This document shows, piece after piece, positions 1 to 64,000 of a DNA stretch of 64,000 bases. The notes under the pieces were generated by a model that saw nothing but the letters and a program-made list of their open reading frames with translations, was not told where the DNA came from and did not search any database. The translations under genes were made by a program, and so were the position numbers. Within the stretch, counting starts at the first letter, position 1; the number at the start of each line of letters is the position of its first letter. The DNA comes from Tritrichomonas musculus (lineage: Eukaryota > Parabasalia > Tritrichomonadida > Tritrichomonadidae): assembly GCA_039105265.1 (NCBI GenBank), contig JAPFFF010000011.1:1116001-1180000 (forward strand), read 5' to 3'.

Positions 1-931
1 ATTGTTCTCTAACTTCATACTTCAATTGATATTTAGTTGGTGTTGGTTCGGGAGATGGTGGATTTGGATTATCACCAGGTCCTGGGATGATAGCCTCATT
101 ACCGATTTGAGTGAATTGATGTTTGAGATGTCCATGAGCTTTGATTTGTTTGAGTTTATCGAGTTCCTCTGGGGATACGGTATCATTATCTTCTAGGAAT
201 GCCTTGGCTTCAGCAACCGTGTATGGGTCAATGGCAGCCCAAACAAGACCAGCTGGACTGACTTGGAATCTAATGGATAAATCACCAATGATTCCATTGG
301 GGAATAAGTCAAATGCCTGTAATGCAAGCAAGTCATCAAATGGTACATTCAAGTCGAATTCTTTTGTGGTCTTACCACCATCCTTGAAGCTATTGAGATT
401 AACGTATGAACCAGCATGAGTTTGACTGTAATTGCTGATGTTCTCCCATAAGCTGTGAACGAATCTGCGGCGCATCTTCTCAGTCTCTGGCTTCAAAACC
501 GAGTATAGGAAGCCCTCGCGAATGCATTCATTTTGCTGATATCCGACATTGACATTGTTATGGAGAATCTCTAGCCTGTCGAATAATTGGTTTGAGGACT
601 TAAATCCAACAAACAGTTTATAGAAGTTATTTGGATCATTGATCTCTTGCAATTTGGTCAAATCGGTGTTCAATTGCAAATCGAGTTTGATGTGGAATGT
701 GAGGAAGCCTTTGTCGATATCGCTAATGAAGTGGTTGGGATGTGTTAATGAAATCTGTGAGTACTGGCCTTGGTGAAATGGGGCTGGCTGGTCATGGCAA
801 TCGACAGTTCTAAATGAGAAGCTTCTTGTACCATCATTCACATTGATGATATTTCGCATCTTCTGGAATGTGTCATTGACATTCCCAACCTCGTATTTCA
901 AATTGTGAGCTCTTTCATTCCTGTATCTCAT
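1..931 (-). CDS. Double jelly-roll major capsid protein, element A (C-terminus off window)
   Basis: Open frame of 310 codons from an ATG at 931 that runs off the left edge. It is recognised by alignment with the capsid protein of element B (17648-18829): both open with M-x-Y-x-N, then share an ISLTH/KLTHSGH-like stretch followed by IS-x-I-x-KGF and an alternating hydrophobic strand. Farther on, a segment ending in a strand with SPAGLVW matches the region of the C capsid protein (51611-53293) ending STAGMVYC. The visible C-terminal part is Pro-rich. Family knowledge: the capsid protein forms the shell of the predicted Maverick virion. Divergent from the 979 gene, with a shared 47-bp promoter region. 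The double jelly-roll fold is inferred from family resemblance. Confidence 0.75.
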   Translation of the reverse strand, partial: MRYRNERAHNLKYEVGNVNDTFQKMRNIINVNDGTRSFSFRTVDCHDQPAPFHQGQYSQISLTHPNHFISDIDKGFLTFHIKLDLQLNTDLTKLQEINDPNNFYKLFVGFKSSNQLFDRLEILHNNVNVGYQQNECIREGFLYSVLKPETEKMRRRFVHSLWENISNYSQTHAGSYVNLNSFKDGGKTTKEFDLNVPFDDLLALQAFDLFPNGIIGDLSIRFQVSPAGLVWAAIDPYTVAEAKAFLEDNDTVSPEELDKLKQIKAHGHLKHQFTQIGNEAIIPGPGDNPNPPSPEPTPTKYQLKYEVREQ

Positions 932-978
932 TTTGTATCTTGGAAAAAAGCTTGAAATCACATTTTTGTATATACCAA

Positions 979-1230
979 ATGGGTATTGGCATCTTCAAGA
1001 AGATTAAGAACGCTTTCAAGAACGTCGGCAGTAAGCTCAAGAATGCAGCTCAAACTGTCATCCGCAACATCCCAAGGGCAGTTGATATTGGAAAGGGTAT
1101 CATCAATAGGATCAAGCCAATCGCCGACTTCATACCAGGTGTTGGACCAGTTGTAGACACCATCAGCACTGGACTCAATTACGTAAGCAAAGCTAATGAT
1201 ATAGGTAAATCCATACTGGACAAGGTTTGA
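979..1230 (+). CDS. Short basic amphipathic protein (pVI-like candidate), element A
   Basis: 83 aa from the second ATG of a longer frame. This start is preferred because related proteins at 17568 and 23047 begin the same way (M-[AG]-[FI]-x-[SI]-[WF]-x-K) and because the T-rich promoter-like tract lies just upstream. The N-terminal third is a Lys-rich amphipathic helix; the rest is hydrophobic with Gly/Pro (ADFIPGVGPVVD). Proteins of this build in Mavericks have been compared with adenovirus protein VI or DNA-condensing core peptides. That role is inference here. It sits next to the capsid gene, as its relatives do in element B. There is no signal peptide. Confidence 0.6.
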   Translation: MGIGIFKKIKNAFKNVGSKLKNAAQTVIRNIPRAVDIGKGIINRIKPIADFIPGVGPVVDTISTGLNYVSKANDIGKSILDKV

Positions 1231-1280
1231 TCATCATAGAATATCCACATACATATGAATATATTTTTGTCCGTTTTGAA

Positions 1281-1715
1281 ATGAATACGGATATTAGGGT
1301 TATTAATGATAACAAGATGGAGCAACGCACGTTCAACTCAGTAGAGGAGTTCGACCTGTTCTACCAGAAGTACAATGATATGTTCAATGAGAAGACCACC
1401 AATTACCTCAATAAAACCTACAAAATAATCACCCCCGAATGCGAGTACAGGATTACCAAACGCACTGGCAAGGATGGCTCCAGTAATGTGTTTCTCAAGA
1501 AGATCACCAAGCAAGCCGATAATGACAACCTGGTGGAGATCCAATTTGCAAGCATTCGAGCTGACATCAATGCATTGCAGTCAACAGTAGATGAATACAC
1601 CAAGCGGATTACCACTCTGGAGAACACCATTGGCGTGATCACCACAAAAATAAATCAGCTCACCAATACTGTGAATGAGTGTACCGATGCAGTGAACAGT
1701 CTCCTGAGGCATTAG
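1281..1715 (+). CDS. Small protein with C-terminal coiled coil, element A
   Basis: 144 aa from ATG 1281; an upstream ATG at 1227 adds 18 residues, but the A-rich ATG context and T-tract favour 1281. The N-terminal two thirds is a mixed charged domain (begins MNTDIRVIND). The last 60 residues have heptads of I/L/V without proline, typical of a coiled coil (trimeric fibre stalks look like this). No family recognised. The 3' end overlaps the convergent 1712 gene by 4 bp. A2 lacks this gene because its junction falls just downstream. Possible roles are a virion stalk protein or an accessory protein; function unknown. Confidence 0.55.
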   Translation: MNTDIRVINDNKMEQRTFNSVEEFDLFYQKYNDMFNEKTTNYLNKTYKIITPECEYRITKRTGKDGSSNVFLKKITKQADNDNLVEIQFASIRADINALQSTVDEYTKRITTLENTIGVITTKINQLTNTVNECTDAVNSLLRH

Positions 1716-1939
1716 ATTTTGGAATTATTTGGGATTACCTGGTGATTGAGTGAGTGGTGTAGAGTTGATGATGTTGACTTAATGATTGGGTCATGCACAA
1801 CACACCCCTTATCTTCATATTTTGGGACTGTGGGTTTGGTACAACTCATAGTTCGCCTATTTCGCATGTGACGTTCCAGGTGATTGAAATACGTAAGCCC
1901 ATTTGAATCTCTTAATACACGGCGTTCCTCATACGACAT
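1712..1939 (-). CDS. Hypothetical 75-aa basic protein, element A
   Basis: 75 aa, starting MSYEERRVLRDSNG, with paired Cys and His residues (LERHMRNRRTMSC, then CVVHDP) that could bind a metal, although no named zinc-finger pattern fits. It is kept as a gene because A2 (27850-28170) preserves the frame, with a 27-nt in-frame insertion after codon 3 and almost no other change. Its start faces the 1974 gene across about 34 bp containing a poly-T/A tract. No family recognised. Confidence 0.5.
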   Translation of the reverse strand: MSYEERRVLRDSNGLTYFNHLERHMRNRRTMSCTKPTVPKYEDKGCVVHDPIIKSTSSTLHHSLNHQVIPNNSKI

Positions 1940-1973
1940 TTAATCTTGAAAAAACACTTTTTTTCATATCTAA

Positions 1974-2207
1974 ATGACTGAATTGGGTGAATACAAGAAG
2001 GAGATTCCAGAGCTTAAGCGCATCAAACATGATCTCAAGGAGAAGTGCTATATGTATAAGGGCCACCTCAATAACATCAAAGGGGGTATGCTGGGTAGCA
2101 ATGGACTAGCCGTTCGTGAATCACTGATTGAGGATATCAATAGTCTGAAGGAGAAGGTCGCCAAACTCGAGAATGAGCTCGCTGAATTATCAAGCGATAA
2201 CCACTAA
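1974..2207 (+). CDS. Small coiled-coil protein, element A
   Basis: 77 aa. The first 30 residues are Lys/Glu-rich; after a Gly-rich hinge (KGGMLGSNG) comes a heptad-like helix ending in LENELAELSSDNH. It is identical in A2 (28205-28438), which supports a real gene. The stop codon is part of the first 55-bp hairpin repeat unit. It is the first of a run of same-strand genes leading into the integrase. No family recognised; an oligomeric virion or DNA-bound accessory protein is possible. Confidence 0.6.
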   Translation: MTELGEYKKEIPELKRIKHDLKEKCYMYKGHLNNIKGGMLGSNGLAVRESLIEDINSLKEKVAKLENELAELSSDNH

Positions 2208-2310
2208 ATATGGGGTGTGGTAGAATTCTACCAGACCCCGATTTCATGGAGATAACCACTAAATATTGGGTCTACGGGAATTCCCGCAGACCCAGATTTC
2301 ATGGTGATAA
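2196..2310 (+). terminator. Two tandem 55-bp hairpin units directly after a stop codon
   Basis: Units begin GATAACCACTAAATAT at 2196 and 2251, and a third partial start lies at 2306. Each carries a 28-bp near-perfect palindrome (2212-2239 and 2267-2294) around a GAATTC centre, followed by GATTTCATGG. The first unit starts inside the last codons of the 1974 gene, so the hairpin lies right behind its stop. A2 has only one unit (28427-28478). An inverted relative lies between the fibre-like and polymerase genes (10579-10631). A 3'-end or termination role is inferred from position. Confidence 0.55.
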
Positions 2311-2347
2311 CCACTAATTCCCTGAGACCACTATTTTTGCACATTAA

Positions 2348-3562
2348 ATGACTGACAACAGGAAATCGTTCAAGATATTCGACAATGAGTACAATTCGCT
2401 GCTCAAGTACCCATTCAAATCCAAGATATCGAAATTGGACCCATCGCAGTTCATCATCAACCCAGAAACTCATCATGAACCATTCGTGAAGGACTTCAAA
2501 TTGAAATCATGCAATCCCTATTCAAAACCGGATTTCTCATTGGAACCCGGATGCTGGGAAGTCGATTTGATGTTTGTGAAGTACACCACAAGGGCTGATG
2601 ATGAAATCCAGTCTGTAGTAGTCCATGAAACCATTTACCTCATCATGGTGAATGTCAACACACGGTATCTAATTGTGGAACCGCTTAAGAACAGACTAGA
2701 TGATACCATCAAGACTGCATACACCAAAATCATTCTTGAGAAATATGATGACTTCAAATTCAATACCATCAAATGCGATGGTGAGAATAACCTACTCAAA
2801 GTGCTTGATATACTTGGCCGCTACAATCCATCCAGAAATAAATATAGAGGTACCAAAAATGTGTTGATTGACCGTAATGCAGTGATTGTCGATAAATCTA
2901 AACACAACAACGCTCACAAAATCGTTGATGCAACCATCAGGACACTCCGTAATGCATTTGGTTTAGATAATCGTCGGATTGGAGACCCATACCTGATGCA
3001 ACAGATGGTCCACTTCTATAACAACACACCACATCGGTCTCTACGAATGCCCAATCCCAATTACCGAGATGATGGAATCCAATATGACCCGTATCTAGCA
3101 AGGGAACCCAAGTGGATATACTACACACCCAATCAAATGCAGCACAACCCAGATTTGGAGTGGAGATACATCAGGGATTGCCAACGGAGGCTACGTCGAA
3201 TCAAAAATAATATGCAAATGGGTGGACTACTGAGCTATCGCAAGGGTAATATCATATTGGTCCATTACGATACATCCAAAACTGAGAAGAAGCATGAGAA
3301 GCAGAGGCGCATATTCAATGAGATTGCCGAATTCATAAGATACCATAATGGGAACGTCGAATGTAAACTGCTGAAGCCATATTATAGATTCCAGTTGAAT
3401 GATAATGATCAATATGTTCCATATACCAAAACCAAAACTGGTCGAACGCCTAAGACTGATGATGAGCGAGCTACCGTAACTGTCCCCATTATGTATACCC
3501 GATTCGTGGCACCCAATTATGCATCACTAGGTAAAGACTATAAGCAGTACTTTGCTATATAA
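2348..3562 (+). CDS. Retroviral-type (Maverick) integrase, element A
   Basis: 404 aa. The catalytic core has Asp73 in WEVDLMF, a VNVNTRYLIVE strand typical of Maverick integrases, Asp144 in IKCDGE, and the helix KIVDATIRTLRN with Asp194 where most integrases have Glu. The gap between the second and third acids is 49 residues, longer than the usual 35. Downstream the YNNTPHRSLRM segment is the conserved post-core motif, and a basic chromodomain-like/SH3-like tail follows. The enzyme would insert the linear element and create short target duplications. The stop is 3 bp before the next gene. A2 (28524-29738) differs by only a few residues. Confidence 0.92.
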   Translation: MTDNRKSFKIFDNEYNSLLKYPFKSKISKLDPSQFIINPETHHEPFVKDFKLKSCNPYSKPDFSLEPGCWEVDLMFVKYTTRADDEIQSVVVHETIYLIMVNVNTRYLIVEPLKNRLDDTIKTAYTKIILEKYDDFKFNTIKCDGENNLLKVLDILGRYNPSRNKYRGTKNVLIDRNAVIVDKSKHNNAHKIVDATIRTLRNAFGLDNRRIGDPYLMQQMVHFYNNTPHRSLRMPNPNYRDDGIQYDPYLAREPKWIYYTPNQMQHNPDLEWRYIRDCQRRLRRIKNNMQMGGLLSYRKGNIILVHYDTSKTEKKHEKQRRIFNEIAEFIRYHNGNVECKLLKPYYRFQLNDNDQYVPYTKTKTGRTPKTDDERATVTVPIMYTRFVAPNYASLGKDYKQYFAI

Positions 3563-3565
3563 TAA

Positions 3566-3898
3566 ATGCCAAAGCGCTATTTCCATACACAGACCACCGA
3601 GTTTAAGCTACCTGAGGACTTCATATATAGTCGCAATAAGAAGTACATCGTAGTGCAGTATGTGGGAGCTATCCTGAATAAGACCATCATCGGTGATTTG
3701 ATGGTACACTCGGATATTGTTGAATTTGACCCATACTGTGACCACTTCATAATGCTAGCCAACAGACGGCAAACCAAGTATCGCAAATATGAGATGCTCA
3801 ATAGGACCAAGCGGGATTTCAAAATATGGTTCACAGACCTGTATGGTAATGAGATAAAACCCGATGCATTCGTGCTATCGTGCTTGCTAATCTATTGA
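3566..3898 (+). CDS. Penton-like minor structural protein candidate, element A
   Basis: 110 aa, starting 3 bp after the integrase stop, so probably co-expressed. The last third reads RDFKIWFTDLYGNEIKPD followed by hydrophobic strands. The element B gene at 18886 ends with the same pattern (FKVWFTDAEGKEIKPD), and the C minor capsid protein (56422-57423) ends with a similar RFWIDFYSD strand-turn-strand. Such ends are typical of single jelly-roll penton proteins of Mavericks. At 110 aa it would be a minimal jelly roll. The assignment is inference from shared endings. Confidence 0.55.
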   Translation: MPKRYFHTQTTEFKLPEDFIYSRNKKYIVVQYVGAILNKTIIGDLMVHSDIVEFDPYCDHFIMLANRRQTKYRKYEMLNRTKRDFKIWFTDLYGNEIKPDAFVLSCLLIY

Positions 3899-3936
3899 CC
3901 ACAGTATGGCCCATATAGGAGTTTATTTTTGGGTAA

Positions 3937-5379
3937 ATGCAGGATGAATACCTTGATGTTTATAATATGAAACCAGGTCAATATCGCGAATTGCCGTACT
4001 CAAAATATTTATCAGCTGTGTACCTCGATGTTGATAAGGTTACCAAACTATATTTCCCACGTGATTTAGTTCCACCACCAGTCGTTCATGACTATACGAT
4101 TGATAAAGTCGGAGCTACATTCACAATGAATTCGTATGAAGATGTCCCTACATACATCTGGAGATCCAAATTTGTGGCATCGGTGAATGATTATTGCATG
4201 ATCCTAGTTCAGGGACCCAATAATAATAGACTCAGAGCAAATTCATATATAGCCTACCCCAGAAAATATTTCAAGGATACAGTTCTTGCAAACACAACTA
4301 AGTCACCTGGTGATCATCCAATAGGGTTCGAGATATCGGTTTATTCAAACCCATTACTGTTACCAACCATATATTGCTATGAACAATTTCCGCTATTCCA
4401 GGTGAATCAGACAGCTCAGCCAGATAGTGGTCCAAAACCCATACAATTTTCATGCACAAATGATGCAGTTTTTGGTAGATCCCCACCTCGTAAAAAGATT
4501 ATGGTCAATGATGAGACTTCCCCATTCAAGCGGAGGACTAAGGATTGGTATCACAAGCACACAACATATCACCCTCGGAAAAAGCTTATATCTAATGAGT
4601 ACAGCAGTGATGAGGTTAGGAGTGCTAGGAGTGATGAAGCTAGTGAGAGTAGCGATCATGAGCAAAATCCATATGACCCACGTGAAGCTGAATATAGGGA
4701 TAATGAGGTGCGAAATCAGCCAAAGGTCAGTCCAAATGGGGTATATATGTCCACCGATAAGAGACCAGGGACGAAATCCGTTGTTGTTCGAAAAACAAAT
4801 GGTTCATTTCAAGAATATCGAGTTGGGAAACGCGCAATGACTGATATACGACGTAAGCAACAGCATTCGCTGAAGCAATCGCAGAGGCACTCACAGGGAC
4901 ATCCAGCACAGCCTCTCAGCCCCTCCGGGGATGAGTATTCCAGTGATGATGCGACAGCTCTCAGTCCCTCCGGGGATGATTCACAGAGAGGGCTTAGAGA
5001 TAGAACTCGCGATCGGGATCAGTATTCATATGAATCTCAAGACAACTCCAATACTAGAACACCTAAGCGTTCATCTAGGGTATCATCTACAAAGCATTCC
5101 AGTTCGGTTAAATTCGGTAAATCATTTAAACCATATCGGGAGAAATTCACACCCCAATTCAAGGGTAATATCATGGACACCACATTTGAGTATGAAATGC
5201 CGCCTGAGCGCAGTGATGAATATAGTGAACAGGAACTGAGTTCTCAATATGAGGAGGAAGTTGAGCCAGAGCCAGAGCCAGAGGCAATCGAACCACCTCG
5301 TAGGCACAAACGCAATACAAAAATAAAATCCAAACGCAGCCAAAAGCGTGAGAATTTCTTTGACCAATTCAAACCATAA
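3937..5379 (+). CDS. Structural-type protein with disordered charged tail, element A
   Basis: 480 aa. Residues 1 to about 175 look folded, with alternating hydrophobic strands and aromatic-rich segments. From about 185 the protein is low-complexity, full of Ser, Arg, Asp, Glu and Lys, with an Arg/Ser-rich region, a (PE)n run and a basic C-terminus. Two copies of the short hairpin sequence (LSPSGDE and ATALSPSGDD) lie in the tail. The A2 copy (30113-31549) is two residues shorter through loss of one 6-bp PE repeat unit; a truncated third copy is at 60693-60956. No family recognised. A virion protein with a DNA- or protein-binding tail is possible. Confidence 0.65.
   Translation: MQDEYLDVYNMKPGQYRELPYSKYLSAVYLDVDKVTKLYFPRDLVPPPVVHDYTIDKVGATFTMNSYEDVPTYIWRSKFVASVNDYCMILVQGPNNNRLRANSYIAYPRKYFKDTVLANTTKSPGDHPIGFEISVYSNPLLLPTIYCYEQFPLFQVNQTAQPDSGPKPIQFSCTNDAVFGRSPPRKKIMVNDETSPFKRRTKDWYHKHTTYHPRKKLISNEYSSDEVRSARSDEASESSDHEQNPYDPREAEYRDNEVRNQPKVSPNGVYMSTDKRPGTKSVVVRKTNGSFQEYRVGKRAMTDIRRKQQHSLKQSQRHSQGHPAQPLSPSGDEYSSDDATALSPSGDDSQRGLRDRTRDRDQYSYESQDNSNTRTPKRSSRVSSTKHSSSVKFGKSFKPYREKFTPQFKGNIMDTTFEYEMPPERSDEYSEQELSSQYEEEVEPEPEPEAIEPPRRHKRNTKIKSKRSQKRENFFDQFKP
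4911..4980 (+). repeat. Two in-frame short hairpin sequences (CCCCTCCGGGG type)
   Basis: Two copies of a sequence with core AGCTCTCAG-CCCC-TCC-GGGGATGA (one reads AGTCCC instead of AGCCCC) sit 35 bp apart in the disordered tail of the 3937 gene. Related copies occur at 7380-7410, 7821-7856 and 10812-10862, and in A2 at 31087-31156 and 33985-34020. Confidence 0.7.
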
Positions 5380-7379
5380 TACATGTTTATTCACCTTCAT
5401 ATGTAACATTGTATTGCATAGCTTTATTTTTCCTAACGTCCCTTTCTAGCTTATTTTGGGCTTTCATCTCAATATATCCACTACCCTCTCCGTATAATTC
5501 ATATTCGATTAACGCATTGATGTTATCAATAAATCCTTGGCGAGCTTTCTTCAATTCAGCTGGCGGGGCTGTTCGTGCGAACGTAACTAGATTTCCATAA
5601 AATGAAGTTTTAGTTTTAGAACTAGGATCTGGAGCGATTCCCTCATCGAATTTATATCCAAATCCCCATTGAAATACAACTTCCTCTACGAAATCTAACA
5701 TGTCGCTAAGATCAGCGGGTACCGATTTTTTCGCTAGTTCACCAGTTTTACTGTCTATTCCCTTCTTAATAATATCAATCCAGGCTTGGACCTTAGGACC
5801 AACCCCCTTTTGATAAGTTTGCTTATGAGTACTCCTCCAATTCGACCAATCTGGGTAGTTGAATGATTTACCTTTAGTAAGCTTTTTCTCAACAGATAGT
5901 TTCATAGGAATGTCAAAGTAATAGACATATACGGCGTTGCATACCGTTAGAAAATTGGTCAGTTTCCTGATTCTGATATACTTATTATAATTATTGTTGG
6001 ACCAGAATGCCTTCCATATGTGAGAGAACAGGGATGCCCAATAACTGTTAGGTGATAAACGTTTACTAATACGTGCCTTTCCAAGACCGAGATCACCATA
6101 TGCAGTTTCTAGAGTATTCAAGTCCTCGGATTTCTTCAATATATATTCACCACGATCCCAATCGACCTTGGAAACATCCTTATTAAATTGCTTCATGAGC
6201 CATACATTAAATGGAGTTGTTTGACGCTTAGCCTTTGTATTATAAATTGTTTTCCAGGCCTTCTTATAAGGAGATGCATGGACTAATTTGTAACCGTTGA
6301 CTATAGCTGGAGTTCCACGTTTATCAACAAGTACGATATCATCAACACGGTCACCATTAAGGTCTGTAATATTATTTCCTAATGGGTCAATACTGTTGGT
6401 TGGTAATAATCTGTACTTGGGAACTCCATTCTCATCAAGATGTTTCAAACAATATTCCTCCGCAGTATCACGAGCTGCTGCTGCTGGAATGTACTTAACT
6501 CGAAAGTTACCATTTATGACCATATCTAGGAAGTTCTTCTTGAAAGCTGAAGAATCAGCTGAGAGTGCGAGATTGCCAAACTTGTCTAAATGGCCTTTAA
6601 CATTTGTAAAGTCTTTACCTGAACGCTTACCCATGAGACCACTTCGTGATTCAATAGGCACCCTTACATAGTCATATTGGTGTTCTTTAGTATATTTGGA
6701 TGTTGGTCTGTGTACCGAATCTGGTATTGTCTTAAGTGATTTCCCACCGTATACAATCGGAGGTTTAACAGGTGTCCTAACATATTTATATTTAGCTAGC
6801 TGAGGTGCCTCAGCCTCAGCCTCAGTATCATTAGCATTATCATCATCATCATCATTAGCATCACCAATATCGATAATCGAATCATCATCATCACTACCGG
6901 ATTTATGGGACATGTGTACTTTAGGTGTAGAAAAAATGTTATTATTTGTATTCTCACGATTGACATCTTTTTCGATATCAGCTTCGATACCCTCATAGAC
7001 CCTAATCTTACTGATATACTTTTGTATATTTGACACCTCGGCTTCTGCTTTTGGAGTCTCTATGGTAAGCGATCGATCTTCTGCGATTGAATCCAAGTTA
7101 TGTATGATATCATCAACCATATCTCGAACCTCCCGAATCTCAAACTCGTTAAGTTCACGAGGTGCACATTCGGGGTTATCAGCAATGCGATAGTATTTGG
7201 GTAGTACCTCAATGATATCCTCAGGGAGAATACGCTTTGTGCGCAGCATGGCCATATCCTGATCAATCCTATCTGCACGAGTTCCGATTTCTGGGAATAT
7301 ATTCGACATCGATTGGGATTCCACCTCCTCCTCTTCCTCCTCAAATTCTGGATTAACGGGTTGTCTATTGGGATTAGCA

Positions 7380-7410
7380 TCATCCCCAGAGGGGCTGAGA
7401 GCTGTCGCAT
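7380..7410 (-). repeat. In-frame hairpin sequence present in A1, absent in A2
   Basis: CCCC-AGA-GGGG hairpin with the flanking CTGAGAGCTGTCGCAT, encoding ATALSPSGDD on the minus strand. At the same place A2 (about 33548-33580) has an unrelated linker that is six codons shorter. Confidence 0.65.
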
Positions 7411-7820
7411 CTCCTGGAGGTTCCCCTGGAGATTCCAATCCAGGAAAATCCGATAATGGTATCGATTGGATCTCCTGTGGGGGTTCCTCGATTGGATCTC
7501 CTTGGGGTTTCGGTTGGGGTTTCAAATATAGATCCGGATTTGTGAAGTAAGTCGTGACATATTTCGTAAGCCTTTTCTTCAACTTGTCAACCTGACTAGG
7601 ATCATTAAAGTCGGTGCTTACCAAATCTTGACTCATCTCACCAATCGCATTTACTATCTCAGTCTCGTACAACTCTGGACAATAGATGATATGTACCATA
7701 TTAGTGATGACTTCCTCTGATACATCGCATTTACTAGATAAATACTCAAGAAGCTTACGTTAATCAAGAAGCTTACTGTACGGGACTTTACTACTATCCT
7801 CCTCTTCCCCTGAGGCTTCC

Positions 7821-7856
7821 TCATCCCCAGAGGGGCTGAGAGCTGTCGCATCATCC
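7821..7856 (-). repeat. In-frame hairpin sequence (CCCC-AGA-GGGG)
   Basis: Same sequence type as at 7380, again in the linker of the modular structural gene, encoding DATALSPSGDE. It is shared with A2 at 33985-34020. Confidence 0.65.
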
Positions 7857-8686
7857 TCTTCACCTGAGTCTTCACCTGAAGGTGCCACGATTGGATCTCC
7901 TTGAGGTTCCACTTTAGGAAACTCCGATAATGGTATCGATTGGATCTCCTGTGGAGGTTCCTCGATTGGATCTCCTTGGGGTTTCTCGATTGGATCTCCT
8001 GGAGATTCCACGTCAGGAAACTCCGATAATGGTATCGATTGGATCTCCTGGATTGGATCTCCTGGAGGTTTCGGTTGGGGTTTCAAATATAGATTCGGAT
8101 TTGTGAAGTAAGTCGCGGCATTATCTTTAAGTCTTTGCTTCAAAGTTTGTTTCACACCAGCGTTATTCCTGTTGAATCCATTACACATATCATCTATGTT
8201 TTTGAGCGACTGTCGTATCTCATCATTGTACAGATCTGGATTATTGATGACATGTATCATATTATCGATGATTTCTTTTGACACACCGCATATAACATAT
8301 AATAACTTAAGAGTACCACGGAGATTGTTGTTCTGGACTTTATTCCGATAATATTCATATTTACCTGGGTCTTCGGAGTTTTTCAAATAATTATCCAGTT
8401 CGTAGTTGAACTCTCGGAGCCTCCACGAAAGACGGTCCTTAGTACGTTCAACTTGATCAGCCTCAATGGGATCTGATCCTTGATTTGGCCATGAGCGCTT
8501 AAGCTCCAAGAACTTACTAAGCACCTTATCACCGTACAGATTTCTATCATTGATGACACCTATCATAGCGTTGATGATATCATCTGTTGCTTTGCATTCA
8601 GTATATATAAACTTAAGGATATTACGGTCTCTGGCGCTCTTGACTTCATTATCAATACGGCTAAGCATACCTTTATTTTATAGTAA

Positions 8687-10543
8687 ATGTTCAGTATAGA
8701 ACATAGTGGATTTTCAATAAAAGCGGCCACTATCGACGAGTTACTAATAGAATACATCAAAAAGTATGCATGTATGTGTCATGCCAATGGGTCCAATGGG
8801 TCCAATGGCTCAAATATAACTGGTTCCAACCAGGAGCAAATCAAGGAACTCATTACGAGTACAGTTGGTGAGCATCTCGAAAAATATGCATTAGCCAAGG
8901 ACCTTGAGTCATATGCTTTGCAAACCCAGCTATTCGACTATGTGAAAAACGAGGATTTCAATACGGAGATGCTGAAGTACGCATCTAGTGAAGATGTGGA
9001 TGGTGCCATTGGGGAATTACGTGATTACATAGCCAAAAACTGTGCGCTATCTACTGAAATACCTGAGGTCCCTGAGAACATCGTTACGAGTGATTCATTG
9101 AGTACTGCTTTGGAACCGTATGCCAAAACCCAGGACCTCCCTGAGATACCCACAGTTCTCAAAAATAGTGAGTTGCAATTGAACATAAGAGATCAATTAC
9201 CAGACGAAATGTTTCAGAAATTGATGGCTGAAGATGTTAAACCATTATCAGCTCAAGCATCAATGTGTTTAACAAGTATGGCGGCTAATGAAGGTCTTCA
9301 AGCGGCTTTGGATTCTTGTGCCAGAGAATATGTTCGAAAAGAAGACCTCCCAAAGATTATTGATCAAGTGAAAGGCGATATCCCAGAGATTATTGAGGGG
9401 CAAACAACTATTCAATTCGAAATCGTCAATAATACAATTCCTGATTTGTATTACGACCCATATCATATACTGATTGAGCAATATGGGTTGGATATTGTCT
9501 CATCAGACAGTTACTATACGGCCCATTATGTTCACGCAGACTATTCGTACAATGACGATGATGATAATCTACCCTCTCAGATACTGCGTATGGAAGGAAG
9601 TGATTCTAGTCTTTGGTATCTGTATAACTCCCATGAATTAATCAATCCAGAAACTGGTGATACACCGGAAATACTGTCATGCTCAATAACCAAAACTGTC
9701 GAACCAACCGACAAAAACGCTTATTCGGCTAGATATGTGTCGAACACTTATGCTCTCAAAGCGGATATCCCAGAACCAGTTGACTTGACACCATATTATA
9801 CTAGTGCCCAGGCTGATGAGAAGTATGCTTTGAAGAGTTCATTAAATGAATTATTAACAAACAATGTTTATACTTCAGCTGATTTAATAAATGATTCACC
9901 AAAAACTACTGATTTCGATAGATTTTATTATAATGAATTATATGGTATATTCGAAAAAAATGAGAAGTCAATAACTAATCTAGCTTCATTAATATTATCT
10001 GGAGTTGTATTTAAATGTCAAATAACTGATTATTTAACTAAATCAGAATGCGATGCTAAATATGCACTGAAGTCATATGTTGATAAACTACACGCAATCG
10101 CCAGTACAACCATCACCCACTACTCCCCAATCGAGTCATCGGTTAACACCATCACCGATTTCGTCATTGGAGCCCCAGTATATATGACCGGTAAGGTATA
10201 TCATCGTGAGGACTCGAAATGGGTCCCTAGCACTGAAGCTGACACCACTGATTGCATATGTAGTGTGAAGACCACTGGTACCTGGAAGGAGTATGTTGGT
10301 ATATGCGTGAGAATCGATGAAGCCAATAGTTGTATCACATTCGCCACTCATGGGGATTACATGGTTAAGGTTGAGGACTCCTCATGCTATTCCATTGGGG
10401 ATGAGGTATTCATTGATAACGCTGATAATAAACTGAAGATACTCACTGGTGAGACTGCGATAACCTCAAAAATAAATCGTATGACAGTGGGTATCATAAC
10501 TGGTATCATCAACGGATCCACATTAGCTGTGTTTAAGGCCTAA
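8687..10543 (+). CDS. Fibre-like protein, element A
   Basis: 618 aa. After a short N-terminus and an (NGS)n hinge at about residues 36-47, the protein has many short heptad-like repeats of the type EKYALKxDLxxYAL/DYVKNEDF, as in phage tail fibres and other trimeric stalks. The C-terminal 130 residues (from about PVYMTGKVYHREDSKW) are a Gly/Thr-rich beta domain resembling a fibre head. It diverges from the 5387 gene across an 18-bp AT-rich gap. A2 retains only its first 26 codons because element C begins there. A receptor-binding or decoration role is inferred from build; the sequence is not closely tied to a named family. Confidence 0.65.
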   Translation: MFSIEHSGFSIKAATIDELLIEYIKKYACMCHANGSNGSNGSNITGSNQEQIKELITSTVGEHLEKYALAKDLESYALQTQLFDYVKNEDFNTEMLKYASSEDVDGAIGELRDYIAKNCALSTEIPEVPENIVTSDSLSTALEPYAKTQDLPEIPTVLKNSELQLNIRDQLPDEMFQKLMAEDVKPLSAQASMCLTSMAANEGLQAALDSCAREYVRKEDLPKIIDQVKGDIPEIIEGQTTIQFEIVNNTIPDLYYDPYHILIEQYGLDIVSSDSYYTAHYVHADYSYNDDDDNLPSQILRMEGSDSSLWYLYNSHELINPETGDTPEILSCSITKTVEPTDKNAYSARYVSNTYALKADIPEPVDLTPYYTSAQADEKYALKSSLNELLTNNVYTSADLINDSPKTTDFDRFYYNELYGIFEKNEKSITNLASLILSGVVFKCQITDYLTKSECDAKYALKSYVDKLHAIASTTITHYSPIESSVNTITDFVIGAPVYMTGKVYHREDSKWVPSTEADTTDCICSVKTTGTWKEYVGICVRIDEANSCITFATHGDYMVKVEDSSCYSIGDEVFIDNADNKLKILTGETAITSKINRMTVGIITGIINGSTLAVFKA

Positions 10544-10578
10544 TTATCGGGAAAGCAGTTTTGCTGTTCCAGGGATTT

Positions 10579-10631
10579 AGGGGTTATCACCATGAAATCC
10601 GGGTGTGGTAGAATTTTACCACACCCCATAT
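10579..10631 (-). terminator. Inverted hairpin unit between two convergent genes
   Basis: On the minus strand the polymerase stop codon is followed at once by ATATGGGGTGTGG, a 26-bp palindrome (10601-10626), and GATTTCATGGTGATAACC. This matches the unit after the 1974 gene, so at two loci the unit starts directly after a stop. Lying between convergent stops (10543 and 10632), it could serve both genes. The function is inferred. Confidence 0.55.
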
Positions 10632-13600
10632 TCAATTCGAATTGCATATAATATAGTCCCCTGATGTGAGTCCGTGGATGAATGGTGCACAGGATTGGTT
10701 CTCGAGGACAATCATTTTGGTGTGTGTCCCGGTGAGAGCATTCTTGTTTACCGTGATCTTGGACATCATCATCTCACTGATTTTGCTCTGGATTTTTGTA
10801 TTGCGAGTCATCCCCGGAGGGGCTGAGAGCTTTGGCATGAAATGCCTCAGGAACGAAGTTCCGTCGCGCATCATCTGTAGATTGATATTTTTGCCAACCT
10901 TCACACCGCCATTGTCGATGATGTCCTTGTAATCATCACTTGTAATACGGTTTTTCTTGAGGGAGACCCCCTTGAGTTTGAGTGCCTTGGTTACAGCTCC
11001 ACTATTGAATATGGTGTAGCACTTAGGGGCCAACGCTATCATATTCTCACCATATTTCTCAATGCAGAGACCCAATATTTTCTTCTCATCAGCGATTGTA
11101 TTTATATTGGGGTTCGGCATGAACTTATATATGTTCTCATCATAGAATGCCCTATTCTTGATGATGTATTTGAACTCTTGATCGAACCCCTTGGTATCAT
11201 CACCAGCAACCGCAAAATACGCACTATCAGTGTCCCCCTCTATGAAATGGAATCGCTCCACATCAAGGCACTTGTACATGAACTCGTATATGAATGTGAG
11301 ATACCAGAATTTGGCATTATCTAGAGTCCAGAATGATTCCTGAAGGCATGTCGTGCATTTGAAGCTCTTTGGGTTCATCTGGAGTAGATAGTTGTCATCA
11401 CTCAATTTGGTGCCACTGACATAGTTGTCGTAGATGATATTCTGGAAGGTCTTATCGCGTGAGCATATCTTGATTTTGGAGAACTTCTCGGTGTTCATCC
11501 CATCGTACCCATATGAGCCATTCATGCTGATCTTGTAGAACTTCTCGTTCCCCTTGACGGTACCTGATATGATATCCTGACGGCGTTTCATGAACTCGCT
11601 AACAAATGGGTTGAATCCGCGATGAGCCTCGTATTTGGTGAGACTCTTGATATCCTCAATGACAAGTCCATGGTCGAGGAGGAACCAGAGGTAGTAATTC
11701 GAGAATGTCTGATAGGTACCCATTGTATCAACACTCATGGTCAGCTTCCGTTCAGTTTTGTCAACAGATGGGAGCTTATTGTGAGTCATGTAGTTGTGCA
11801 TATATGGGCCAATTGTGTTCTCATCATTGGTGATATCGAAATTGCGGAATACAGGTGGGAAATTGATGAAGTAGTTGATCTTGGATATTGGGCATTTCAG
11901 TATGACCTCCGCTTTGAATAGGAAATCGGGGTGTTCTTGGTACTTCTGGCTGTTGATGATACCCATACATGTGTTGTAGGTCTTCATATTTTTGACCCCA
12001 TCCTTGTACACCTCGAATCGCTCCATCATGGAACCTGGCATATACATGACTCCCCCGTGATATGGATTGGCATCATGTTTGGTTGAACTGAATGCAGATG
12101 GGTATAAGCTATTGAAATCAACTCCAACAATATGAGTCATCGTGTGTGGAGTATCATATGAGATTACCTTGTGATCAACGGCGTTGTATCTAAAGCGGTT
12201 TATTTTGGTATGACCCTTGATGTTGACACGGTGCATGACATTAGATAGACCACCAGTGATGTTGTTCCGTAAGCTGTAATACTCCTGTTCATCGTTGATG
12301 AGTGTTGGGAGATGCATCATCTTGCAGTACTTCTTCAGCTGAATTCGGAGTTTGGTTATATTGGGGTCATCACGACTGCGAAGTCTGTTGCATTCCGCAC
12401 AAGCGAGTTTACAGTTACTGAGTTCATGACCGATATCATTATTGATTCTATCGAGAGTAGGTCTGTTGGTCCATGTGAAGTGCTCACCACAGAGATGGCA
12501 CTTGCCAGTATCTGGATTGTTGTACATCTCCATGAACTTATCGAATTGCTCCTCACAAACACATTTATCGAGGTTCCTGGGTTTGTCCTTATGAGATTGA
12601 TTATATTTGACATCCTGGTTATAGTAGTTCTCGCATTTGAATCGCCACCAATCGAGGTTTGGTTTGAATTTGTTAATGGGATTCTGTATAGAGTATTCGG
12701 CATTCGGATTGAATTCCTTATATGCGAGTGCATACTTGATACAGGATGCATTCTTGCTTAGCGATAGGTTTGAGATGAGGTCCACATTGTACTGCGCATT
12801 GAGTGCAATCAGGTTGTCAATGGGTTTGATCATCATCTCGACATCATTATCATTGTATGCAAGTAGGTAGTCCCATCGGGTTTTATAGTTTTTGGCATCC
12901 TCGAGATATAGCTTGTAATCATCTGGTGTCAATGGATTCTTCTGGTTGAGATAGCTGTAGAACGCTTTATACTCAAATGACTCTGCTTGTGAGAGGACCT
13001 CATTGTAGTTCTCAATGTTGATGGCTTCATATGGGAACACACCCTTCGAGCTATTCTCAACTCCCCCAAAGTCTACCCCGAATTGTCGTAATGTACCTCC
13101 AGCGACAAATGATTGTGCATCGATGAATCGCAACTTGGTATCGTATTTGGGTGACTTCAATATGAACTGCTTCAATGAGGATGTGGTACCAATGATGCTA
13201 TTGGGTTCAACACTCCAGAACATATTTCGCTTGACTGAACTGTAGTTGAGATACTCCTTGAATAGGTTGCTATCGAATCTACTCGAGTTGAATCCAAATA
13301 CGGTTATCACATTCAGGTTGCGATCAATGGTTTTGAGATTGTCAACTGGTTGATTGATGAAGGATTTCATATATTGAACCTTATCGTGATACACTTGCTT
13401 GGATTGCTCAAACAACCACTCGATCCATTTGATGATGAACTCAGCTGAATCCCTTAATGAGAAGTGCCTTGTGGTGCAACCAGATTGCGATTTGACACAT
13501 GATGATACACTCAGGGGAATCAGTCGTGAGTTGATGGTTGTGGATGAACCAATGGATGTATTCACAGGCTGTTCAACAGTTTCGAAATCGTAGGTGATGT

Positions 13601-16256
13601 AATATATGTTGGGTTTCCATTCGAGACCATATGCTAAGCAATATTCGTACACCGGATTGCTGAGTATATGTGGACAGTATGGTAGTGGTTCACGATTGGG
13701 TATGAATCGCTTTCGAAATACCCCATCACAGTTCTTAACATGGTTCTCGAAACACCTCATGTTGTAATGACCGTAATGGGCATATGAGCCACACTTTGGA
13801 CAGATATGGATGTTGGTCAGCTTCTCAGCATTCCTGATGTACATTATGTGGATGATTCGATTTTGGGTGTACAGCAATGCGGATTTCCTAAATGAGTTGT
13901 CCTCATTGTATTTCCATTGGTCCTGAAGGTTATAGACTTTGAGATCCTCCAAGTACTCATAGATGTCCACATTCAAGTGATGCTTCTCGGCAGATGCCTT
14001 CATGGATTCAATTGATGTACCCGGATAGTTGTTCAGGAGGTCGATTGCATCTTGAGATGGCTTAGTAGAATACACTATATTGTGATCCTCGCATAGGAGC
14101 TTCCTAGCTGCCTGTGTGCGATTCTTAGTATTGCAACCAGATTCAGGGTCAACCAGATGGTCATCTAGACATGCAGCCAGAAATCGGTACCAACATAGAT
14201 TGTCATCAGCATTGTCCGTGATGATGAATTTGCTATTTTTGATCTCAGGAGGTAAATCCTTGATTGGACCACTAACCTTGACCATTCGAGATACCGTGAA
14301 TGAGACTGATCCTACAATAATCAACTTGGTTCCAGATGTTGAGGTCTCATATGAGTGTAGTACTGATTCAATATAGTACTTCACGATATCAAGCGATTGC
14401 TCATCACGAACCACAATTGGGATAGCCGATTTATAGTTGTTCCAATTGATTTCCCTAGCTGCATATTCACATGAATACCCAAACATATTCTCACTCTCAT
14501 CACAGGGGGACTGAAATACACCTGAGAGTTGGAAATAGATTTTGAATGGTTTTACCTCACGCTTATAGACCTGTTGCAAGCCGTCATATATGGTGTTCAA
14601 TGAGGATATCGAGTTGAAGTAGTATATGTATATTGGCTCATAGGTATCGATATCCTCACGCTCCTTGTAATCACTATCAGCATATTTGGTATATGATCGC
14701 CAAGCCTCAACAGCCCTATCATAGCTATCAGGTTCATTCACCATGAGGAAATCGGTGTGTTTCGATTTGAACTCATGACCGAACTCACTGAGGTACTCGA
14801 GTATTTCATTATTTTCAGGGTCCTTGGGGAGATCATCAATATTTTCGGGGGCCTTGGGGGAATCATCATTAATAGCGTTACTATTGATAATATGGATCAG
14901 TTTTGTAACCTTAGTCCTGTCTCGGGGTATATTATGTATTTCAGTTCTGTCGATATACTCGGGGAAATATTTGTTGAAATATGAACATACTTTGTTATCA
15001 TCAATATTAGCGTTACCATCGATAATATGATTCAGTTTTGTAACCTTAGTCCTGTCTCGGAGTATATCTTGTATTTCAGCTCTATCGAGATACTCGGGAT
15101 AATACTTGTTGAAATATGAATATGCTTTGTGTTCATCATCTAATTGCTGAATGAACTTAATCCAGGTATTCAATTGCTGGCGTTCATCAATGCGGTCCTC
15201 AATCTTGTAATCATCTCTATTGAATTTACTGAAGTAATCATTATCTAATGCCACACGGCGTTCAGCCCTCAGCTGCTCGAAGAATGTATCAAAATCTGAT
15301 TCCTTGAGCTTACCAGTGCGATCAAAACCGGTGCGATGTACAAATAAATTATCATTTAGGAACTTCTTGAGTGGGCCCAGTTGAAGAATATACGTAGTGT
15401 TAGTAGGGATGTTACCACCGAACTCAGTGTTGATGATATCGATATATTTTTTGACAGTTTCTGGGGGGATTTCACCAAAATGCTTATTCGAGATCTTGAG
15501 ATGCTTTTCACGGTCCTGTTCCTGTTTCTTCTTCAATCGATCGCGTTTCGACTTCTCAGCCAGTTTCTGTTCCCGCTTCTGGAGACGCTCCTGCTCAGCA
15601 CGCTCCCATTCCAATTGCTTAGCACGTTCACGTTCAAGTCTGACCTCCTCAAGTGCATGCAGATTATGTTCAGTTGCATCCCTCAGTAGCTTATCCTCTT
15701 GTTCATCATGCAATCGCTCGAAGAATGTATCAAAATCTGATTCCTTGAGTTTATAAGTGGTGTCGTAATCCGTGCGATATACAAATAAATTATCATTTAG
15801 GAACTTTATGAGACTGCTCTGCTGTGCGGCCTGTGGTATGTCGGTTGGGATTTTGCCATCGAACTCGGTGTTGGCGATCTTGATATAATCTTGGACATCA
15901 CTCGCGGTTAAATCCCTTTTATCAAAATGCGTCTTCTTAATCTTGCTATTCAGTAAACGTTCAGCATGTTCTAACCCCAATTTCTCAAGACGCTCCTGCT
16001 CAGCACGTGTAAGCCTCAGTCGTCTGATGAATGTATCAAGATCTGATTCCTCGAGCTTATTATCGGGATCAAAACCAGTGTGAGCTACAAATGAGTTCTC
16101 ATTCAGGAACTTTATGAGACTGCTCAGCTGTCCAACATAGGGGTTTCTGGTTGAGATACCCCCACCGAACTCCTCATTGATGATATCGATATAGCTTTTG
16201 ACGACATCTGTGGGTAGAACCTTTTTATCGAAATTCCAACTAGTAATATTACTCAT
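10632..16256 (-). CDS. Protein-primed family B DNA polymerase with OTU-like, zinc-finger and HNH modules, element A
   Basis: 1874 aa, the replication enzyme of the element. Order: three tandem repeats of about 110 residues (1-335; each with FDTFFERL-type ends), a 48-residue direct repeat (about 375-465; SYFNKYYPEYLDR), an OTU-like region with DDNLCWYRFL (Cys688) and RIIHIMYI (His near 803), a C2H2-type finger CPKCG...H...C (about 818-842), exonuclease motifs YDFETVE (near 889), FGFNSSRFDSN and YNDNDVEM, an HNH motif (CHLCG, LDRINNDIGHELSN, CAECN; about 1250-1300), then polymerase motifs DFNSLYPS (near 1380), KISMNGSYGYD and EGDTDSAYF. Near the C-terminus is a 30-odd-residue insertion coded by three hairpins. 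All catalytic residues seen are intact. The C-terminus stops where the B homologue continues into a primase-like domain. Confidence 0.93.
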   Translation of the reverse strand: MSNITSWNFDKKVLPTDVVKSYIDIINEEFGGGISTRNPYVGQLSSLIKFLNENSFVAHTGFDPDNKLEESDLDTFIRRLRLTRAEQERLEKLGLEHAERLLNSKIKKTHFDKRDLTASDVQDYIKIANTEFDGKIPTDIPQAAQQSSLIKFLNDNLFVYRTDYDTTYKLKESDFDTFFERLHDEQEDKLLRDATEHNLHALEEVRLERERAKQLEWERAEQERLQKREQKLAEKSKRDRLKKKQEQDREKHLKISNKHFGEIPPETVKKYIDIINTEFGGNIPTNTTYILQLGPLKKFLNDNLFVHRTGFDRTGKLKESDFDTFFEQLRAERRVALDNDYFSKFNRDDYKIEDRIDERQQLNTWIKFIQQLDDEHKAYSYFNKYYPEYLDRAEIQDILRDRTKVTKLNHIIDGNANIDDNKVCSYFNKYFPEYIDRTEIHNIPRDRTKVTKLIHIINSNAINDDSPKAPENIDDLPKDPENNEILEYLSEFGHEFKSKHTDFLMVNEPDSYDRAVEAWRSYTKYADSDYKEREDIDTYEPIYIYYFNSISSLNTIYDGLQQVYKREVKPFKIYFQLSGVFQSPCDESENMFGYSCEYAAREINWNNYKSAIPIVVRDEQSLDIVKYYIESVLHSYETSTSGTKLIIVGSVSFTVSRMVKVSGPIKDLPPEIKNSKFIITDNADDNLCWYRFLAACLDDHLVDPESGCNTKNRTQAARKLLCEDHNIVYSTKPSQDAIDLLNNYPGTSIESMKASAEKHHLNVDIYEYLEDLKVYNLQDQWKYNEDNSFRKSALLYTQNRIIHIMYIRNAEKLTNIHICPKCGSYAHYGHYNMRCFENHVKNCDGVFRKRFIPNREPLPYCPHILSNPVYEYCLAYGLEWKPNIYYITYDFETVEQPVNTSIGSSTTINSRLIPLSVSSCVKSQSGCTTRHFSLRDSAEFIIKWIEWLFEQSKQVYHDKVQYMKSFINQPVDNLKTIDRNLNVITVFGFNSSRFDSNLFKEYLNYSSVKRNMFWSVEPNSIIGTTSSLKQFILKSPKYDTKLRFIDAQSFVAGGTLRQFGVDFGGVENSSKGVFPYEAINIENYNEVLSQAESFEYKAFYSYLNQKNPLTPDDYKLYLEDAKNYKTRWDYLLAYNDNDVEMMIKPIDNLIALNAQYNVDLISNLSLSKNASCIKYALAYKEFNPNAEYSIQNPINKFKPNLDWWRFKCENYYNQDVKYNQSHKDKPRNLDKCVCEEQFDKFMEMYNNPDTGKCHLCGEHFTWTNRPTLDRINNDIGHELSNCKLACAECNRLRSRDDPNITKLRIQLKKYCKMMHLPTLINDEQEYYSLRNNITGGLSNVMHRVNIKGHTKINRFRYNAVDHKVISYDTPHTMTHIVGVDFNSLYPSAFSSTKHDANPYHGGVMYMPGSMMERFEVYKDGVKNMKTYNTCMGIINSQKYQEHPDFLFKAEVILKCPISKINYFINFPPVFRNFDITNDENTIGPYMHNYMTHNKLPSVDKTERKLTMSVDTMGTYQTFSNYYLWFLLDHGLVIEDIKSLTKYEAHRGFNPFVSEFMKRRQDIISGTVKGNEKFYKISMNGSYGYDGMNTEKFSKIKICSRDKTFQNIIYDNYVSGTKLSDDNYLLQMNPKSFKCTTCLQESFWTLDNAKFWYLTFIYEFMYKCLDVERFHFIEGDTDSAYFAVAGDDTKGFDQEFKYIIKNRAFYDENIYKFMPNPNINTIADEKKILGLCIEKYGENMIALAPKCYTIFNSGAVTKALKLKGVSLKKNRITSDDYKDIIDNGGVKVGKNINLQMMRDGTSFLRHFMPKLSAPPGMTRNTKIQSKISEMMMSKITVNKNALTGTHTKMIVLENQSCAPFIHGLTSGDYIICNSN
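10812..10862 (-). repeat. Triple mini-hairpin insertion in the polymerase gene
   Basis: Three stem-loops in a row, each with a 3-nt loop: CCCC-GGA-GGGG (10812-10822), GGCAT-GAA-ATGCC (10834-10846) and GGAAC-GAA-GTTCC (10850-10862). They code for residues absent from the B polymerase at the aligned place (between INLQM and the SKITVNKNALTG segment), so they look inserted in frame. Confidence 0.75.
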
Positions 16257-16354
16257 TTACCCCATTGGTAAAAATACAAAAATAATCATCCCAACGCAGT
16301 TGATGACATACTATTTTTGAATTTTACTCGATTAAATAGCAAATCGGAATCATA

Positions 16355-16600
16355 TATGTGTTAGCGCTAACTGGTATAGTTGTTGGATCAAGAAGGATGT
16401 CTCCCAGCTTCGGCGGCAGGCATAGGTTCGATCCACTGCCATACAGATTTTTCGTATTATTTCCGGTCCATATTTGTGATAGAGCCCAAGCGCACTAAAC
16501 ACCTTGGGTAAGCTATTACTTGTGGATTATGGGGTAATACGGGCATTTGCCGGCATTTGCAACCCCAACCAGCCTCATGGTGGATGCAGGTATTTTCCTT
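16355..16600 (+). repeat. tRNA-like inverted repeat, left copy
   Basis: Begins with the 12-bp palindrome GTTAGCGCTAAC, then a segment with a GGTTCGATCC T-arm/B-box-like motif and the conserved block ATGTCTCCCAGCTTCGGCGG, then a body with CATATTTGTGATAGAGCCC and CTAAACACCT. An inverted relative lies at 21395-21661. It is not a clean tRNA: the acceptor stem is imperfect and the central arm is a long TTCG-capped hairpin. The flanking 16260-16354 and 16601-16704 hold nothing recognisable. Confidence 0.7.
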
Positions 16601-16704
16601 GAGGGATTGATGTGCAATCCCGGGTCCGTATGTTGGTTCCTCTAGAGAATGCATTACGCATCCATCATGGGGTCGGTTTTTGCAAAAATATTTTTGGAAT
16701 TCGG

Positions 16705-17247
16705 TTAGAAATCGGTTGTATCAATCTCATCTGGGTCTGGAGCTGGGCCGTTTATAGGCATATGGGTGTTGATTAGTTTTTGGGTCATATACATGGATAT
16801 ACTCAACTTTAGGTTATCGCGTATGAGTCTACGCAATAGGGATACGCGTTTATGAGGTTCTGCGTTGGAGACCGCATCGATTACTACCTGTGATGTGACA
16901 TATTGGATCAATCGGTCGTGATCCCCAATATCCAGGAACTTGCTTCGATTGAATATATGGGTGCGATTTAAACGAGGTCGAGGATGTTCAATAGATGGAG
17001 TCTCAGGAGGTGAGTCATTTGCATCCTGAGTGGTATCCTGAGTGGTGTCGATATGTGCTTCAGCCTTTGGGGTATCAGCAGATGGTTTGCGTTTATGGTT
17101 CATACGCTTAATCAAATGCTTGACATCTCGGCGCAAATCGGTGATGCCATCTACGATCTTTAGTAGTATCTCAGCATCAGTAGCTGTATCAGTAGCTGTA
17201 CCAGTAGCTGTACCAGTAGCCATATCTGTGGTCATTTCAATATCCAT
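16705..17247 (-). CDS. Hypothetical protein with N-terminal Thr/Ala repeat
   Basis: 180 aa. The N-terminus has a 12-bp tandem repeat (MATGTATGTATDTATD), followed by a short helix with basic residues (LRRDVKHLIKRMNHKRK), a disordered Thr/Pro/Asp stretch, and a helical C-terminal domain from about residue 105 (IFNRSKFLDIGDHDRLIQYV to KLINTHMP). No family recognised. It sits between the left tRNA-like repeat and the amphipathic-protein gene. Upstream is a T-tract (TATTTTTGCATAAATG). Codon use looks closer to A than to the rest of B, so its owner is uncertain. Confidence 0.5.
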   Translation of the reverse strand: MDIEMTTDMATGTATGTATDTATDAEILLKIVDGITDLRRDVKHLIKRMNHKRKPSADTPKAEAHIDTTQDTTQDANDSPPETPSIEHPRPRLNRTHIFNRSKFLDIGDHDRLIQYVTSQVVIDAVSNAEPHKRVSLLRRLIRDNLKLSISMYMTQKLINTHMPINGPAPDPDEIDTTDF

Positions 17248-17289
17248 TTATGCAAAAATAAAATATTATTTTCGAGTTTTGACACGAAT

Positions 17290-17300
17290 GTACTTCGTAC
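17290..17300. repeat. Small palindrome GTAC-TTC-GTAC
   Basis: Eleven-base hairpin with a TTC loop in the otherwise plain 17248-17379 spacer. It is of the same make (short stem, 3-nt loop) as the mini-hairpins at 10812, 19408 and 22830. Confidence 0.35.
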
Positions 17301-17379
17301 TTATGATCGCATTGTGGTTGTGAAATATTTGTCCACAACTGTGTGAAAATCATTAAGGCATGATCTTTTGATGGTAATC

Positions 17380-17568
17380 CTAGTACCACCTACTTGCGAT
17401 ATCAAGTGCTTTCCCAGCTTTACCACCGATAGCATTACCTATAGTTCCGAGTATTGGAGCTACGGTATTCTTAACGACTTTCCCTACTTTTTTTGCGATG
17501 GGTATTACTTTCTTGAATCCATTAACTATCTTCTTACCGAGATTCTTCAACCAACTTCTGAACGCCAT
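17380..17568 (-). CDS. Short basic amphipathic protein (pVI-like candidate), element B
   Basis: 62 aa, start MAFRSWLKNLGKK. Lys-rich amphipathic N-terminal helix, then a Gly/Ala/Val-rich hydrophobic stretch (VAPILGTIGNAIGGKAG). It shares the opening and composition with the proteins at 979 and 23047 and, more loosely, 53910. It is divergent from the capsid gene, as in element A, which supports a virion role. There is no classical signal peptide; the N-terminal helix is too charged. Confidence 0.6.
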   Translation of the reverse strand: MAFRSWLKNLGKKIVNGFKKVIPIAKKVGKVVKNTVAPILGTIGNAIGGKAGKALDIASRWY

Positions 17569-17647
17569 ATTTTGAGTTGGGAATAAAAAGTGATTTATTC
17601 AATGCTAGTTCATCAACAGTACTTCCGATTTTTTTATGTGAACCCAA

Positions 17648-18829
17648 ATGACATATCAGAACGCTCAATTCAAAAACAGCGGAAATGATGAAGGTGATAT
17701 TCTCGAATTCTTTAACGATACACTCAGAAACCTCGTACAGAAAAACGGTGGGGATAATACATTCTCATTCGTCACTGAAGAGTTTCAGAATAAAGATGTA
17801 CCCATGCCCGTCGGTACTAAAACACGTTTGAAGCTCACACACAGCGGACACACCATCAGTCAAATCGAAAAGGGGTTCATCAATGCAACAGTCGAATTCA
17901 AGGTAAAACTTCAAAACGAAATGCCTGCGAAGATAGTTCATAAAATTGTTGCTAGTGAGAATGAAGATGCAAGTAAAGTCGATGATCCAAACATTGAATT
18001 CAATTCATTATCACATACTGGTGGAGTTAACATCTGGACCGTTAAATTCAATACTCTTCAACTTGCAAATACAGGTACTATCACTGTCGCTAGAACTAAT
18101 TGTGCTGGATTCGGAGTTAAACCTGAAGTTATGAAGGGATTATATGAAATATTAAAGAATCCAATCATCATCCCATCACAAGAACTCACTCGTGAGATTT
18201 TCGAGGGCTCAGCTAAGGGTAATAGCGGACTTGATGTCTCTAAATCAATACCTCTCCGTAACGCTACTAATATCACTCTCATGTTCCCTCGTCATCCAGG
18301 TGATATCACATGCTTCCAAAACATTATGTATCGCAACTGTCAACTCACTGTCAACAAGAAACAGTACCCTGATACCGAATTCGAAACAACATATGATGGA
18401 AGATTCGTTCAACATCAACTCATCGCTAACGAACTCGATGGATGCATTGAAGCTACTGATGAACTCGTTAGATCTTTCTCTCTCGCACTCAATGATGAAT
18501 CCACAGGTAAGCGATATAAGTCATCATCAGCTGCTGATAACACATCATTCGGTATCAACTTCCAACTCGAACGTGGAAATAGTGGATATGTTTTCGACGG
18601 TATCGATATGGGATGTCACTCAGTCACCGTTACATTCAAGGGATTACCTATTCATGGAGGTGAAAACGATACATACTACTATCCAGATACCCTCGATGAT
18701 GGAACTGTCGTTAAAGATATTCATCCACCAGCACCTGAGATGTGGATCTGTAGTGATACATGGTGGAGCTGGAGTATCGATGGAGGTGTTAAGTATCACC
18801 CACGTGGAATTCCAACAGGTTATGAGTAA
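17648..18829 (+). CDS. Double jelly-roll major capsid protein, element B
   Basis: 393 aa. The N-terminal 90 residues align with the A capsid frame (M-x-YxN, FSF, LTHSGHTISQIEKGF). Two beta-rich halves are separated by a helical linker near residue 185 (VMKGLYEILKNPIIIP). It ends in a Trp-rich segment (MWICSDTWWSWS). It is shorter than the 560-aa C capsid protein. The next gene (18886) follows after 56 bp on the same strand, then the fibre-like gene, forming a structural cassette. The assignment rests on similarity to the A frame and on context; the fold was not tested. Confidence 0.7.
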   Translation: MTYQNAQFKNSGNDEGDILEFFNDTLRNLVQKNGGDNTFSFVTEEFQNKDVPMPVGTKTRLKLTHSGHTISQIEKGFINATVEFKVKLQNEMPAKIVHKIVASENEDASKVDDPNIEFNSLSHTGGVNIWTVKFNTLQLANTGTITVARTNCAGFGVKPEVMKGLYEILKNPIIIPSQELTREIFEGSAKGNSGLDVSKSIPLRNATNITLMFPRHPGDITCFQNIMYRNCQLTVNKKQYPDTEFETTYDGRFVQHQLIANELDGCIEATDELVRSFSLALNDESTGKRYKSSSAADNTSFGINFQLERGNSGYVFDGIDMGCHSVTVTFKGLPIHGGENDTYYYPDTLDDGTVVKDIHPPAPEMWICSDTWWSWSIDGGVKYHPRGIPTGYE

Positions 18830-18885
18830 ATGAATCTCATCATCGACACATACATTAAATGATATATTTTTCGATTTTAACGTGA

Positions 18886-19389
18886 ATGAAACACATGTCA
18901 ACATACTCGCAACGAGAATTTCATTCAATCCCAATCAAGAGAATCACTTGTTTCAACATCAATCCTTATCGAGGTGATGAAGCGATGGATATCAACGGTG
19001 ATGGAGTCATTGATGATTATGAACGTCAAGTATACTACAATCAATCCACAGAACCAACGATGAAAACATACTTCATCACTCGCGATTATGAGAATACATT
19101 ACCTCTAGAATTCGTTAACTCATCGAATGATCGATACATATCATTTCAATACTGTAGAGCTACTTGTCAACACTATCTCGATGGTGAAACTGAAGTCCAT
19201 TGCTCATTCGTTCCACGTGATGAATACTGTGATTCCTTAGTGTGGTATGCGAACTTAACACCTCCTGATGATAATCGCAAGTACGAAATTATATCACGTA
19301 AAAATGCCTTTAAAGTATGGTTCACTGATGCTGAGGGTAAAGAGATTAAACCTGATAATTTCACGCTTTTCTTGAAACTTGAATATTGA
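18886..19389 (+). CDS. Penton-like protein with an EF-hand-type loop, element B
   Basis: 167 aa. Residues about 34-45 read DINGDGVIDDYE, a full calcium-binding EF-hand/dockerin loop pattern (D-x-N-x-D-G-x-I-D-x-x-E). The C-terminal 110 residues match the A protein at 3566 (SFVPRDEYCDSLVWYANL / HSDIVEFDPYCDHFIMLAN, then FKVWFTDAEGKEIKPD). It follows the capsid gene on the same strand. The likely role is a minor vertex protein of the particle; the calcium loop would be an addition absent from A. Inference from shared ending and setting. Confidence 0.6.
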   Translation: MKHMSTYSQREFHSIPIKRITCFNINPYRGDEAMDINGDGVIDDYERQVYYNQSTEPTMKTYFITRDYENTLPLEFVNSSNDRYISFQYCRATCQHYLDGETEVHCSFVPRDEYCDSLVWYANLTPPDDNRKYEIISRKNAFKVWFTDAEGKEIKPDNFTLFLKLEY

Positions 19390-19407
19390 ATTTTCATCAG
19401 CGATTCA

Positions 19408-19435
19408 TTTGCGAAGCAAAGTCCACTACGTGGAT
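19408..19435. repeat. Two-hairpin mini-element, intergenic copy
   Basis: TTTGC-GAA-GCAAA followed directly by TCCAC-TAC-GTGGA. The same two stems recur at 22830-22857, where the first loop is the reverse complement (TTC) and the second is TCC. It lies in the 105-bp spacer between the penton-like and fibre-like genes. Confidence 0.65.
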
Positions 19436-19494
19436 GAAGCGAACTACACTAGCATGAATGCATATCTACTATTTTTAACATCGATGAAACATAC

Positions 19495-21393
19495 ATGACT
19501 GGAATATTAACGAAACAGAATGCTATAGATAAAGCTCTTGTAGGTGGAGGTGGTGGAGGTACCGGCGATAGCAATGGATTACTGAATACATTACATGTGT
19601 ATCACGATGCAACTTTCGATGGGCCCACTCGTTTTGAGAACTTCGATGGAGCTAGTGTAACTTTTAAATCTACTCCTGTATTCGAAAATGATTTGAATGC
19701 TGTTGTTGATGGTGAAATTGTATCGATAAAAATACTTCAAGAGAATGATGTTAAGAATGAGTACGCTGTTGAATGCGTTGCTGATGCTCTTGGATCACTT
19801 GATGATCGATATGAAGATATGTTTCTAACTGTGAATGATAACATCACTAAATTATAAAACACTATTGATGAGCACCTAACAGAGAATCCTGATATAATTA
19901 ACAATAATAATAATAACGATAATGATACATCAACACAAGTTGTTAATGCATTGAATACACTCTCTACAATTGCTCTCACTGATACCGCGGTTTTATTGGA
20001 TGAAGGTGAAGTAACTGAAGAACCTCAACCTGATGAAGAACTCCCTGAACTCACTCCTGAAGATGTCGATGCTGTATTCGATACATTGATATCACACGTT
20101 AACGAATCACTCAATCATTTCGAAACTAATGATGAAACACTACATCTGATTACTCTCGATCATGATAGAAAAATTAAGGTTCTCGATGATGGTATGGCAC
20201 TAGCTACTGAGATGATAACGAATATCAATGCTTGTATCGATGATGAACTCGAACCTGCAATCAATAAGAATACAACTGATATCACTCAACTGAAAACTGA
20301 TGTCGATGAACTCACTAACGATGTATCATCAATAAGTAATACTATGGCATGTAAAGTCGATCTCGATGATGTTAATGAAAAACTCACTAATGAAATCAAC
20401 TCATTGAATTCAGCTGTTGATAATCGATATACTAAATCCGAAGTTGAAGATAAACTCAAACCTATTAATGATAAACTCATTGGTGATGTTGGATCGATAA
20501 CTACAGATCTCAGTGATAGATATACGAAGAAAGAAGTTGATGATAAACTCATTCCGATAAATAATAAATTCGATGATTATGTGTTGAAGACATCATTCGA
20601 TTCATCGATAAGCGATATCAATACATCACTTACAAATCGATATACAAAGAAAGAAGTTGATGATAAACTCACATTAACGAATAATAAATTCAATAATTAC
20701 GTAACGACATCATCATTCACCACAACCGTTAGCGATCTCAATACAGCACTTACAAATCGATATACAAAGAAAGAAGTTGATGATAAACTCACATTAACGA
20801 ATAATAAATTCAATAATTACGTAACGACATCATCATTCACCACAACCGTTAGCGATATCAATGACGAACTCAGTGACAGATACATCAAGAGCGAGATCGA
20901 TAACAAGGTATCCACTATCAACAACTCCCTCAACAACAGGTATACAAAGAGTGAAGTCGATAACAAGTTCGTTACATCAACGAAGCATACTAGCGATATC
21001 AATTCATTGACGACATCCCTCAACAACAGATACACCATGAGTGAATGTGATACTAAGTACGTTCATCAAGATAGTATCATTCCGAGCACAGACACAACTA
21101 CTACTGCATTCACTGATGATGATATTCTATCAGCGTTGAACACCGTTAATCGCATCAATAACGCACAGTTCTGGTATCGATCGGGTAGTAACGTGGTAAG
21201 ACCGAAGAACGCTGATTTCGTTCGATGTATGTTATATGCAGAGCAACTCAGGTTTACTAACGATTCAAATAGATATGTCAACGATCTCGCGTTGAGTACC
21301 GAAACTGTAAACAACGATACTTCACTAGCAACATCAGCGTTCGTACATAAATGTGTTGAGATGATACGTACCCGGGATGATACCACCCCATAA
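19495..21393 (+). pseudogene. Fibre-like protein, element B, with one in-frame stop
   Basis: A 633-codon frame open except for a TAA at 19855-19857; both parts lie in the same frame (120 aa, then the rest). N-terminus MTGILTKQNAIDKAL with a Gly6 hinge; then a stalk of repeats of the type NRYTKKEVDDKL, including an exact-like 120-bp tandem duplication (20641-20880). The end is globular with VRPKNADFVRCMLY. The build matches phage-type fibre stalks and the A fibre-like gene. The stop separates the N-terminal anchor region from the stalk, so the product is probably lost. A second protein from the ATG at 19951 is possible but less likely. Confidence 0.65.
20641..20880 (+). repeat. 120-bp tandem duplication in the fibre stalk
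   Basis: 20641-20760 and 20761-20880 are nearly identical, adding 40 codons that hold one NRYTKKEVDDKL repeat and the NNYVTTSSF segment. The low divergence shows it is recent. Confidence 0.85.
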
Positions 21394-21394
21394 A

Positions 21395-21661
21395 GAGAAA
21401 CACTGCATCCACAATGGCTGGGGAAAGAACGAATCTTTCATTACAAGAGGATAACATTTACCGGTAAATACCTTCGTGCTATCTATACCACAAGCAATAG
21501 CTTACCACTAGGTGTTTAGTTCGCTAGGGCTCTATCACAAATATGATACAAAATAACACGAAAAATCGGTACTGAGGAGAATCGAACTCATGCCTGCCGC
21601 CGAAGCTGGGAGACATGCTTCATGACTCTACGACTGTACCCGTTAGCGCTAACATTTATTA
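21395..21661 (-). repeat. tRNA-like inverted repeat, right copy
   Basis: Read on the minus strand it begins GTTAGCGCTAAC, then GGTACAG, the conserved block ATGTCTCCCAGCTTCGGCGG, GAGTTCGATTCTC and CAGTACC. GGTAC can pair with GTACC as an acceptor stem (6 of 7 positions), and the T-arm pairs 4 of 5. The body shares CATATTTGTGATAGAGCCC and GTGGATGCAG with the left copy at 16355. It starts just after the fibre-gene stop. Confidence 0.7.
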
Positions 21662-22001
21662 GTTAACGATTTAATATTTATTTATAATAGGGTGTCACTT
21701 TTTTATGCTGTAGATAGCGGAGTATGTAGTATCTCCCGATAGGAGACACTTAGAGGGGTTTTGACGATAGATTTGAGATATCGTTATTAGCGGTTAGAAG
21801 GTCAATTATTTCGCCTTAACCGTCGAGAGGTCAATTGAATTCACCTTTCGAGATACTGAAAAATATGAGATTTTCCTATCGAATTTTCGAACATCATATC
21901 TCGATGAATACTCAACGGATTTGATTCTTTCCTTCACCATCGATAGCGGTGATTATTAAGAATCTATATATCATTAATACATCATGATATACACTTTATT
22001 T
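21662..22001. other. AT-rich spacer without a recognisable gene
   Basis: It holds two similar stretches around AGGTCAATT (about 21795 and 21828), a nine-base TAGGGTGTC like a mariner end (21688-21696, no partner found), and AT-rich sequence. An opposite-strand frame (21984-22238) is judged a shadow of the 22002 gene. Confidence 0.4.
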
Positions 22002-22250
22002 TCATGGTATTTTCGTGATATTTTCGAGAGTATGTTTAATTCTCCATACAATATTCTTGAGTTCTTCAATATCTTCATCAATGAAACTCTGGATTACGAA
22101 GGTGTTGCGAATGTAGTTCATCAACTCATCGAGTTTATCTTTATCATAATTATATCGTTTAAATTCATCATAAGCATTCTCTCTCAATCTATTGAAGAAT
22201 ACATTGTTTTTAACGATATCGTTAGAGATTCCATCTAATGTATCATTCAT
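22002..22250 (-). CDS. Hypothetical helical protein, element B
   Basis: 82 aa, rich in Asp, Asn, Glu and Lys, predicted all-helical from its spacing of hydrophobic residues (LDELMNYIRNTF, IEELKNIVWRIKHTLENI). No Cys, no signal peptide, no family recognised. The T-tract ATATTTTTACTC lies upstream of the ATG as in neighbours, which is the main support for the start. First of three minus-strand genes in a row. Confidence 0.5.
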   Translation of the reverse strand: MNDTLDGISNDIVKNNVFFNRLRENAYDEFKRYNYDKDKLDELMNYIRNTFVIQSFIDEDIEELKNIVWRIKHTLENITKIP

Positions 22251-22308
22251 TTCTGATGAGTAAAAATATATTTCTTGAGAATTTCACATCACTTAACATG
22301 TCATTCAC

Positions 22309-22731
22309 TCAACATACCATCTTCATTGAAAACCCATAGCGAATGAATTGTGAGTATATATCATTTCGACTGTACTTCAAGTCTTCACTCTTACCGTTAA
22401 TCGTGATGAGTATTTTCGATATGTATATGATTTTATCGGATTTCCAACTGCATCCACCACATGAGATATCATCATTGAGTACGAGATCTACTTTCTCGCA
22501 ATCGGTGAGTAACTTAAACATCTCCATCAACAACTTACTTTCACACACAACATATGAATTCACCTTCAACGGATTATTCTCATATATCTCGACTAACATC
22601 TCTAGAAAACGATTCTTCTTATCGAGTTCATCAATCTCAGAACCTAGATCTGCGATACCCCTTTCTCGAGCTAATGGGGAATGATTGTTTATTGGAGGTT
22701 GATATTGATATGCTGATTCCGGATTGGTCAT
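22309..22731 (-). CDS. Hypothetical protein of a family shared with element C
   Basis: 140 aa. Residues about 35-140 align with the C-terminal half of the C gene at 50132: helix, then VDLVLNDDISCGGCSWKS (C: VQLNEDVGCCAAKS), then a strand with KILITINGKSEDLKYSRN (C: KIDAIKIIKDNGEVVIDLKQ), ending in aromatic/hydrophobic residues. The paired Cys residues are conserved between the two elements. No named domain is recognised, but conservation across distant Maverick lineages indicates a core function. It abuts the upstream 22732 gene with the stop and start codons adjacent (TAG-ATG). Confidence 0.55.
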   Translation of the reverse strand: MTNPESAYQYQPPINNHSPLARERGIADLGSEIDELDKKNRFLEMLVEIYENNPLKVNSYVVCESKLLMEMFKLLTDCEKVDLVLNDDISCGGCSWKSDKIIYISKILITINGKSEDLKYSRNDIYSQFIRYGFSMKMVC

Positions 22732-22995
22732 CTATGTATCTGAAGCTATTCCATCCGTTTGAAACCCCATTTGTGGGGCTACTGGAGTAAAATTTACATC
22801 GTTTCGTAATGGATGTACATCGGGATACATTTGCTTCGCAAAGTCCACTCCGTGGATAGGTACTGTTGAAGGTCTTCTCTCATGATGAGGTTTACTCTGA
22901 GGGGGTTTGATGTTGATATTAACATTAGTATTCTGCTCTTGCTTTATTGTGTTATCAGTCTCACTAGATAGTATTCTCGCGGCACGTAAAGTCAT
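22732..22995 (-). CDS. Hypothetical disordered protein containing a mini-hairpin element, element B
   Basis: 87 aa, Pro/Asn/Gln-rich, no folded domain apparent. Codons 45-60 (PIHGVDFAKQMYPD) are encoded by the two-hairpin element at 22830-22857. Its stop is directly followed by the start of the 22309 gene, so they are probably read as a pair. No family recognised. Confidence 0.45.
   Translation of the reverse strand: MTLRAARILSSETDNTIKQEQNTNVNINIKPPQSKPHHERRPSTVPIHGVDFAKQMYPDVHPLRNDVNFTPVAPQMGFQTDGIASDT
22830..22857. repeat. Two-hairpin mini-element, in-frame copy
   Basis: TTTGC-TTC-GCAAA then TCCAC-TCC-GTGGA inside the 22732 gene. The stems are identical to 19408-19435, with the first loop inverted. 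Confidence 0.65.
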
Positions 22996-23046
22996 TTCGT
23001 ATCGATTAAAAACATGATATTCTCGATTTTAATATCACCTCAAAAC

Positions 23047-23286
23047 ATGGGATTCGGAAGCTGGTTCAAGAAGCTCGGGAAGAAAATCAAACAGGGATTT
23101 AAAGATTTCGCGAATGGATTCAAACATGGATGGAACAAGACTAAGTCAGTACTCGAGAAGGTACCTGTCATAGGTAATGTCGCGAAAGTGATACCTAAAT
23201 TCAATAACAAAAATAATCCAGTATCGCAACACTTCGGTGGTGATGGATATATCAAATTCGATAGTAACGGTAATGCAATTTCTTAG
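23047..23286 (+). CDS. Short basic amphipathic protein, second copy in element B
   Basis: 79 aa from MGFGSWFKKLGKK. An upstream in-frame ATG at 23014 adds 11 residues, but the relatives at 979 and 17568 begin at the equivalent point. Lys/Phe-rich amphipathic N-terminal helix, VPVIGNVAKVIP hydrophobic middle, polar tail (KFDSNGNAIS). It overlaps the convergent 23283 gene by 4 bp. Two members in one element (with 17380) is unusual and may mean that B is two elements side by side. Confidence 0.6.
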   Translation: MGFGSWFKKLGKKIKQGFKDFANGFKHGWNKTKSVLEKVPVIGNVAKVIPKFNNKNNPVSQHFGGDGYIKFDSNGNAIS

Positions 23287-23570
23287 ATATAGAGATTTCT
23301 CACAGCTCTATTTAATAGGGCGCGTACTTTCATGTTGTGATCGTATTTTTGTTGAATTCTTTGACGTTGACGAATCTTCTTCGGATTATCAGATGGAGGT
23401 TGATTAAGTATTTTTCGATAATATTGTAATCGTGAATGTATTAACTTCAATGTCTTCGTTGCGAATGTTTTACGCTCATGACGTTTCTTCAATGGAGGTA
23501 ACGTTAAGTTATCCGTTAAAGCGGAACACATAGTATCAGCTGAAGAGGCACACATAGTATCACAGTTCAT
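23283..23570 (-). CDS. Hypothetical strongly basic protein, element B
   Basis: 95 aa. The N-terminus has a short internal repeat (DTMCASSADTMCSALTDN, from a tandem duplication around 23530-23565). The remainder is rich in Lys/Arg/Gln (KKRHERKTFATKT, KKIRQRQRIQQKY), suggesting nucleic-acid binding. No family recognised. Divergent from the integrase region across about 40 bp with a T-tract. Confidence 0.5.
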   Translation of the reverse strand: MNCDTMCASSADTMCSALTDNLTLPPLKKRHERKTFATKTLKLIHSRLQYYRKILNQPPSDNPKKIRQRQRIQQKYDHNMKVRALLNRAVRNLYI

Positions 23571-23609
23571 GATATTTCATTCTCGTTAAAAATATTTTAT
23601 GCATCATAA

Positions 23610-25317
23610 ATGTATAAGCAATTAGCAGACACTCTCATCGAATTCATCAAACGCGAAATCACAGGTGCTATCATCGATCCATCAACACTAAAGAAGAAGC
23701 ATATATCACGTGAAACTGAAGATATAATCAATCAATTCAAAAGAGGGATATCGTTTGTCATTACTTCAAGCACGAAATGTAATCGACTTAAAAGTTCGCG
23801 AAATCATCACCACACCAAATAAATATCGAGAATCATTTCTGAAAATACCTGAGATTCGACGTTTAAAGAACTCTGATATCGAGATACTATGGGATGAATA
23901 CATTGCGAAATGGAATTCACATCAACATGAAATAAATCATCAATCACGTGATCGCAAGTTAAATGCTGCTCGAGAATTAATCAACAAGAAAGCTACCTCG
24001 ATATCTCAAGAACCCTCACGATACCATTCATCATTCATGAATCTTCAACCGATACGATTATTAGATGATGACGATAAGCAACTCATATGGAATGAATACG
24101 TAACGAAATGGAATGAGCATCAATCAATACCTAAACCTCGATTATTCAATACATACATCGATAAACTCAGGGATTTCATCTCACGTAATCACGATAGAGA
24201 ACTCACTTTCGATGAATTCAAGACACAAGCCCCTTCAGGTTGGGAACGAACGAGTACACCTATAGAGAAGTGGTATGAGAAATATCATGATTTATTCTAT
24301 AAGCATCCTGGTACATTCACAGAGATTAACAATCAACTCGCACCTAAATTCATTGCATTCAAATCACCAAGTAAGATTAAATCTCTTAAATCTACATACC
24401 CTCAACTGAATCCCATCGAATCGTCATCCTCATCATACTTTCCATTGAAAGATAACAAGAAATATCAACTCCACAAAGTATCTCCTAAAGATACATACAT
24501 CATCGACTTAGTATTCTCAGGTAAACTATGTTACTTATTCGCTATCAACGTGAATACAAGATACTTATTCGTTGAATTGATGAATGAGATCCTATTCAGT
24601 GATAATGAAGAAGATAACACATCGAAGATATCGAAAACGAATGTGAAAACAACTGATACTTTCATACATACACTTCAGAAACTCATCGAGAGAGGTATGA
24701 ATGTTAAGCATCTTCAAGGTGATGGAGAGAAAGTATTCGGTGCTAACAAATCTCTTGAGTTCTATAAATCAATGAATATCAAATTCGCATCAGTACCTCG
24801 AATGAGACTCAATGTATCTCCATCATTCATGAAACCTATTATTCCTAAAAATCAATGGAATAAATCAGCTCCAATGCATAGTTCGTTAGGTATACTCGAT
24901 AGAGTAGTTCGTACTATTCGTGACATGGCATATAACATGAAGGTGGGTATCATCACACCAGGTATCATGAAGGTACTCGTGAATCAATACAACAACGCTC
25001 CACATAACACACTCTCGAAATATGTCGGTATGGATATATCGCCACAGATGGTGCAAGACGATTCCGAGCTAGAAGATTACATCATTCGACAGATACATAA
25101 AGAGAACTATAACATCATGAATCAGCCTGGATTCAAACTCCCTAACGGTACATCAGTAAAGATATATAACGAGAATGATTCAATGATGAAGAGAAGATCT
25201 ATCATTCAACCCGGTAAGTATCACATCGTTGATTCTCATGACGGTATATACACAGTCGCTGATGATAAAAATAATACGCAATTGATACCTCGATACAAAC
25301 TTGATGTCACGATTTAA
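23610..25317 (+). pseudogene. Maverick integrase, element B, with probable frameshift near 23750
   Basis: The main 520-codon frame begins after a TAA at 23725 and has no ATG near its start; an ATG frame from 23610 overlaps it and ends soon after. The two together give one long protein of expected layout, so a one-base change near 23740-23760 is likely. The N-terminal part has two diverged 45-residue repeats (ILWDEYIAKWNSHQ and LIWNEYVTKWNEHQ). Core: Asp in TYIIDLVF, INVNTRYLFVE, Asp in LQGDGE, then LGILDRVVRTIRD with Asp in place of Glu, and YNNAPHNTLSK. The stop overlaps the polymerase stop by 4 bp. Activity would need the frames to be joined. Confidence 0.75.
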
Positions 25318-27890
25318 AACGTTTCATTATAATACTTAGAGTTATATAATCTTATTATTTTTCGTAATACATTGATATGTGAATGATTACCCTCAGTTCT
25401 ACTCATCTTCAAATCGAAATTCATATCAGCATTCGCAGTGAGATTACATTCACGACGTACTTTCTCGTAAGCGATATATCGATTCTCTGGGGATAAGTAG
25501 TTCAGAGCTGAGAACAATGGGAATAATGTTAATTCTTCATCTATTCTTCTCGTATCGTTATGTACTTCCATACCAAATAATCCGTTAATGAGTTTCATCT
25601 CTTCATCACTATCGAGATATGCAATCTCTCCATCATTACTCTCATGATATGTTGTTGAGGGTTTATTCGCGAAGTCAATGTCGATACCTAAATCTCTCAT
25701 TACATCATCACTGGTGCGTTTCAATATCGATTCATAACTTCCACGAATGAATACATATTTTCCATTACTATTCAATGATCCCGGTAACATTATTGTCGCT
25801 TGTGTATCATTATATGCAGTGATGATGTCGATATCGAAGTTCTCTCCAGTGAAGCATTTACCGTAAGCATTCTTATGATATCTATCGTAATTCATTTCGT
25901 TAGTGTAGATATGTAATCCACCACTTCCAGTCTTCACAACAACATCATCATTACTGAGTTTCTCAATGAATTTATTACGAATGATTTCTCGTTCATCAGG
26001 TGATAACGATTTGTTGATATCAATATCGATTACTGTTAATCCAGCACATTTATTCACCATGAGATTTCTACCTGTCTGATTCACTCTGAATTCACATTCA
26101 ACGTGAGTACCTTTCACAGTCCCATGTTTACTATAGTTATACGTTTCATAGAAGTTGTTATCGAAACGATTCTTAAGCGATAATCCGTAACAGTTATACG
26201 TTTCATAGAAGTTCTCAGCTACTGATTTCAATACATTTAGTGATTTATCTCTGAGGTATTGATTCATTTCAGCATCAGTAGCACGACACATCTCTTGTTT
26301 CATCATGTATATCGCGAAGTCATCATCATCATCATACATCTCGTTAATCAACTCATCAACAGCATCTTCATCGATGATGATATCTTTAGTTTCGGTGTCA
26401 ATGATGATATCGTTAGATGTTAATCCCTTAATGAATGGAACGCATGATTCATTCTCCAACACAATCATCTTGTTATGAAATCCAGTTAACGCATTCTTAT
26501 TAACAGTAACTTTCGACATTCGATTACGCTTCATCTGAAGGTTGATGTTGATACCTGGAACTATGATTTTATCATTAATGATTGATTCGTAATCACTTGA
26601 TTTGATTTTATTTTTCTTTAACGATACACCCTTGAGTTTAATAGATTTCGTTTCGATAGATCCGTTATCGAGATTATTCCATATAGTATAACATTTGGGG
26701 CATAACGCAACTTGATTATCACCGTACTTCTCAACACAACATCCGAGGAGTTTCTTCTCATCAGTAGTAGTATTTATCGATGGATTTGGTAGGAACTCAT
26801 AAGCATATTTCTCATAGAAATCTTTATCGGTAATGATAGCATCGAAACCTTGTTCACCATGACGATTCATATCACCAGCGATGGCGAAGTAAACACTATC
26901 TGTATCACATGATGTGAAGTGAATTCTCTCTATATCAACACACTTGAAGAGGAAATCATAAAGGAATGTAAGGTACCAATACTTCGCATTATCGAGAGTG
27001 AAGAACGATTCTTGAAGAGGAGTCTTACATCGAAAACTCTTGGGTTGAACTTGAATCATATATGATTCATCTGTAAGTGGAATACCATTCATGTATGTAT
27101 CAGAGATGGTGTATCTATATACGTTATCAGCATCAACGATCTTGATTTTATTATAATTCTCTGTGTTTAAAGCATCATAACCGTAAGATCCATTCATACA
27201 AATTTTATAGAATTTCTCAGCACCTTGTTTCACTCCATCAAGTATCGCTACACGTTCACTCATGAATTCTTTAACGAAACTATTGAAACCTCTGTGACAA
27301 TCATATAAAGTTACATTCTCGACATCAACTACTTTCAATCCATGATCTATGAGGAACCACAAGTAATAGCATCCGAAAGTCATGAATTCACCCATAGTAT
27401 CTAACAACATCGTAAGCTTAGTATCACGTTCATCAACGGAATGGGGCTTGTGATCTTTACTGTAGTTATACATGTATGAGCCGATAGTGGATTCATCGTT
27501 ATTAATCTTAATATTACGGAATACGATAGGGAAGTTGATGAAGGAATTGATTTTCTCTTTCGGGCATTCGAGTTTAACAGTAGCGTAAAACATAAACTCA
27601 GGATCACTATCGAATCTATGTTTGGAGTGAATGATATTCATACACTTACGTTTGATATCTTTATCAACATTACCGTCAGCGTCATAACAATTGAATGAAT
27701 TCACCATTGATCCAGGCATGTACATGATACCTCCATGATACTTATTGAACGAGTGATATTCAGATGAGAATGATGAAGGATACAAACTATTGAAATCATC
27801 ACCTATCACATGAGTAACAATATTAGGTGTATCGCGAGAGATAACTTTATTAGTTTCGATATCGTAATGGAGTCTGTTGAAAATTTTTGA
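25314..27890 (-). pseudogene. Protein-primed DNA polymerase fused to a primase-like domain, element B; N-terminus lost
   Basis: The frame is open to 28022, but homology to the A polymerase starts at about 27885 (NRLHYDIETNKVISRDTP); upstream residues come from junction and A2 sequence. The exonuclease, OTU-like and HNH regions are therefore missing. Polymerase motifs remain: DDFNSLYPSSF, KICMNGSYGYD, TSCDTDSVYF. After the point where A ends (GLTSNDIIID), about 370 residues follow. They include GLTVIDIDIN (26016-26045), VVKTGSGGLHIY (25904-25940) and IDIITAYN...LPGS (25777-25835), matching the three motifs of archaeo-eukaryotic primase (PrimPol) domains, then a helical tail. What it does in a protein-primed system is unknown. 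The surviving frame has no internal stop. Confidence 0.82.
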
Positions 27891-28170
27891 CGTTAAGATT
27901 TCCGCCAATGAATAAAAAAATTCCGCCAGTACCTGCAAAATATGCCTTGGAGGAATCATTATGTAGAGTTGATGATGTTGACTTAATGATTGGGTCATGT
28001 ACAACACACCCCTTATCCTCATATTTTGGGACTGTGGGTTTGGTACAACTCATAGTTCGCCTACTTCGCATGTGACGTTCCAGGTGATTGAAATACGTAA
28101 GTCCATTTGAATCTCTTAATACACGGCGTTCCTCATAAGAATTGCATTCCTGCGCTTTCGCGTATGACAT
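27850..28170 (-). CDS. A2 copy of the 75-aa basic protein, with insertion and altered tail
   Basis: 106 aa. Residues after codon 12 match the A1 gene at 1712 nearly perfectly up to STSSTLH, then run into junction sequence and B polymerase DNA in another frame, so the last 46 residues are accidental. A 27-nt insertion (28138-28164) adds nine codons (AKAQECNSY) near the start and includes two small stem-loops. It is probably a damaged copy. Confidence 0.4.
   Translation of the reverse strand: MSYAKAQECNSYEERRVLRDSNGLTYFNHLERHMRSRRTMSCTKPTVPKYEDKGCVVHDPIIKSTSSTLHNDSSKAYFAGTGGIFLFIGGNLNVKNFQQTPLRYRN
27885..27961. other. Junction spacer between element B and element A2
   Basis: 77 bp that match neither A nor B. 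They contain TTCCGCCA twice (about 27900 and 27930) and end in TCATTA before A sequence starts. The spacer before A3 (60253-60311) has the motif in inverse form and the same TCATTA end. Confidence 0.5.
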
Positions 28171-28204
28171 TTAATCTTGAAAAAACACTTTTTTTCATAT
28201 CTAA

Positions 28205-28438
28205 ATGACTGAATTGGGTGAATACAAGAAGGAGATTCCAGAGCTTAAGCGCATCAAGCATGATCTCAAGGAGAAGTGCTATATGTATAAGGGCCACCTC
28301 AATAACATCAAAGGGGGTATGCTGGGTAGTAATGGACTAGCCGTTCGTGAATCACTGATTGAGGATATCAATAGTCTGAAGGAGAAGGTCGCCAAACTCG
28401 AGAATGAGCTCGCTGAATTATCAAGCGATAACCACTAA
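28205..28438 (+). CDS. Small coiled-coil protein, A2 copy
   Basis: Protein identical to the A1 gene at 1974-2207 (77 aa); only silent changes. The same Lys/Glu-rich start, Gly hinge and heptad helix. Perfect protein conservation with silent DNA change hints at constraint, although the copies are very young. Confidence 0.6.
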   Translation: MTELGEYKKEIPELKRIKHDLKEKCYMYKGHLNNIKGGMLGSNGLAVRESLIEDINSLKEKVAKLENELAELSSDNH

Positions 28439-28478
28439 ATATGGGGTCGACGGGATTTCCCGCAGACCCAGATTTCAT
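28427..28478 (+). terminator. Single 55-bp hairpin unit after a stop codon (A2)
   Basis: One unit, GATAACCACTAAATAT plus palindrome (about 28443-28470) and GATTTCATGG. A1 has two units here. The palindrome stem matches the second A1 unit. Confidence 0.55.
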
Positions 28479-28523
28479 GGAGATAACCACTAATTCCCTG
28501 AGACCACTATTTTTGCACATTAA

Positions 28524-29738
28524 ATGACTGACAACAGGAAATCGTTCAAGATATTCGACAATGAGTACAATTCGCTGCTCAAGTACCCATTCAAATCCAA
28601 GATATCGAAATTGGACCCATCGCAGTTCATCATCAACCCAGAAACTCATCATGAACCATTCGTGAAGGACTTCAAATTGAAATCATGCAATCCCTATTCA
28701 AAACCGGATTTCTCATTGGAACCCGGATGCTGGGAAGTCGATTTGATGTTTGTGAAGTACACCACAAGGGCTGATGATGAAATCCAGTCCGTGGTAGTCC
28801 ATGAAACCATTTACCTCATCATGGTGAATGTCAACACACGGTATCTAATTGTGGAACCGCTTAAGAACAGACTAGATGATACCATCAAGACTGCATACAC
28901 CAAAATCATTCTTGAGAAATATGATGACTTCAAATTCAATACCATCAAATGCGATGGTGAGAATAACCTACTCAAAGTGCTTGATATACTTGGCCGCTAC
29001 AATCCATCCAGAAATAAATATAGAGGTACCAAAAATGTGTTGATTGACCGTAATGCAGTGATTGTCGATAAATCCAAACACAACAACGCTCACAAAATCG
29101 TTGATGCAACCATCAGGACACTCCGTAATGCATTCGGTTTAGATAATCGTCGGATTGGAGACCCATACCTGATGCAACAGATGGTACACTTCTATAACAA
29201 CACACCACATCGGTCTCTACGAATGCCCAATCCCAATTACCGAGATGATGGAATCCAATATGACCCGTATCTAGCAAGGGAACCCAAGTGGATATACTAC
29301 ACACCCAATCAAATGCAGCACAACCCAGATTTGGAGTGGAGATACATCAGGGATTGCCAAAGGAGGCTACGTCGAGTCAAAAATAATATGCAAATGGGTG
29401 GACTACTGAGCTATCGCAAGGGGAATATCATATTGGTCCATTACGATACATCCAAAACTGAGAAGAAGCATGAGAAGCAGAGGCGTGTGTTCAATGAGAT
29501 TGCCGAATTCATTAGATACCATAATGGGAACGTCGAATGTAAACTGCTGAAGCCATATTATAGATTCCAGTTGAATGATAATGATCAATATGTTCCATAT
29601 ACCAAAACCAAAACTGGTCGAACGCCTAAGACTGATGATGAGCGAGCTACCGTAACTGTCCCCATTATGTATACCCGATTCGTGGCACCCAATTATGCAT
29701 CACTAGGTAAAGACTATAAGCAGTACTTTGCTATCTAA
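28524..29738 (+). CDS. Maverick integrase, A2 copy
   Basis: 404 aa, intact. It differs from the A1 integrase by two conservative Ile/Val changes (RRVKNN, RVFNE). The same catalytic Asp73 and Asp144 and the same Asp194 in KIVDATIRTLRN. As an intact frame in a truncated element it could still act in trans if expressed. The stop lies 3 bp before the next gene. Confidence 0.92.
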   Translation: MTDNRKSFKIFDNEYNSLLKYPFKSKISKLDPSQFIINPETHHEPFVKDFKLKSCNPYSKPDFSLEPGCWEVDLMFVKYTTRADDEIQSVVVHETIYLIMVNVNTRYLIVEPLKNRLDDTIKTAYTKIILEKYDDFKFNTIKCDGENNLLKVLDILGRYNPSRNKYRGTKNVLIDRNAVIVDKSKHNNAHKIVDATIRTLRNAFGLDNRRIGDPYLMQQMVHFYNNTPHRSLRMPNPNYRDDGIQYDPYLAREPKWIYYTPNQMQHNPDLEWRYIRDCQRRLRRVKNNMQMGGLLSYRKGNIILVHYDTSKTEKKHEKQRRVFNEIAEFIRYHNGNVECKLLKPYYRFQLNDNDQYVPYTKTKTGRTPKTDDERATVTVPIMYTRFVAPNYASLGKDYKQYFAI

Positions 29739-29741
29739 TAA

Positions 29742-30074
29742 ATGCCAAAGCGCTATTTCCATACACAGACCACCGAGTTTAAGCTACCTGAGGACTTCAT
29801 ATATAGTCGCAATAAGAAGTACATCGTAGTGCAGTATGTGGGAGCTATCCTGAATAAGACCATCATCGGTGATTTGATGGTACACTCGGTTATTGTTGAA
29901 TTTGACCCATACTGTGACCACTTCATAATGCTAGCCAACAGACGGCAAACCAAGTATCGCAAATATGAGATGCTCAATAGGACCAAGCGGGATTTCAAAA
30001 TATGGTTCACAGACCTGTATGGTAATGAGATAAAACCCGATGCATTCGTGCTATCGTGCTTGCTAATCTATTGA
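29742..30074 (+). CDS. Penton-like minor structural protein candidate, A2 copy
   Basis: 110 aa, one residue different from A1 (HSVIVEF for HSDIVEF). The same FKIWFTDLYGNEIKPD ending that links it to the B and C minor capsid candidates. Same tight spacing after the integrase. Confidence 0.55.
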   Translation: MPKRYFHTQTTEFKLPEDFIYSRNKKYIVVQYVGAILNKTIIGDLMVHSVIVEFDPYCDHFIMLANRRQTKYRKYEMLNRTKRDFKIWFTDLYGNEIKPDAFVLSCLLIY

Positions 30075-30112
30075 CCACAGTATGGCCCATATAGGAGTTT
30101 ATTTTTGGGTAA

Positions 30113-31549
30113 ATGCAGGATGAATACCTTGATGTTTATAATATGAAACCAGGTCAATATCGCGAATTGCCGTACTCAAAATATTTATCAGCTGTGTACC
30201 TCGATGTTGATAAGGTTACCAAACTATATTTCCCACGTGATTTAGTTCCACCACCAGTCGTTCATGACTATACGATTGATAAAGTCGGAGCTACATTCAC
30301 AATGAATTCGTATGAAGATGTCCCTACATACATCTGGAGATCCAAATTTGTGGCATCGGTGAATGATTATTGCATGATCCTAGTTCAGGGACCCAATAAT
30401 AATAGACTCAGAGCAAATTCATATATAGCCTACCCCAGAAAATATTTCAAGGATACAGTTCTTGCAAACACAACTAAGTCACCTGGTGATCATCCAATAG
30501 GGTTCGAGATATCGGTTTATTCAAACCCATTACTGTTACCAACCATATATTGCTATGAACAATTTCCGCTATTCCAGGTGAATCAGACAGCTCAGCCAGA
30601 TAGTGGTCCAAAACCCATACAATTTTCATGCACAAATGATGCAGTTTTTGGTAGATCCCCACCTCGTAAAAAGATTATGGTCAATGATGAGACTTCCCCA
30701 TTCAAGCGGAGGACTAAGGATTGGTATCACAAGCACACAACATATCACCCTCGGAAAAAGCTTATATCTAATGAGTACAGCAGTGATGAGGTTAGGAGTG
30801 CTAGGAGTGATGAAGCTAGTGAGAGTAGCGATCATGAGCAAAATCCATATGACCCACGTGAAGCTGAATATAGGGATAATGAGGTGCGAAATCAGCCAAA
30901 GGTCAGTCCAAATGGGGTATATATGTCCACCGATAAGAGACCAGGGACGAAATCCGTTGTTGTTCGAAAAACAAATGGTTCATTTCAAGAATATCGAGTT
31001 GGGAAACGCGCAATGACTGATATACGACGTAAGCAACAGCATTCGCTGAAGCAATCGCAGAGGCACTCACAGGGACATCCAGCACAGCCTCTCAGCCCCT
31101 CCGGGGATGAGTATTCCAGTGATGATGCGACAGCTCTCAGTCCCTCCGGGGATGATTCACAGAGAGGGCTTAGAGATAGAACTCGCGATCGGGATCAGTA
31201 TTCATATGAATCTCAAGACAACTCCAATACTAGAACACCTAAGCGTTCATCTAGGGTATCATCTACAAAGCATTCCAGTTCGGTGAAATTCGGTAAATCA
31301 TTTAAACCATATCGGGAGAAATTCACACCCCAATTCAAGGGTAATATCATGGACACCACATTTGAGTATGAAATGCCGCCTGAGCGCAGTGATGAATATA
31401 GTGAACAGGAACTGAGTTCTCAATATGAGGAGGAAGTTGAGCCAGAGCCAGAGGCAATCGAACCACCTCGTAGGCACAAACGCAATACAAAAATAAAATC
31501 CAAACGCAGCCAAAAGCGTGAGAATTTCTTTGACCAATTCAAACCATAA
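30113..31549 (+). CDS. Structural-type protein with disordered tail, A2 copy
   Basis: 478 aa, intact and otherwise identical to A1 3937-5379 except for one lost PE repeat (EPEPEA for EPEPEPEA). Folded N-terminal 175 residues, then a Ser/Arg/Glu-rich tail with two LSPSGD hairpin sequences at 31087-31156. Function unknown. Confidence 0.65.
   Translation: MQDEYLDVYNMKPGQYRELPYSKYLSAVYLDVDKVTKLYFPRDLVPPPVVHDYTIDKVGATFTMNSYEDVPTYIWRSKFVASVNDYCMILVQGPNNNRLRANSYIAYPRKYFKDTVLANTTKSPGDHPIGFEISVYSNPLLLPTIYCYEQFPLFQVNQTAQPDSGPKPIQFSCTNDAVFGRSPPRKKIMVNDETSPFKRRTKDWYHKHTTYHPRKKLISNEYSSDEVRSARSDEASESSDHEQNPYDPREAEYRDNEVRNQPKVSPNGVYMSTDKRPGTKSVVVRKTNGSFQEYRVGKRAMTDIRRKQQHSLKQSQRHSQGHPAQPLSPSGDEYSSDDATALSPSGDDSQRGLRDRTRDRDQYSYESQDNSNTRTPKRSSRVSSTKHSSSVKFGKSFKPYREKFTPQFKGNIMDTTFEYEMPPERSDEYSEQELSSQYEEEVEPEPEAIEPPRRHKRNTKIKSKRSQKRENFFDQFKP
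31087..31156 (+). repeat. In-frame hairpin sequences, A2 copy
   Basis: Counterpart of 4911-4980; two copies coding LSPSGDE and ATALSPSGDD. Confidence 0.65.
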
Positions 31550-31556
31550 TACATGT

Positions 31557-34500
31557 TTATTCACCTTCATATGTAACATTGTATTGCATAGCTTTATTTT
31601 TCCTAACGTCCCTTTCTAGCTTATTTTGGGCTTTCATCTCAATATATCCACTACCCTCTCCGTATAATTCATATTCGATTAACGCATTGATGTTATCAAT
31701 AAATCCTTGGCGAGCTTTCTTCAATTCAGCTGGCGGGGCTGTTCGTGCGAACGTAACTAGATTTCCATAAAATGAAGTTTTAGTTTTAGAACTAGGATCT
31801 GGAGCGATTCCCTCATCGAATTTATATCCAAATCCCCATTGAAATACAACTTCCTCTACGAAATCTAACATGTCGCTAAGATCAGCGGGTACCGATTTTT
31901 TCGCTAGTTCACCAGTTTTACTGTCTATTCCCTTCTTAATAATATCAATCCAGGCTTGGACCTTAGGACCAACCCCCTTTTGATAAGTTTGCTTATGAGT
32001 ACTCCTCCAATTCGACCAATCTGGGTAGTTGAATGATTTACCTTTAGTAAGCTTTTTCTCAACAGATAGTTTCATAGGAATGTCAAAGTAATAGACATAT
32101 ACGGCGTTGCATACCGTTAGAAAATTGGTCAGTTTCCTGATTCTGATATACTTATTATAATTATTGTTGGACCAGAATGCCTTCCATATGTGAGAGAACA
32201 GGGATGCCCAATAACTGTTAGGTGATAAACGTTTACTAATACGTGCCTTTCCAAGACCGAGATCACCATATGCAGTTTCTAGAGTATTCAAGTCCTCGGA
32301 TTTCTTCAATATATATTCACCACGATCCCAATCGACCTTGGAAACATCCTTATTAAATTGCTTCATGAGCCATACATTAAATGGAGTTGTTTGACGCTTA
32401 GCCTTTGTATTATAAATTGTTTTCCAGGCCTTCTTATAAGGAGATGCATGGACTAATTTGTAACCGTTGACTATAGCTGGAGTTCCACGTTTATCAACAA
32501 GTACGATATCATCAACACGGTCACCATTAAGGTCTGTAATATTATTTCCTAATGGGTCAATACTGTTGGTTGGTAATAATCTGTACTTGGGAACTCCATT
32601 CTCATCAAGATGTTTCAAACAATATTCCTCCGCAGTATCACGAGCTGCTGCTGCTGGAATGTACTTAACTCGAAAGTTACCATTTATGACCATATCTAGG
32701 AAGTTCTTCTTGAAAGCTGAAGAATCAGCTGAGAGTGCGAGATTGCCAAACTTGTCTAAATGGCCTTTAACATTTGTAAAGTCTTTACCTGAACGCTTAC
32801 CCATGAGACCACTTCGTGATTCAATAGGCACCCTTACATAGTCATATTGGTGTTCTTTAGTATATTTGGATGTTGGTCTGTGTACCGAATCTGGTATTGT
32901 CTTAAGTGATTTCCCACCGTATACAATCGGAGGTTTAACAGGTGTCCTAACATATTTATATTTAGCTAGCTGAGGTGCCTCAGCCTCAGCCTCAGTATCA
33001 TTAGCATTATCATCATCATCATCATTAGCATCACCAATATCGATAATCGAATCATCATCATCACTACCGGATTTATGGGACATGTGTACTTTAGGTGTAG
33101 AAAAAATGTTATTATTTGTATTCTCACGATTGACATCTTTTTCGATATCAGCTTCGATACCCTCATAGACCCTAATCTTACTGATATACTTTTGTATATT
33201 TGACACCTCGGCTTCTGCTTTTGGAGTCTCTATGGTAAGCGATCGATCTTCTGCGATTGAATCCAAGTTATGTATGATATCATCAACCATATCTCGAACC
33301 TCCCGAATCTCAAACTCGTTAAGTTCACGAGGTGCACATTCGGGGTTATCAGCAATGCGATAGTATTTGGGTAGTACCTCAATGATATCCTCAGGGAGAA
33401 TACGCTTTGTGCGCAGCATGGCCATATCCTGATCAATCCTATCTGCACGAGTTCCGATTTCTGGGAATATATTCGACATCGATTGGGATTCCACCTCCTC
33501 CTCTTCCTCCTCAAATTCTGGATTAACGGGTTGTCTATTGGGATTAGCATAATCAGGGGTGTCCACGATTGGATCTCCCGGAGATTCCAATCCAGGAAAA
33601 TCCGACAATGGTATCGATTGGATCTCCTGTGGAGGTTCCTCGATTGGATCTCCTTGGGGTTTCGGTTGGGGTTTCAAATATAGATCCGGATTTGTGAAGT
33701 AAGTCTCGACATATTTCGTAAGCCTTTTCTTCAACTTGTCAACCTGACTAGGATCATTAAAGTCGGTGCTTACCAGATCTTGACTCATCTCACCAATCGC
33801 ATTTACTATCTCAGTCTCGTACGAATCTGGATAATAGATGATATGTCGAATATTATTGATGACTTCATCTGATACATCGCATTTACTAGATAAATACTCA
33901 AGAAGCTTACGGTAATCAAGAAGCTTACTGTACGGGACTTTACTACTATCCTCCTCTTCCCCTGAGGCTTCCCCTGAGGCTTCCTCATCCCCAGAGGGGC
34001 TGAGAGCTGTCGCATCATCCTCTTCACCTGAGGCTTCCCCTGAGGGTTCCTCGATTGGATCTCCCGGAGATTCCACTTTAGGAAACTCCGATAATGGTAT
34101 CGATTGGATCTCCTGTGGGGGTTTCGGTTGGGGTGCTATTGGGGGTTCCGCTTTGGGCTTCGATTGGGGTTTCAAATATTTATTCGGATCTCTGAAGTAC
34201 ATTACAGCTTTCAGCTTAAAAAGGTTCTTCAAACTTGCAACAGACCTAGGATCATTAAAGTCGGTGCGTGCACAATCTCGCCTCATCTCATCGATTATAT
34301 TCATCTCAGCCTCGTACAAGTCTGAATTATTGATGACTTGTATCATATTATCGATGATTTCATCTGATACTCCGCATTCACTAGATAAAAACTTAAGGAG
34401 CTTACGGTATCTGGGGTACTGGACTTCACTATAAGTCTCCTCTTCACCTGAGTCTTCACCTGGATCTCCTGGAGATTCCACTTTAGGAAACTCCGATAAT

Positions 34501-35126
34501 GGTATCGATTGGATCTCCTGTGGAGGTTTCGGTTGGGGTTTCAAATATAGATTCGGATTTGTGAAGTAAGTCGCGGCATTATCTTTAAGTCTTTGCTTCA
34601 AAGTTTGTTTCACACCAGCGTTATTCCTGTTGAATCCATTACACATATCATCTATGTTTTTGAGCGACTGTCGTATCTCATCATTGTACAGATCTGGATT
34701 ATTGATGACATGTATCATATTATCGATGATTTCTTTTGACACACCGCATATAACATATAATAACCTAAGAGTACCACGGAGATTGTTGTTCTGGACTTTA
34801 TTCCGATAATATTCATATTTACTTGGGTCTTCGGAGTTTTTCAAATAATTATCCAGTTCGTAGTTGAACTCTCGGAGCCTCCACGAAAGACGGTCCTTAG
34901 TACGTTCAACTTGATCAGCCTCAATGGGATCTGATCCTTGATTTGGCCATGAGCGCTTAAGCTCCAAGAACTTACTAAGCACCTTATCACCGTACAGATT
35001 TCTATCATTGATGACACCTATCATAGCGTTGATGATATCATCTGTTGCTTTGCATTCAGTATATATAAACTTAAGGATATTACGGTCTCTGGCGCTCTTG
35101 ACTTCATTATCAATACGGCTAAGCAT
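31557..35126 (-). CDS. Large modular structural protein, intact, element A2
   Basis: 1189 aa. Four N-terminal modules of about 130 residues (starting near residues 1, 112, 245 and 400), each a helical bundle with signature VINNPDLY or similar, then NPxLYLKPQPKP and a linker with EIQSIPLSEFPKVESPGD. An acidic middle (EEEEEVESQS; DDDDNANDTEAEAEA) leads into a unique C-terminal domain of about 500 residues with DLNGDRVDDIVLVD (calcium-loop or FG-GAP-like) and Trp-rich segments. It is the intact form of the A1 pseudogene; the third module is the one A1 lacks. No family recognised; a multi-copy virion or tegument-like protein is possible. Confidence 0.7.
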   Translation of the reverse strand: MLSRIDNEVKSARDRNILKFIYTECKATDDIINAMIGVINDRNLYGDKVLSKFLELKRSWPNQGSDPIEADQVERTKDRLSWRLREFNYELDNYLKNSEDPSKYEYYRNKVQNNNLRGTLRLLYVICGVSKEIIDNMIHVINNPDLYNDEIRQSLKNIDDMCNGFNRNNAGVKQTLKQRLKDNAATYFTNPNLYLKPQPKPPQEIQSIPLSEFPKVESPGDPGEDSGEEETYSEVQYPRYRKLLKFLSSECGVSDEIIDNMIQVINNSDLYEAEMNIIDEMRRDCARTDFNDPRSVASLKNLFKLKAVMYFRDPNKYLKPQSKPKAEPPIAPQPKPPQEIQSIPLSEFPKVESPGDPIEEPSGEASGEEDDATALSPSGDEEASGEASGEEEDSSKVPYSKLLDYRKLLEYLSSKCDVSDEVINNIRHIIYYPDSYETEIVNAIGEMSQDLVSTDFNDPSQVDKLKKRLTKYVETYFTNPDLYLKPQPKPQGDPIEEPPQEIQSIPLSDFPGLESPGDPIVDTPDYANPNRQPVNPEFEEEEEEVESQSMSNIFPEIGTRADRIDQDMAMLRTKRILPEDIIEVLPKYYRIADNPECAPRELNEFEIREVRDMVDDIIHNLDSIAEDRSLTIETPKAEAEVSNIQKYISKIRVYEGIEADIEKDVNRENTNNNIFSTPKVHMSHKSGSDDDDSIIDIGDANDDDDDNANDTEAEAEAPQLAKYKYVRTPVKPPIVYGGKSLKTIPDSVHRPTSKYTKEHQYDYVRVPIESRSGLMGKRSGKDFTNVKGHLDKFGNLALSADSSAFKKNFLDMVINGNFRVKYIPAAAARDTAEEYCLKHLDENGVPKYRLLPTNSIDPLGNNITDLNGDRVDDIVLVDKRGTPAIVNGYKLVHASPYKKAWKTIYNTKAKRQTTPFNVWLMKQFNKDVSKVDWDRGEYILKKSEDLNTLETAYGDLGLGKARISKRLSPNSYWASLFSHIWKAFWSNNNYNKYIRIRKLTNFLTVCNAVYVYYFDIPMKLSVEKKLTKGKSFNYPDWSNWRSTHKQTYQKGVGPKVQAWIDIIKKGIDSKTGELAKKSVPADLSDMLDFVEEVVFQWGFGYKFDEGIAPDPSSKTKTSFYGNLVTFARTAPPAELKKARQGFIDNINALIEYELYGEGSGYIEMKAQNKLERDVRKNKAMQYNVTYEGE
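33985..34020 (-). repeat. In-frame hairpin sequence in modular gene, A2 copy
   Basis: Counterpart of 7821-7856 (CCCC-AGA-GGGG). A2 lacks the second one found in A1 at 7380-7410. Confidence 0.65.
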
Positions 35127-35144
35127 ACCTTTATTTTATAGTAA

Positions 35145-35222
35145 ATGTTCAGTATAGAACAGAGTGGATTTTCAATAAAAGCAGCCACTATCGACGAGTT
35201 ACTAATAGAATACATCAAAAAG
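35145..35222 (+). pseudogene. Fibre-like gene start, truncated by element C
   Basis: The first 26 codons match the A1 fibre-like gene (8687; one substitution, EQSG for EHSG). Sequence then changes at once into the terminal repeat of element C. The rest of the gene does not resume on the other side of C. Confidence 0.85.
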
Positions 35223-35518
35223 AGTAGTATATACGAGTCGGTTTCCGCTGGGGCTGGCACCCCACGCGTCAACACGAACTCGTCATAAAAGAAAAAGAAA
35301 AAGAAAAGAAAAGAAAAAAGAAAAAAAGAAAAGAAAAGAAAAAAATATTCTTGTTCTCACTACTGCTCCCCATCAATGAAACGGCACAGGGGCCCCACCC
35401 CTAATTCCCACCCACCCACCTCAACGCCTACCATCAATGAAACGGCACAGGTACCCCACCCCACAACCGCCCATCTATGAAACGGCACAGGTACCTGCCC
35501 CGAGAATCTCGTACCTAT
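35223..35518 (+). repeat. Left terminal inverted repeat of element C
   Basis: About 296 bp. The outermost 60 bp form a branched palindrome (outer stem 35233-35238 with 35278-35283). Next comes a pure-purine A4-5G tract (about 35286-35346), then three iterons CATC[AT]ATGAAACGGCACAGG at 35371, 35432 and 35472 between C-rich spacers. It is repeated in inverse at 59959-60252. Confidence 0.92.
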
Positions 35519-35524
35519 CCCTAC

Positions 35525-36244
35525 TCATGGTTTTGAATAAACTTCAAGATATGGTTTACGATAATACATTGATGAATTAAATGAGTCCAGTAATTCGTCT
35601 GGTATTTGATAATAACCGTTAGAATTTTGAGTTAAAGGTTCTGTATTTCCATTTAGTTCATCAAGATAAGAAACGCATTCCTCAGTCTCAAAGTTTATCT
35701 TTAATCTAATGTAGTGTTTGACATCTTTATCGTCATTTAATACAAATGCATATTCACTGTCATCATTATGCATTTCAAAACATATATCGAAATACATGAC
35801 TCCTCCCCGATCACTTACTTCCCAATAATCATTTTCACCAACTTCATGATTATTAAACCCTTGATAGAAATCAGGCAAAGTTGGTCCATGTGGTTCAAGC
35901 GCATAAATTCTAGCTTCCATTGCTGCTATAGTATCTTTTAATGCGATATTTTCACCCTCTAATGTCTCTATCCTACGTATAAGTACTTCTAGACCTTCAT
36001 TAGCTTCATCCACAGTAGGGTAATTATCAAACTCAGCCTCTAGCTCATTGACCTTCTCAGCTAACAACTTGAAACAAGGCTTGAGTGAGTCCCTAAACAT
36101 ATTGCTGATATCCATAGCACCACTTAATGTCAAGGTTCCAGTATCAGGGTTATCATTCTCATCAGTAAAAGGTAGTTCATCTAGTTGCTTATACTCTTCC
36201 TCACACCAGGTAATTATAGGTGTTATATATGTTAACCAATACAT
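35525..36244 (-). CDS. Coiled-coil protein with C-terminal beta domain, fibre-like, element C
   Basis: 239 aa. Residues about 55-120 are a coiled coil (LAEKVNELEAEF, EGLEVLIRRIETLEGENIALKDTIAAMEARI), followed by a beta-rich domain of about 115 residues (YWEVSDRGGVMYFDICFEMH). The start codon overlaps the last 13 bp of the giant 36232 gene, so the two are likely read together. The design (stalk plus head) fits a small trimeric fibre. No family recognised. It is the gene nearest the left terminus. Confidence 0.6.
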   Translation of the reverse strand: MYWLTYITPIITWCEEEYKQLDELPFTDENDNPDTGTLTLSGAMDISNMFRDSLKPCFKLLAEKVNELEAEFDNYPTVDEANEGLEVLIRRIETLEGENIALKDTIAAMEARIYALEPHGPTLPDFYQGFNNHEVGENDYWEVSDRGGVMYFDICFEMHNDDSEYAFVLNDDKDVKHYIRLKINFETEECVSYLDELNGNTEPLTQNSNGYYQIPDELLDSFNSSMYYRKPYLEVYSKP

Positions 36245-39200
36245 GTATCAAATGAAACCATCATCTTATCAGCATCCTTCATTGTTATTTCAAGTTCAGG
36301 TTCATCATCTGTTTCTTCATGATATGCCCATGCAAGAATCTTTTCTAATACATCTTCCTCTGCTAATGTCTCTGGGTTATCATTACGACGGAACCAACTT
36401 GGAATATTAAATAATCCTATTCTATTTGCTACATATGCTTCTGCTGCTACTCCTGCTATAGCTGCTGCATCACCAGGATGATGTCTAACAAACTGCCATT
36501 GACCATGTAAGAACCTTCTAGCAACATAACCTACTGCTCCCATAATAACTTGAGTAGTTGCACTTATAACACCATCTTGTTGGTACATTTCTATCACTCC
36601 ATTCACAATATTAATTACATGTAGTCTTCTTCTATCTATTGTAGCAACTACATTTCCATTATATAGTACTTGTGTTATTTCTTCACCAGTTGTTTCATCT
36701 AATGTGTCATTAAAAGCTAAAAGATTACCATGAGAATAAATATTATCCATTAGTTCTCCTCTTTGTTCATCACTCATTTGTTCTATCATTCTTGCTGTTA
36801 TTGCTGGTGTTGTTCCTGGTACTGTCCAAGTATCTGTTGTGGCAACAAGGTCATAATGCTGATATCTAACTCCATTTGCATTGACTTCTATCTGTGAATT
36901 TATTCCAACAAATCGTACTTGACCTCCACTAATATTTGCTGTAGTTGGTGCTGAATAATCAATAGTAGCAACAATTGGATCAATAGTCTCTCCTCTATGA
37001 TCAATAATATTTATCCATGCTTCCATTGTTTGGTCATTCAAGTAAGGTTCTAATCCAATATCTCCATTTTGTACAAATGGTAAATTTAATCTGTCTTGCA
37101 TAGATAATTGTTCAATATCTCTCGCTGTGTATGTTGTTCCTTCCCATTCTATTGACCAATTATTATCAGTAGCTCTATGTATTCTATCTGTCATCTCAAT
37201 ATCAGCTGGTCTTATTAGAGTCCTTCGTTGAAATACATTATTATGGATAATGAGTTGGTCATTATAAAACAAATCATACACATTAAACCACTCTCTTCCA
37301 TGATATTGGATACGTAAGATATCAGGATGACTAGCAACTAATGCATTTCGTTCTGCTCTTGTCATATCTGCAATATCTTCTAAGGTATACTGGATTCCAG
37401 ATATATTGATAACAGGAACTTGATTCCTAAGTGCAATCGTAGTTGAAGCTGTATTTGTCATTGTAGTCTGTGGTACAGTTATATCTGTTCGAATCTCATC
37501 TGTTTCATCTGTAACAACCTGTGGCTGTACTTCTCTATGAGTTCTCTCTAATGATTGCTCAGTGGTTGTGATAGTATTTGTTGCATTATCAGTATCATTA
37601 TCAGTTATTGTAATCGAGGATGAATTAATATTTAATGTTTCAGTTCCATTTGTATCTGGTCTATTCCTAAAGAAGTGTAAGACATTCGAACCAAGTGTAG
37701 CAATAGCATTTCCTAACTGAGTCAGTGCATGTGTTGTCGAAAGGACAACCTGTGTAGCTGAGAATGTTGAAATAGCTCCAGCAACAGGATTTTGAACAGT
37801 TGTTGTTATTGGTAAAAATCTTTCCATAGTCATCTTATCAGCCTTCAAATCAACATTCACCAAAAACTTACCTTGAAAGCCACTACCTCCATCACCTGGA
37901 TAACCACCACCACCACCACCTCCTCCTCCACCATTTACTCCTGGACCTGCTGGGAAAGGTCTTGTTTGATATGTATTAATAGTTACAGAGTTATTAGACA
38001 TATTTAATGTTGAAAGGGCACTTGCAATACAAACTGTTGATGCTAAAATATTTAATATACTATTCGCAACTGCTACACCTTGTTTAATACTATCAGTATA
38101 TTCATTATACATGGCTTGAATTCTCATTTGTTCAACTAGATTATCAACTGTCTGTTTCAATAAAGCATAATCATAGGCTAATATATCTGTGATTCCACCA
38201 ACAACATTTAAATCTCGACGCATAGTCATGATATTATCAGCCCATATAATCTTTGATGAATAAATATTATAATCTGTCGATATGGTAGTGCATTTTCTTG
38301 GGTCTGGCTCTACTTCATAAAATTGTTGTTGAATAATTATATCGAATGGATTAACTTTCACATCAAAATCAAATAATTCTTTCTCTATATATATTCGAAT
38401 GTTCTTATGATTAAATCCTTCAATGATTTTAATGGAATGCCTTTTTTCTCGATGATAATTAAATGATTCGAGACAAGGATTTGACCCATAGGTATGCATA
38501 ACACCTGAATTAATACAATGAGTAGGATGACAATCCCATTTTAATTCAGTTATATTTCCATTAATATTTAGGTCAGCATAAACATATAATCCATCATCTG
38601 CATTTAATCCACTTGGCGCATCAACATACATTCTAGCTTGTTCATATTTATATCCATCTTGAGTTAAAGTACCTGAACCACTTGAATCAAAAGTTGCAGT
38701 TATTCCTTCACTTAGTATGGTTCCATCTTTCTTAACAACCCTCCAATTGGTAAGATAATCTTTCAAGATATGAGCATAATTATCATCATCAGTTAAATCT
38801 TCCTTTATTGTTCCTTTTATCCATCTACCAATTCTTTCGTTATGTTTGATTGTTAAAGCAGGCGCACCGTCATTTGTGTTCATGTATGATATCTTTTCTG
38901 TACACATGTTTTGACAATTATTTCCTGTCCAATTTTTACCATCCCATGTTAATTCCCAGTTATGACCAAATAGATAGTCTTTGAATCTAAATACTAAATT
39001 TAGTGGTATGTCATAATCTTTATCTATATCCCATCTCATACAATAATAATTGGATTCTTCATACGTCTTAGATGGTCTATATAAATATAACTGGTCTGAT
39101 TCCTTCAAGGTAAAATACTTGGAGTCAGTTGTTGTTGTACCTCCACTTGGAATAGAATCACATATTATTTTCCCATTTACTTTTAAGTCACCCTTTATAA

Positions 39201-41538
39201 TATATTTACCAAGTACTGGATTCTTCTCATCTATCTCATTAGGATTATTAATAACAGGGATACCCATACAGTCTAAAATTTTATCCCAAGCTTCAGTACT
39301 TGTAATTTGGTCTGGTATTGCTATTGCTCCGCTATTGCTTTTATCTTCTAATGATAATGATAATGGGCTTATCTCATTACATTGATAAACATAACTATTA
39401 TAATCATCATTCCATACTAATTCGCCGATTCCTTGTAAAAATTGTTCTTGATAATGCCTTACTGCAATATCTCCAATATCTCGATTTGTCCTCCAATCTC
39501 TGTCATTAAGCATTTCACTAACATTGTTTCTTATAGCTACCCATTCCCTATGGTCTATGTCCCAAACAAAATTGGCAGGTGCTTGTAAGCTAACATCTCG
39601 CCTCCAATCATTATTATCATTTGGATGTGATCTTGGCATATTAGCTATTGTCATTGAATTAACCCAACGACCTGACTCAAGAGACCAAACATAAGTTGGT
39701 CTTAACACTGCATTCCTATTTTGTTCAGGAACAATATTAATAACAGGTCCCGGTTGTTCTGGTACAACAATACTTTCTTCTGGTGGATAATATTCCCATT
39801 GTCCTCTATCAGGATTATAAATCATTTCTCCTTCCGAATGAATATTATGTTGTACTATTGTTTGTGCTATTTTATTTCCCTTTGGGTTAATTCTCCATCC
39901 AGCTGGTACATCTTCTTCACGTGGCGCTATTGCTATCCATTCCCTATGTCCAACATCCCAGACAAAATTCCAAGGAGCTCCAAATGCAGAATTAGTCCTC
40001 CATCCAAATTGATTTGGTATATTATAAACTGCAAAACTCGTCCACATGCGAAATACTGTACACCAAACATATGAATCATTAAATAAGGATTCTCGTTGAC
40101 GTGTTGGTTGTTCTGTTTGTATTCCTATTGACTGGTATTGTCTATTCATCTCATCTAAACCATTATCATATATCTCATAATCAAACATCTCTTGTGTAAA
40201 TGACTCTACTTCATTTTGGAACCTGAGAGATGCAACATTATTTCCTAGGTTCGCAATATTATGTAATAAATAACCTGATAATTGATTTACAGCTTGTAGA
40301 CCTACATTCATATATTGAATTAGGTTTGAATCATTATCACCGCCTTCATTATCACCACCTTCATTACCTCCTTGATTATCATCCTCTTCTTCACCATTAC
40401 CTTCATTACCTCCTTGGTTACCTCCTTGATTATCGTGTTTGCAATTACAAGACTTGATTGTTACAACATAATCAAATAAAGCATTATGTGAATTCACTAT
40501 ATCTTTAATAATCTCGAATACTAAATTTAAACATTGTCCTAACGTTATATTTAAATAGTCTTGTCCACCAGGTGGTACAACATCCACTTTCATTCCATTA
40601 GCATTTCGATGTGTATAATAGTATGTAATACCTGAATGTAAAATTACATTATACAAATAAAGACCTAACATAGCTTTTGCATATTGGTCTTTATTTATAT
40701 TATTATCTTTTAGATTTTGGGTATATGTCTCAAAAAACTCACGAGGACTTTTAACTTCAACTATTTGGTCTGCAACAACTTGATCAGTACTTCCTTTATA
40801 TTTATATCCTATTGTTTTTAGTCTATTATCTTGAAGATTATAATGATATTGAATAGTTCCACTAATGAATTTTTTCCAATTTTCTTCATTAAAAGCTTCA
40901 TATAAGATTTTCTTTGTTGGATTTGTTGTCTTTTCATTCTTCATAATGTTCATCAATAAATCCCCTAAATTCGAGTATCCTACCTCTGCAAGATAAGGGT
41001 CTGGAGTAGGAGTTGGTATAGACTTTGGATATTGAAGATAATGAACAGCTTTGCTTTGCCCTGTTTGTTCATCAAAAGCAATTTGTTCATATCCATCTGC
41101 TGCACACATCAATTCGGTATACATCTCATGAATAGCCTCACATGTTTTCGATTCTTCTTCAATAAATTCATTAAATGTATTAACACAAAGTTCATCTTTT
41201 ATCAACTCCTTATGTGACTCTGCTTTTTCAGGTAGTGAGTCTTCTAATAAGGGTGTCTGTTCAGGTCCTTTAAATACGTATTTTAAATAATTGGCAAATT
41301 TATTTGTAATAGGTACATTGCCGAAACCATCAAGCTTTCCTCCATTTTCGATATGATTACCAACTACTCTTTCATCTACTTCAGCCTTATTATATAAGCA
41401 ACTAAATTTTGGGTAATCATCTGGGTCCTCATTTCTTATAATATCAATATTACCTTCATCATTAACACTTATCTCTATATTTTTGTCTTTGAGCTTTTCA
41501 GCCTCACTTGATTGCAAAGAATAAAGTTTAATTGACAT
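36232..41538 (-). CDS. Giant fibre/adhesin-like structural protein, element C
   Basis: 1768 aa. N-terminal region with PITNKFANYLKYVF; an acidic Gly/Asn repeat (GGNEGGDNEGGDN, near 375-405); two Trp-rich tandem modules of about 115 residues (about 475-715) sharing APxNFVWDxxHREWxAI; a fibre-like segment (IKGDLKVNGKIICDS); a hydrophobic helix (VANSILNILASTVCIASAL, near 1150) and a Gly10 linker (GGGGGGGGGGYPG); then repeats with DIxxMxxxERNAL-type ends and a C-terminal helical region. One hydrophobic helix could cross a membrane. It may be a large host-recognition protein. No named family. Confidence 0.65.
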   Translation of the reverse strand: MSIKLYSLQSSEAEKLKDKNIEISVNDEGNIDIIRNEDPDDYPKFSCLYNKAEVDERVVGNHIENGGKLDGFGNVPITNKFANYLKYVFKGPEQTPLLEDSLPEKAESHKELIKDELCVNTFNEFIEEESKTCEAIHEMYTELMCAADGYEQIAFDEQTGQSKAVHYLQYPKSIPTPTPDPYLAEVGYSNLGDLLMNIMKNEKTTNPTKKILYEAFNEENWKKFISGTIQYHYNLQDNRLKTIGYKYKGSTDQVVADQIVEVKSPREFFETYTQNLKDNNINKDQYAKAMLGLYLYNVILHSGITYYYTHRNANGMKVDVVPPGGQDYLNITLGQCLNLVFEIIKDIVNSHNALFDYVVTIKSCNCKHDNQGGNQGGNEGNGEEEDDNQGGNEGGDNEGGDNDSNLIQYMNVGLQAVNQLSGYLLHNIANLGNNVASLRFQNEVESFTQEMFDYEIYDNGLDEMNRQYQSIGIQTEQPTRQRESLFNDSYVWCTVFRMWTSFAVYNIPNQFGWRTNSAFGAPWNFVWDVGHREWIAIAPREEDVPAGWRINPKGNKIAQTIVQHNIHSEGEMIYNPDRGQWEYYPPEESIVVPEQPGPVINIVPEQNRNAVLRPTYVWSLESGRWVNSMTIANMPRSHPNDNNDWRRDVSLQAPANFVWDIDHREWVAIRNNVSEMLNDRDWRTNRDIGDIAVRHYQEQFLQGIGELVWNDDYNSYVYQCNEISPLSLSLEDKSNSGAIAIPDQITSTEAWDKILDCMGIPVINNPNEIDEKNPVLGKYIIKGDLKVNGKIICDSIPSGGTTTTDSKYFTLKESDQLYLYRPSKTYEESNYYCMRWDIDKDYDIPLNLVFRFKDYLFGHNWELTWDGKNWTGNNCQNMCTEKISYMNTNDGAPALTIKHNERIGRWIKGTIKEDLTDDDNYAHILKDYLTNWRVVKKDGTILSEGITATFDSSGSGTLTQDGYKYEQARMYVDAPSGLNADDGLYVYADLNINGNITELKWDCHPTHCINSGVMHTYGSNPCLESFNYHREKRHSIKIIEGFNHKNIRIYIEKELFDFDVKVNPFDIIIQQQFYEVEPDPRKCTTISTDYNIYSSKIIWADNIMTMRRDLNVVGGITDILAYDYALLKQTVDNLVEQMRIQAMYNEYTDSIKQGVAVANSILNILASTVCIASALSTLNMSNNSVTINTYQTRPFPAGPGVNGGGGGGGGGGYPGDGGSGFQGKFLVNVDLKADKMTMERFLPITTTVQNPVAGAISTFSATQVVLSTTHALTQLGNAIATLGSNVLHFFRNRPDTNGTETLNINSSSITITDNDTDNATNTITTTEQSLERTHREVQPQVVTDETDEIRTDITVPQTTMTNTASTTIALRNQVPVINISGIQYTLEDIADMTRAERNALVASHPDILRIQYHGREWFNVYDLFYNDQLIIHNNVFQRRTLIRPADIEMTDRIHRATDNNWSIEWEGTTYTARDIEQLSMQDRLNLPFVQNGDIGLEPYLNDQTMEAWINIIDHRGETIDPIVATIDYSAPTTANISGGQVRFVGINSQIEVNANGVRYQHYDLVATTDTWTVPGTTPAITARMIEQMSDEQRGELMDNIYSHGNLLAFNDTLDETTGEEITQVLYNGNVVATIDRRRLHVINIVNGVIEMYQQDGVISATTQVIMGAVGYVARRFLHGQWQFVRHHPGDAAAIAGVAAEAYVANRIGLFNIPSWFRRNDNPETLAEEDVLEKILAWAYHEETDDEPELEITMKDADKMMVSFDTCIG

Positions 41539-41541
41539 TTT

Positions 41542-42291
41542 ATGAATTATAAAATGTTAGTATCAGTACAGAGTACAAATGCTGATGAATATAATAAGGT
41601 ATCTATCAATTTGGATATACCATGGAAGTGTAAATATATTAAATATTTTGTATCTTCAATTAATACAATAAGTAATATTATGTTGAGTACGAAAGATGAT
41701 TATATAGAGTTTACACATAACAGTATTCCATTCAAGCTTAAATTCGAAGATAGATATAATTATACCATCAAGCAAATAGAAGCAGTTTTAAATCCACTTG
41801 CGGAGGTATCTTTTAAATATAATGATACTACTCGTACATTTACAATAAAGACACAAACACCGTTAACAATAACCTCTATTTCCCATAGGGCTGCTTTATT
41901 AACTGGTTTATATAATACTTCATTGCCTATTGTGTTACCATCAAATGCAACATATAATATTAAAGACATCCCAATATTAAATCATACTAAGTTGTATCTA
42001 GTATCACTACAAGGTAATGCCATATATTCCAATATAGGTGAACAACAATATACACCTTCAGTCATTGGTAGTATCAATACATTCACTTTAGATAATAAAC
42101 CACTTATATATGATTTCGAAACTGAAAGTAAACCATTAAAAATAAAAACATATACAGATTCATTAAAGTTTTTAGAATTAAGTTTAGTAGATTTTCAATA
42201 TCAGCCGATATTGTTAAAAAGTCCTTTGTTCATAACTATCAAAATTAAACCATCTAACTCGACTGATGTCAATGATGTTTTAACTACGTAA
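41542..42291 (+). CDS. Beta-rich structural protein, element C (possible second minor capsid protein)
   Basis: 249 aa, no Lys/Glu-rich helices, alternating hydrophobic residues throughout. The end (SLKFLELSLVDFQYQPILL then FITIKIKP) has the strand-turn-strand pattern of jelly-roll virion proteins such as penton/minor capsid. It starts 3 bp from the divergent 36232 gene and overlaps the convergent polymerase stop by 8 bp. Several Mavericks have more than one jelly-roll protein. The assignment is inference from pattern. Confidence 0.5.
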   Translation: MNYKMLVSVQSTNADEYNKVSINLDIPWKCKYIKYFVSSINTISNIMLSTKDDYIEFTHNSIPFKLKFEDRYNYTIKQIEAVLNPLAEVSFKYNDTTRTFTIKTQTPLTITSISHRAALLTGLYNTSLPIVLPSNATYNIKDIPILNHTKLYLVSLQGNAIYSNIGEQQYTPSVIGSINTFTLDNKPLIYDFETESKPLKIKTYTDSLKFLELSLVDFQYQPILLKSPLFITIKIKPSNSTDVNDVLTT

Positions 42292-45200
42292 ACCTAAGAG
42301 TACGTGCAAATTTGGGTAAGTTGGTTTGTTGAAATGTCTTTGACTTCCTGAATGCATTCGAACCATCCAACAAATCAAATGTCATACTTTCTCCTTCATG
42401 CATTCTTTCAAAAAGCTCTTCAACTGAGATACCCATCCTTTTGCACTTGTTGAGAATAACTTGTTTTGGAATTCCTTTGAGTCTAATATGATATCCTTCA
42501 TTTCCTTGTTCATCAACCAAGATATCGAGGTAGCTCTTTTTACCAAGTGCAATTAGTTTTCTTGAGTGTATTTCCCCTTGACTACCTTCGAACTCATCAA
42601 AGTCATTATGAAACTGACACATATTTTTTCCAATAAGAGGTTGATGATACTTGAACTGGAATAAGTCAGCTATCCTTGGTACATCTTTTTCAAGTACATG
42701 CATACTATCAGTATCTTGATAAAAGATAGGTATACCTGCTTGCTCAGCTGTAGCCATAACCCTGTTCATTAAGTGCTTACTCCAAGAGAGAACGCTTGCA
42801 CCAAATTGAGGTAGGTTGAAATGGTCATTAATTGGTTTCAACTTCTTGACATAGCACTTATCAATATTAGCATCTTCAACAACCTCCTTGATAAAGTTGT
42901 AGTTCCTCCAGAGGTACTTGTATAGTTGGCTTTTTGGTACTGTCTTGGTTTCAGTCTTTGTTGCTTTCAATATTGACTTGCCATATATGGAGTTGAGGAG
43001 GAGCTTTATTGTTTGTTCAAGAGGGTTCTTTTGCTTTTTATAACTTGCCCTGAGATTAAAGAGCTTCTCAATGAACTCATTGATTTTCTTGTTAAATCCT
43101 TCATCAAAGTAATAGCCACGTATTAACTCATATTCAACATCATAAAATTCGAACAAGTCCATGAGACCTACTTTATCGATATAATAATGGTCAACAAGGA
43201 AATTGCCGAATATTTTACTACCTGCTTCATTCCTTGTAAATACTTGTCCAAATTTATATGGCTCTTTTGATTTACATTCGAGTTTCTTGATGTTGACTTC
43301 GATAAAGAATGTATCATATTGCATAAGTTGTTCATGTGTTGTACCTTGTGATATTACTTTAGGTCTTCCTAATGGTATACCATCCATAACATACATTGCA
43401 GATGGATATAAGCTAACTGCATCAAAGTCTTGTATCTTTCCTTCGATGTATTGCTTTTCATTACCTGCTGTCATTGTTCTTCCACCAGAGACACATCGTT
43501 GTATGAAGTCTTGACACTTACCTGATAGTTCATAACATCCATCAAAGCAACCATATTTCTTGGCAAAGCAGTATCCAATAGCACTTATAGATATAAAATC
43601 ATGAACACCATACATATCTGTCTTTGTTTCTTTAAAGACTGCTTTCAGGTCTTCATTAAATTTTTCCATTCCCTTCATCAAAACAATACAGTCCTTGAAA
43701 CAATAGAAGATGGCATATTTAATGATGTCGATTTTGCCATCATTATAGCAATTTGCAATTTTTGCATTTTCGATAATCTGCTTGCAGTTTGCATCAAGTT
43801 GTGCTTTCGATAACTTATCTGCATTTTCATCGATGTATTGCTGTTGGAACTCAGTAGCATCAACAATTCTTCTTTGAATGTTCTCTTGTGTATATAGCTT
43901 ATATGCCATGACTTCCTTGTGAACATTGAGGTTGAACATTGTAGCAAATTTACTTAATGCTTGAGGTATTATACTATATGAGTTCCTGAATGTTAATCTC
44001 TTTTTGACTTTCCTTGTACCTTCTTCGAATAATGTCATGATGATTTGCAACACAGTTCCACTTCGTTCTGTTATCTGTGTATCCCATCCAGGTGTGTTAA
44101 TGAAAAAACATGCATCATACTTGAGGTTGTGAAAATATGTTAATGAGCCACTCCATAAATAATTCAAGAGCTTCTGTCCACAATCTTCACCTTGAATAGA
44201 TATTTTATGTATGTTGGCTCCATCTCGAAAGATCGTACAATTGAGATATGGTATATGTGGACTGACTGTCGAGTTTGTTTCGAAGTCGCTATAATAAATC
44301 CTTGACCATGTATTTTGTTTCTTTTTATTATTCTCAATGAGTCTTGTACTATGTTCTGCATTATATTCGAGACTTACATAGTCATTAACATGTTCATATT
44401 CAGTTGTGTTGATAATATCCATTTCGCATGCTTTGATTTCTTCAAATAGATGTAACTCAAACATCTTTTGGAAAAAGGTTATTGGTTTGATTCCTTCATG
44501 TTTATAGTCTTTGACAGTCTTTCCATTTTTCTCCAATCTTGCTATCATACATCTTTTGTCAAAAGGCATATATGCAAATGTTCTATCAAGTTCTTCATAG
44601 TGTTGAAGGTAGAATAATGTACAAGGTATTTTCCTGTTGAGCATATAATGGTCTTTGAACAATATCAGGTTAACTTCTCTTTTAAAATCAACAGACCATT
44701 TTTTCTTTCTGGTGTTGATTCTTGTTTCATACTTGTATTTATCAGGTTGTTCAACAATTCTAATGATACTAAAATTGCACTTGAACTTTTTAGCTACTTC
44801 TTCTATCTTGTTATTGGGTATGGCTCTTGTTTGAACAAAAAATCGTAAGTCATCTATTTCATCATCAGTGAACACACCTGATTGTATACAAGCATATACA
44901 AAACAATTATCTCTGTAGTTCTCTTTCCTTACCTCATGAAAGATTTGGTATGTAGATAAGTCTATAGGTGATAGATTGATGTATGGGAAAAAACTACCTT
45001 CTGGTGTATTTCGATAGTCTTCATCAATTTCGACTTCATCATCATAGATTTCATGAGTATCCATATCTTGCATCTTGGTTCTAAAATGAACACCATCATT
45101 TGTTTTGTTCATGTCAATAAATTGTACCTCATATCGAACTGGAATGAACATGTTTGAGATATATGGATTAGTGTCTGACTGGTCTTCACTTAAATCAAGT

Positions 45201-45568
45201 TCTCCTGTTATATGACCTAATGTACTTTCGATGTTGTGCTTATCACTGAGTGTGAAGTACTTATAAGTTCCATCAAGTGCAATTGCTTTAACAATAGGTC
45301 TTCCAACATTTTTCTTTTTATGTATCTGTCGTAGTGCTTCCGTAAATGCGTACCTCTTATCTTCATCTTGATTGATGTCTGTAGCAAAACCAATACCTTG
45401 TCCTGCAGGAATCATGAGCTTCCTCATTTCTTCTTTAAATTTGTCTTTCTTTTGGTATTGTTTTGCACGTCGATTATATTCACGACGAAACTGTGATTTT
45501 GTATCAGCATAGACATCTCCAATAGCATCTAAAAAATTGTCTTCAATGTCCTTGTTCATGTTTAACAT
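42284..45568 (-). CDS. Protein-primed family B DNA polymerase with OTU-like domain, element C
   Basis: About 1094 aa from ATG 45568 (45559 is equally possible; an upstream ATG at 45601 adds a hydrophobic leader that looks non-native). An OTU-like region lies before the exonuclease: DNCFVYACIQSG (44876-44913) and DHYMLN (about 44640-44655). Exonuclease motifs: YYSDFETN, TYFHNLKYDAC, YFCFKDC. Then SGGRTM, DFDAVSLYPSAM, LLNSIYGKS, YQDTDSMHV and GKKSYLDI. No HNH insertion and no primase-like tail, unlike A and B. All catalytic residues are present. It would replicate the linear element from its terminal repeats with a protein primer. Confidence 0.93.
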   Translation of the reverse strand: MLNMNKDIEDNFLDAIGDVYADTKSQFRREYNRRAKQYQKKDKFKEEMRKLMIPAGQGIGFATDINQDEDKRYAFTEALRQIHKKKNVGRPIVKAIALDGTYKYFTLSDKHNIESTLGHITGELDLSEDQSDTNPYISNMFIPVRYEVQFIDMNKTNDGVHFRTKMQDMDTHEIYDDEVEIDEDYRNTPEGSFFPYINLSPIDLSTYQIFHEVRKENYRDNCFVYACIQSGVFTDDEIDDLRFFVQTRAIPNNKIEEVAKKFKCNFSIIRIVEQPDKYKYETRINTRKKKWSVDFKREVNLILFKDHYMLNRKIPCTLFYLQHYEELDRTFAYMPFDKRCMIARLEKNGKTVKDYKHEGIKPITFFQKMFELHLFEEIKACEMDIINTTEYEHVNDYVSLEYNAEHSTRLIENNKKKQNTWSRIYYSDFETNSTVSPHIPYLNCTIFRDGANIHKISIQGEDCGQKLLNYLWSGSLTYFHNLKYDACFFINTPGWDTQITERSGTVLQIIMTLFEEGTRKVKKRLTFRNSYSIIPQALSKFATMFNLNVHKEVMAYKLYTQENIQRRIVDATEFQQQYIDENADKLSKAQLDANCKQIIENAKIANCYNDGKIDIIKYAIFYCFKDCIVLMKGMEKFNEDLKAVFKETKTDMYGVHDFISISAIGYCFAKKYGCFDGCYELSGKCQDFIQRCVSGGRTMTAGNEKQYIEGKIQDFDAVSLYPSAMYVMDGIPLGRPKVISQGTTHEQLMQYDTFFIEVNIKKLECKSKEPYKFGQVFTRNEAGSKIFGNFLVDHYYIDKVGLMDLFEFYDVEYELIRGYYFDEGFNKKINEFIEKLFNLRASYKKQKNPLEQTIKLLLNSIYGKSILKATKTETKTVPKSQLYKYLWRNYNFIKEVVEDANIDKCYVKKLKPINDHFNLPQFGASVLSWSKHLMNRVMATAEQAGIPIFYQDTDSMHVLEKDVPRIADLFQFKYHQPLIGKNMCQFHNDFDEFEGSQGEIHSRKLIALGKKSYLDILVDEQGNEGYHIRLKGIPKQVILNKCKRMGISVEELFERMHEGESMTFDLLDGSNAFRKSKTFQQTNLPKFARTLRFT

Positions 45569-45641
45569 AAAATAAAAGTGAAACGATAAAAATAAAAACA
45601 AAGAAAAAGTTAAAAAAATTATTTTTTAGTTATGACCTATC

Positions 45642-47084
45642 TTATTGGGGGTAATCATCATCATCAACGACATTATCTTCGAGATATGGAAAATGATATT
45701 GGAACTCATGTCCTTTCGACTTCGAGTCAGAGTTCCGTTCAATTTCGTTCTTCTCCATTGATTCACCAAATTGCTTAATGGCATTCAGCACTTGCTTCGG
45801 TGATTGCTTCTTTCCTTTTCTCTCGAAGCTGCATGCTTTGTCCAACTTCTCTTTCTCTTCTGGTGATAAGTATGGTCGAAGATGATAAATGCAATTGGAC
45901 AACTTCCATCCATAGGACTTGAACACGTTTATCAGCTCTGGTGCTTTTTTCTTGTCATATGATTCAATAGCGTCCAACATGTTTCGAAGATAATCAACTT
46001 CTACCATCATCAATCTCGATCTTGCCAACTTTTCAGCAAATGCATCATCTGTTGGAGGACCAGCTTGTTGAGCATTTTTGAGATTTGACACGTCATTCTT
46101 TAGATCGTGAATTTTGTTAATGTACTTCGCCACCTTTTTTGGAGCAAGTTCCAATTTCATCAGCTCGAGTGCGTATTCGTCGTTATCATCAATGTCTTTC
46201 CTGAGTTCTTCAGCATTGTGATTTATGTCTTGAATGTTATATTCTACCGCAGTCATTCGCTCCTCCAACTTCGTTAATCGATCTTTCAAGTTTTCATTTT
46301 CTTCTATTATTCGTTCCATTTCATCTCGAAAGTCGAATGGCCTAACATTATCCTCCTTATAATCACTATTGGATTTCATATCATGAACACTTTTCGGTGG
46401 CTTATATGGTTCTCTGTGAACTGGTTCTTGTTCTTGTTCATGATCAACTTCTTCTTCTTCTCCTTCTATCTTTGTTTCTTCTTTTGGATTGGAACCGAAT
46501 TTTTGTTTCTCGGCAAATGAAGATGGTCTAGCAAGAACACTTGGAGGTGGCGGTATTTGTTGATTAGATGGAGGTGGAGGAGGTGGAGGAACTTGTATTA
46601 TATTATATGAGCGAGGTGGTGGAAAGACTTTATTTGAAATTGGAACATATGGATTCTTCCTTCTTGCATCGTCTTCTTGCTTCAATCTTGCTAATGCTTC
46701 TTCTTCTTGCTTCTTCTTCCTTCTTGCTTCTTCTTCTTGCTGCTTCTTCAATCTAGCTGCTTCTTCTTCTTGTTGCTTCTTCAATCGAGCTGCTTCTTCT
46801 TCTTCTTGCTTCTTCTTCAATCTAGCTGCTTCTTCTTCTTCTTGCTTCTTCTTCAATCTAGCTGCTTCTTCTTCTTGCTGCTTCTTCTTTAATCTAGCTG
46901 CTGCTTCTTCTTGCTGCTTCATGATGAACTGTCGCATGGATTCGAGTTGTTCTGGGGTCATGTTCTTGAGCCAAACTTCTGTGGGTGGAGCTGATGGCGG
47001 ATCTGATGGTGGAGCTTGTTGACCCGATTGCTCGATCGAGTCAAATAGACTAACATCGCTGTCTGAGCTGTAGTTGTATGACAT
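45642..47084 (-). CDS. Coiled-coil repeat protein, element C cargo
   Basis: 480 aa. N-terminal acidic/Pro segment; a long repeat of EEEAARLKKKQ units (about residues 55-140), matched in DNA by a CTT/TTC-rich repeat at 46690-46920; a Pro-rich region (PPPPPPPSN); acidic stretch; a second coiled coil (about 260-345; MERIIEENENLKDRLTKLEERM); and a helical C-terminal domain. No enzyme motif. Possibly scaffold-like. It may be host-derived cargo, since no relative is seen in A or B. Confidence 0.6.
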   Translation of the reverse strand: MSYNYSSDSDVSLFDSIEQSGQQAPPSDPPSAPPTEVWLKNMTPEQLESMRQFIMKQQEEAAARLKKKQQEEEAARLKKKQEEEEAARLKKKQEEEEAARLKKQQEEEAARLKKQQEEEARRKKKQEEEALARLKQEDDARRKNPYVPISNKVFPPPRSYNIIQVPPPPPPPSNQQIPPPPSVLARPSSFAEKQKFGSNPKEETKIEGEEEEVDHEQEQEPVHREPYKPPKSVHDMKSNSDYKEDNVRPFDFRDEMERIIEENENLKDRLTKLEERMTAVEYNIQDINHNAEELRKDIDDNDEYALELMKLELAPKKVAKYINKIHDLKNDVSNLKNAQQAGPPTDDAFAEKLARSRLMMVEVDYLRNMLDAIESYDKKKAPELINVFKSYGWKLSNCIYHLRPYLSPEEKEKLDKACSFERKGKKQSPKQVLNAIKQFGESMEKNEIERNSDSKSKGHEFQYHFPYLEDNVVDDDDYPQ

Positions 47085-47274
47085 ACAAGTATAAAAATGA
47101 TCTATTTTCTAGTTGATATCACTAAATTTTAAATTTCGTAGAAAAACTCGAAGGTGGATATTTTTCTTTGAAAAAGTTATATACACTATAAAAATTCAAA
47201 AATTGAATTAAAAAAAATAAAATATATTGAAATTTTAAAAAAATATATTTATTAATATCACTATTATTTTATTA
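47085..47274. other. AT-rich intergenic spacer
   Basis: Divergent promoter region between the 45642 and 47275 genes. Long A and T runs, no repeat or palindrome of note. Confidence 0.4.
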
Positions 47275-47703
47275 ATGATGAATGAAGAAGAAGATAAAAT
47301 AGAAGATATTTTACAAAAACAAACACCTCCTAAAGATCATGATTCATTCGACTACAAAATTAATATAAACATGTCGAAAAAAATATCTCAACTAAAAGTT
47401 GAAGATGATACATCAAATTTAAGAACGATGTGTGAAAATTATGCTCATGCTCTTGAAAATGATGCACATCGACTTCGAGCAAAACAAAAAAAGAGGTATG
47501 ATGAATGGTTTGACAACCTCGAGAAAGATTGTTATCCTGCAAGAGACATTGTTAACTTGTACAACATGTTCTTTGGTCATGAACTCTCTATTACTCGACT
47601 TGGTTTCGGGCATCTCGATGGAACAAAGAGACACTTTACACATAAGAAAGTGAAAAGAAACAAGAAGTTCATCACAATGTATAGGGTGTCCAAAAAAATA
47701 TGA
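47275..47703 (+). CDS. Hypothetical basic protein, last codons replaced by a mariner insertion
   Basis: 142 aa as read. Acidic N-terminus, then helices rich in Lys/Arg/His (HRLRAKQKKRYDEWFDNLEKD) and a basic end (GTKRHFTHKKVKRNKKF). The final residues and stop come from the mariner terminus at 47682. Beyond the element, at 48977, the same frame would continue only six codons to a TAA. The insertion therefore alters just the extreme C-terminus and may be tolerated. No family recognised. Confidence 0.5.
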   Translation: MMNEEEDKIEDILQKQTPPKDHDSFDYKININMSKKISQLKVEDDTSNLRTMCENYAHALENDAHRLRAKQKKRYDEWFDNLEKDCYPARDIVNLYNMFFGHELSITRLGFGHLDGTKRHFTHKKVKRNKKFITMYRVSKKI

Positions 47704-48976
47704 GCATCTCTATTTCTAATTAAGAATAAAAAAATTAATTATATATTTTTAAAGTTTATTAAATATATTCTCCACCATTATTAATTATTGTTTGTAATCT
47801 TTCTTTCCAATTGAGAAATGCACTTTTTAAAACATCAGGTTGAATTTCATTCAAAATTTGTGTAACTTCTGAAAAAAGCTCATCTCGTGAGGTGAATGAT
47901 TGACCTTCTAATTTTAATTTCACATAACCAAATAAAAAGAAATCAGAAGGTGCCAAATCCGGCGAGAAAGCTGGGTGAGGCACCTTCTTCATTCCATGGG
48001 TTTCGAAATATCTTATAGTCATTTTAGATGTGTGAGGCCTTGCGTTATCGGCATGGACATTTAACTTTTTCCCATTTGTATCTGGAAATCCTCCTCCTGA
48101 TTCATGAAGCTTTTTGAGTATATTATTGATGTAATATTCAGAATTGAATTTTTGTCCCTTTGGAAGAGCGTCTACTAAGACAATTCCATTTGGGTTCCAA
48201 AAAACGCTGATCATCAATTTTTCTGAAGAAATCATCTTCTTTACTCTAAAATCAGGCTCTTCTCCAGATACTACCCATTGACGTTCATAGTCGTAACTTA
48301 AATAGAACCAAGATTCATCCCCAGTTACGAAATACTTCCAACCTTGGCGCTCTTGCTTTTGAATGACCTTGAGAAGGTCAATTGAAATAATGACTCGATT
48401 TTGTTTTTGCTCATCGGAGAGCAGACATGGGATCCACTTAAGATGCTTAGAAATATATCCAAGTTTTGAAGTCATTCTGTCAAACACAGTACTTTTTGGT
48501 ATACCTGTTCTCTTAGCAATTTGACGAACGGACAAAAATGGTTCTTCGTCAACAACATCTTTAATTAAGAAATCAATTTCATCAAGTACGTTTACTTTTT
48601 CTTCCTTTTTGCATGGCTTTATTATATTGAAAACTTGGAATTCTCTGATGAATCTTGTAATTGATGAATACCCAACACATTCTCCTTTCAATACAATAAG
48701 CATTTCAGCATGAATTGCTTTTTTGTTTTTCCTCTGTAGATGGAGAAATATTGCGATTGATCGCTGATCCAATGTCATTAATAAAAAAAATAAACGTACA
48801 GAAAAAAATAAATTCAATTTTTTCAAATATTTTTTATTATATTGCAACATGTATTTTGTTTTCGGAGTTAATAATTATAATATTAATAATGTCACATCTA
48901 TACTATAAAATACTTATATGAAACTTAGACTCCCTAGCTTACAAATTGAGATGCTCAAATTTTTTTGGACACCCTA
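47682..48976 (-). mobile_element. mariner element (Tvmar-like) inside element C
   Basis: 1295 bp with terminal inverted repeats TAGGGTGTCCAAAAAAAT...GAGCATCTC, differing at about one position, flanked on both sides by a TA duplication. It contains one intact transposase frame. Sharp ends and an open frame point to recent insertion. Confidence 0.93.
47759..48778 (-). CDS. mariner transposase
   Basis: 339 aa from MTLDQRS; an upstream in-frame ATG at 48850 would add 24 hydrophobic residues and is not typical. N-terminal helix-turn-helix DNA-binding region, including RTGIPKSTVFDRM. The catalytic domain has VTGDESWFY (first Asp), HADNARPHTS (second Asp) and SPDLAPSDFFLF (third Asp), the D,D34D signature of the mariner family. 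It cuts at the inverted repeats and inserts at TA. No stop or frameshift, so it is potentially active. Very like what is known of the single mariner family in T. vaginalis. Confidence 0.95.
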   Translation of the reverse strand: MTLDQRSIAIFLHLQRKNKKAIHAEMLIVLKGECVGYSSITRFIREFQVFNIIKPCKKEEKVNVLDEIDFLIKDVVDEEPFLSVRQIAKRTGIPKSTVFDRMTSKLGYISKHLKWIPCLLSDEQKQNRVIISIDLLKVIQKQERQGWKYFVTGDESWFYLSYDYERQWVVSGEEPDFRVKKMISSEKLMISVFWNPNGIVLVDALPKGQKFNSEYYINNILKKLHESGGGFPDTNGKKLNVHADNARPHTSKMTIRYFETHGMKKVPHPAFSPDLAPSDFFLFGYVKLKLEGQSFTSRDELFSEVTQILNEIQPDVLKSAFLNWKERLQTIINNGGEYI

Positions 48977-49028
48977 TACTACAAGAAAAATGAATAACTA
49001 AAAAAAAGTTTTTTTAACTACATGTTTT

Positions 49029-49330
49029 TCCTCATAAGCTACCTTTTTCCTCATAAGCTACCTTTTTCCTCATAAGCTACCTTTTTCCTCATAAGCTACC
49101 TTTTTCCTCATAAGCTACCTTTTTCCTCATAAGCTACCTTTTTCCTCATAAGCTACCTTTTTCCTCATAAGCTACCTTTTTCCTCATAAGCTACCTTTTT
49201 CCTCATAAGCTACCTTTTTTCCTCATAAGCTACCTTTTTCCTCATAAGCTACCTTTTTCCTCATAAGCTACCTTTTTCCTCATAAGCTACCTTTTTCCTC
49301 ATAAGCTACCTTTTTCCTCATAAGCTACCT
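49029..49330 (-). repeat. 19-bp minisatellite, about 16 units
   Basis: Unit CCTCATAAGCTACCTTTTT repeated head to tail with almost no change (one unit has an extra T near 49218). On the minus strand it begins right after the stop of the 49330 gene, and the unit (AAAAAGGTAGCTTATGAGG) resembles the gene's last codons (AAAAAGGTATCACATGAAG). Confidence 0.95.
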
Positions 49331-49608
49331 CATTCTTCATGTGATACCTTTTTGCTTTCATACGACATTATTTTTTCCTTCATACTTTGTACTTCTTTTT
49401 TCTTTCTTTCACGATATGCCTTTTGCTGTTGTTTACGTGCTTCATTTCGTTCTTCAACTGTTGCATACTTTTGCTTTCTACCACGTTTTTCTGTTGTTTC
49501 AGTTTTTGCAGTATCAATATTTTTGAGGTTGTTGTTACTCTTGGACTTCTTCAACTTCTTGATGATAGCTGTTTCCTTGAACTCACCCAAATCTAAATTT
49601 TGGCTCAT
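49330..49608 (-). CDS. Small basic-region (bZIP-like) protein, element C
   Basis: 92 aa from MSQNLDLGEF; a longer frame starts at 49743 but overlaps the divergent 49685 gene, and its extra residues are hydrophobic and atypical. The centre has KRGRKQKYATVEERNEARKQQQKAYRERKKKEV, with an AT-hook-like RGRK and a bZIP-like basic stretch, followed by a short helix. Probably DNA-binding, perhaps a regulator of the element. The short leucine-poor end is not a clear zipper, so bZIP is only a comparison. The minisatellite lies just past its stop. Confidence 0.6.
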   Translation of the reverse strand: MSQNLDLGEFKETAIIKKLKKSKSNNNLKNIDTAKTETTEKRGRKQKYATVEERNEARKQQQKAYRERKKKEVQSMKEKIMSYESKKVSHEE

Positions 49609-49684
49609 GATTTCATTTGAGAAAAAAAATTGAATTATTTTTGAAAATTGAATATTCGCAAACAAAATCACTTCATTTTTTAAA

Positions 49685-50056
49685 ATGTCGCGTTCTGGAA
49701 ATGACTTCAAAGAATTCCAAAAACAGCAAAAGCTAGCTATCAAAAATGCTCATGTTGAAATAGCCAATGCTATTAAAGAGGTGATATTTCTGTTCAACCA
49801 AAAAATAATAAACTCGACATCATCTAATGTCTGCACCATCTATGACCCTTTGATACAAGCAAACATGAACAAGATTGCTGAAGCACTTACTCAAATGAAT
49901 CTCACTACCTGCGAGGTTTTTCATAAAAAGATTCCTCAATCTACAACACCAAAATCTATTGGCTTTCACGTGCCTATAGTGCCTGACTCGCAAGAGACAC
50001 AAGAAGAAGATGATGAAGATGAACAAGAAGCTTCATCTCCAAAAGACAAGGAGTAA
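49685..50056 (+). CDS. Hypothetical helical protein with acidic tail, element C
   Basis: 123 aa. Helical for the first 85 residues (DFKEFQKQQKLAIKNAHVEIANAIKEVIF, MNKIAEALTQMN); the last 25 residues are strongly acidic (EETQEEDDEDEQEASS pattern). No family recognised. Divergent from the 49330 gene; a T-tract lies before the ATG. Confidence 0.5.
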   Translation: MSRSGNDFKEFQKQQKLAIKNAHVEIANAIKEVIFLFNQKIINSTSSNVCTIYDPLIQANMNKIAEALTQMNLTTCEVFHKKIPQSTTPKSIGFHVPIVPDSQETQEEDDEDEQEASSPKDKE

Positions 50057-50131
50057 GAGTAAAAAAATAATTACTTCTAATTTTAAGTTTTTTTATATAT
50101 GTCTTTTTTAAGTTTTTTTAATATGTCTTTT

Positions 50132-50656
50132 TTATACTATGCAATATTTTAAGCATACATGATAATTATTAACAAGCTCATTATATTCTTTATTATATAC
50201 TTGTTTCAAGTCAATGACTACCTCTCCATTATCTTTAATAATCTTAATAGCATCTATTTTTCTTATTGGATTGCTCTTAGCTGCACAACATCCAACATCT
50301 TCATTAAGTTGTACTTCAACCTCACTAACATGTAGTATTGCTTTGATGATGTTGCTAAGAGATTCAATAGGTACTATGATGCATTTCTTTGATATAATGT
50401 TAGCTAGTAGTGCTTTGTCTTGATTAAGTAGTATTTGTGCATATGCTTCAAGTATAACATTACGTACATCCGGTTCAACTTCAACAGGTTCAGTTTGCAC
50501 TCCAATGTCTCTTGTAATAACAATGTCTTCCTTGCCATCATCTCTCTTATTAATAATAATGTTGTTGTTGATGTTTGATGTAGATGATGCAGTTGCTGAT
50601 GGTTCTAAAGATACATTTGCTTGAACTCCATTGGTTGTACCCCTCTTCTTAATCAT
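50132..50656 (-). CDS. Hypothetical protein of a family shared with element B
   Basis: 174 aa. The N-terminal 70 residues are disordered (Asn/Ser/Thr-rich; an acidic IQTEPVEVEPD). Residues 70-174 are the conserved part, matching the B protein at 22309: helix, VQLNEDVGCCAAKS, KIDAIKIIKDNGEVVIDLKQ, and a hydrophobic end. The first Cys pair is kept in both. A small core protein of unknown role across Maverick lineages; an RNA- or DNA-associated factor is only a guess. Confidence 0.55.
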   Translation of the reverse strand: MIKKRGTTNGVQANVSLEPSATASSTSNINNNIIINKRDDGKEDIVITRDIGVQTEPVEVEPDVRNVILEAYAQILLNQDKALLANIISKKCIIVPIESLSNIIKAILHVSEVEVQLNEDVGCCAAKSNPIRKIDAIKIIKDNGEVVIDLKQVYNKEYNELVNNYHVCLKYCIV

Positions 50657-50677
50657 TTAGGTTGGGAAAAAATAGGC

Positions 50678-51124
50678 TTAAAGTACTAAGTCTAGCTGTT
50701 CTCCAATAAACATGTCAAATGACTCAATTTGATATTTCTGCTTGAGAGCATCGATTTTTGGTTTATGACTTGTAGGAGCAGCTGCAATGGAGTAGTTGTA
50801 GTATTTGATTCCTTGATACTCTTGAGTGGTAGTGTTTCCATTTATGTAGAACTCTTCGAAATCTTCAGATATTTTTCTCCTTGAGTTAGGCTTAATAAAT
50901 ATTGAGTCAAGATCAAGTTCTTTGAGCTTATCTGGATAAAATCTGTGGCACTTGTCTTTTATCTTGATTGAGACATAGAGTACTTTGCCTAAATAGCTCC
51001 ATTCTCCTGCTTTCATTGGGTACTTGTCACAAAGTATCGAGAAATTACATTGTTTAGTATTTGGAGCACATTTTGCGCGAAGTTCATTGACATAGTCATA
51101 GACGTTTCTTGTAGTCATTTTCAT
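50678..51124 (-). CDS. Hypothetical 148-aa protein, element C
   Basis: Mixed alpha/beta composition, no transmembrane segment, four Cys. Starts MKMTTRNVYDYVNEL; either Met 1 or Met 3 could start. It lies between the 50132 gene and the 51149 gene in the long minus-strand run that leads through the virion genes, so it is possibly co-expressed with them. No family recognised. Confidence 0.5.
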   Translation of the reverse strand: MKMTTRNVYDYVNELRAKCAPNTKQCNFSILCDKYPMKAGEWSYLGKVLYVSIKIKDKCHRFYPDKLKELDLDSIFIKPNSRRKISEDFEEFYINGNTTTQEYQGIKYYNYSIAAAPTSHKPKIDALKQKYQIESFDMFIGEQLDLVL

Positions 51125-51148
51125 CTGGATAAAAAATTCAATAAAAAA

Positions 51149-51583
51149 TTAATATATGTTATTTTGGGTAAAGATATGTTGGGTAGGTCCATATCGAATA
51201 TCTTGTTTATTATATTCTCTTGCTCTACCTTGCATTGGTGGTTTCTCAGGCTTCTTAAGATATTTTGGTAAGAGAGGTACTGGTTTATCTTTTTCACCTA
51301 TATGTCGATAAAAACCACCATCTGTAATACTAACAGGAGGTTCACGAACAGGTTTGGTTATATGTTCTCGAGTATCTGGAAATCTAACAGGGTCCTCATG
51401 TTCAATAATCTGAGTAGGTGGTCGATTAATATATGGGTTGAAGGTTACAGAATAAGTATTAGTATTACTGAACACACCAAAATGTTGAAACTCTATGTCT
51501 TTATTTTTCATGGTAGCTTCATTATACATCATACCTTCTCTTCCAACAATCTCAGCATGTGGGCTTCTATAATCATTCGACAT
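51149..51583 (-). CDS. Hypothetical Pro-rich virion-cluster protein, element C
   Basis: 144 aa, rich in Pro, Tyr, Asn and His, no long helix. Extended segments such as PYINRPPTQIIEHEDPVRFP and KDKPVPLLPKYLKKPEKPP suggest a cement or linker protein lying along a surface. Immediately follows (downstream of) the capsid gene on the same strand, with a 27-bp gap. Function inferred from build and place only. Confidence 0.5.
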   Translation of the reverse strand: MSNDYRSPHAEIVGREGMMYNEATMKNKDIEFQHFGVFSNTNTYSVTFNPYINRPPTQIIEHEDPVRFPDTREHITKPVREPPVSITDGGFYRHIGEKDKPVPLLPKYLKKPEKPPMQGRAREYNKQDIRYGPTQHIFTQNNIY

Positions 51584-51610
51584 TTTCTATAAAATAAAAT
51601 ATACATCTTT

Positions 51611-53293
51611 TTACTCAGGGGTTGTTAAATCATAAGGACCAATACGTACTGATGGTGGCATACCATTAGGTCTAATTAAGATACTAATTGATATATCTGT
51701 TAATAAGCATAATAATGGAGGTGTATCTACTTCCTGTCTAAATGGATTATCTGCCTTTTGACTACATATCAATTCGAAGTTAATAGGTGCAAGACTTGAA
51801 AGACCTTGTTGATATGTTCCATCTGTTTCAGTAGGAAGACCTATGAAGAATGAGGACCTATCATTTGGATAATAGCCTGTTGTGTTTTCATTATATTGAT
51901 ACTCATTCGCTAAACTTGCAATAACCTCTTTATTAAATCCATTTTGCTCTCCATTCATGTTCATTGCATTCTGGCAATATTCGAGGAACTCTGGATACTT
52001 ACCATTCGTACCAAATGCTTTAGCAGGAATATTATTGTAATTACCGCAATTCATATGAAATGCTTCAAACATAGGATTCTTGAAGTATGTCTTATGTGTA
52101 TGCTTGAGTGGGAATAAGCAAAACATACTATCTACAAAATTAGGTGTAATAGTAATAGTTGCTTTATCTTGTTCATTATTAAGAGGTCTTGTACAGGTGT
52201 AAAATGACATAATCTGTGTTGGGAATGTAAGTGGATGTTGAGGGTTAGCATATCTTTGAACAAGTGCTGTATATACAGATTCATGAATACCAAAACAAGG
52301 TATAATACTCGCACATTCTTCAATTGAATAATCAACAACACTCCAAGTTCTCCAATCACTGTAAATTGTTCGGTCAACTCTTTCCTTAGTCTTGTTAGCT
52401 CCGTCAATTTCATATGCTCCTCCATGATTTTCACCAACAGGTGGAAGATTCTTGGGGTGATTAATCTTATCCATTGCTATTTTTTCGGTACTTGTCCACA
52501 TCCATATTGGTTCTCCAATAGGTCGAAATTCATTGGTAATTTCATCAACATTGAAGTCTTTCATTATATGTGGATTAGCAACCAAGCTCTTTTCAAAACC
52601 AACTGGACAATATACCATACCAGCTGTTGAAAAGTAAAGACGTAATTCGATTTTACCTGCAAATGCTGGCAAGTACTTGATATTAGATAAAGGTAGGAAT
52701 CGTCGCAAATCAATCTTTAATCTAATTGTTTCAGTGACAGAAGTCACATCTTTATTAAGATTTGCAACAAAACCACATCTCCTTCCATGAGTATCATTCC
52801 AAATATCCTTATGTCTTGCTTTACTATATATATCAGCTCTTTTAGTAACTTCATTTGCACAACATGCAGTTAAAAAGGATTCTTCACATCCAAAGTTCTG
52901 GGTATAAAGCGTCATACCATTAGCTACAATTTCATACTTCTCAACAGCATCTCGAGCATCCTTAAAACCAAACCATACCTTACCAAAATTATAACCACTG
53001 ACATTTTCTAAATCACTTAGAATTGGCTTGTCTATTTTTATCATCACTCTCATATCTGCTCGAATAAATCCATTATATATATCAGCAGTATTATGAGTAT
53101 TAGGAGAGATAATACATGTTGTATAGGAACCACTCTTAATTGGTGGTGATGGTGAATACGAAGTTTGTGGATTTAATGAGTATGCCTTATTAGTATCACT
53201 AAGTGCTATGCAATTATCGACAACATCAAAGTAAGATGCAATCTGAGTACAAACCTCTGCTGAGGTTTTCATATAGGATTCCTTGTTAAGCAT
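51611..53293 (-). CDS. Double jelly-roll major capsid protein, element C
   Basis: 560 aa, the expected length for Maverick capsid proteins. Beta-rich throughout: an N-terminal helix-poor region (SYFDVVDNCIALSD), strands with KVWFGFKDARDAVEKYEIVANGM, RLKIDLRRFLPLSNIKYLPAF then KIELRLYFSTAGMVY (matching the A capsid frame), a Trp/Pro-rich linker near residue 270 (IGEPIWMWTSTEK), and the second jelly roll ending in PFRQEVDTPPLLCLLTDISISILIRPNG. Downstream of the 53311 gene in a run with ATPase, protease and minor capsid genes. Family assignment by pattern and context. Confidence 0.8.
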   Translation of the reverse strand: MLNKESYMKTSAEVCTQIASYFDVVDNCIALSDTNKAYSLNPQTSYSPSPPIKSGSYTTCIISPNTHNTADIYNGFIRADMRVMIKIDKPILSDLENVSGYNFGKVWFGFKDARDAVEKYEIVANGMTLYTQNFGCEESFLTACCANEVTKRADIYSKARHKDIWNDTHGRRCGFVANLNKDVTSVTETIRLKIDLRRFLPLSNIKYLPAFAGKIELRLYFSTAGMVYCPVGFEKSLVANPHIMKDFNVDEITNEFRPIGEPIWMWTSTEKIAMDKINHPKNLPPVGENHGGAYEIDGANKTKERVDRTIYSDWRTWSVVDYSIEECASIIPCFGIHESVYTALVQRYANPQHPLTFPTQIMSFYTCTRPLNNEQDKATITITPNFVDSMFCLFPLKHTHKTYFKNPMFEAFHMNCGNYNNIPAKAFGTNGKYPEFLEYCQNAMNMNGEQNGFNKEVIASLANEYQYNENTTGYYPNDRSSFFIGLPTETDGTYQQGLSSLAPINFELICSQKADNPFRQEVDTPPLLCLLTDISISILIRPNGMPPSVRIGPYDLTTPE

Positions 53294-53310
53294 TTTAGAT
53301 AGAAAAAAAT

Positions 53311-53862
53311 TTACATCATATCTTCAAAGATGCGATTTCTCCTACCAATAGGTCTCATAGGTATATATTGAGGTTGTTGTTCTTCTTCATATTGTTGTGG
53401 CGGTTCTTCAGGAACATACTGTTGTCTTGGTTTACTCATCCTTTTATCAACAACCTCCTTTATCATACGTCTCTGTTCTTTCTTCTCTCGACTTATCTTC
53501 ATTTCTTCACCTAGTGATTTTAGCTGTTTTAGTATTTCCTCATTCACAGTAGGGTCATAAACTTGGCTTTGTTGAGTTTTTCGAGGTTTTGGAGGTTTTC
53601 GTGCAGCTTTCGAACTTATTGGCTTTCTTGGCTTTTCTTCAAGTTCCTCATGTTCTTCACTGTCTGAGTTTTCTTGAGTTTCTTCGTTATTTTCACTTTC
53701 TGAGTTTTCTTGATATTCTCGAGTTATTGGAGTTTTTCGCTGTTTTACAATATACTTGTCTTTGGTTTTTGTAGGTAAAACTTCCCAATCTGGGTCATCC
53801 CTTCCATTCAACCATTTATGAATAACTGCAAGTCTCTTAGAACCTGTTAGATGTTTTGACAT
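53311..53862 (-). CDS. Basic/acidic low-complexity protein of the virion cluster, element C
   Basis: 183 aa. Short folded N-terminus (LTGSKRLAVIHKWLNGRDDPDWEVLP), then Glu/Ser-rich and Lys/Pro-rich disordered segments and a helix (EEILKQLKSLGEEMKISREKKEQRR), ending in Gln/Pro/Arg. It lies 18 bp upstream of the capsid gene. Its composition resembles scaffold or DNA-binding core proteins. No family recognised. Confidence 0.5.
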   Translation of the reverse strand: MSKHLTGSKRLAVIHKWLNGRDDPDWEVLPTKTKDKYIVKQRKTPITREYQENSESENNEETQENSDSEEHEELEEKPRKPISSKAARKPPKPRKTQQSQVYDPTVNEEILKQLKSLGEEMKISREKKEQRRMIKEVVDKRMSKPRQQYVPEEPPQQYEEEQQPQYIPMRPIGRRNRIFEDMM

Positions 53863-53909
53863 TTAAAATAAACAAAAAAGTCCAAAAATTTAGTTTTTTT
53901 GAGTTTTCA

Positions 53910-54365
53910 TTAGATGTAGGTTCTCGCCCGATTGTTGGTAGTAAAGTCACTCTCTTGTAATGATCTAGACGAAAATGCTGGCTTTTCAAGAGGTGCTCCA
54001 ACTGATTCACCTTTTGCAGATTTATTAATTGATGATAAGGCAGTTTTCACTTTTCCATCTGGGACATATTTTAATGCTGTGTCAGCTATGTTTGCTAATT
54101 TATTTCTTGTACTATCGCTCAAGTAGCTTTCACCAAGACCTCTCGCAACTGAACCAATAACACCAGCATGCTTGGTTAATCCACCTGCTGAAGCATCCAA
54201 TATTTTACTTGCAAGACCTCCAGTAAAACTATCTGCAGCTCCCATTAATAATTTACCACCTAAACCTACTCCTCCTTTTATTATCGTTTGCCATGGAGAA
54301 AATTCTTTTTGTTTAGCATAATTTGGCTTCCAATAATCTTCTTCTGAATGAAGTTTAATTCCCAT
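53910..54365 (-). CDS. Gly-rich amphipathic protein (pVI-like candidate), element C
   Basis: 151 aa. Starts MGIKLHSEEDYWKP, then a Gly/Ala/Leu-rich amphipathic stretch (IIKGGVGLGGKLLMGAADSFTGGLASKILDASAGG) and a polar tail. It sits between the ATPase and the 53311 gene, the usual region for a membrane-active minor virion protein. It resembles the shorter proteins of A and B only in composition. Role inferred. Confidence 0.5.
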   Translation of the reverse strand: MGIKLHSEEDYWKPNYAKQKEFSPWQTIIKGGVGLGGKLLMGAADSFTGGLASKILDASAGGLTKHAGVIGSVARGLGESYLSDSTRNKLANIADTALKYVPDGKVKTALSSINKSAKGESVGAPLEKPAFSSRSLQESDFTTNNRARTYI

Positions 54366-54383
54366 TTAAAAAATAATAAAAAA

Positions 54384-55250
54384 TTATTCAAAATAGTACT
54401 TATTAGCAGAAATATTCATTACGAACTTCTCATGTGGTTCTTTATGTTGTAGGTACTCAGCTACTGTCTGTTTAGTATTTAATGAGTTATTTGTTTGTTG
54501 CAACAAGCTCGTAAAATCTTCCTCACTATATCCTGTATAACATATTATATCTGTTGCTAACCTTTTAGCATTCATATGAACAAATCGAATAGTTTGGATA
54601 GCCATGATACATGTTAAATTATAGTGTCTTGTCTTGGTTAACAACTTGATAAATTCACTATTACCATTCTTTAATAAATCACTACCTGCACAATCATCTA
54701 GTATCAATAATGTGTTATATGGATATGATGATGTTTCATACTTGACTAACTTATTGGCTATATATATTATTTTATCATTGAGCTCATTTAAATGATGCTT
54801 CTCAATGAGCCTCCTCATTTCGTCATTGGTCTCTTTCATTCGAGATAATACATATTTGACAATGGCATAATACTTTATCTTTCTTCGAAGATGTCTTTTA
54901 AGATAACTCATTAATTCTCTTTCCTTTACATAATCGATTCTTGATCGTATCTGTTTATTAAGTGTTTCAGCTGTTTTATCCATTTTACCAGAGCTTGAGC
55001 AAAATATTATCTTTTGGTAGTATGGATGTTTAAACAACCTCTCTGTTATCATAATATGTCTCCATATCCAAAAACTTTTACCAGCACCTGGTTTACCAAT
55101 TAAAAAGTATATACCATTTGTGCTAAAAGGATAATCAGGTGATAATGGTTTAATCAAAGCACCATCTATCTCTTTCATGTTCTTCTGTAAGGTCTCTTTA
55201 ATCAATGTTTCTACTTTATTTATTAGTTCTGCATTTGGGGGTTCATCCAT
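54384..55250 (-). CDS. FtsK/HerA-type DNA-packaging ATPase, element C
   Basis: 288 aa. Walker A FLIGKPGAGKSFW (about residues 50-62), Walker B LLILDDCAG (about 180-188), and a downstream KTRHYNLTCIMAIQT segment typical of A32-like packaging ATPases (sensor region with Gln/Thr). Family knowledge: such ATPases pump the genome into the capsid in Polintons, poxviruses and PRD1-like phages. The length suits the family. The start lies 10 bp downstream of the integrase stop. Confidence 0.92.
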   Translation of the reverse strand: MDEPPNAELINKVETLIKETLQKNMKEIDGALIKPLSPDYPFSTNGIYFLIGKPGAGKSFWIWRHIMITERLFKHPYYQKIIFCSSSGKMDKTAETLNKQIRSRIDYVKERELMSYLKRHLRRKIKYYAIVKYVLSRMKETNDEMRRLIEKHHLNELNDKIIYIANKLVKYETSSYPYNTLLILDDCAGSDLLKNGNSEFIKLLTKTRHYNLTCIMAIQTIRFVHMNAKRLATDIICYTGYSEEDFTSLLQQTNNSLNTKQTVAEYLQHKEPHEKFVMNISANKYYFE

Positions 55251-55260
55251 TTACAAATTT

Positions 55261-56415
55261 TTAAATGTATTTCATAATTTTATCTGGTATTGGTTTGCCC
55301 TCAACCTTTTGACCTGCTTTAATTTGTCGTTCATAATTTTTCTTTTGTTCCAACCAATATTGTCTTTCTGCTGTACCAAGTACTAATGGATTACCTCTCC
55401 TTACATCTCTAATAGTTTGTCTAGCAAAGGCATCATCACCTTCGACTCCTTCCCATTTTAAATCATACTTACCAGTATCTTCATCAAAGTTATATATTTT
55501 TTCAATAATACCTTCTTTACCTTCATTTAGTCTTTCAGCTACTTTAATCCTTTTGTCTCTTGTCCTTAACAACCTATATCCAGGGAATGAACTAGTTGAA
55601 CCATCTTTGGACTTGACCACAAACTGGTTACCTTTTTGCGAGTCAACTATATAAGACTCATTAGACAAATTACTTCTTCTTTTACCAAATGGTTCTTTTT
55701 CGAGTACTAACCTGACCTTCTCACCTGGATTAAAATGGTATGGATTAATGCGTGTATTCTTTTGTATGTGCTTTATTTCATCCTCTGGAGTAATATCGTT
55801 AGGTGCTTTATTATCTAAAGACCTATGAGGAGAGTTGTTATATATGTTGACCAAATCATGCATCTCTTTTGGTTGAATAAACCTATTTTCACCAATAGCA
55901 TCTCTTATGGTTCTCATAAACCTATTAATAATGCCAAGTACATTATGGTTATTCTCAGTTGTTGTTCGATATTTTATGTTCTTCTCTCTCATGAAGTCTA
56001 AGACTGTTGATGATAAATATGCTGCATCCTCATCACTTGTTATCGAATATACATGAGGTACATCATTAACAAATTTATGAAGTGCTGTTAATACTTCTCT
56101 TGCTCCTTTACCATTCATAGGATATGCATATGCTTTTCTGGTGTTGATATTGATGAACATTAGATAATTCAACCCACCTGCCTCTTTATTATTAATGAAG
56201 GTATCCATTTGATAACCATGAGGATGTTTGGATACAATAGGTATATATTGTGCTTTAGGTACTCTCTTATCATGTACTACTTTTTCATCAAAGTATTTCT
56301 TTGCTTCGTCTTCATTTAGATTCTCTTGTTTTGCCATGCTAAGGTATTTGTCCAAGGTCTTCCATTTAGCTTTGTTGTATAATTTTTCATATGGGCTTGG
56401 TTCTTCTTTACTCAT
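55261..56415 (-). CDS. Maverick integrase, element C
   Basis: 384 aa. Core: Asp71 in YQMDTF, INTRKAYAYP, Asp128 in TSDEDAAY, then 35 residues on the helix LGIINRFMRTIRDAIG, which has Asn164 where the catalytic Glu is expected. YNNSPHRSLDN follows, then a chromodomain-like C-terminus (KYDLKWEGVEGDDA). Spacing is the classical D,D35E spacing, so the Asn is striking; this copy may be inactive unless another acid takes over. It lies 6 bp from the minor capsid gene and 10 bp from the ATPase gene. Confidence 0.92.
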   Translation of the reverse strand: MSKEEPSPYEKLYNKAKWKTLDKYLSMAKQENLNEDEAKKYFDEKVVHDKRVPKAQYIPIVSKHPHGYQMDTFINNKEAGGLNYLMFININTRKAYAYPMNGKGAREVLTALHKFVNDVPHVYSITSDEDAAYLSSTVLDFMREKNIKYRTTTENNHNVLGIINRFMRTIRDAIGENRFIQPKEMHDLVNIYNNSPHRSLDNKAPNDITPEDEIKHIQKNTRINPYHFNPGEKVRLVLEKEPFGKRRSNLSNESYIVDSQKGNQFVVKSKDGSTSSFPGYRLLRTRDKRIKVAERLNEGKEGIIEKIYNFDEDTGKYDLKWEGVEGDDAFARQTIRDVRRGNPLVLGTAERQYWLEQKKNYERQIKAGQKVEGKPIPDKIMKYI

Positions 56416-56421
56416 TTATTT

Positions 56422-57423
56422 TTAAATAAACATCTTATCGTATTGAAGGAATTGCATTTCGATTACAAATGAATCATTTGGAGGTAGTTTTGTTGGACAA
56501 TTATAATGGGCATCACTATAGAAGTCTATCCAAAACCTTTGGTCCATTGAGTTTAACTTGAAGTACTTAATCGGACTATATTCAACATCACTATCTCCAA
56601 TATAGTTATGTAATGCTTGTTCACCTATCGATGAATATATTTTGCATGATTGTCTGTCCCATATATTATCAAATATTAATGTCTTACTCCATGTTTGATA
56701 TTTTTCTGGTTTATTTTGAAATATGCCATTACCTATATTAAACACATCTGCAAAGTCATCATTCCAGGATTTAAGTTGGAAAAAGTTCATATATGGTGCA
56801 GTATACTCCCAATCTCGTTCATTCTTACTATTGGTATAGTAGTATTTATGGTTCTCTGCTTTATTTCTTTCTGTATAAATGATTTCATGAAAACCATTTT
56901 TATCATAGTATCCATCGGTTTGTATATCTCTATCCTGTATATCATCATCATTTTGAACAAATTTGTCTAATGTTGAAGTTTTAATGTATGACTTGAATGC
57001 ACGATTAACTTCATCAAAAAATCCACGTAAATCTCCATCGACTGACACCCAATCAATGACTTTGAAGCACCCATATTCATGATTTGAACCAGTTATATAG
57101 TCTTCTTTTAGTGTTCCATCATTCCATGTTCCGCCACAAACAAACTCATATGTTTTCTTATGTATCTTATATATTTCAATCTCTACTTCCATTTTGCGTC
57201 TTCTCTTAATGATATGCGCTGAACGAACGCCAACAATAGATTCCCCTTTGTTTGCAGTTGACCATTCTGGTGGGAAATTAAACCAATACCTATTAAACTT
57301 AGCTTTATCATGTTGAGCATCCTCAAGGAAGTAGGCTGTTTCGATTGGAAGAGGTGTATTACCATCATTAACTATATTATCTCGATTAGGATATAAAGTG
57401 TTAACACTTGGTGGTAATTCCAT
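56422..57423 (-). CDS. Minor capsid (penton, single jelly-roll) protein, element C
   Basis: 333 aa. The N-terminal half has FNRYWFNFPPEWSTANKGESIVGVRSAHI, a segment typical of Maverick minor capsid proteins, and alternating strands throughout. The C-terminus KYFKLNSMDQRFWIDFYSD with FVIEMQFLQYD is the jelly-roll closing strand pair. It would form the pentameric vertices. Its start lies 24 bp downstream of the protease stop. A partial second copy begins at 63788 in element D. Confidence 0.78.
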   Translation of the reverse strand: MELPPSVNTLYPNRDNIVNDGNTPLPIETAYFLEDAQHDKAKFNRYWFNFPPEWSTANKGESIVGVRSAHIIKRRRKMEVEIEIYKIHKKTYEFVCGGTWNDGTLKEDYITGSNHEYGCFKVIDWVSVDGDLRGFFDEVNRAFKSYIKTSTLDKFVQNDDDIQDRDIQTDGYYDKNGFHEIIYTERNKAENHKYYYTNSKNERDWEYTAPYMNFFQLKSWNDDFADVFNIGNGIFQNKPEKYQTWSKTLIFDNIWDRQSCKIYSSIGEQALHNYIGDSDVEYSPIKYFKLNSMDQRFWIDFYSDAHYNCPTKLPPNDSFVIEMQFLQYDKMFI

Positions 57424-57447
57424 TTCGAGTTGAATAAAAAGTCTTTA

Positions 57448-58995
57448 TTAATATACAACACCTGTTTCTAATTCATTGTTTTGAAGTTCTCGAAGTATTC
57501 TCTTTCTAATATCTGGCATATTGCGTTGTTTAAACTTACCATCTCCTTCATGCAAAAAGGTACGACAAGATTCCATTAGAAACACTCCACAATCCTTATT
57601 ATTCCTTTGACTAGGTACATCATAATATTTTGCTTTTAACTTACCTGTTCCTGAAATATTGATCCACTTATTAAGTGTCTTTACCTCTGGTGCCATTGAC
57701 TTATTCTCAGAGTCATAGCATTCGATTATTTTCTTTGGATATCGAACAATACATAAAACCCAATGTTCTCCATCTGAGCAAATGGGGACAAATACTTTAT
57801 CGAAATGTGAAAATGACTTTTTACCTGAGATAGGACTTTTCATCAGTTCATGTATTTTTTCATTATCATTAGTCTCATATGCTATAGAAAGGAGGGTATA
57901 AAATGCAGTAGGTAAAACCAATATTTTCTTTTTATCAAACTCTGCCTCATTTTGACCAGGTTGTTTATTCAATCTCTTTCCTTTTTCATATAGAAGTTTC
58001 AAGTAGTCATCAATAACATCTTCGTCTATATTTTCATCATTGACTAAACTCCTCCAATCATGAATCCTATTATGTCCTTGGTCTACTGTATACTCTCCTG
58101 CCTTCTGTGGTGTCATACGGGGTTGTCTTGGAGGAGGACTAGTACCTCGAGAGGTATGTGATGATGGAAACTGTGGAGGTGGTGATGAAGGAGGAGGAGG
58201 AGGTGGAGGTGGTGGAGGTGAAGGTGAACGAGGTCGTTTTGAGTTTTTCTTATGTTGTTTTGATTTTTTCTTAGGTCTATCATCCTCGTCTAAATTTGTA
58301 CTACTTTGAAGTAAACGTTGAATTCTGTTTTGATTTAGATCCCTTGTTGGTGGCTCAACATTTGTGGGTCGGTTCCTACCGATTTTCCTAAGGTTAAGAT
58401 TATAATCATTTCGATTTAAAGTTGGAGGTCTGGGTAATGGAGCTAATTCTGGTATATCATCTGTTTGAATACCTCTAGTTTTATATTCTTTCTTATCACT
58501 TTTCAATGTTCTTTCTTTCATCTGCTCTCTCAGTTCTCTAGCTGCTTGTTTTTCCTCCTCAGTCTTCATTCGAGATATCCTTATGTTGATAATATCATAA
58601 TGTAATTTTATCTCTGTTAATATACCTTGATCTGATTCTTGGAGAGTATATTGATATGGCTTTAATACTGTTATGTAATGCCCATGTTCATCTTTATCAT
58701 CTTGATTTTTCTTAATCGCAAACACACAACCTGTAAATTTTGCTCTTGGTTTCTCTCTCTTGAGTCTATTAGCAAATTCAAGTACGTCTTTAAAAGCTAT
58801 ACTAGTATTTAAATATGTCTCATATAATTTTTGTAGATTTATTTGATTATTAGAGAACTTCCATATAGTTTGACCCAAACCTCTTGTTAATCTTGCAACA
58901 TCTCTATCAACTAGTTTAGGTCGAAATTTAATAGTACCTTGTAATAGTTGTATTTTATTATTAGGTTTTGTTTGTGTACCTACATCACTTGTCAT
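57448..58995 (-). CDS. Adenovirus/Ulp1-type (C48-like) maturation cysteine protease, element C
   Basis: 515 aa. The N-terminal 200 residues are a separate helical domain; a Pro-rich linker (about 235-285) includes a run of ten prolines. The catalytic domain is C-terminal: His in DGEHWVLCI (about 411), Asp in IECYDSE (about 425), Gln and Cys in SQRNNKDCGVFL (about 462-468), the order His-Asp-Gln-Cys of Ulp1/adenain proteases. Expected to cut capsid precursors. The D copy (62162-63763) has a longer linker. Confidence 0.9.
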   Translation of the reverse strand: MTSDVGTQTKPNNKIQLLQGTIKFRPKLVDRDVARLTRGLGQTIWKFSNNQINLQKLYETYLNTSIAFKDVLEFANRLKREKPRAKFTGCVFAIKKNQDDKDEHGHYITVLKPYQYTLQESDQGILTEIKLHYDIINIRISRMKTEEEKQAARELREQMKERTLKSDKKEYKTRGIQTDDIPELAPLPRPPTLNRNDYNLNLRKIGRNRPTNVEPPTRDLNQNRIQRLLQSSTNLDEDDRPKKKSKQHKKNSKRPRSPSPPPPPPPPPPSSPPPQFPSSHTSRGTSPPPRQPRMTPQKAGEYTVDQGHNRIHDWRSLVNDENIDEDVIDDYLKLLYEKGKRLNKQPGQNEAEFDKKKILVLPTAFYTLLSIAYETNDNEKIHELMKSPISGKKSFSHFDKVFVPICSDGEHWVLCIVRYPKKIIECYDSENKSMAPEVKTLNKWINISGTGKLKAKYYDVPSQRNNKDCGVFLMESCRTFLHEGDGKFKQRNMPDIRKRILRELQNNELETGVVY

Positions 58996-59036
58996 TTAAA
59001 AATCAAATAAAAGAAAGAAGAAGAAGATGTTGTTTA

Positions 59037-59300
59037 TTAATGAAGGTTATCAAGGCTGCTGTTGATATCATCAACGTTGACCTTCATATTTGCAAGGTCA
59101 TCAATGACAGAATCGAGTTTTAAAGATAGCAGGTTGACCCTATTAAGAACCTCATCAAGTCGTTGGTTGAGTTGATCAATTTGGAGCAACAAGTAAGTTT
59201 CAGTATGGTCTATCTTTGCTTCAAGCTTTTGCTTTTCATCCATGATTTTAGTGTTGAGCATTTCAGTGGTCAATCGTATCTTCTTATCGATATTCATCAA
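59037..59300 (-). CDS. Small coiled-coil protein, element C
   Basis: 87 aa, nearly all helix with heptads (KQKLEAKIDHTETYLLLQIDQLNQRLDEVLNRVNLLSLKLDSVIDDL). It is identical in element D (61857-62120), which supports a real gene. Similar in build, not in sequence, to the coiled-coil genes of A. Role unknown. Confidence 0.6.
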   Translation of the reverse strand: MMNIDKKIRLTTEMLNTKIMDEKQKLEAKIDHTETYLLLQIDQLNQRLDEVLNRVNLLSLKLDSVIDDLANMKVNVDDINSSLDNLH

Positions 59301-59366
59301 AGAAAAAAGTGAAATGACTAAACATTTTTCTATTGTTCATTTCATTTTTTTTTTATTTCTGTATAA

Positions 59367-59630
59367 ATGGCTTATTACATGACCATAAAAGAGCGTATGA
59401 ATATCCTCTATAAAATAGTGTCTTACCTCTATGATTATAGATGTGAGACTAATGAGGGTGTATGTGGTATTTTAATTAAAAAGATAAAAGAGTTAGCTGC
59501 TGAGTATTTCGAACCTGAAATTCTTAATGTAATTATGAAAGATGGTGATTTGGAATTTATAGACCAAATAGAACATTTTGCCTTTGAGTTCTTAGAGTAC
59601 CAAATATCTAATCTGCCCTCGCATTTATAA
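59367..59630 (+). CDS. Hypothetical helical protein near the terminus, element C
   Basis: 87 aa, helical, acidic, with two Cys in ETNEGVCGIL. The D copy (61529-61792) differs by one residue (Gly to Asp). It points toward the terminus. Its 3' end overlaps the dead tail of the HNH gene. No family recognised. Confidence 0.5.
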   Translation: MAYYMTIKERMNILYKIVSYLYDYRCETNEGVCGILIKKIKELAAEYFEPEILNVIMKDGDLEFIDQIEHFAFEFLEYQISNLPSHL

Positions 59631-59942
59631 TTTTGGGCATATCCCTGTTATAGTTACTATCAGTTGGGGTTACCCATCTTAAGTTGTTAGATGGTAGTCA
59701 GCTCTATTCCTATTGATATGGTCTACCTCTATTTTATGTTGTGGGTCATCATTAGGTATGAACTGTCTTGCTATAAGTACATGTTTCAAGTAGTAATCGC
59801 CATTTAGACATACACGTATATACCCCTTTATATGTTTTGCATCTTTGCATATAAAATGATTACTCTTACGTCTTATAGTAAAGGGGTACCTATTCAGGAT
59901 CTCATAGTCGTTAGTAAAGCCTTTGAGTGGCACAAATGACAT
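59608..59942 (-). pseudogene. NUMOD4-HNH homing-type endonuclease gene with frameshift, element C
   Basis: The first 87 codons read as a NUMOD4/HNH protein: GFTNDYEILNRYPFTIRR (the ISN-type motif), KHVLIARQFIPNDDP and VDHINRNRADYH. The frame then stops (TAA), but the next frame continues at once with NNLRWVTPTDSNYNRD, the expected remainder of the HNH motif, to a TAG. One base is missing near 59688. The same break is in element D, so it predates copying. Family knowledge: such enzymes are site-specific nucleases of selfish elements. Confidence 0.8.
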
Positions 59943-59958
59943 TTACATATAGAAAGAA

Positions 59959-60252
59959 ATAGGTACGAGATTCTCGGGGCAGGTACCTGTGCCGTTTCAT
60001 AGATGGGCGGTTGTGGGGTGGGGTACCTGTGCCGTTTCATTGATGGTAGGCGTTGAGGTGGGTGGGTGGGAATTAGGGGTGGGGCCCCTGTGCCGTTTCA
60101 TTGATGGGGAGCAGTAGTGAGAACAAGAATATTTTTTTCTTTTCTTTTCTTTTCTTTTTTCTTTTTTCTTTTCTTTTTCTTTTCTTTTATGACGAGTTCG
60201 TGTTGACGCGTGGGGTGCCAGCCCCAGCGGAAACCGACTCGTATATACTACT
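59959..60252 (-). repeat. Right terminal inverted repeat of element C
   Basis: Reverse complement of 35223-35518 with a few differences: three iterons, polypyrimidine tract (about 60128-60188) and branched palindrome to the end at 60252. Confidence 0.92.
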
Positions 60253-60311
60253 AATGGTATTTTGTTTGGCGTGTCGCAAATTTGGCGGAAGTGGCCATGG
60301 CGGTATCATTA
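60253..60311. other. Junction spacer between element C and A3
   Basis: 59 bp unlike A or C, with TTTGGCGGAA and GGCGG, ending TCATTA. It resembles the B/A2 spacer at 27885-27961 in motif content (TTCCGCC on the opposite strand). Confidence 0.45.
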
Positions 60312-60654
60312 CATCAAGACTGCATACACCAAAATCATTCTTGAGAAATATGATGACTTCAAATTTAATACCATCAAATGCGATGGTGAGAATAAGAAGT
60401 ACATCGTAGTCCAGTATGTGGGAGCTATCCTGAATAAGACCATCATCGGTGATTTGATGGTACACTCGGATATTGTTGAATTTGACCCATACTGTGACCA
60501 CTTCATAATGCTAGCCAACAGACGGCAAACCAAGTATCGCAAATATGAGATGCTCAATAGGACCAAGCGGGATTTCAAAATATGGTTCACAGACCTGTAT
60601 GGTAATGAGATAAAACCCGATGCGTTCGTGCTATCATGCTTGCTAATCTATTGA
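60262..60654 (+). pseudogene. In-frame fusion of integrase fragment and penton-like protein
   Basis: The open frame of 130 codons joins 26 codons of the A integrase (around the second catalytic Asp, ending KCDGEN) to codon 24 onward of the penton-like gene. The deletion length (849 bp) is a multiple of three and the two genes share a frame, so the fusion stays open. The first 16 codons are spacer. It is unlikely to work as integrase; the penton-like ending is whole. Confidence 0.75.
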
Positions 60655-60956
60655 CCACCGTATGGCCCATATAGGAGTTTATTTTTGGGTAAATGCATGA
60701 TGAATACTTTGATGTTTATAATATGAAACCAGGTCAATATCGCGAATTGCCATACTCAAAATATTTATCAGCTGTGTACCTTGATGTTGATAAGGTTACC
60801 AAATTATATTTCCCACGTGATTTAGTTCCACCACCAGTCGTTCATGACTATACGATTGATAAAGTCGGAGCTACATTCACAATGAATTCGTATGAAGAGG
60901 TCCCTACATACATCTGGAGATCCAAATTTGTGGCATCGGTGAATGATTATTGCATG
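60312..60956 (+). mobile_element. Element A, third copy: internally deleted remnant
   Basis: Matches A1 2707-2790 and then A1 3635-4198, with an 849-bp deletion at a shared AATAA. Both outer ends are junctions: a spacer on the left and the terminus of element D on the right. Confidence 0.9.
60693..60956 (+). pseudogene. Structural-type protein (3937 homologue), cut by element D
   Basis: The first 88 codons match the A1 gene at 3937 (MHDEYFDVYN for MQDEYLDVYN) and stop at NDYCM, where the terminus of element D begins. Confidence 0.85.
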
Positions 60957-61200
60957 AGTAGTATATACTAGTCGGTTTCCGCGGGGCACAGGCTGCCCAC
61001 GCGTCAATACGAACTAGTCAAAAAAGAAAAGAAAAGAAAAAGAAAAGAAAAATAAAAAAAAAAGAAAAAGAAAAAAAAAATATTTTTGTTCTCACTACTG
61101 CCCGCCATCTATGAAACGTCTTAAGTATCCCACCCACCCACCTCAACGCCTACCATCTATGAAACGGCACAGGTACCTGCCCCGAGAATCTCGTACCTAT
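60957..61200 (+). repeat. Terminal inverted repeat of element D
   Basis: About 244 bp. Branched palindrome with outer stem ACTAGT (60967-60972) pairing with ACTAGT (61013-61018), purine tract (about 61022-61080), and iterons at about 61108 (degenerate) and 61152. Confidence 0.9.
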
Positions 61201-61216
61201 TTCTTTCTATATGTAA

Positions 61217-61551
61217 ATGTCATTTGTGCCACTCAAAGGCTTTACTAACGACTATGAGATCCTGAATAGGTACCCCTTTACTATAAGACGTAAGAGTAAT
61301 CATTTTATATGCAAAGATGCAAAACATATAAAGGGGTATATACGTGTATGTCTAAATGGCGATTACTACTTGAAACATGTACTTATAGCAAGACAGTTCA
61401 TACCTAATGATGACCCACAACATAAAATAGAGGTAGACCATATCAATAGGAATAGAGCTGACTACCATCTAACAACTTAAGATGGGTAACCCCAACTGAT
61501 AGTAACTATAACAGGGATATGCCCAAAATTATAAATGCGAGGGCAGATTAG
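61217..61551 (+). pseudogene. NUMOD4-HNH endonuclease gene with the same frameshift, element D
   Basis: Same 87-codon frame as in C, stopping at TAA 61478-61480, with the remainder of the HNH domain (LRWVTPTDSNYN) open in the next frame to a TAG at 61549-61551. Shared damage proves that the break came before C and D separated, or that the shift is tolerated. Confidence 0.8.
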
Positions 61552-61792
61552 ATATTTGGTACTCTAAGAACTCAAAGGCAAAATGTTCTATTTGGTCTAT
61601 AAATTCCAAATCACCATCTTTCATAATTACATTAAGAATTTCAGGTTCGAAATACTCAGCAGCTAACTCTTTTATCTTTTTAATTAAAATATCACATACA
61701 CCCTCATTAGTCTCACATCTATAATCATAGAGGTAAGATACTATTTTATAGAGGATATTCATACGCTCTTTTATGGTCATGTAATAAGCCAT
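61529..61792 (-). CDS. Hypothetical helical protein near the terminus, element D
   Basis: 87 aa, identical to the C copy at 59367 except for Asp in place of Gly (GVCDIL). Overlaps the tail of the HNH pseudogene by 23 bp. Confidence 0.5.
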   Translation of the reverse strand: MAYYMTIKERMNILYKIVSYLYDYRCETNEGVCDILIKKIKELAAEYFEPEILNVIMKDGDLEFIDQIEHFAFEFLEYQISNLPSHL

Positions 61793-61856
61793 TTATACAG
61801 AAATAAAAAAAATGAAATGAACAATAGAAAAATATTTAGTCATTTCACTTTTTTCT

Positions 61857-62120
61857 TTGATGAATATCGATAAGAAGATACGATTGACCACTGAAATGCT
61901 CAACACTAAAATCATGGATGAAAAGCAAAAGCTTGAAGCAAAGATAGACCATACTGAAACTTACTTGTTGCTCCAAATTGATCAACTCAACCAACGACTT
62001 GATGAGGTTCTTAATAGGGTCAACCTGCTATCTTTAAAACTCGATTCTGTCATTGATGACCTTGCAAATATGAAGGTCAACGTTGATGATATCAACAGCA
62101 GCCTTGATAACCTTCATTAA
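61857..62120 (+). CDS. Small coiled-coil protein, element D
   Basis: 87 aa, identical to the C copy at 59037-59300; continuous heptads. It precedes the protease gene by 41 bp on the same strand. Confidence 0.6.
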   Translation: MMNIDKKIRLTTEMLNTKIMDEKQKLEAKIDHTETYLLLQIDQLNQRLDEVLNRVNLLSLKLDSVIDDLANMKVNVDDINSSLDNLH

Positions 62121-62161
62121 TAAACAACATCTTCTTCTTCTTTCTTTTATTTGATTTTTAA

Positions 62162-63763
62162 ATGACAAGTGATGTAGGTACACAAACTAAACCTAACAAT
62201 AAAATACAACTATTACAAGGTACTATTAAATTTCGACCTAAACTAGTTGATAGAGATGTTGCAAGATTAACAAGAGGTTTGGGTCAAACTATATGGAAGT
62301 TCTCTAATAATCAAATAAATCTACAAAAATTATATGAGACATATTTAAATACTAGTATAGCTTTTAAAGACGTACTTGAATTTGCTAATAGACTCAAGAG
62401 AGAGAAACCAAGAGCAAAATTTACAGGTTGTGTGTTTGCGATTAAGAAAAATCAAGATGATAAAGATGAACATGGGCATTACATAACAGTATTAAAGCCA
62501 TATCAATATACTCTCCAAGAATCAGATCAAGGTTTATTAACAGAGATAAAATTACATTATGATATTATCAACATAAGGATATCTCGAATGAAGACTGAGG
62601 AGGAAAAACAAGCAGCTAGAGAACTGAGAGAGCAGATGAAAGAAAGAACATTGAAAAGTGATAAGAAAGAATATAAAACTAGAGGTATTCAAACAGATGA
62701 TATACCAGAATTAGCTCCATTACCCAGACCTCCAACTTTAAATCGAAATGATTATAATCTTAACCTTAGGAAAATCGGTAGGAACCGACCCACAAATGTT
62801 GAGCCACCAACAAGGGATCTAAATCAAAACAGAATTCAACGTTTACTTCAAAGTAGTACAAATTTAGATGATGATAGACCTAAGAAAAAATCAAAACGAC
62901 CTAAGACAAAATCAAAACGACCTCGTTCACCTTCACCTCCACCTCCTCCTCCTTCATCACCACCTCCACCTCCACCACCTCGTTCACCTCGTTCACCTCC
63001 ACCTCCACCACCTCCACCTCCTTCATCACCACCTCCACAGTTTCCATCATCACATACCTCTCGAGGTACTAGTCCTCCTCCAAGACAACCCCGTATGACA
63101 CCACAGAAGGCAGGAGAGTATACAGTAGACCAAGGACATAATAGGATTCATGATTGGAGGAGTTTAGTCAATGATGAAAATATAGACGAAGATGTTATTG
63201 ATGACTACTTGAAACTTCTATATGAAAAAGGAAAGAGATTGAATAAACAACCTGGTCAAAATGAGGCAGAGTTTGATAAAAAGAAAATATTGGTTTTACC
63301 TACTGCATTTTATACCCTCCTTTCTATAGCATATGAGACTAATGATAATGAAAAAATACATGAACTGATGAAAAGTCCTATCTCAGGTAAAAAGTCATTT
63401 TCACATTTCGATAAAGTATTTGTCCCCATTTGCTCAGATGGAGAACATTGGGTTTTATGTATTGTTCGATATCCAAAGAAAATAATCGAATGCTATGACT
63501 CTGAGAATAAGTCAATGGCACCAGAGGTAAAGACACTTAATAAGTATATCAATATTTCAGGAACAGGTAAGTTAAAAGCAAAATATTATGATGTACCTAG
63601 TCAAAGGAATAATAAGGATTGTGGAGTGTTTCTAATGGAATCTTGTCGTACCTTTTTGCATGAAGGAGATGGTAAGTTTAAACAACGCAATATGCCAGAT
63701 ATTAGAAAGAGAATACTTCGAGAACTTCAAAACAATGAATTAGAAACAGGTGTTGTATATTAA
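62162..63763 (+). CDS. Adenovirus/Ulp1-type maturation protease, element D
   Basis: 533 aa, intact. Same helical N-terminal domain and catalytic set (DGEHWVL, CYDSE, NKDCGVFL) as in C. The Pro-rich linker is longer (PRSPRSPPPP blocks) and the basic stretch before it is rearranged (KKKSKRPKTKSKRPR), consistent with slippage in a CCT/CCA repeat at 62935-63035. One residue differs near the active site (Tyr for Trp in LNKYINIS). Confidence 0.9.
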   Translation: MTSDVGTQTKPNNKIQLLQGTIKFRPKLVDRDVARLTRGLGQTIWKFSNNQINLQKLYETYLNTSIAFKDVLEFANRLKREKPRAKFTGCVFAIKKNQDDKDEHGHYITVLKPYQYTLQESDQGLLTEIKLHYDIINIRISRMKTEEEKQAARELREQMKERTLKSDKKEYKTRGIQTDDIPELAPLPRPPTLNRNDYNLNLRKIGRNRPTNVEPPTRDLNQNRIQRLLQSSTNLDDDRPKKKSKRPKTKSKRPRSPSPPPPPPSSPPPPPPPRSPRSPPPPPPPPPSSPPPQFPSSHTSRGTSPPPRQPRMTPQKAGEYTVDQGHNRIHDWRSLVNDENIDEDVIDDYLKLLYEKGKRLNKQPGQNEAEFDKKKILVLPTAFYTLLSIAYETNDNEKIHELMKSPISGKKSFSHFDKVFVPICSDGEHWVLCIVRYPKKIIECYDSENKSMAPEVKTLNKYINISGTGKLKAKYYDVPSQRNNKDCGVFLMESCRTFLHEGDGKFKQRNMPDIRKRILRELQNNELETGVVY

Positions 63764-63787
63764 TAAAGACTTTTTATTCAACTCGAA

Positions 63788-64000
63788 ATGGAATTACCAC
63801 CAAGTGTTAACACTTTATATCCTAATCGAGATAATATAGTTAATGATGGTAATACACCTCTTCCAATCGAAACAGCCTACTTCCTTGAGGATGCTCAACA
63901 TGATAAAGCTAAGTTTAATAGGTATTGGTTTAATTTCCCACCAGAATGGTCAACTGCAAACAAAGGGGAATCTATTGTTGGCGTTCGTTCAGCGCATATC
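63788..64000 (+). CDS. Minor capsid (penton) protein, element D, cut by window edge
   Basis: 71 codons, the same as the N-terminus of the C gene at 56422-57423 (MELPPSVNTLYPNRD to VGVRSAHI). The frame is open to the edge. Confidence 0.8.
   Translation, partial: MELPPSVNTLYPNRDNIVNDGNTPLPIETAYFLEDAQHDKAKFNRYWFNFPPEWSTANKGESIVGVRSAHI

Follow-up and report, generated by a model that had tools for sequence, protein, structure and literature searches.

A DNA polymerase palm of the protein-primed class joined to a predicted C-terminal AEP domain, recurrent in the Tritrichomonas musculus genome

The window analysed here is a stretch of 64,000 nucleotides of Tritrichomonas musculus DNA. On its minus strand lies a single uninterrupted frame of 902 aa, ending at 25314, in which a polymerase palm of the protein-primed class (PolB) is followed by a C-terminal AEP domain. 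A preliminary description had reported this fusion, and the frame is as it was described there; what that description overlooked is that the gene is truncated on its 5' side. The features are as follows, with residues numbered in the 902-aa ORF.

25314..28022, minus strand: fusion ORF, 902 aa, 5'-truncated protein-primed PolB palm with C-terminal AEP domain
27962: junction with a 97% direct repeat (27962-35222 versus 1758-8764), which truncates the polymerase
26400..27875, minus strand: PolB palm with motifs A, B, C and KxY, residues 50-541
27774..27797, minus strand: palm motif A, DFNSLYPS (D76)
26895..26906, minus strand: palm motif C, DTDS (D373, D375)
26181..26399, minus strand: variable linker, residues 542-614, with indels between relatives
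25665..26183, minus strand: AEP core, residues 614-786
26013..26033, minus strand: AEP motif I, VIDIDIN (D666, D668)
25905..25931, minus strand: AEP motif II, TGSGGLHIY (H704)
25827..25829, minus strand: AEP motif III Asp, D732 (FDIDI...MLPGS)
25317..25616, minus strand: helical domain after the AEP core, residues 803-902
23755..25317, plus strand: retroviral-type integrase ORF, convergent with the fusion and overlapping its stop
17912..27880: fusion-bearing element stretch, collinear with an intact copy on another contig (L038, L013)
10632..16256, minus strand: related polymerase without AEP, 1874 aa, the comparison sequence

A chance ORF is ruled out both by copies elsewhere in the genome and by resampling, in which the longest stop-free frame reached at most 191 codons (n=300, first-order Markov) versus 911 codons in the real sequence. 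Past the polymerase motifs the frame runs on for 361 residues with VIDIDIN, TGSGGLHIY and FDIDI...MLPGS, the AEP motifs claimed for it. It had also been claimed that the polymerase at 10632-16256 stops near the fusion point, and this relative, which is 54% identical to the ORF over residues 49-541, indeed ends 4 residues beyond that shared part.

The repeat boundary at 27962 is sharp. A 7-kb segment containing an integrase and other ORFs occurs twice in direct orientation, at 1758-8764 and 27962-35222, with about 97% identity; one copy cuts the fusion gene off and the other continues into a 618-aa ORF. The first ~20 residues of the 902-aa ORF derive from this neighbouring repeat. Homology to the window ends at 27875 in P0033, a full-length relative, and at 27880 in an intact copy from the same genome, and the window copy of the fusion is without the exonuclease, the HNH-type part and the N-terminal domains.

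Since 17912-27880 is collinear with the contig of the intact copy (96-98% identity, with one 0.7-kb piece at 94%), the fusion is assigned not to the neighbour with the other polymerase but to an element that covers at least 17.9-27.9 kb. The convergent pair of integrase and fusion, with its overlapping stop, recurs at the intact copy (L013, L038), where the fibre-like and integrase genes are longer than in the window. The integrase ORF has a relative in the integrase at 55261 (E 3e-13); the rve match of that second integrase, at E 6.6e-4, does not reach Pfam's cut-off. A 393-aa ORF of the fusion-bearing element gave no Pfam match.

Upstream flanks vary between the fusion copies, and some contain other inserted elements. 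A gene for a DEAD/DEAH-type helicase (Pfam DEAD, E 6e-14) stands directly upstream of one intact fusion copy, at L039:7302-8675. We dropped this helicase as a replication partner and do not count it in the system because no match to it turned up in the 3.6 kb preceding ten other copies, leaving it beside one of eleven. L045 contains an LRR-like ORF of a kind associated with trichomonads; this ORF, the distant relatives in Streblomastix and the Maverick load would fit a metamonad host.

A second Maverick of ~25 kb occupies 35223-60252. It has terminal inverted repeats of ~295 bp (98%) and carries a standard PolB, an integrase, an A32-like ATPase and a Ulp1-type protease. Inside it, at 47679-48979, lies a mariner-type transposon whose inverted repeats measure 41 bp (93%) and whose transposase has 363 aa. 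The right part of the Maverick, 57211-60256, is repeated in inverted orientation at 60953-64000 (95%).

Palm motifs A, B, C and KxY are all found in the window ORF. The motif C Asp pair is kept in 13 of 13 aligned fusions and D76 of motif A in all 11 that extend that far. The predicted palm fold is closer to protein-primed than to RNA-primed PolB, and its nearest match is phi29. Pfam DNA_pol_B_2 had no match at E up to 1 in the window ORF or in the 1874-aa relative, and is listed for 10 of the 81 relatives of the latter. The joint-alignment profile A4 matched the standard Maverick PolB of the window weakly (hhalign probability 1.9%), and a PDB sequence search with the same profile gave no match for the palm or for the AEP.

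All nine full-length database fusions have Exo motifs I-III, which the truncated window copy lacks, together with an HNH-type motif and, at motif level, a putative vOTU Cys/His pair, the name for this position following PMC11071308 in the parts available. In the polymerase at 10632-16256 (residues ~1236-1310) and in its relatives, a zinc nuclease of HNH/endonuclease VII-like type likewise separates exonuclease from palm. A 51-row alignment shows conservation of 90% or more in the Cys, Asp-Arg, His and Cys-Asn columns of this nuclease, and PHROG endonuclease VII matches this part of the polymerase at E 7e-7.

In the C-terminal domain, all 13 aligned fusions, the window's among them, retain the catalytic residues D666, D668, H704 and D732. 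The AEP/PrimPol fold that the preliminary description expected here was found in the structure prediction, with plasmid and phage primase-polymerases as the best matches. Pfam had no match to the AEP part at E up to 1, NCBIfam returned nothing meaningful, and PHROG 'DNA primase' reached only E 0.0057. By sequence the domain is nearest to AEP-SF3 helicase proteins of primase-helicase type, the AEP being 36-40% identical to the N-terminal part of database proteins P0002-P0012. P0002 matches DUF5906 and VapE-like models, and also a P4-type primase model at E 8e-9, below that model's cut-off. PDB matches to the A1 sequence profile were confined to the helicase half of the relatives. No SF3 helicase was found after the AEP in the fusion, whose frame ends past the AEP helical part, and three AEP-SF3 queries of the 64-kb window for an AEP-SF3 helicase matched the AEP part only.

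The preliminary description had suggested looking for recurrence of the fusion, and the fusion does recur, in at least 40 places in its own genome and in 12 database fusions. The 193.4-Mb, 746-contig assembly was searched with the window ORF and the best 50 of 1065 candidates were scored, so that the counts are lower bounds. Palm and AEP were both matched to the end at 40 of the best 50 places, counting the window's own, and the remaining 10 cover part of the query only. Among these 40 (best 50 of 1065), 36 have no stop inside the match and 28 lie in stop-free frames of at least 1951 aa. They group at ~97% identity, at 85% (palm) with 67-69% (AEP), and at 55-59%.

Searching the databases with residues 540-902 gave 24 proteins, including one fusion (P0001); 21 have the Pfam domain PF19263, P0008 is a fragment without a Pfam domain, and P0022 comes from a Streblomastix strix bin. 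The polymerase at 10632-16256 retrieved 81 relatives, 10 with a C-terminal AEP, Streblomastix being represented among the distant ones. A search for AEP relatives of group II added one further fusion only, P0106. In the palm table, 330-920 residues follow the palm in fused enzymes versus 0-61 in unfused ones. P0096-P0098 were taken as fusions on weaker evidence (BLASTP E 1e-5, 0.02 and 2e-7), being missing from the hmmsearch list and assigned by BLASTP, motifs and the AEP tree. P0098 is also the longest member, a fusion of 2823 aa whose polymerase part has ~490 extra residues inserted ahead of its last conserved block. The ends of P0001 and P0033 resemble those of own-genome groups, so that these two may stem from the same species or a close one and not necessarily from other organisms. 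No fusion relatives were found in viral_contigs, where the AEP-SF3 profile had 9 distant matches (24-28%), all outside the query's AEP half. Two contigs filed under an alphaproteobacterial assembly (L001, L002) contain members of the polymerase family that have no AEP, along with a capsid-like ORF and an integrase of retroviral type, and are probably protist DNA inside a symbiont assembly.

The same join in own-genome copies and relatives rules out two neighbouring genes joined at this locus alone. Because the combination of palm and AEP recurs in many intact copies, the fused enzyme is probably a working enzyme and no accident.

Selection was estimated from 25 of the 26 own-genome copies, in 300 pairs (L018, with one stop, was left out). 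Among pairs with a synonymous distance of 0.05-2, median dN/dS was 0.13 for the palm (136 of 300 pairs), 0.26 for the AEP codons (125 of 300) and 0.47 for the linker (48 of 300), these being pairs that are related to one another and whose synonymous distances are often >1 or saturated. Without the distance limit the medians were 0.13, 0.27 and 0.47, respectively, and the closest 22 AEP pairs by themselves gave a median of 0.36 and a maximum of 0.96. Since its median is 0.26, versus 0.13 for the palm, the AEP is under purifying selection that is weaker than the palm's. Two polymerase folds, both as predicted, and both sets of catalytic residues are present in one intact, recurrent and selected frame.

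Trees of the two domains bear on how often the fusion arose. The palm tree was built by a quick method from 82 of 86 sequences, omitting three too-short palm segments and P0103 (without a match); the later-found P0106 is also absent from it, and its grouping was named after the data had been seen. In it, a first fused set is formed by the window, P0001, P0033 and P0031 (support 97), and a second by eight rows within a 13-row clade that includes five unfused rows. A clade of these eight fused rows alone is not rejected, whereas a single clade for all 12 fused rows is (p-AU 3e-34). In the AEP tree the first set groups with AEP-SF3 proteins (support 80/76) and is separated from the second set. 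We rejected a single origin of all fusions on the palm tree, although the AEP tree does not reject one clade uniting every fused AEP (p-AU 0.41). The simplest reading of these trees suggests two acquisitions of the AEP; the AEP module may instead have passed from one polymerase lineage to another, or have been gained once and lost several times.

Published replicases, in the available parts of the sources, include AEP-SF3, PolA-SF3, pPolB-SF1, SF1-pPolB, Prim-SF2 and HelPrimPolB (PMC11071308, PMC12721341, PMC7544198, PMC12220804, PMC10120064, PMC4642659). The Polinton/Maverick protein-primed PolB is given there as TP-vOTU-EXO-PALM (PMC11071308). The fusion shares with it a phi29-class palm, the Exo motifs, the Cys/His at the vOTU position and an adjoining integrase gene, but adds the C-terminal AEP and an HNH-type nuclease that separates exonuclease from palm. 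Replication proteins of the AEP-SF3 helicase type are reported from PLVs and other elements in the text available (PMC11071308, PMC12220804); unlike them, the fusion has no SF3 helicase, and its AEP stands behind a complete polymerase instead of substituting for one. The Tlr1-like pPolB-SF1 and Oxyrrhis SF1-pPolB forms are likewise multidomain replicases with a protein-primed palm in protist virus-like elements, but their partner is a helicase whereas the C-terminal partner here is an AEP, and the Tlr1 type is described as being without exonuclease (PMC12721341, sections available). HelPrimPolB also fuses PolB to a PrimPol domain, with an EpsilonN-like PolB and with SF3 helicase and PrimPol at the N-terminal side (PMC7544198, in part); the fusion differs in its phi29-like palm, its C-terminal AEP and the absence of a helicase. 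In the portions of the open-licence literature covered, we found no description of a protein-primed PolB with an AEP.

Our preferred reading, to which we give a probability of about 0.5 as a whole, is that the ORF represents the 3' end left over from a replicase gene carried by a Maverick/Polinton-like element. In intact form the enzyme would start with an N-terminal region that includes a probable vOTU protease and continue with an exonuclease, the embedded HNH-type nuclease, the protein-primed palm and the C-terminal AEP; palm and AEP are assigned by sequence and predicted fold and the others by sequence motifs. The palm would initiate from protein primers at the ends of a linear genome, as in its class, and copy that genome; the AEP would make or extend primers on exposed single strand, such as a displaced strand or a stalled or broken fork, and these would be passed to the palm in cis. 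This reading draws on the long stop-free frames, the kept catalytic residues, the constraint on the AEP codons, the fold matches, the two fused groups on the palm tree and the primase-helicase proteins nearest to the AEP. A more specific version is tentative: a dual-initiation replicase, combining protein-primed ends with internal AEP primers, that arose at least twice by taking up the primase half of an AEP-SF3 protein without its helicase.

The preliminary description had offered either a hybrid replication system or a captured repair polymerase, and the analysis supports that interpretation. Within it, we consider it unlikely that the AEP is a captured repair, lesion-bypass or end-joining polymerase (compare LigD and PrimPol) acting around integration or excision and not in initiation, as its closest sequence relatives are AEP-SF3 proteins of the primase-helicase type and its top predicted folds are plasmid and phage primase-polymerases. 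Somewhat less probable still is a polyprotein from which the putative vOTU or another protease frees the AEP as a primase, its helicase being encoded elsewhere. It is favoured by a vOTU-like Cys/His pair, present in all 9 full-length fusions, by the variable linker and by the proposal that the vOTU of pPolB releases the terminal protein, but the cut in that proposal is on the N-terminal side (PMC11071308, parts available). An AEP that mainly binds single-stranded DNA or recruits factors, with dispensable catalysis, would fit its faster evolution relative to the palm, yet the four catalytic positions are kept in all 13 aligned fusions, across two groups, and we regard such a role as improbable. 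The rearranged locus, with the 5' part of the gene gone at 27962, might suggest an assembly artefact or a one-off rearrangement, but the recurrence of the same join across the genome, in many copies, and in other database sequences contradicts this and leaves it a negligible chance.

In the polinton-like replicase account, as far as its available parts go, pPolB and the AEP-SF3 helicase are replication proteins that replace each other, and exonuclease loss accompanies helicase gain (PMC11071308). The fusion joins both initiating chemistries in one protein, with the exonuclease kept and no helicase carried. This makes internal priming by protein-primed elements directly testable, and it adds to the history of these viruses and transposons a domain combination not described in the accessible portions of the literature searched.
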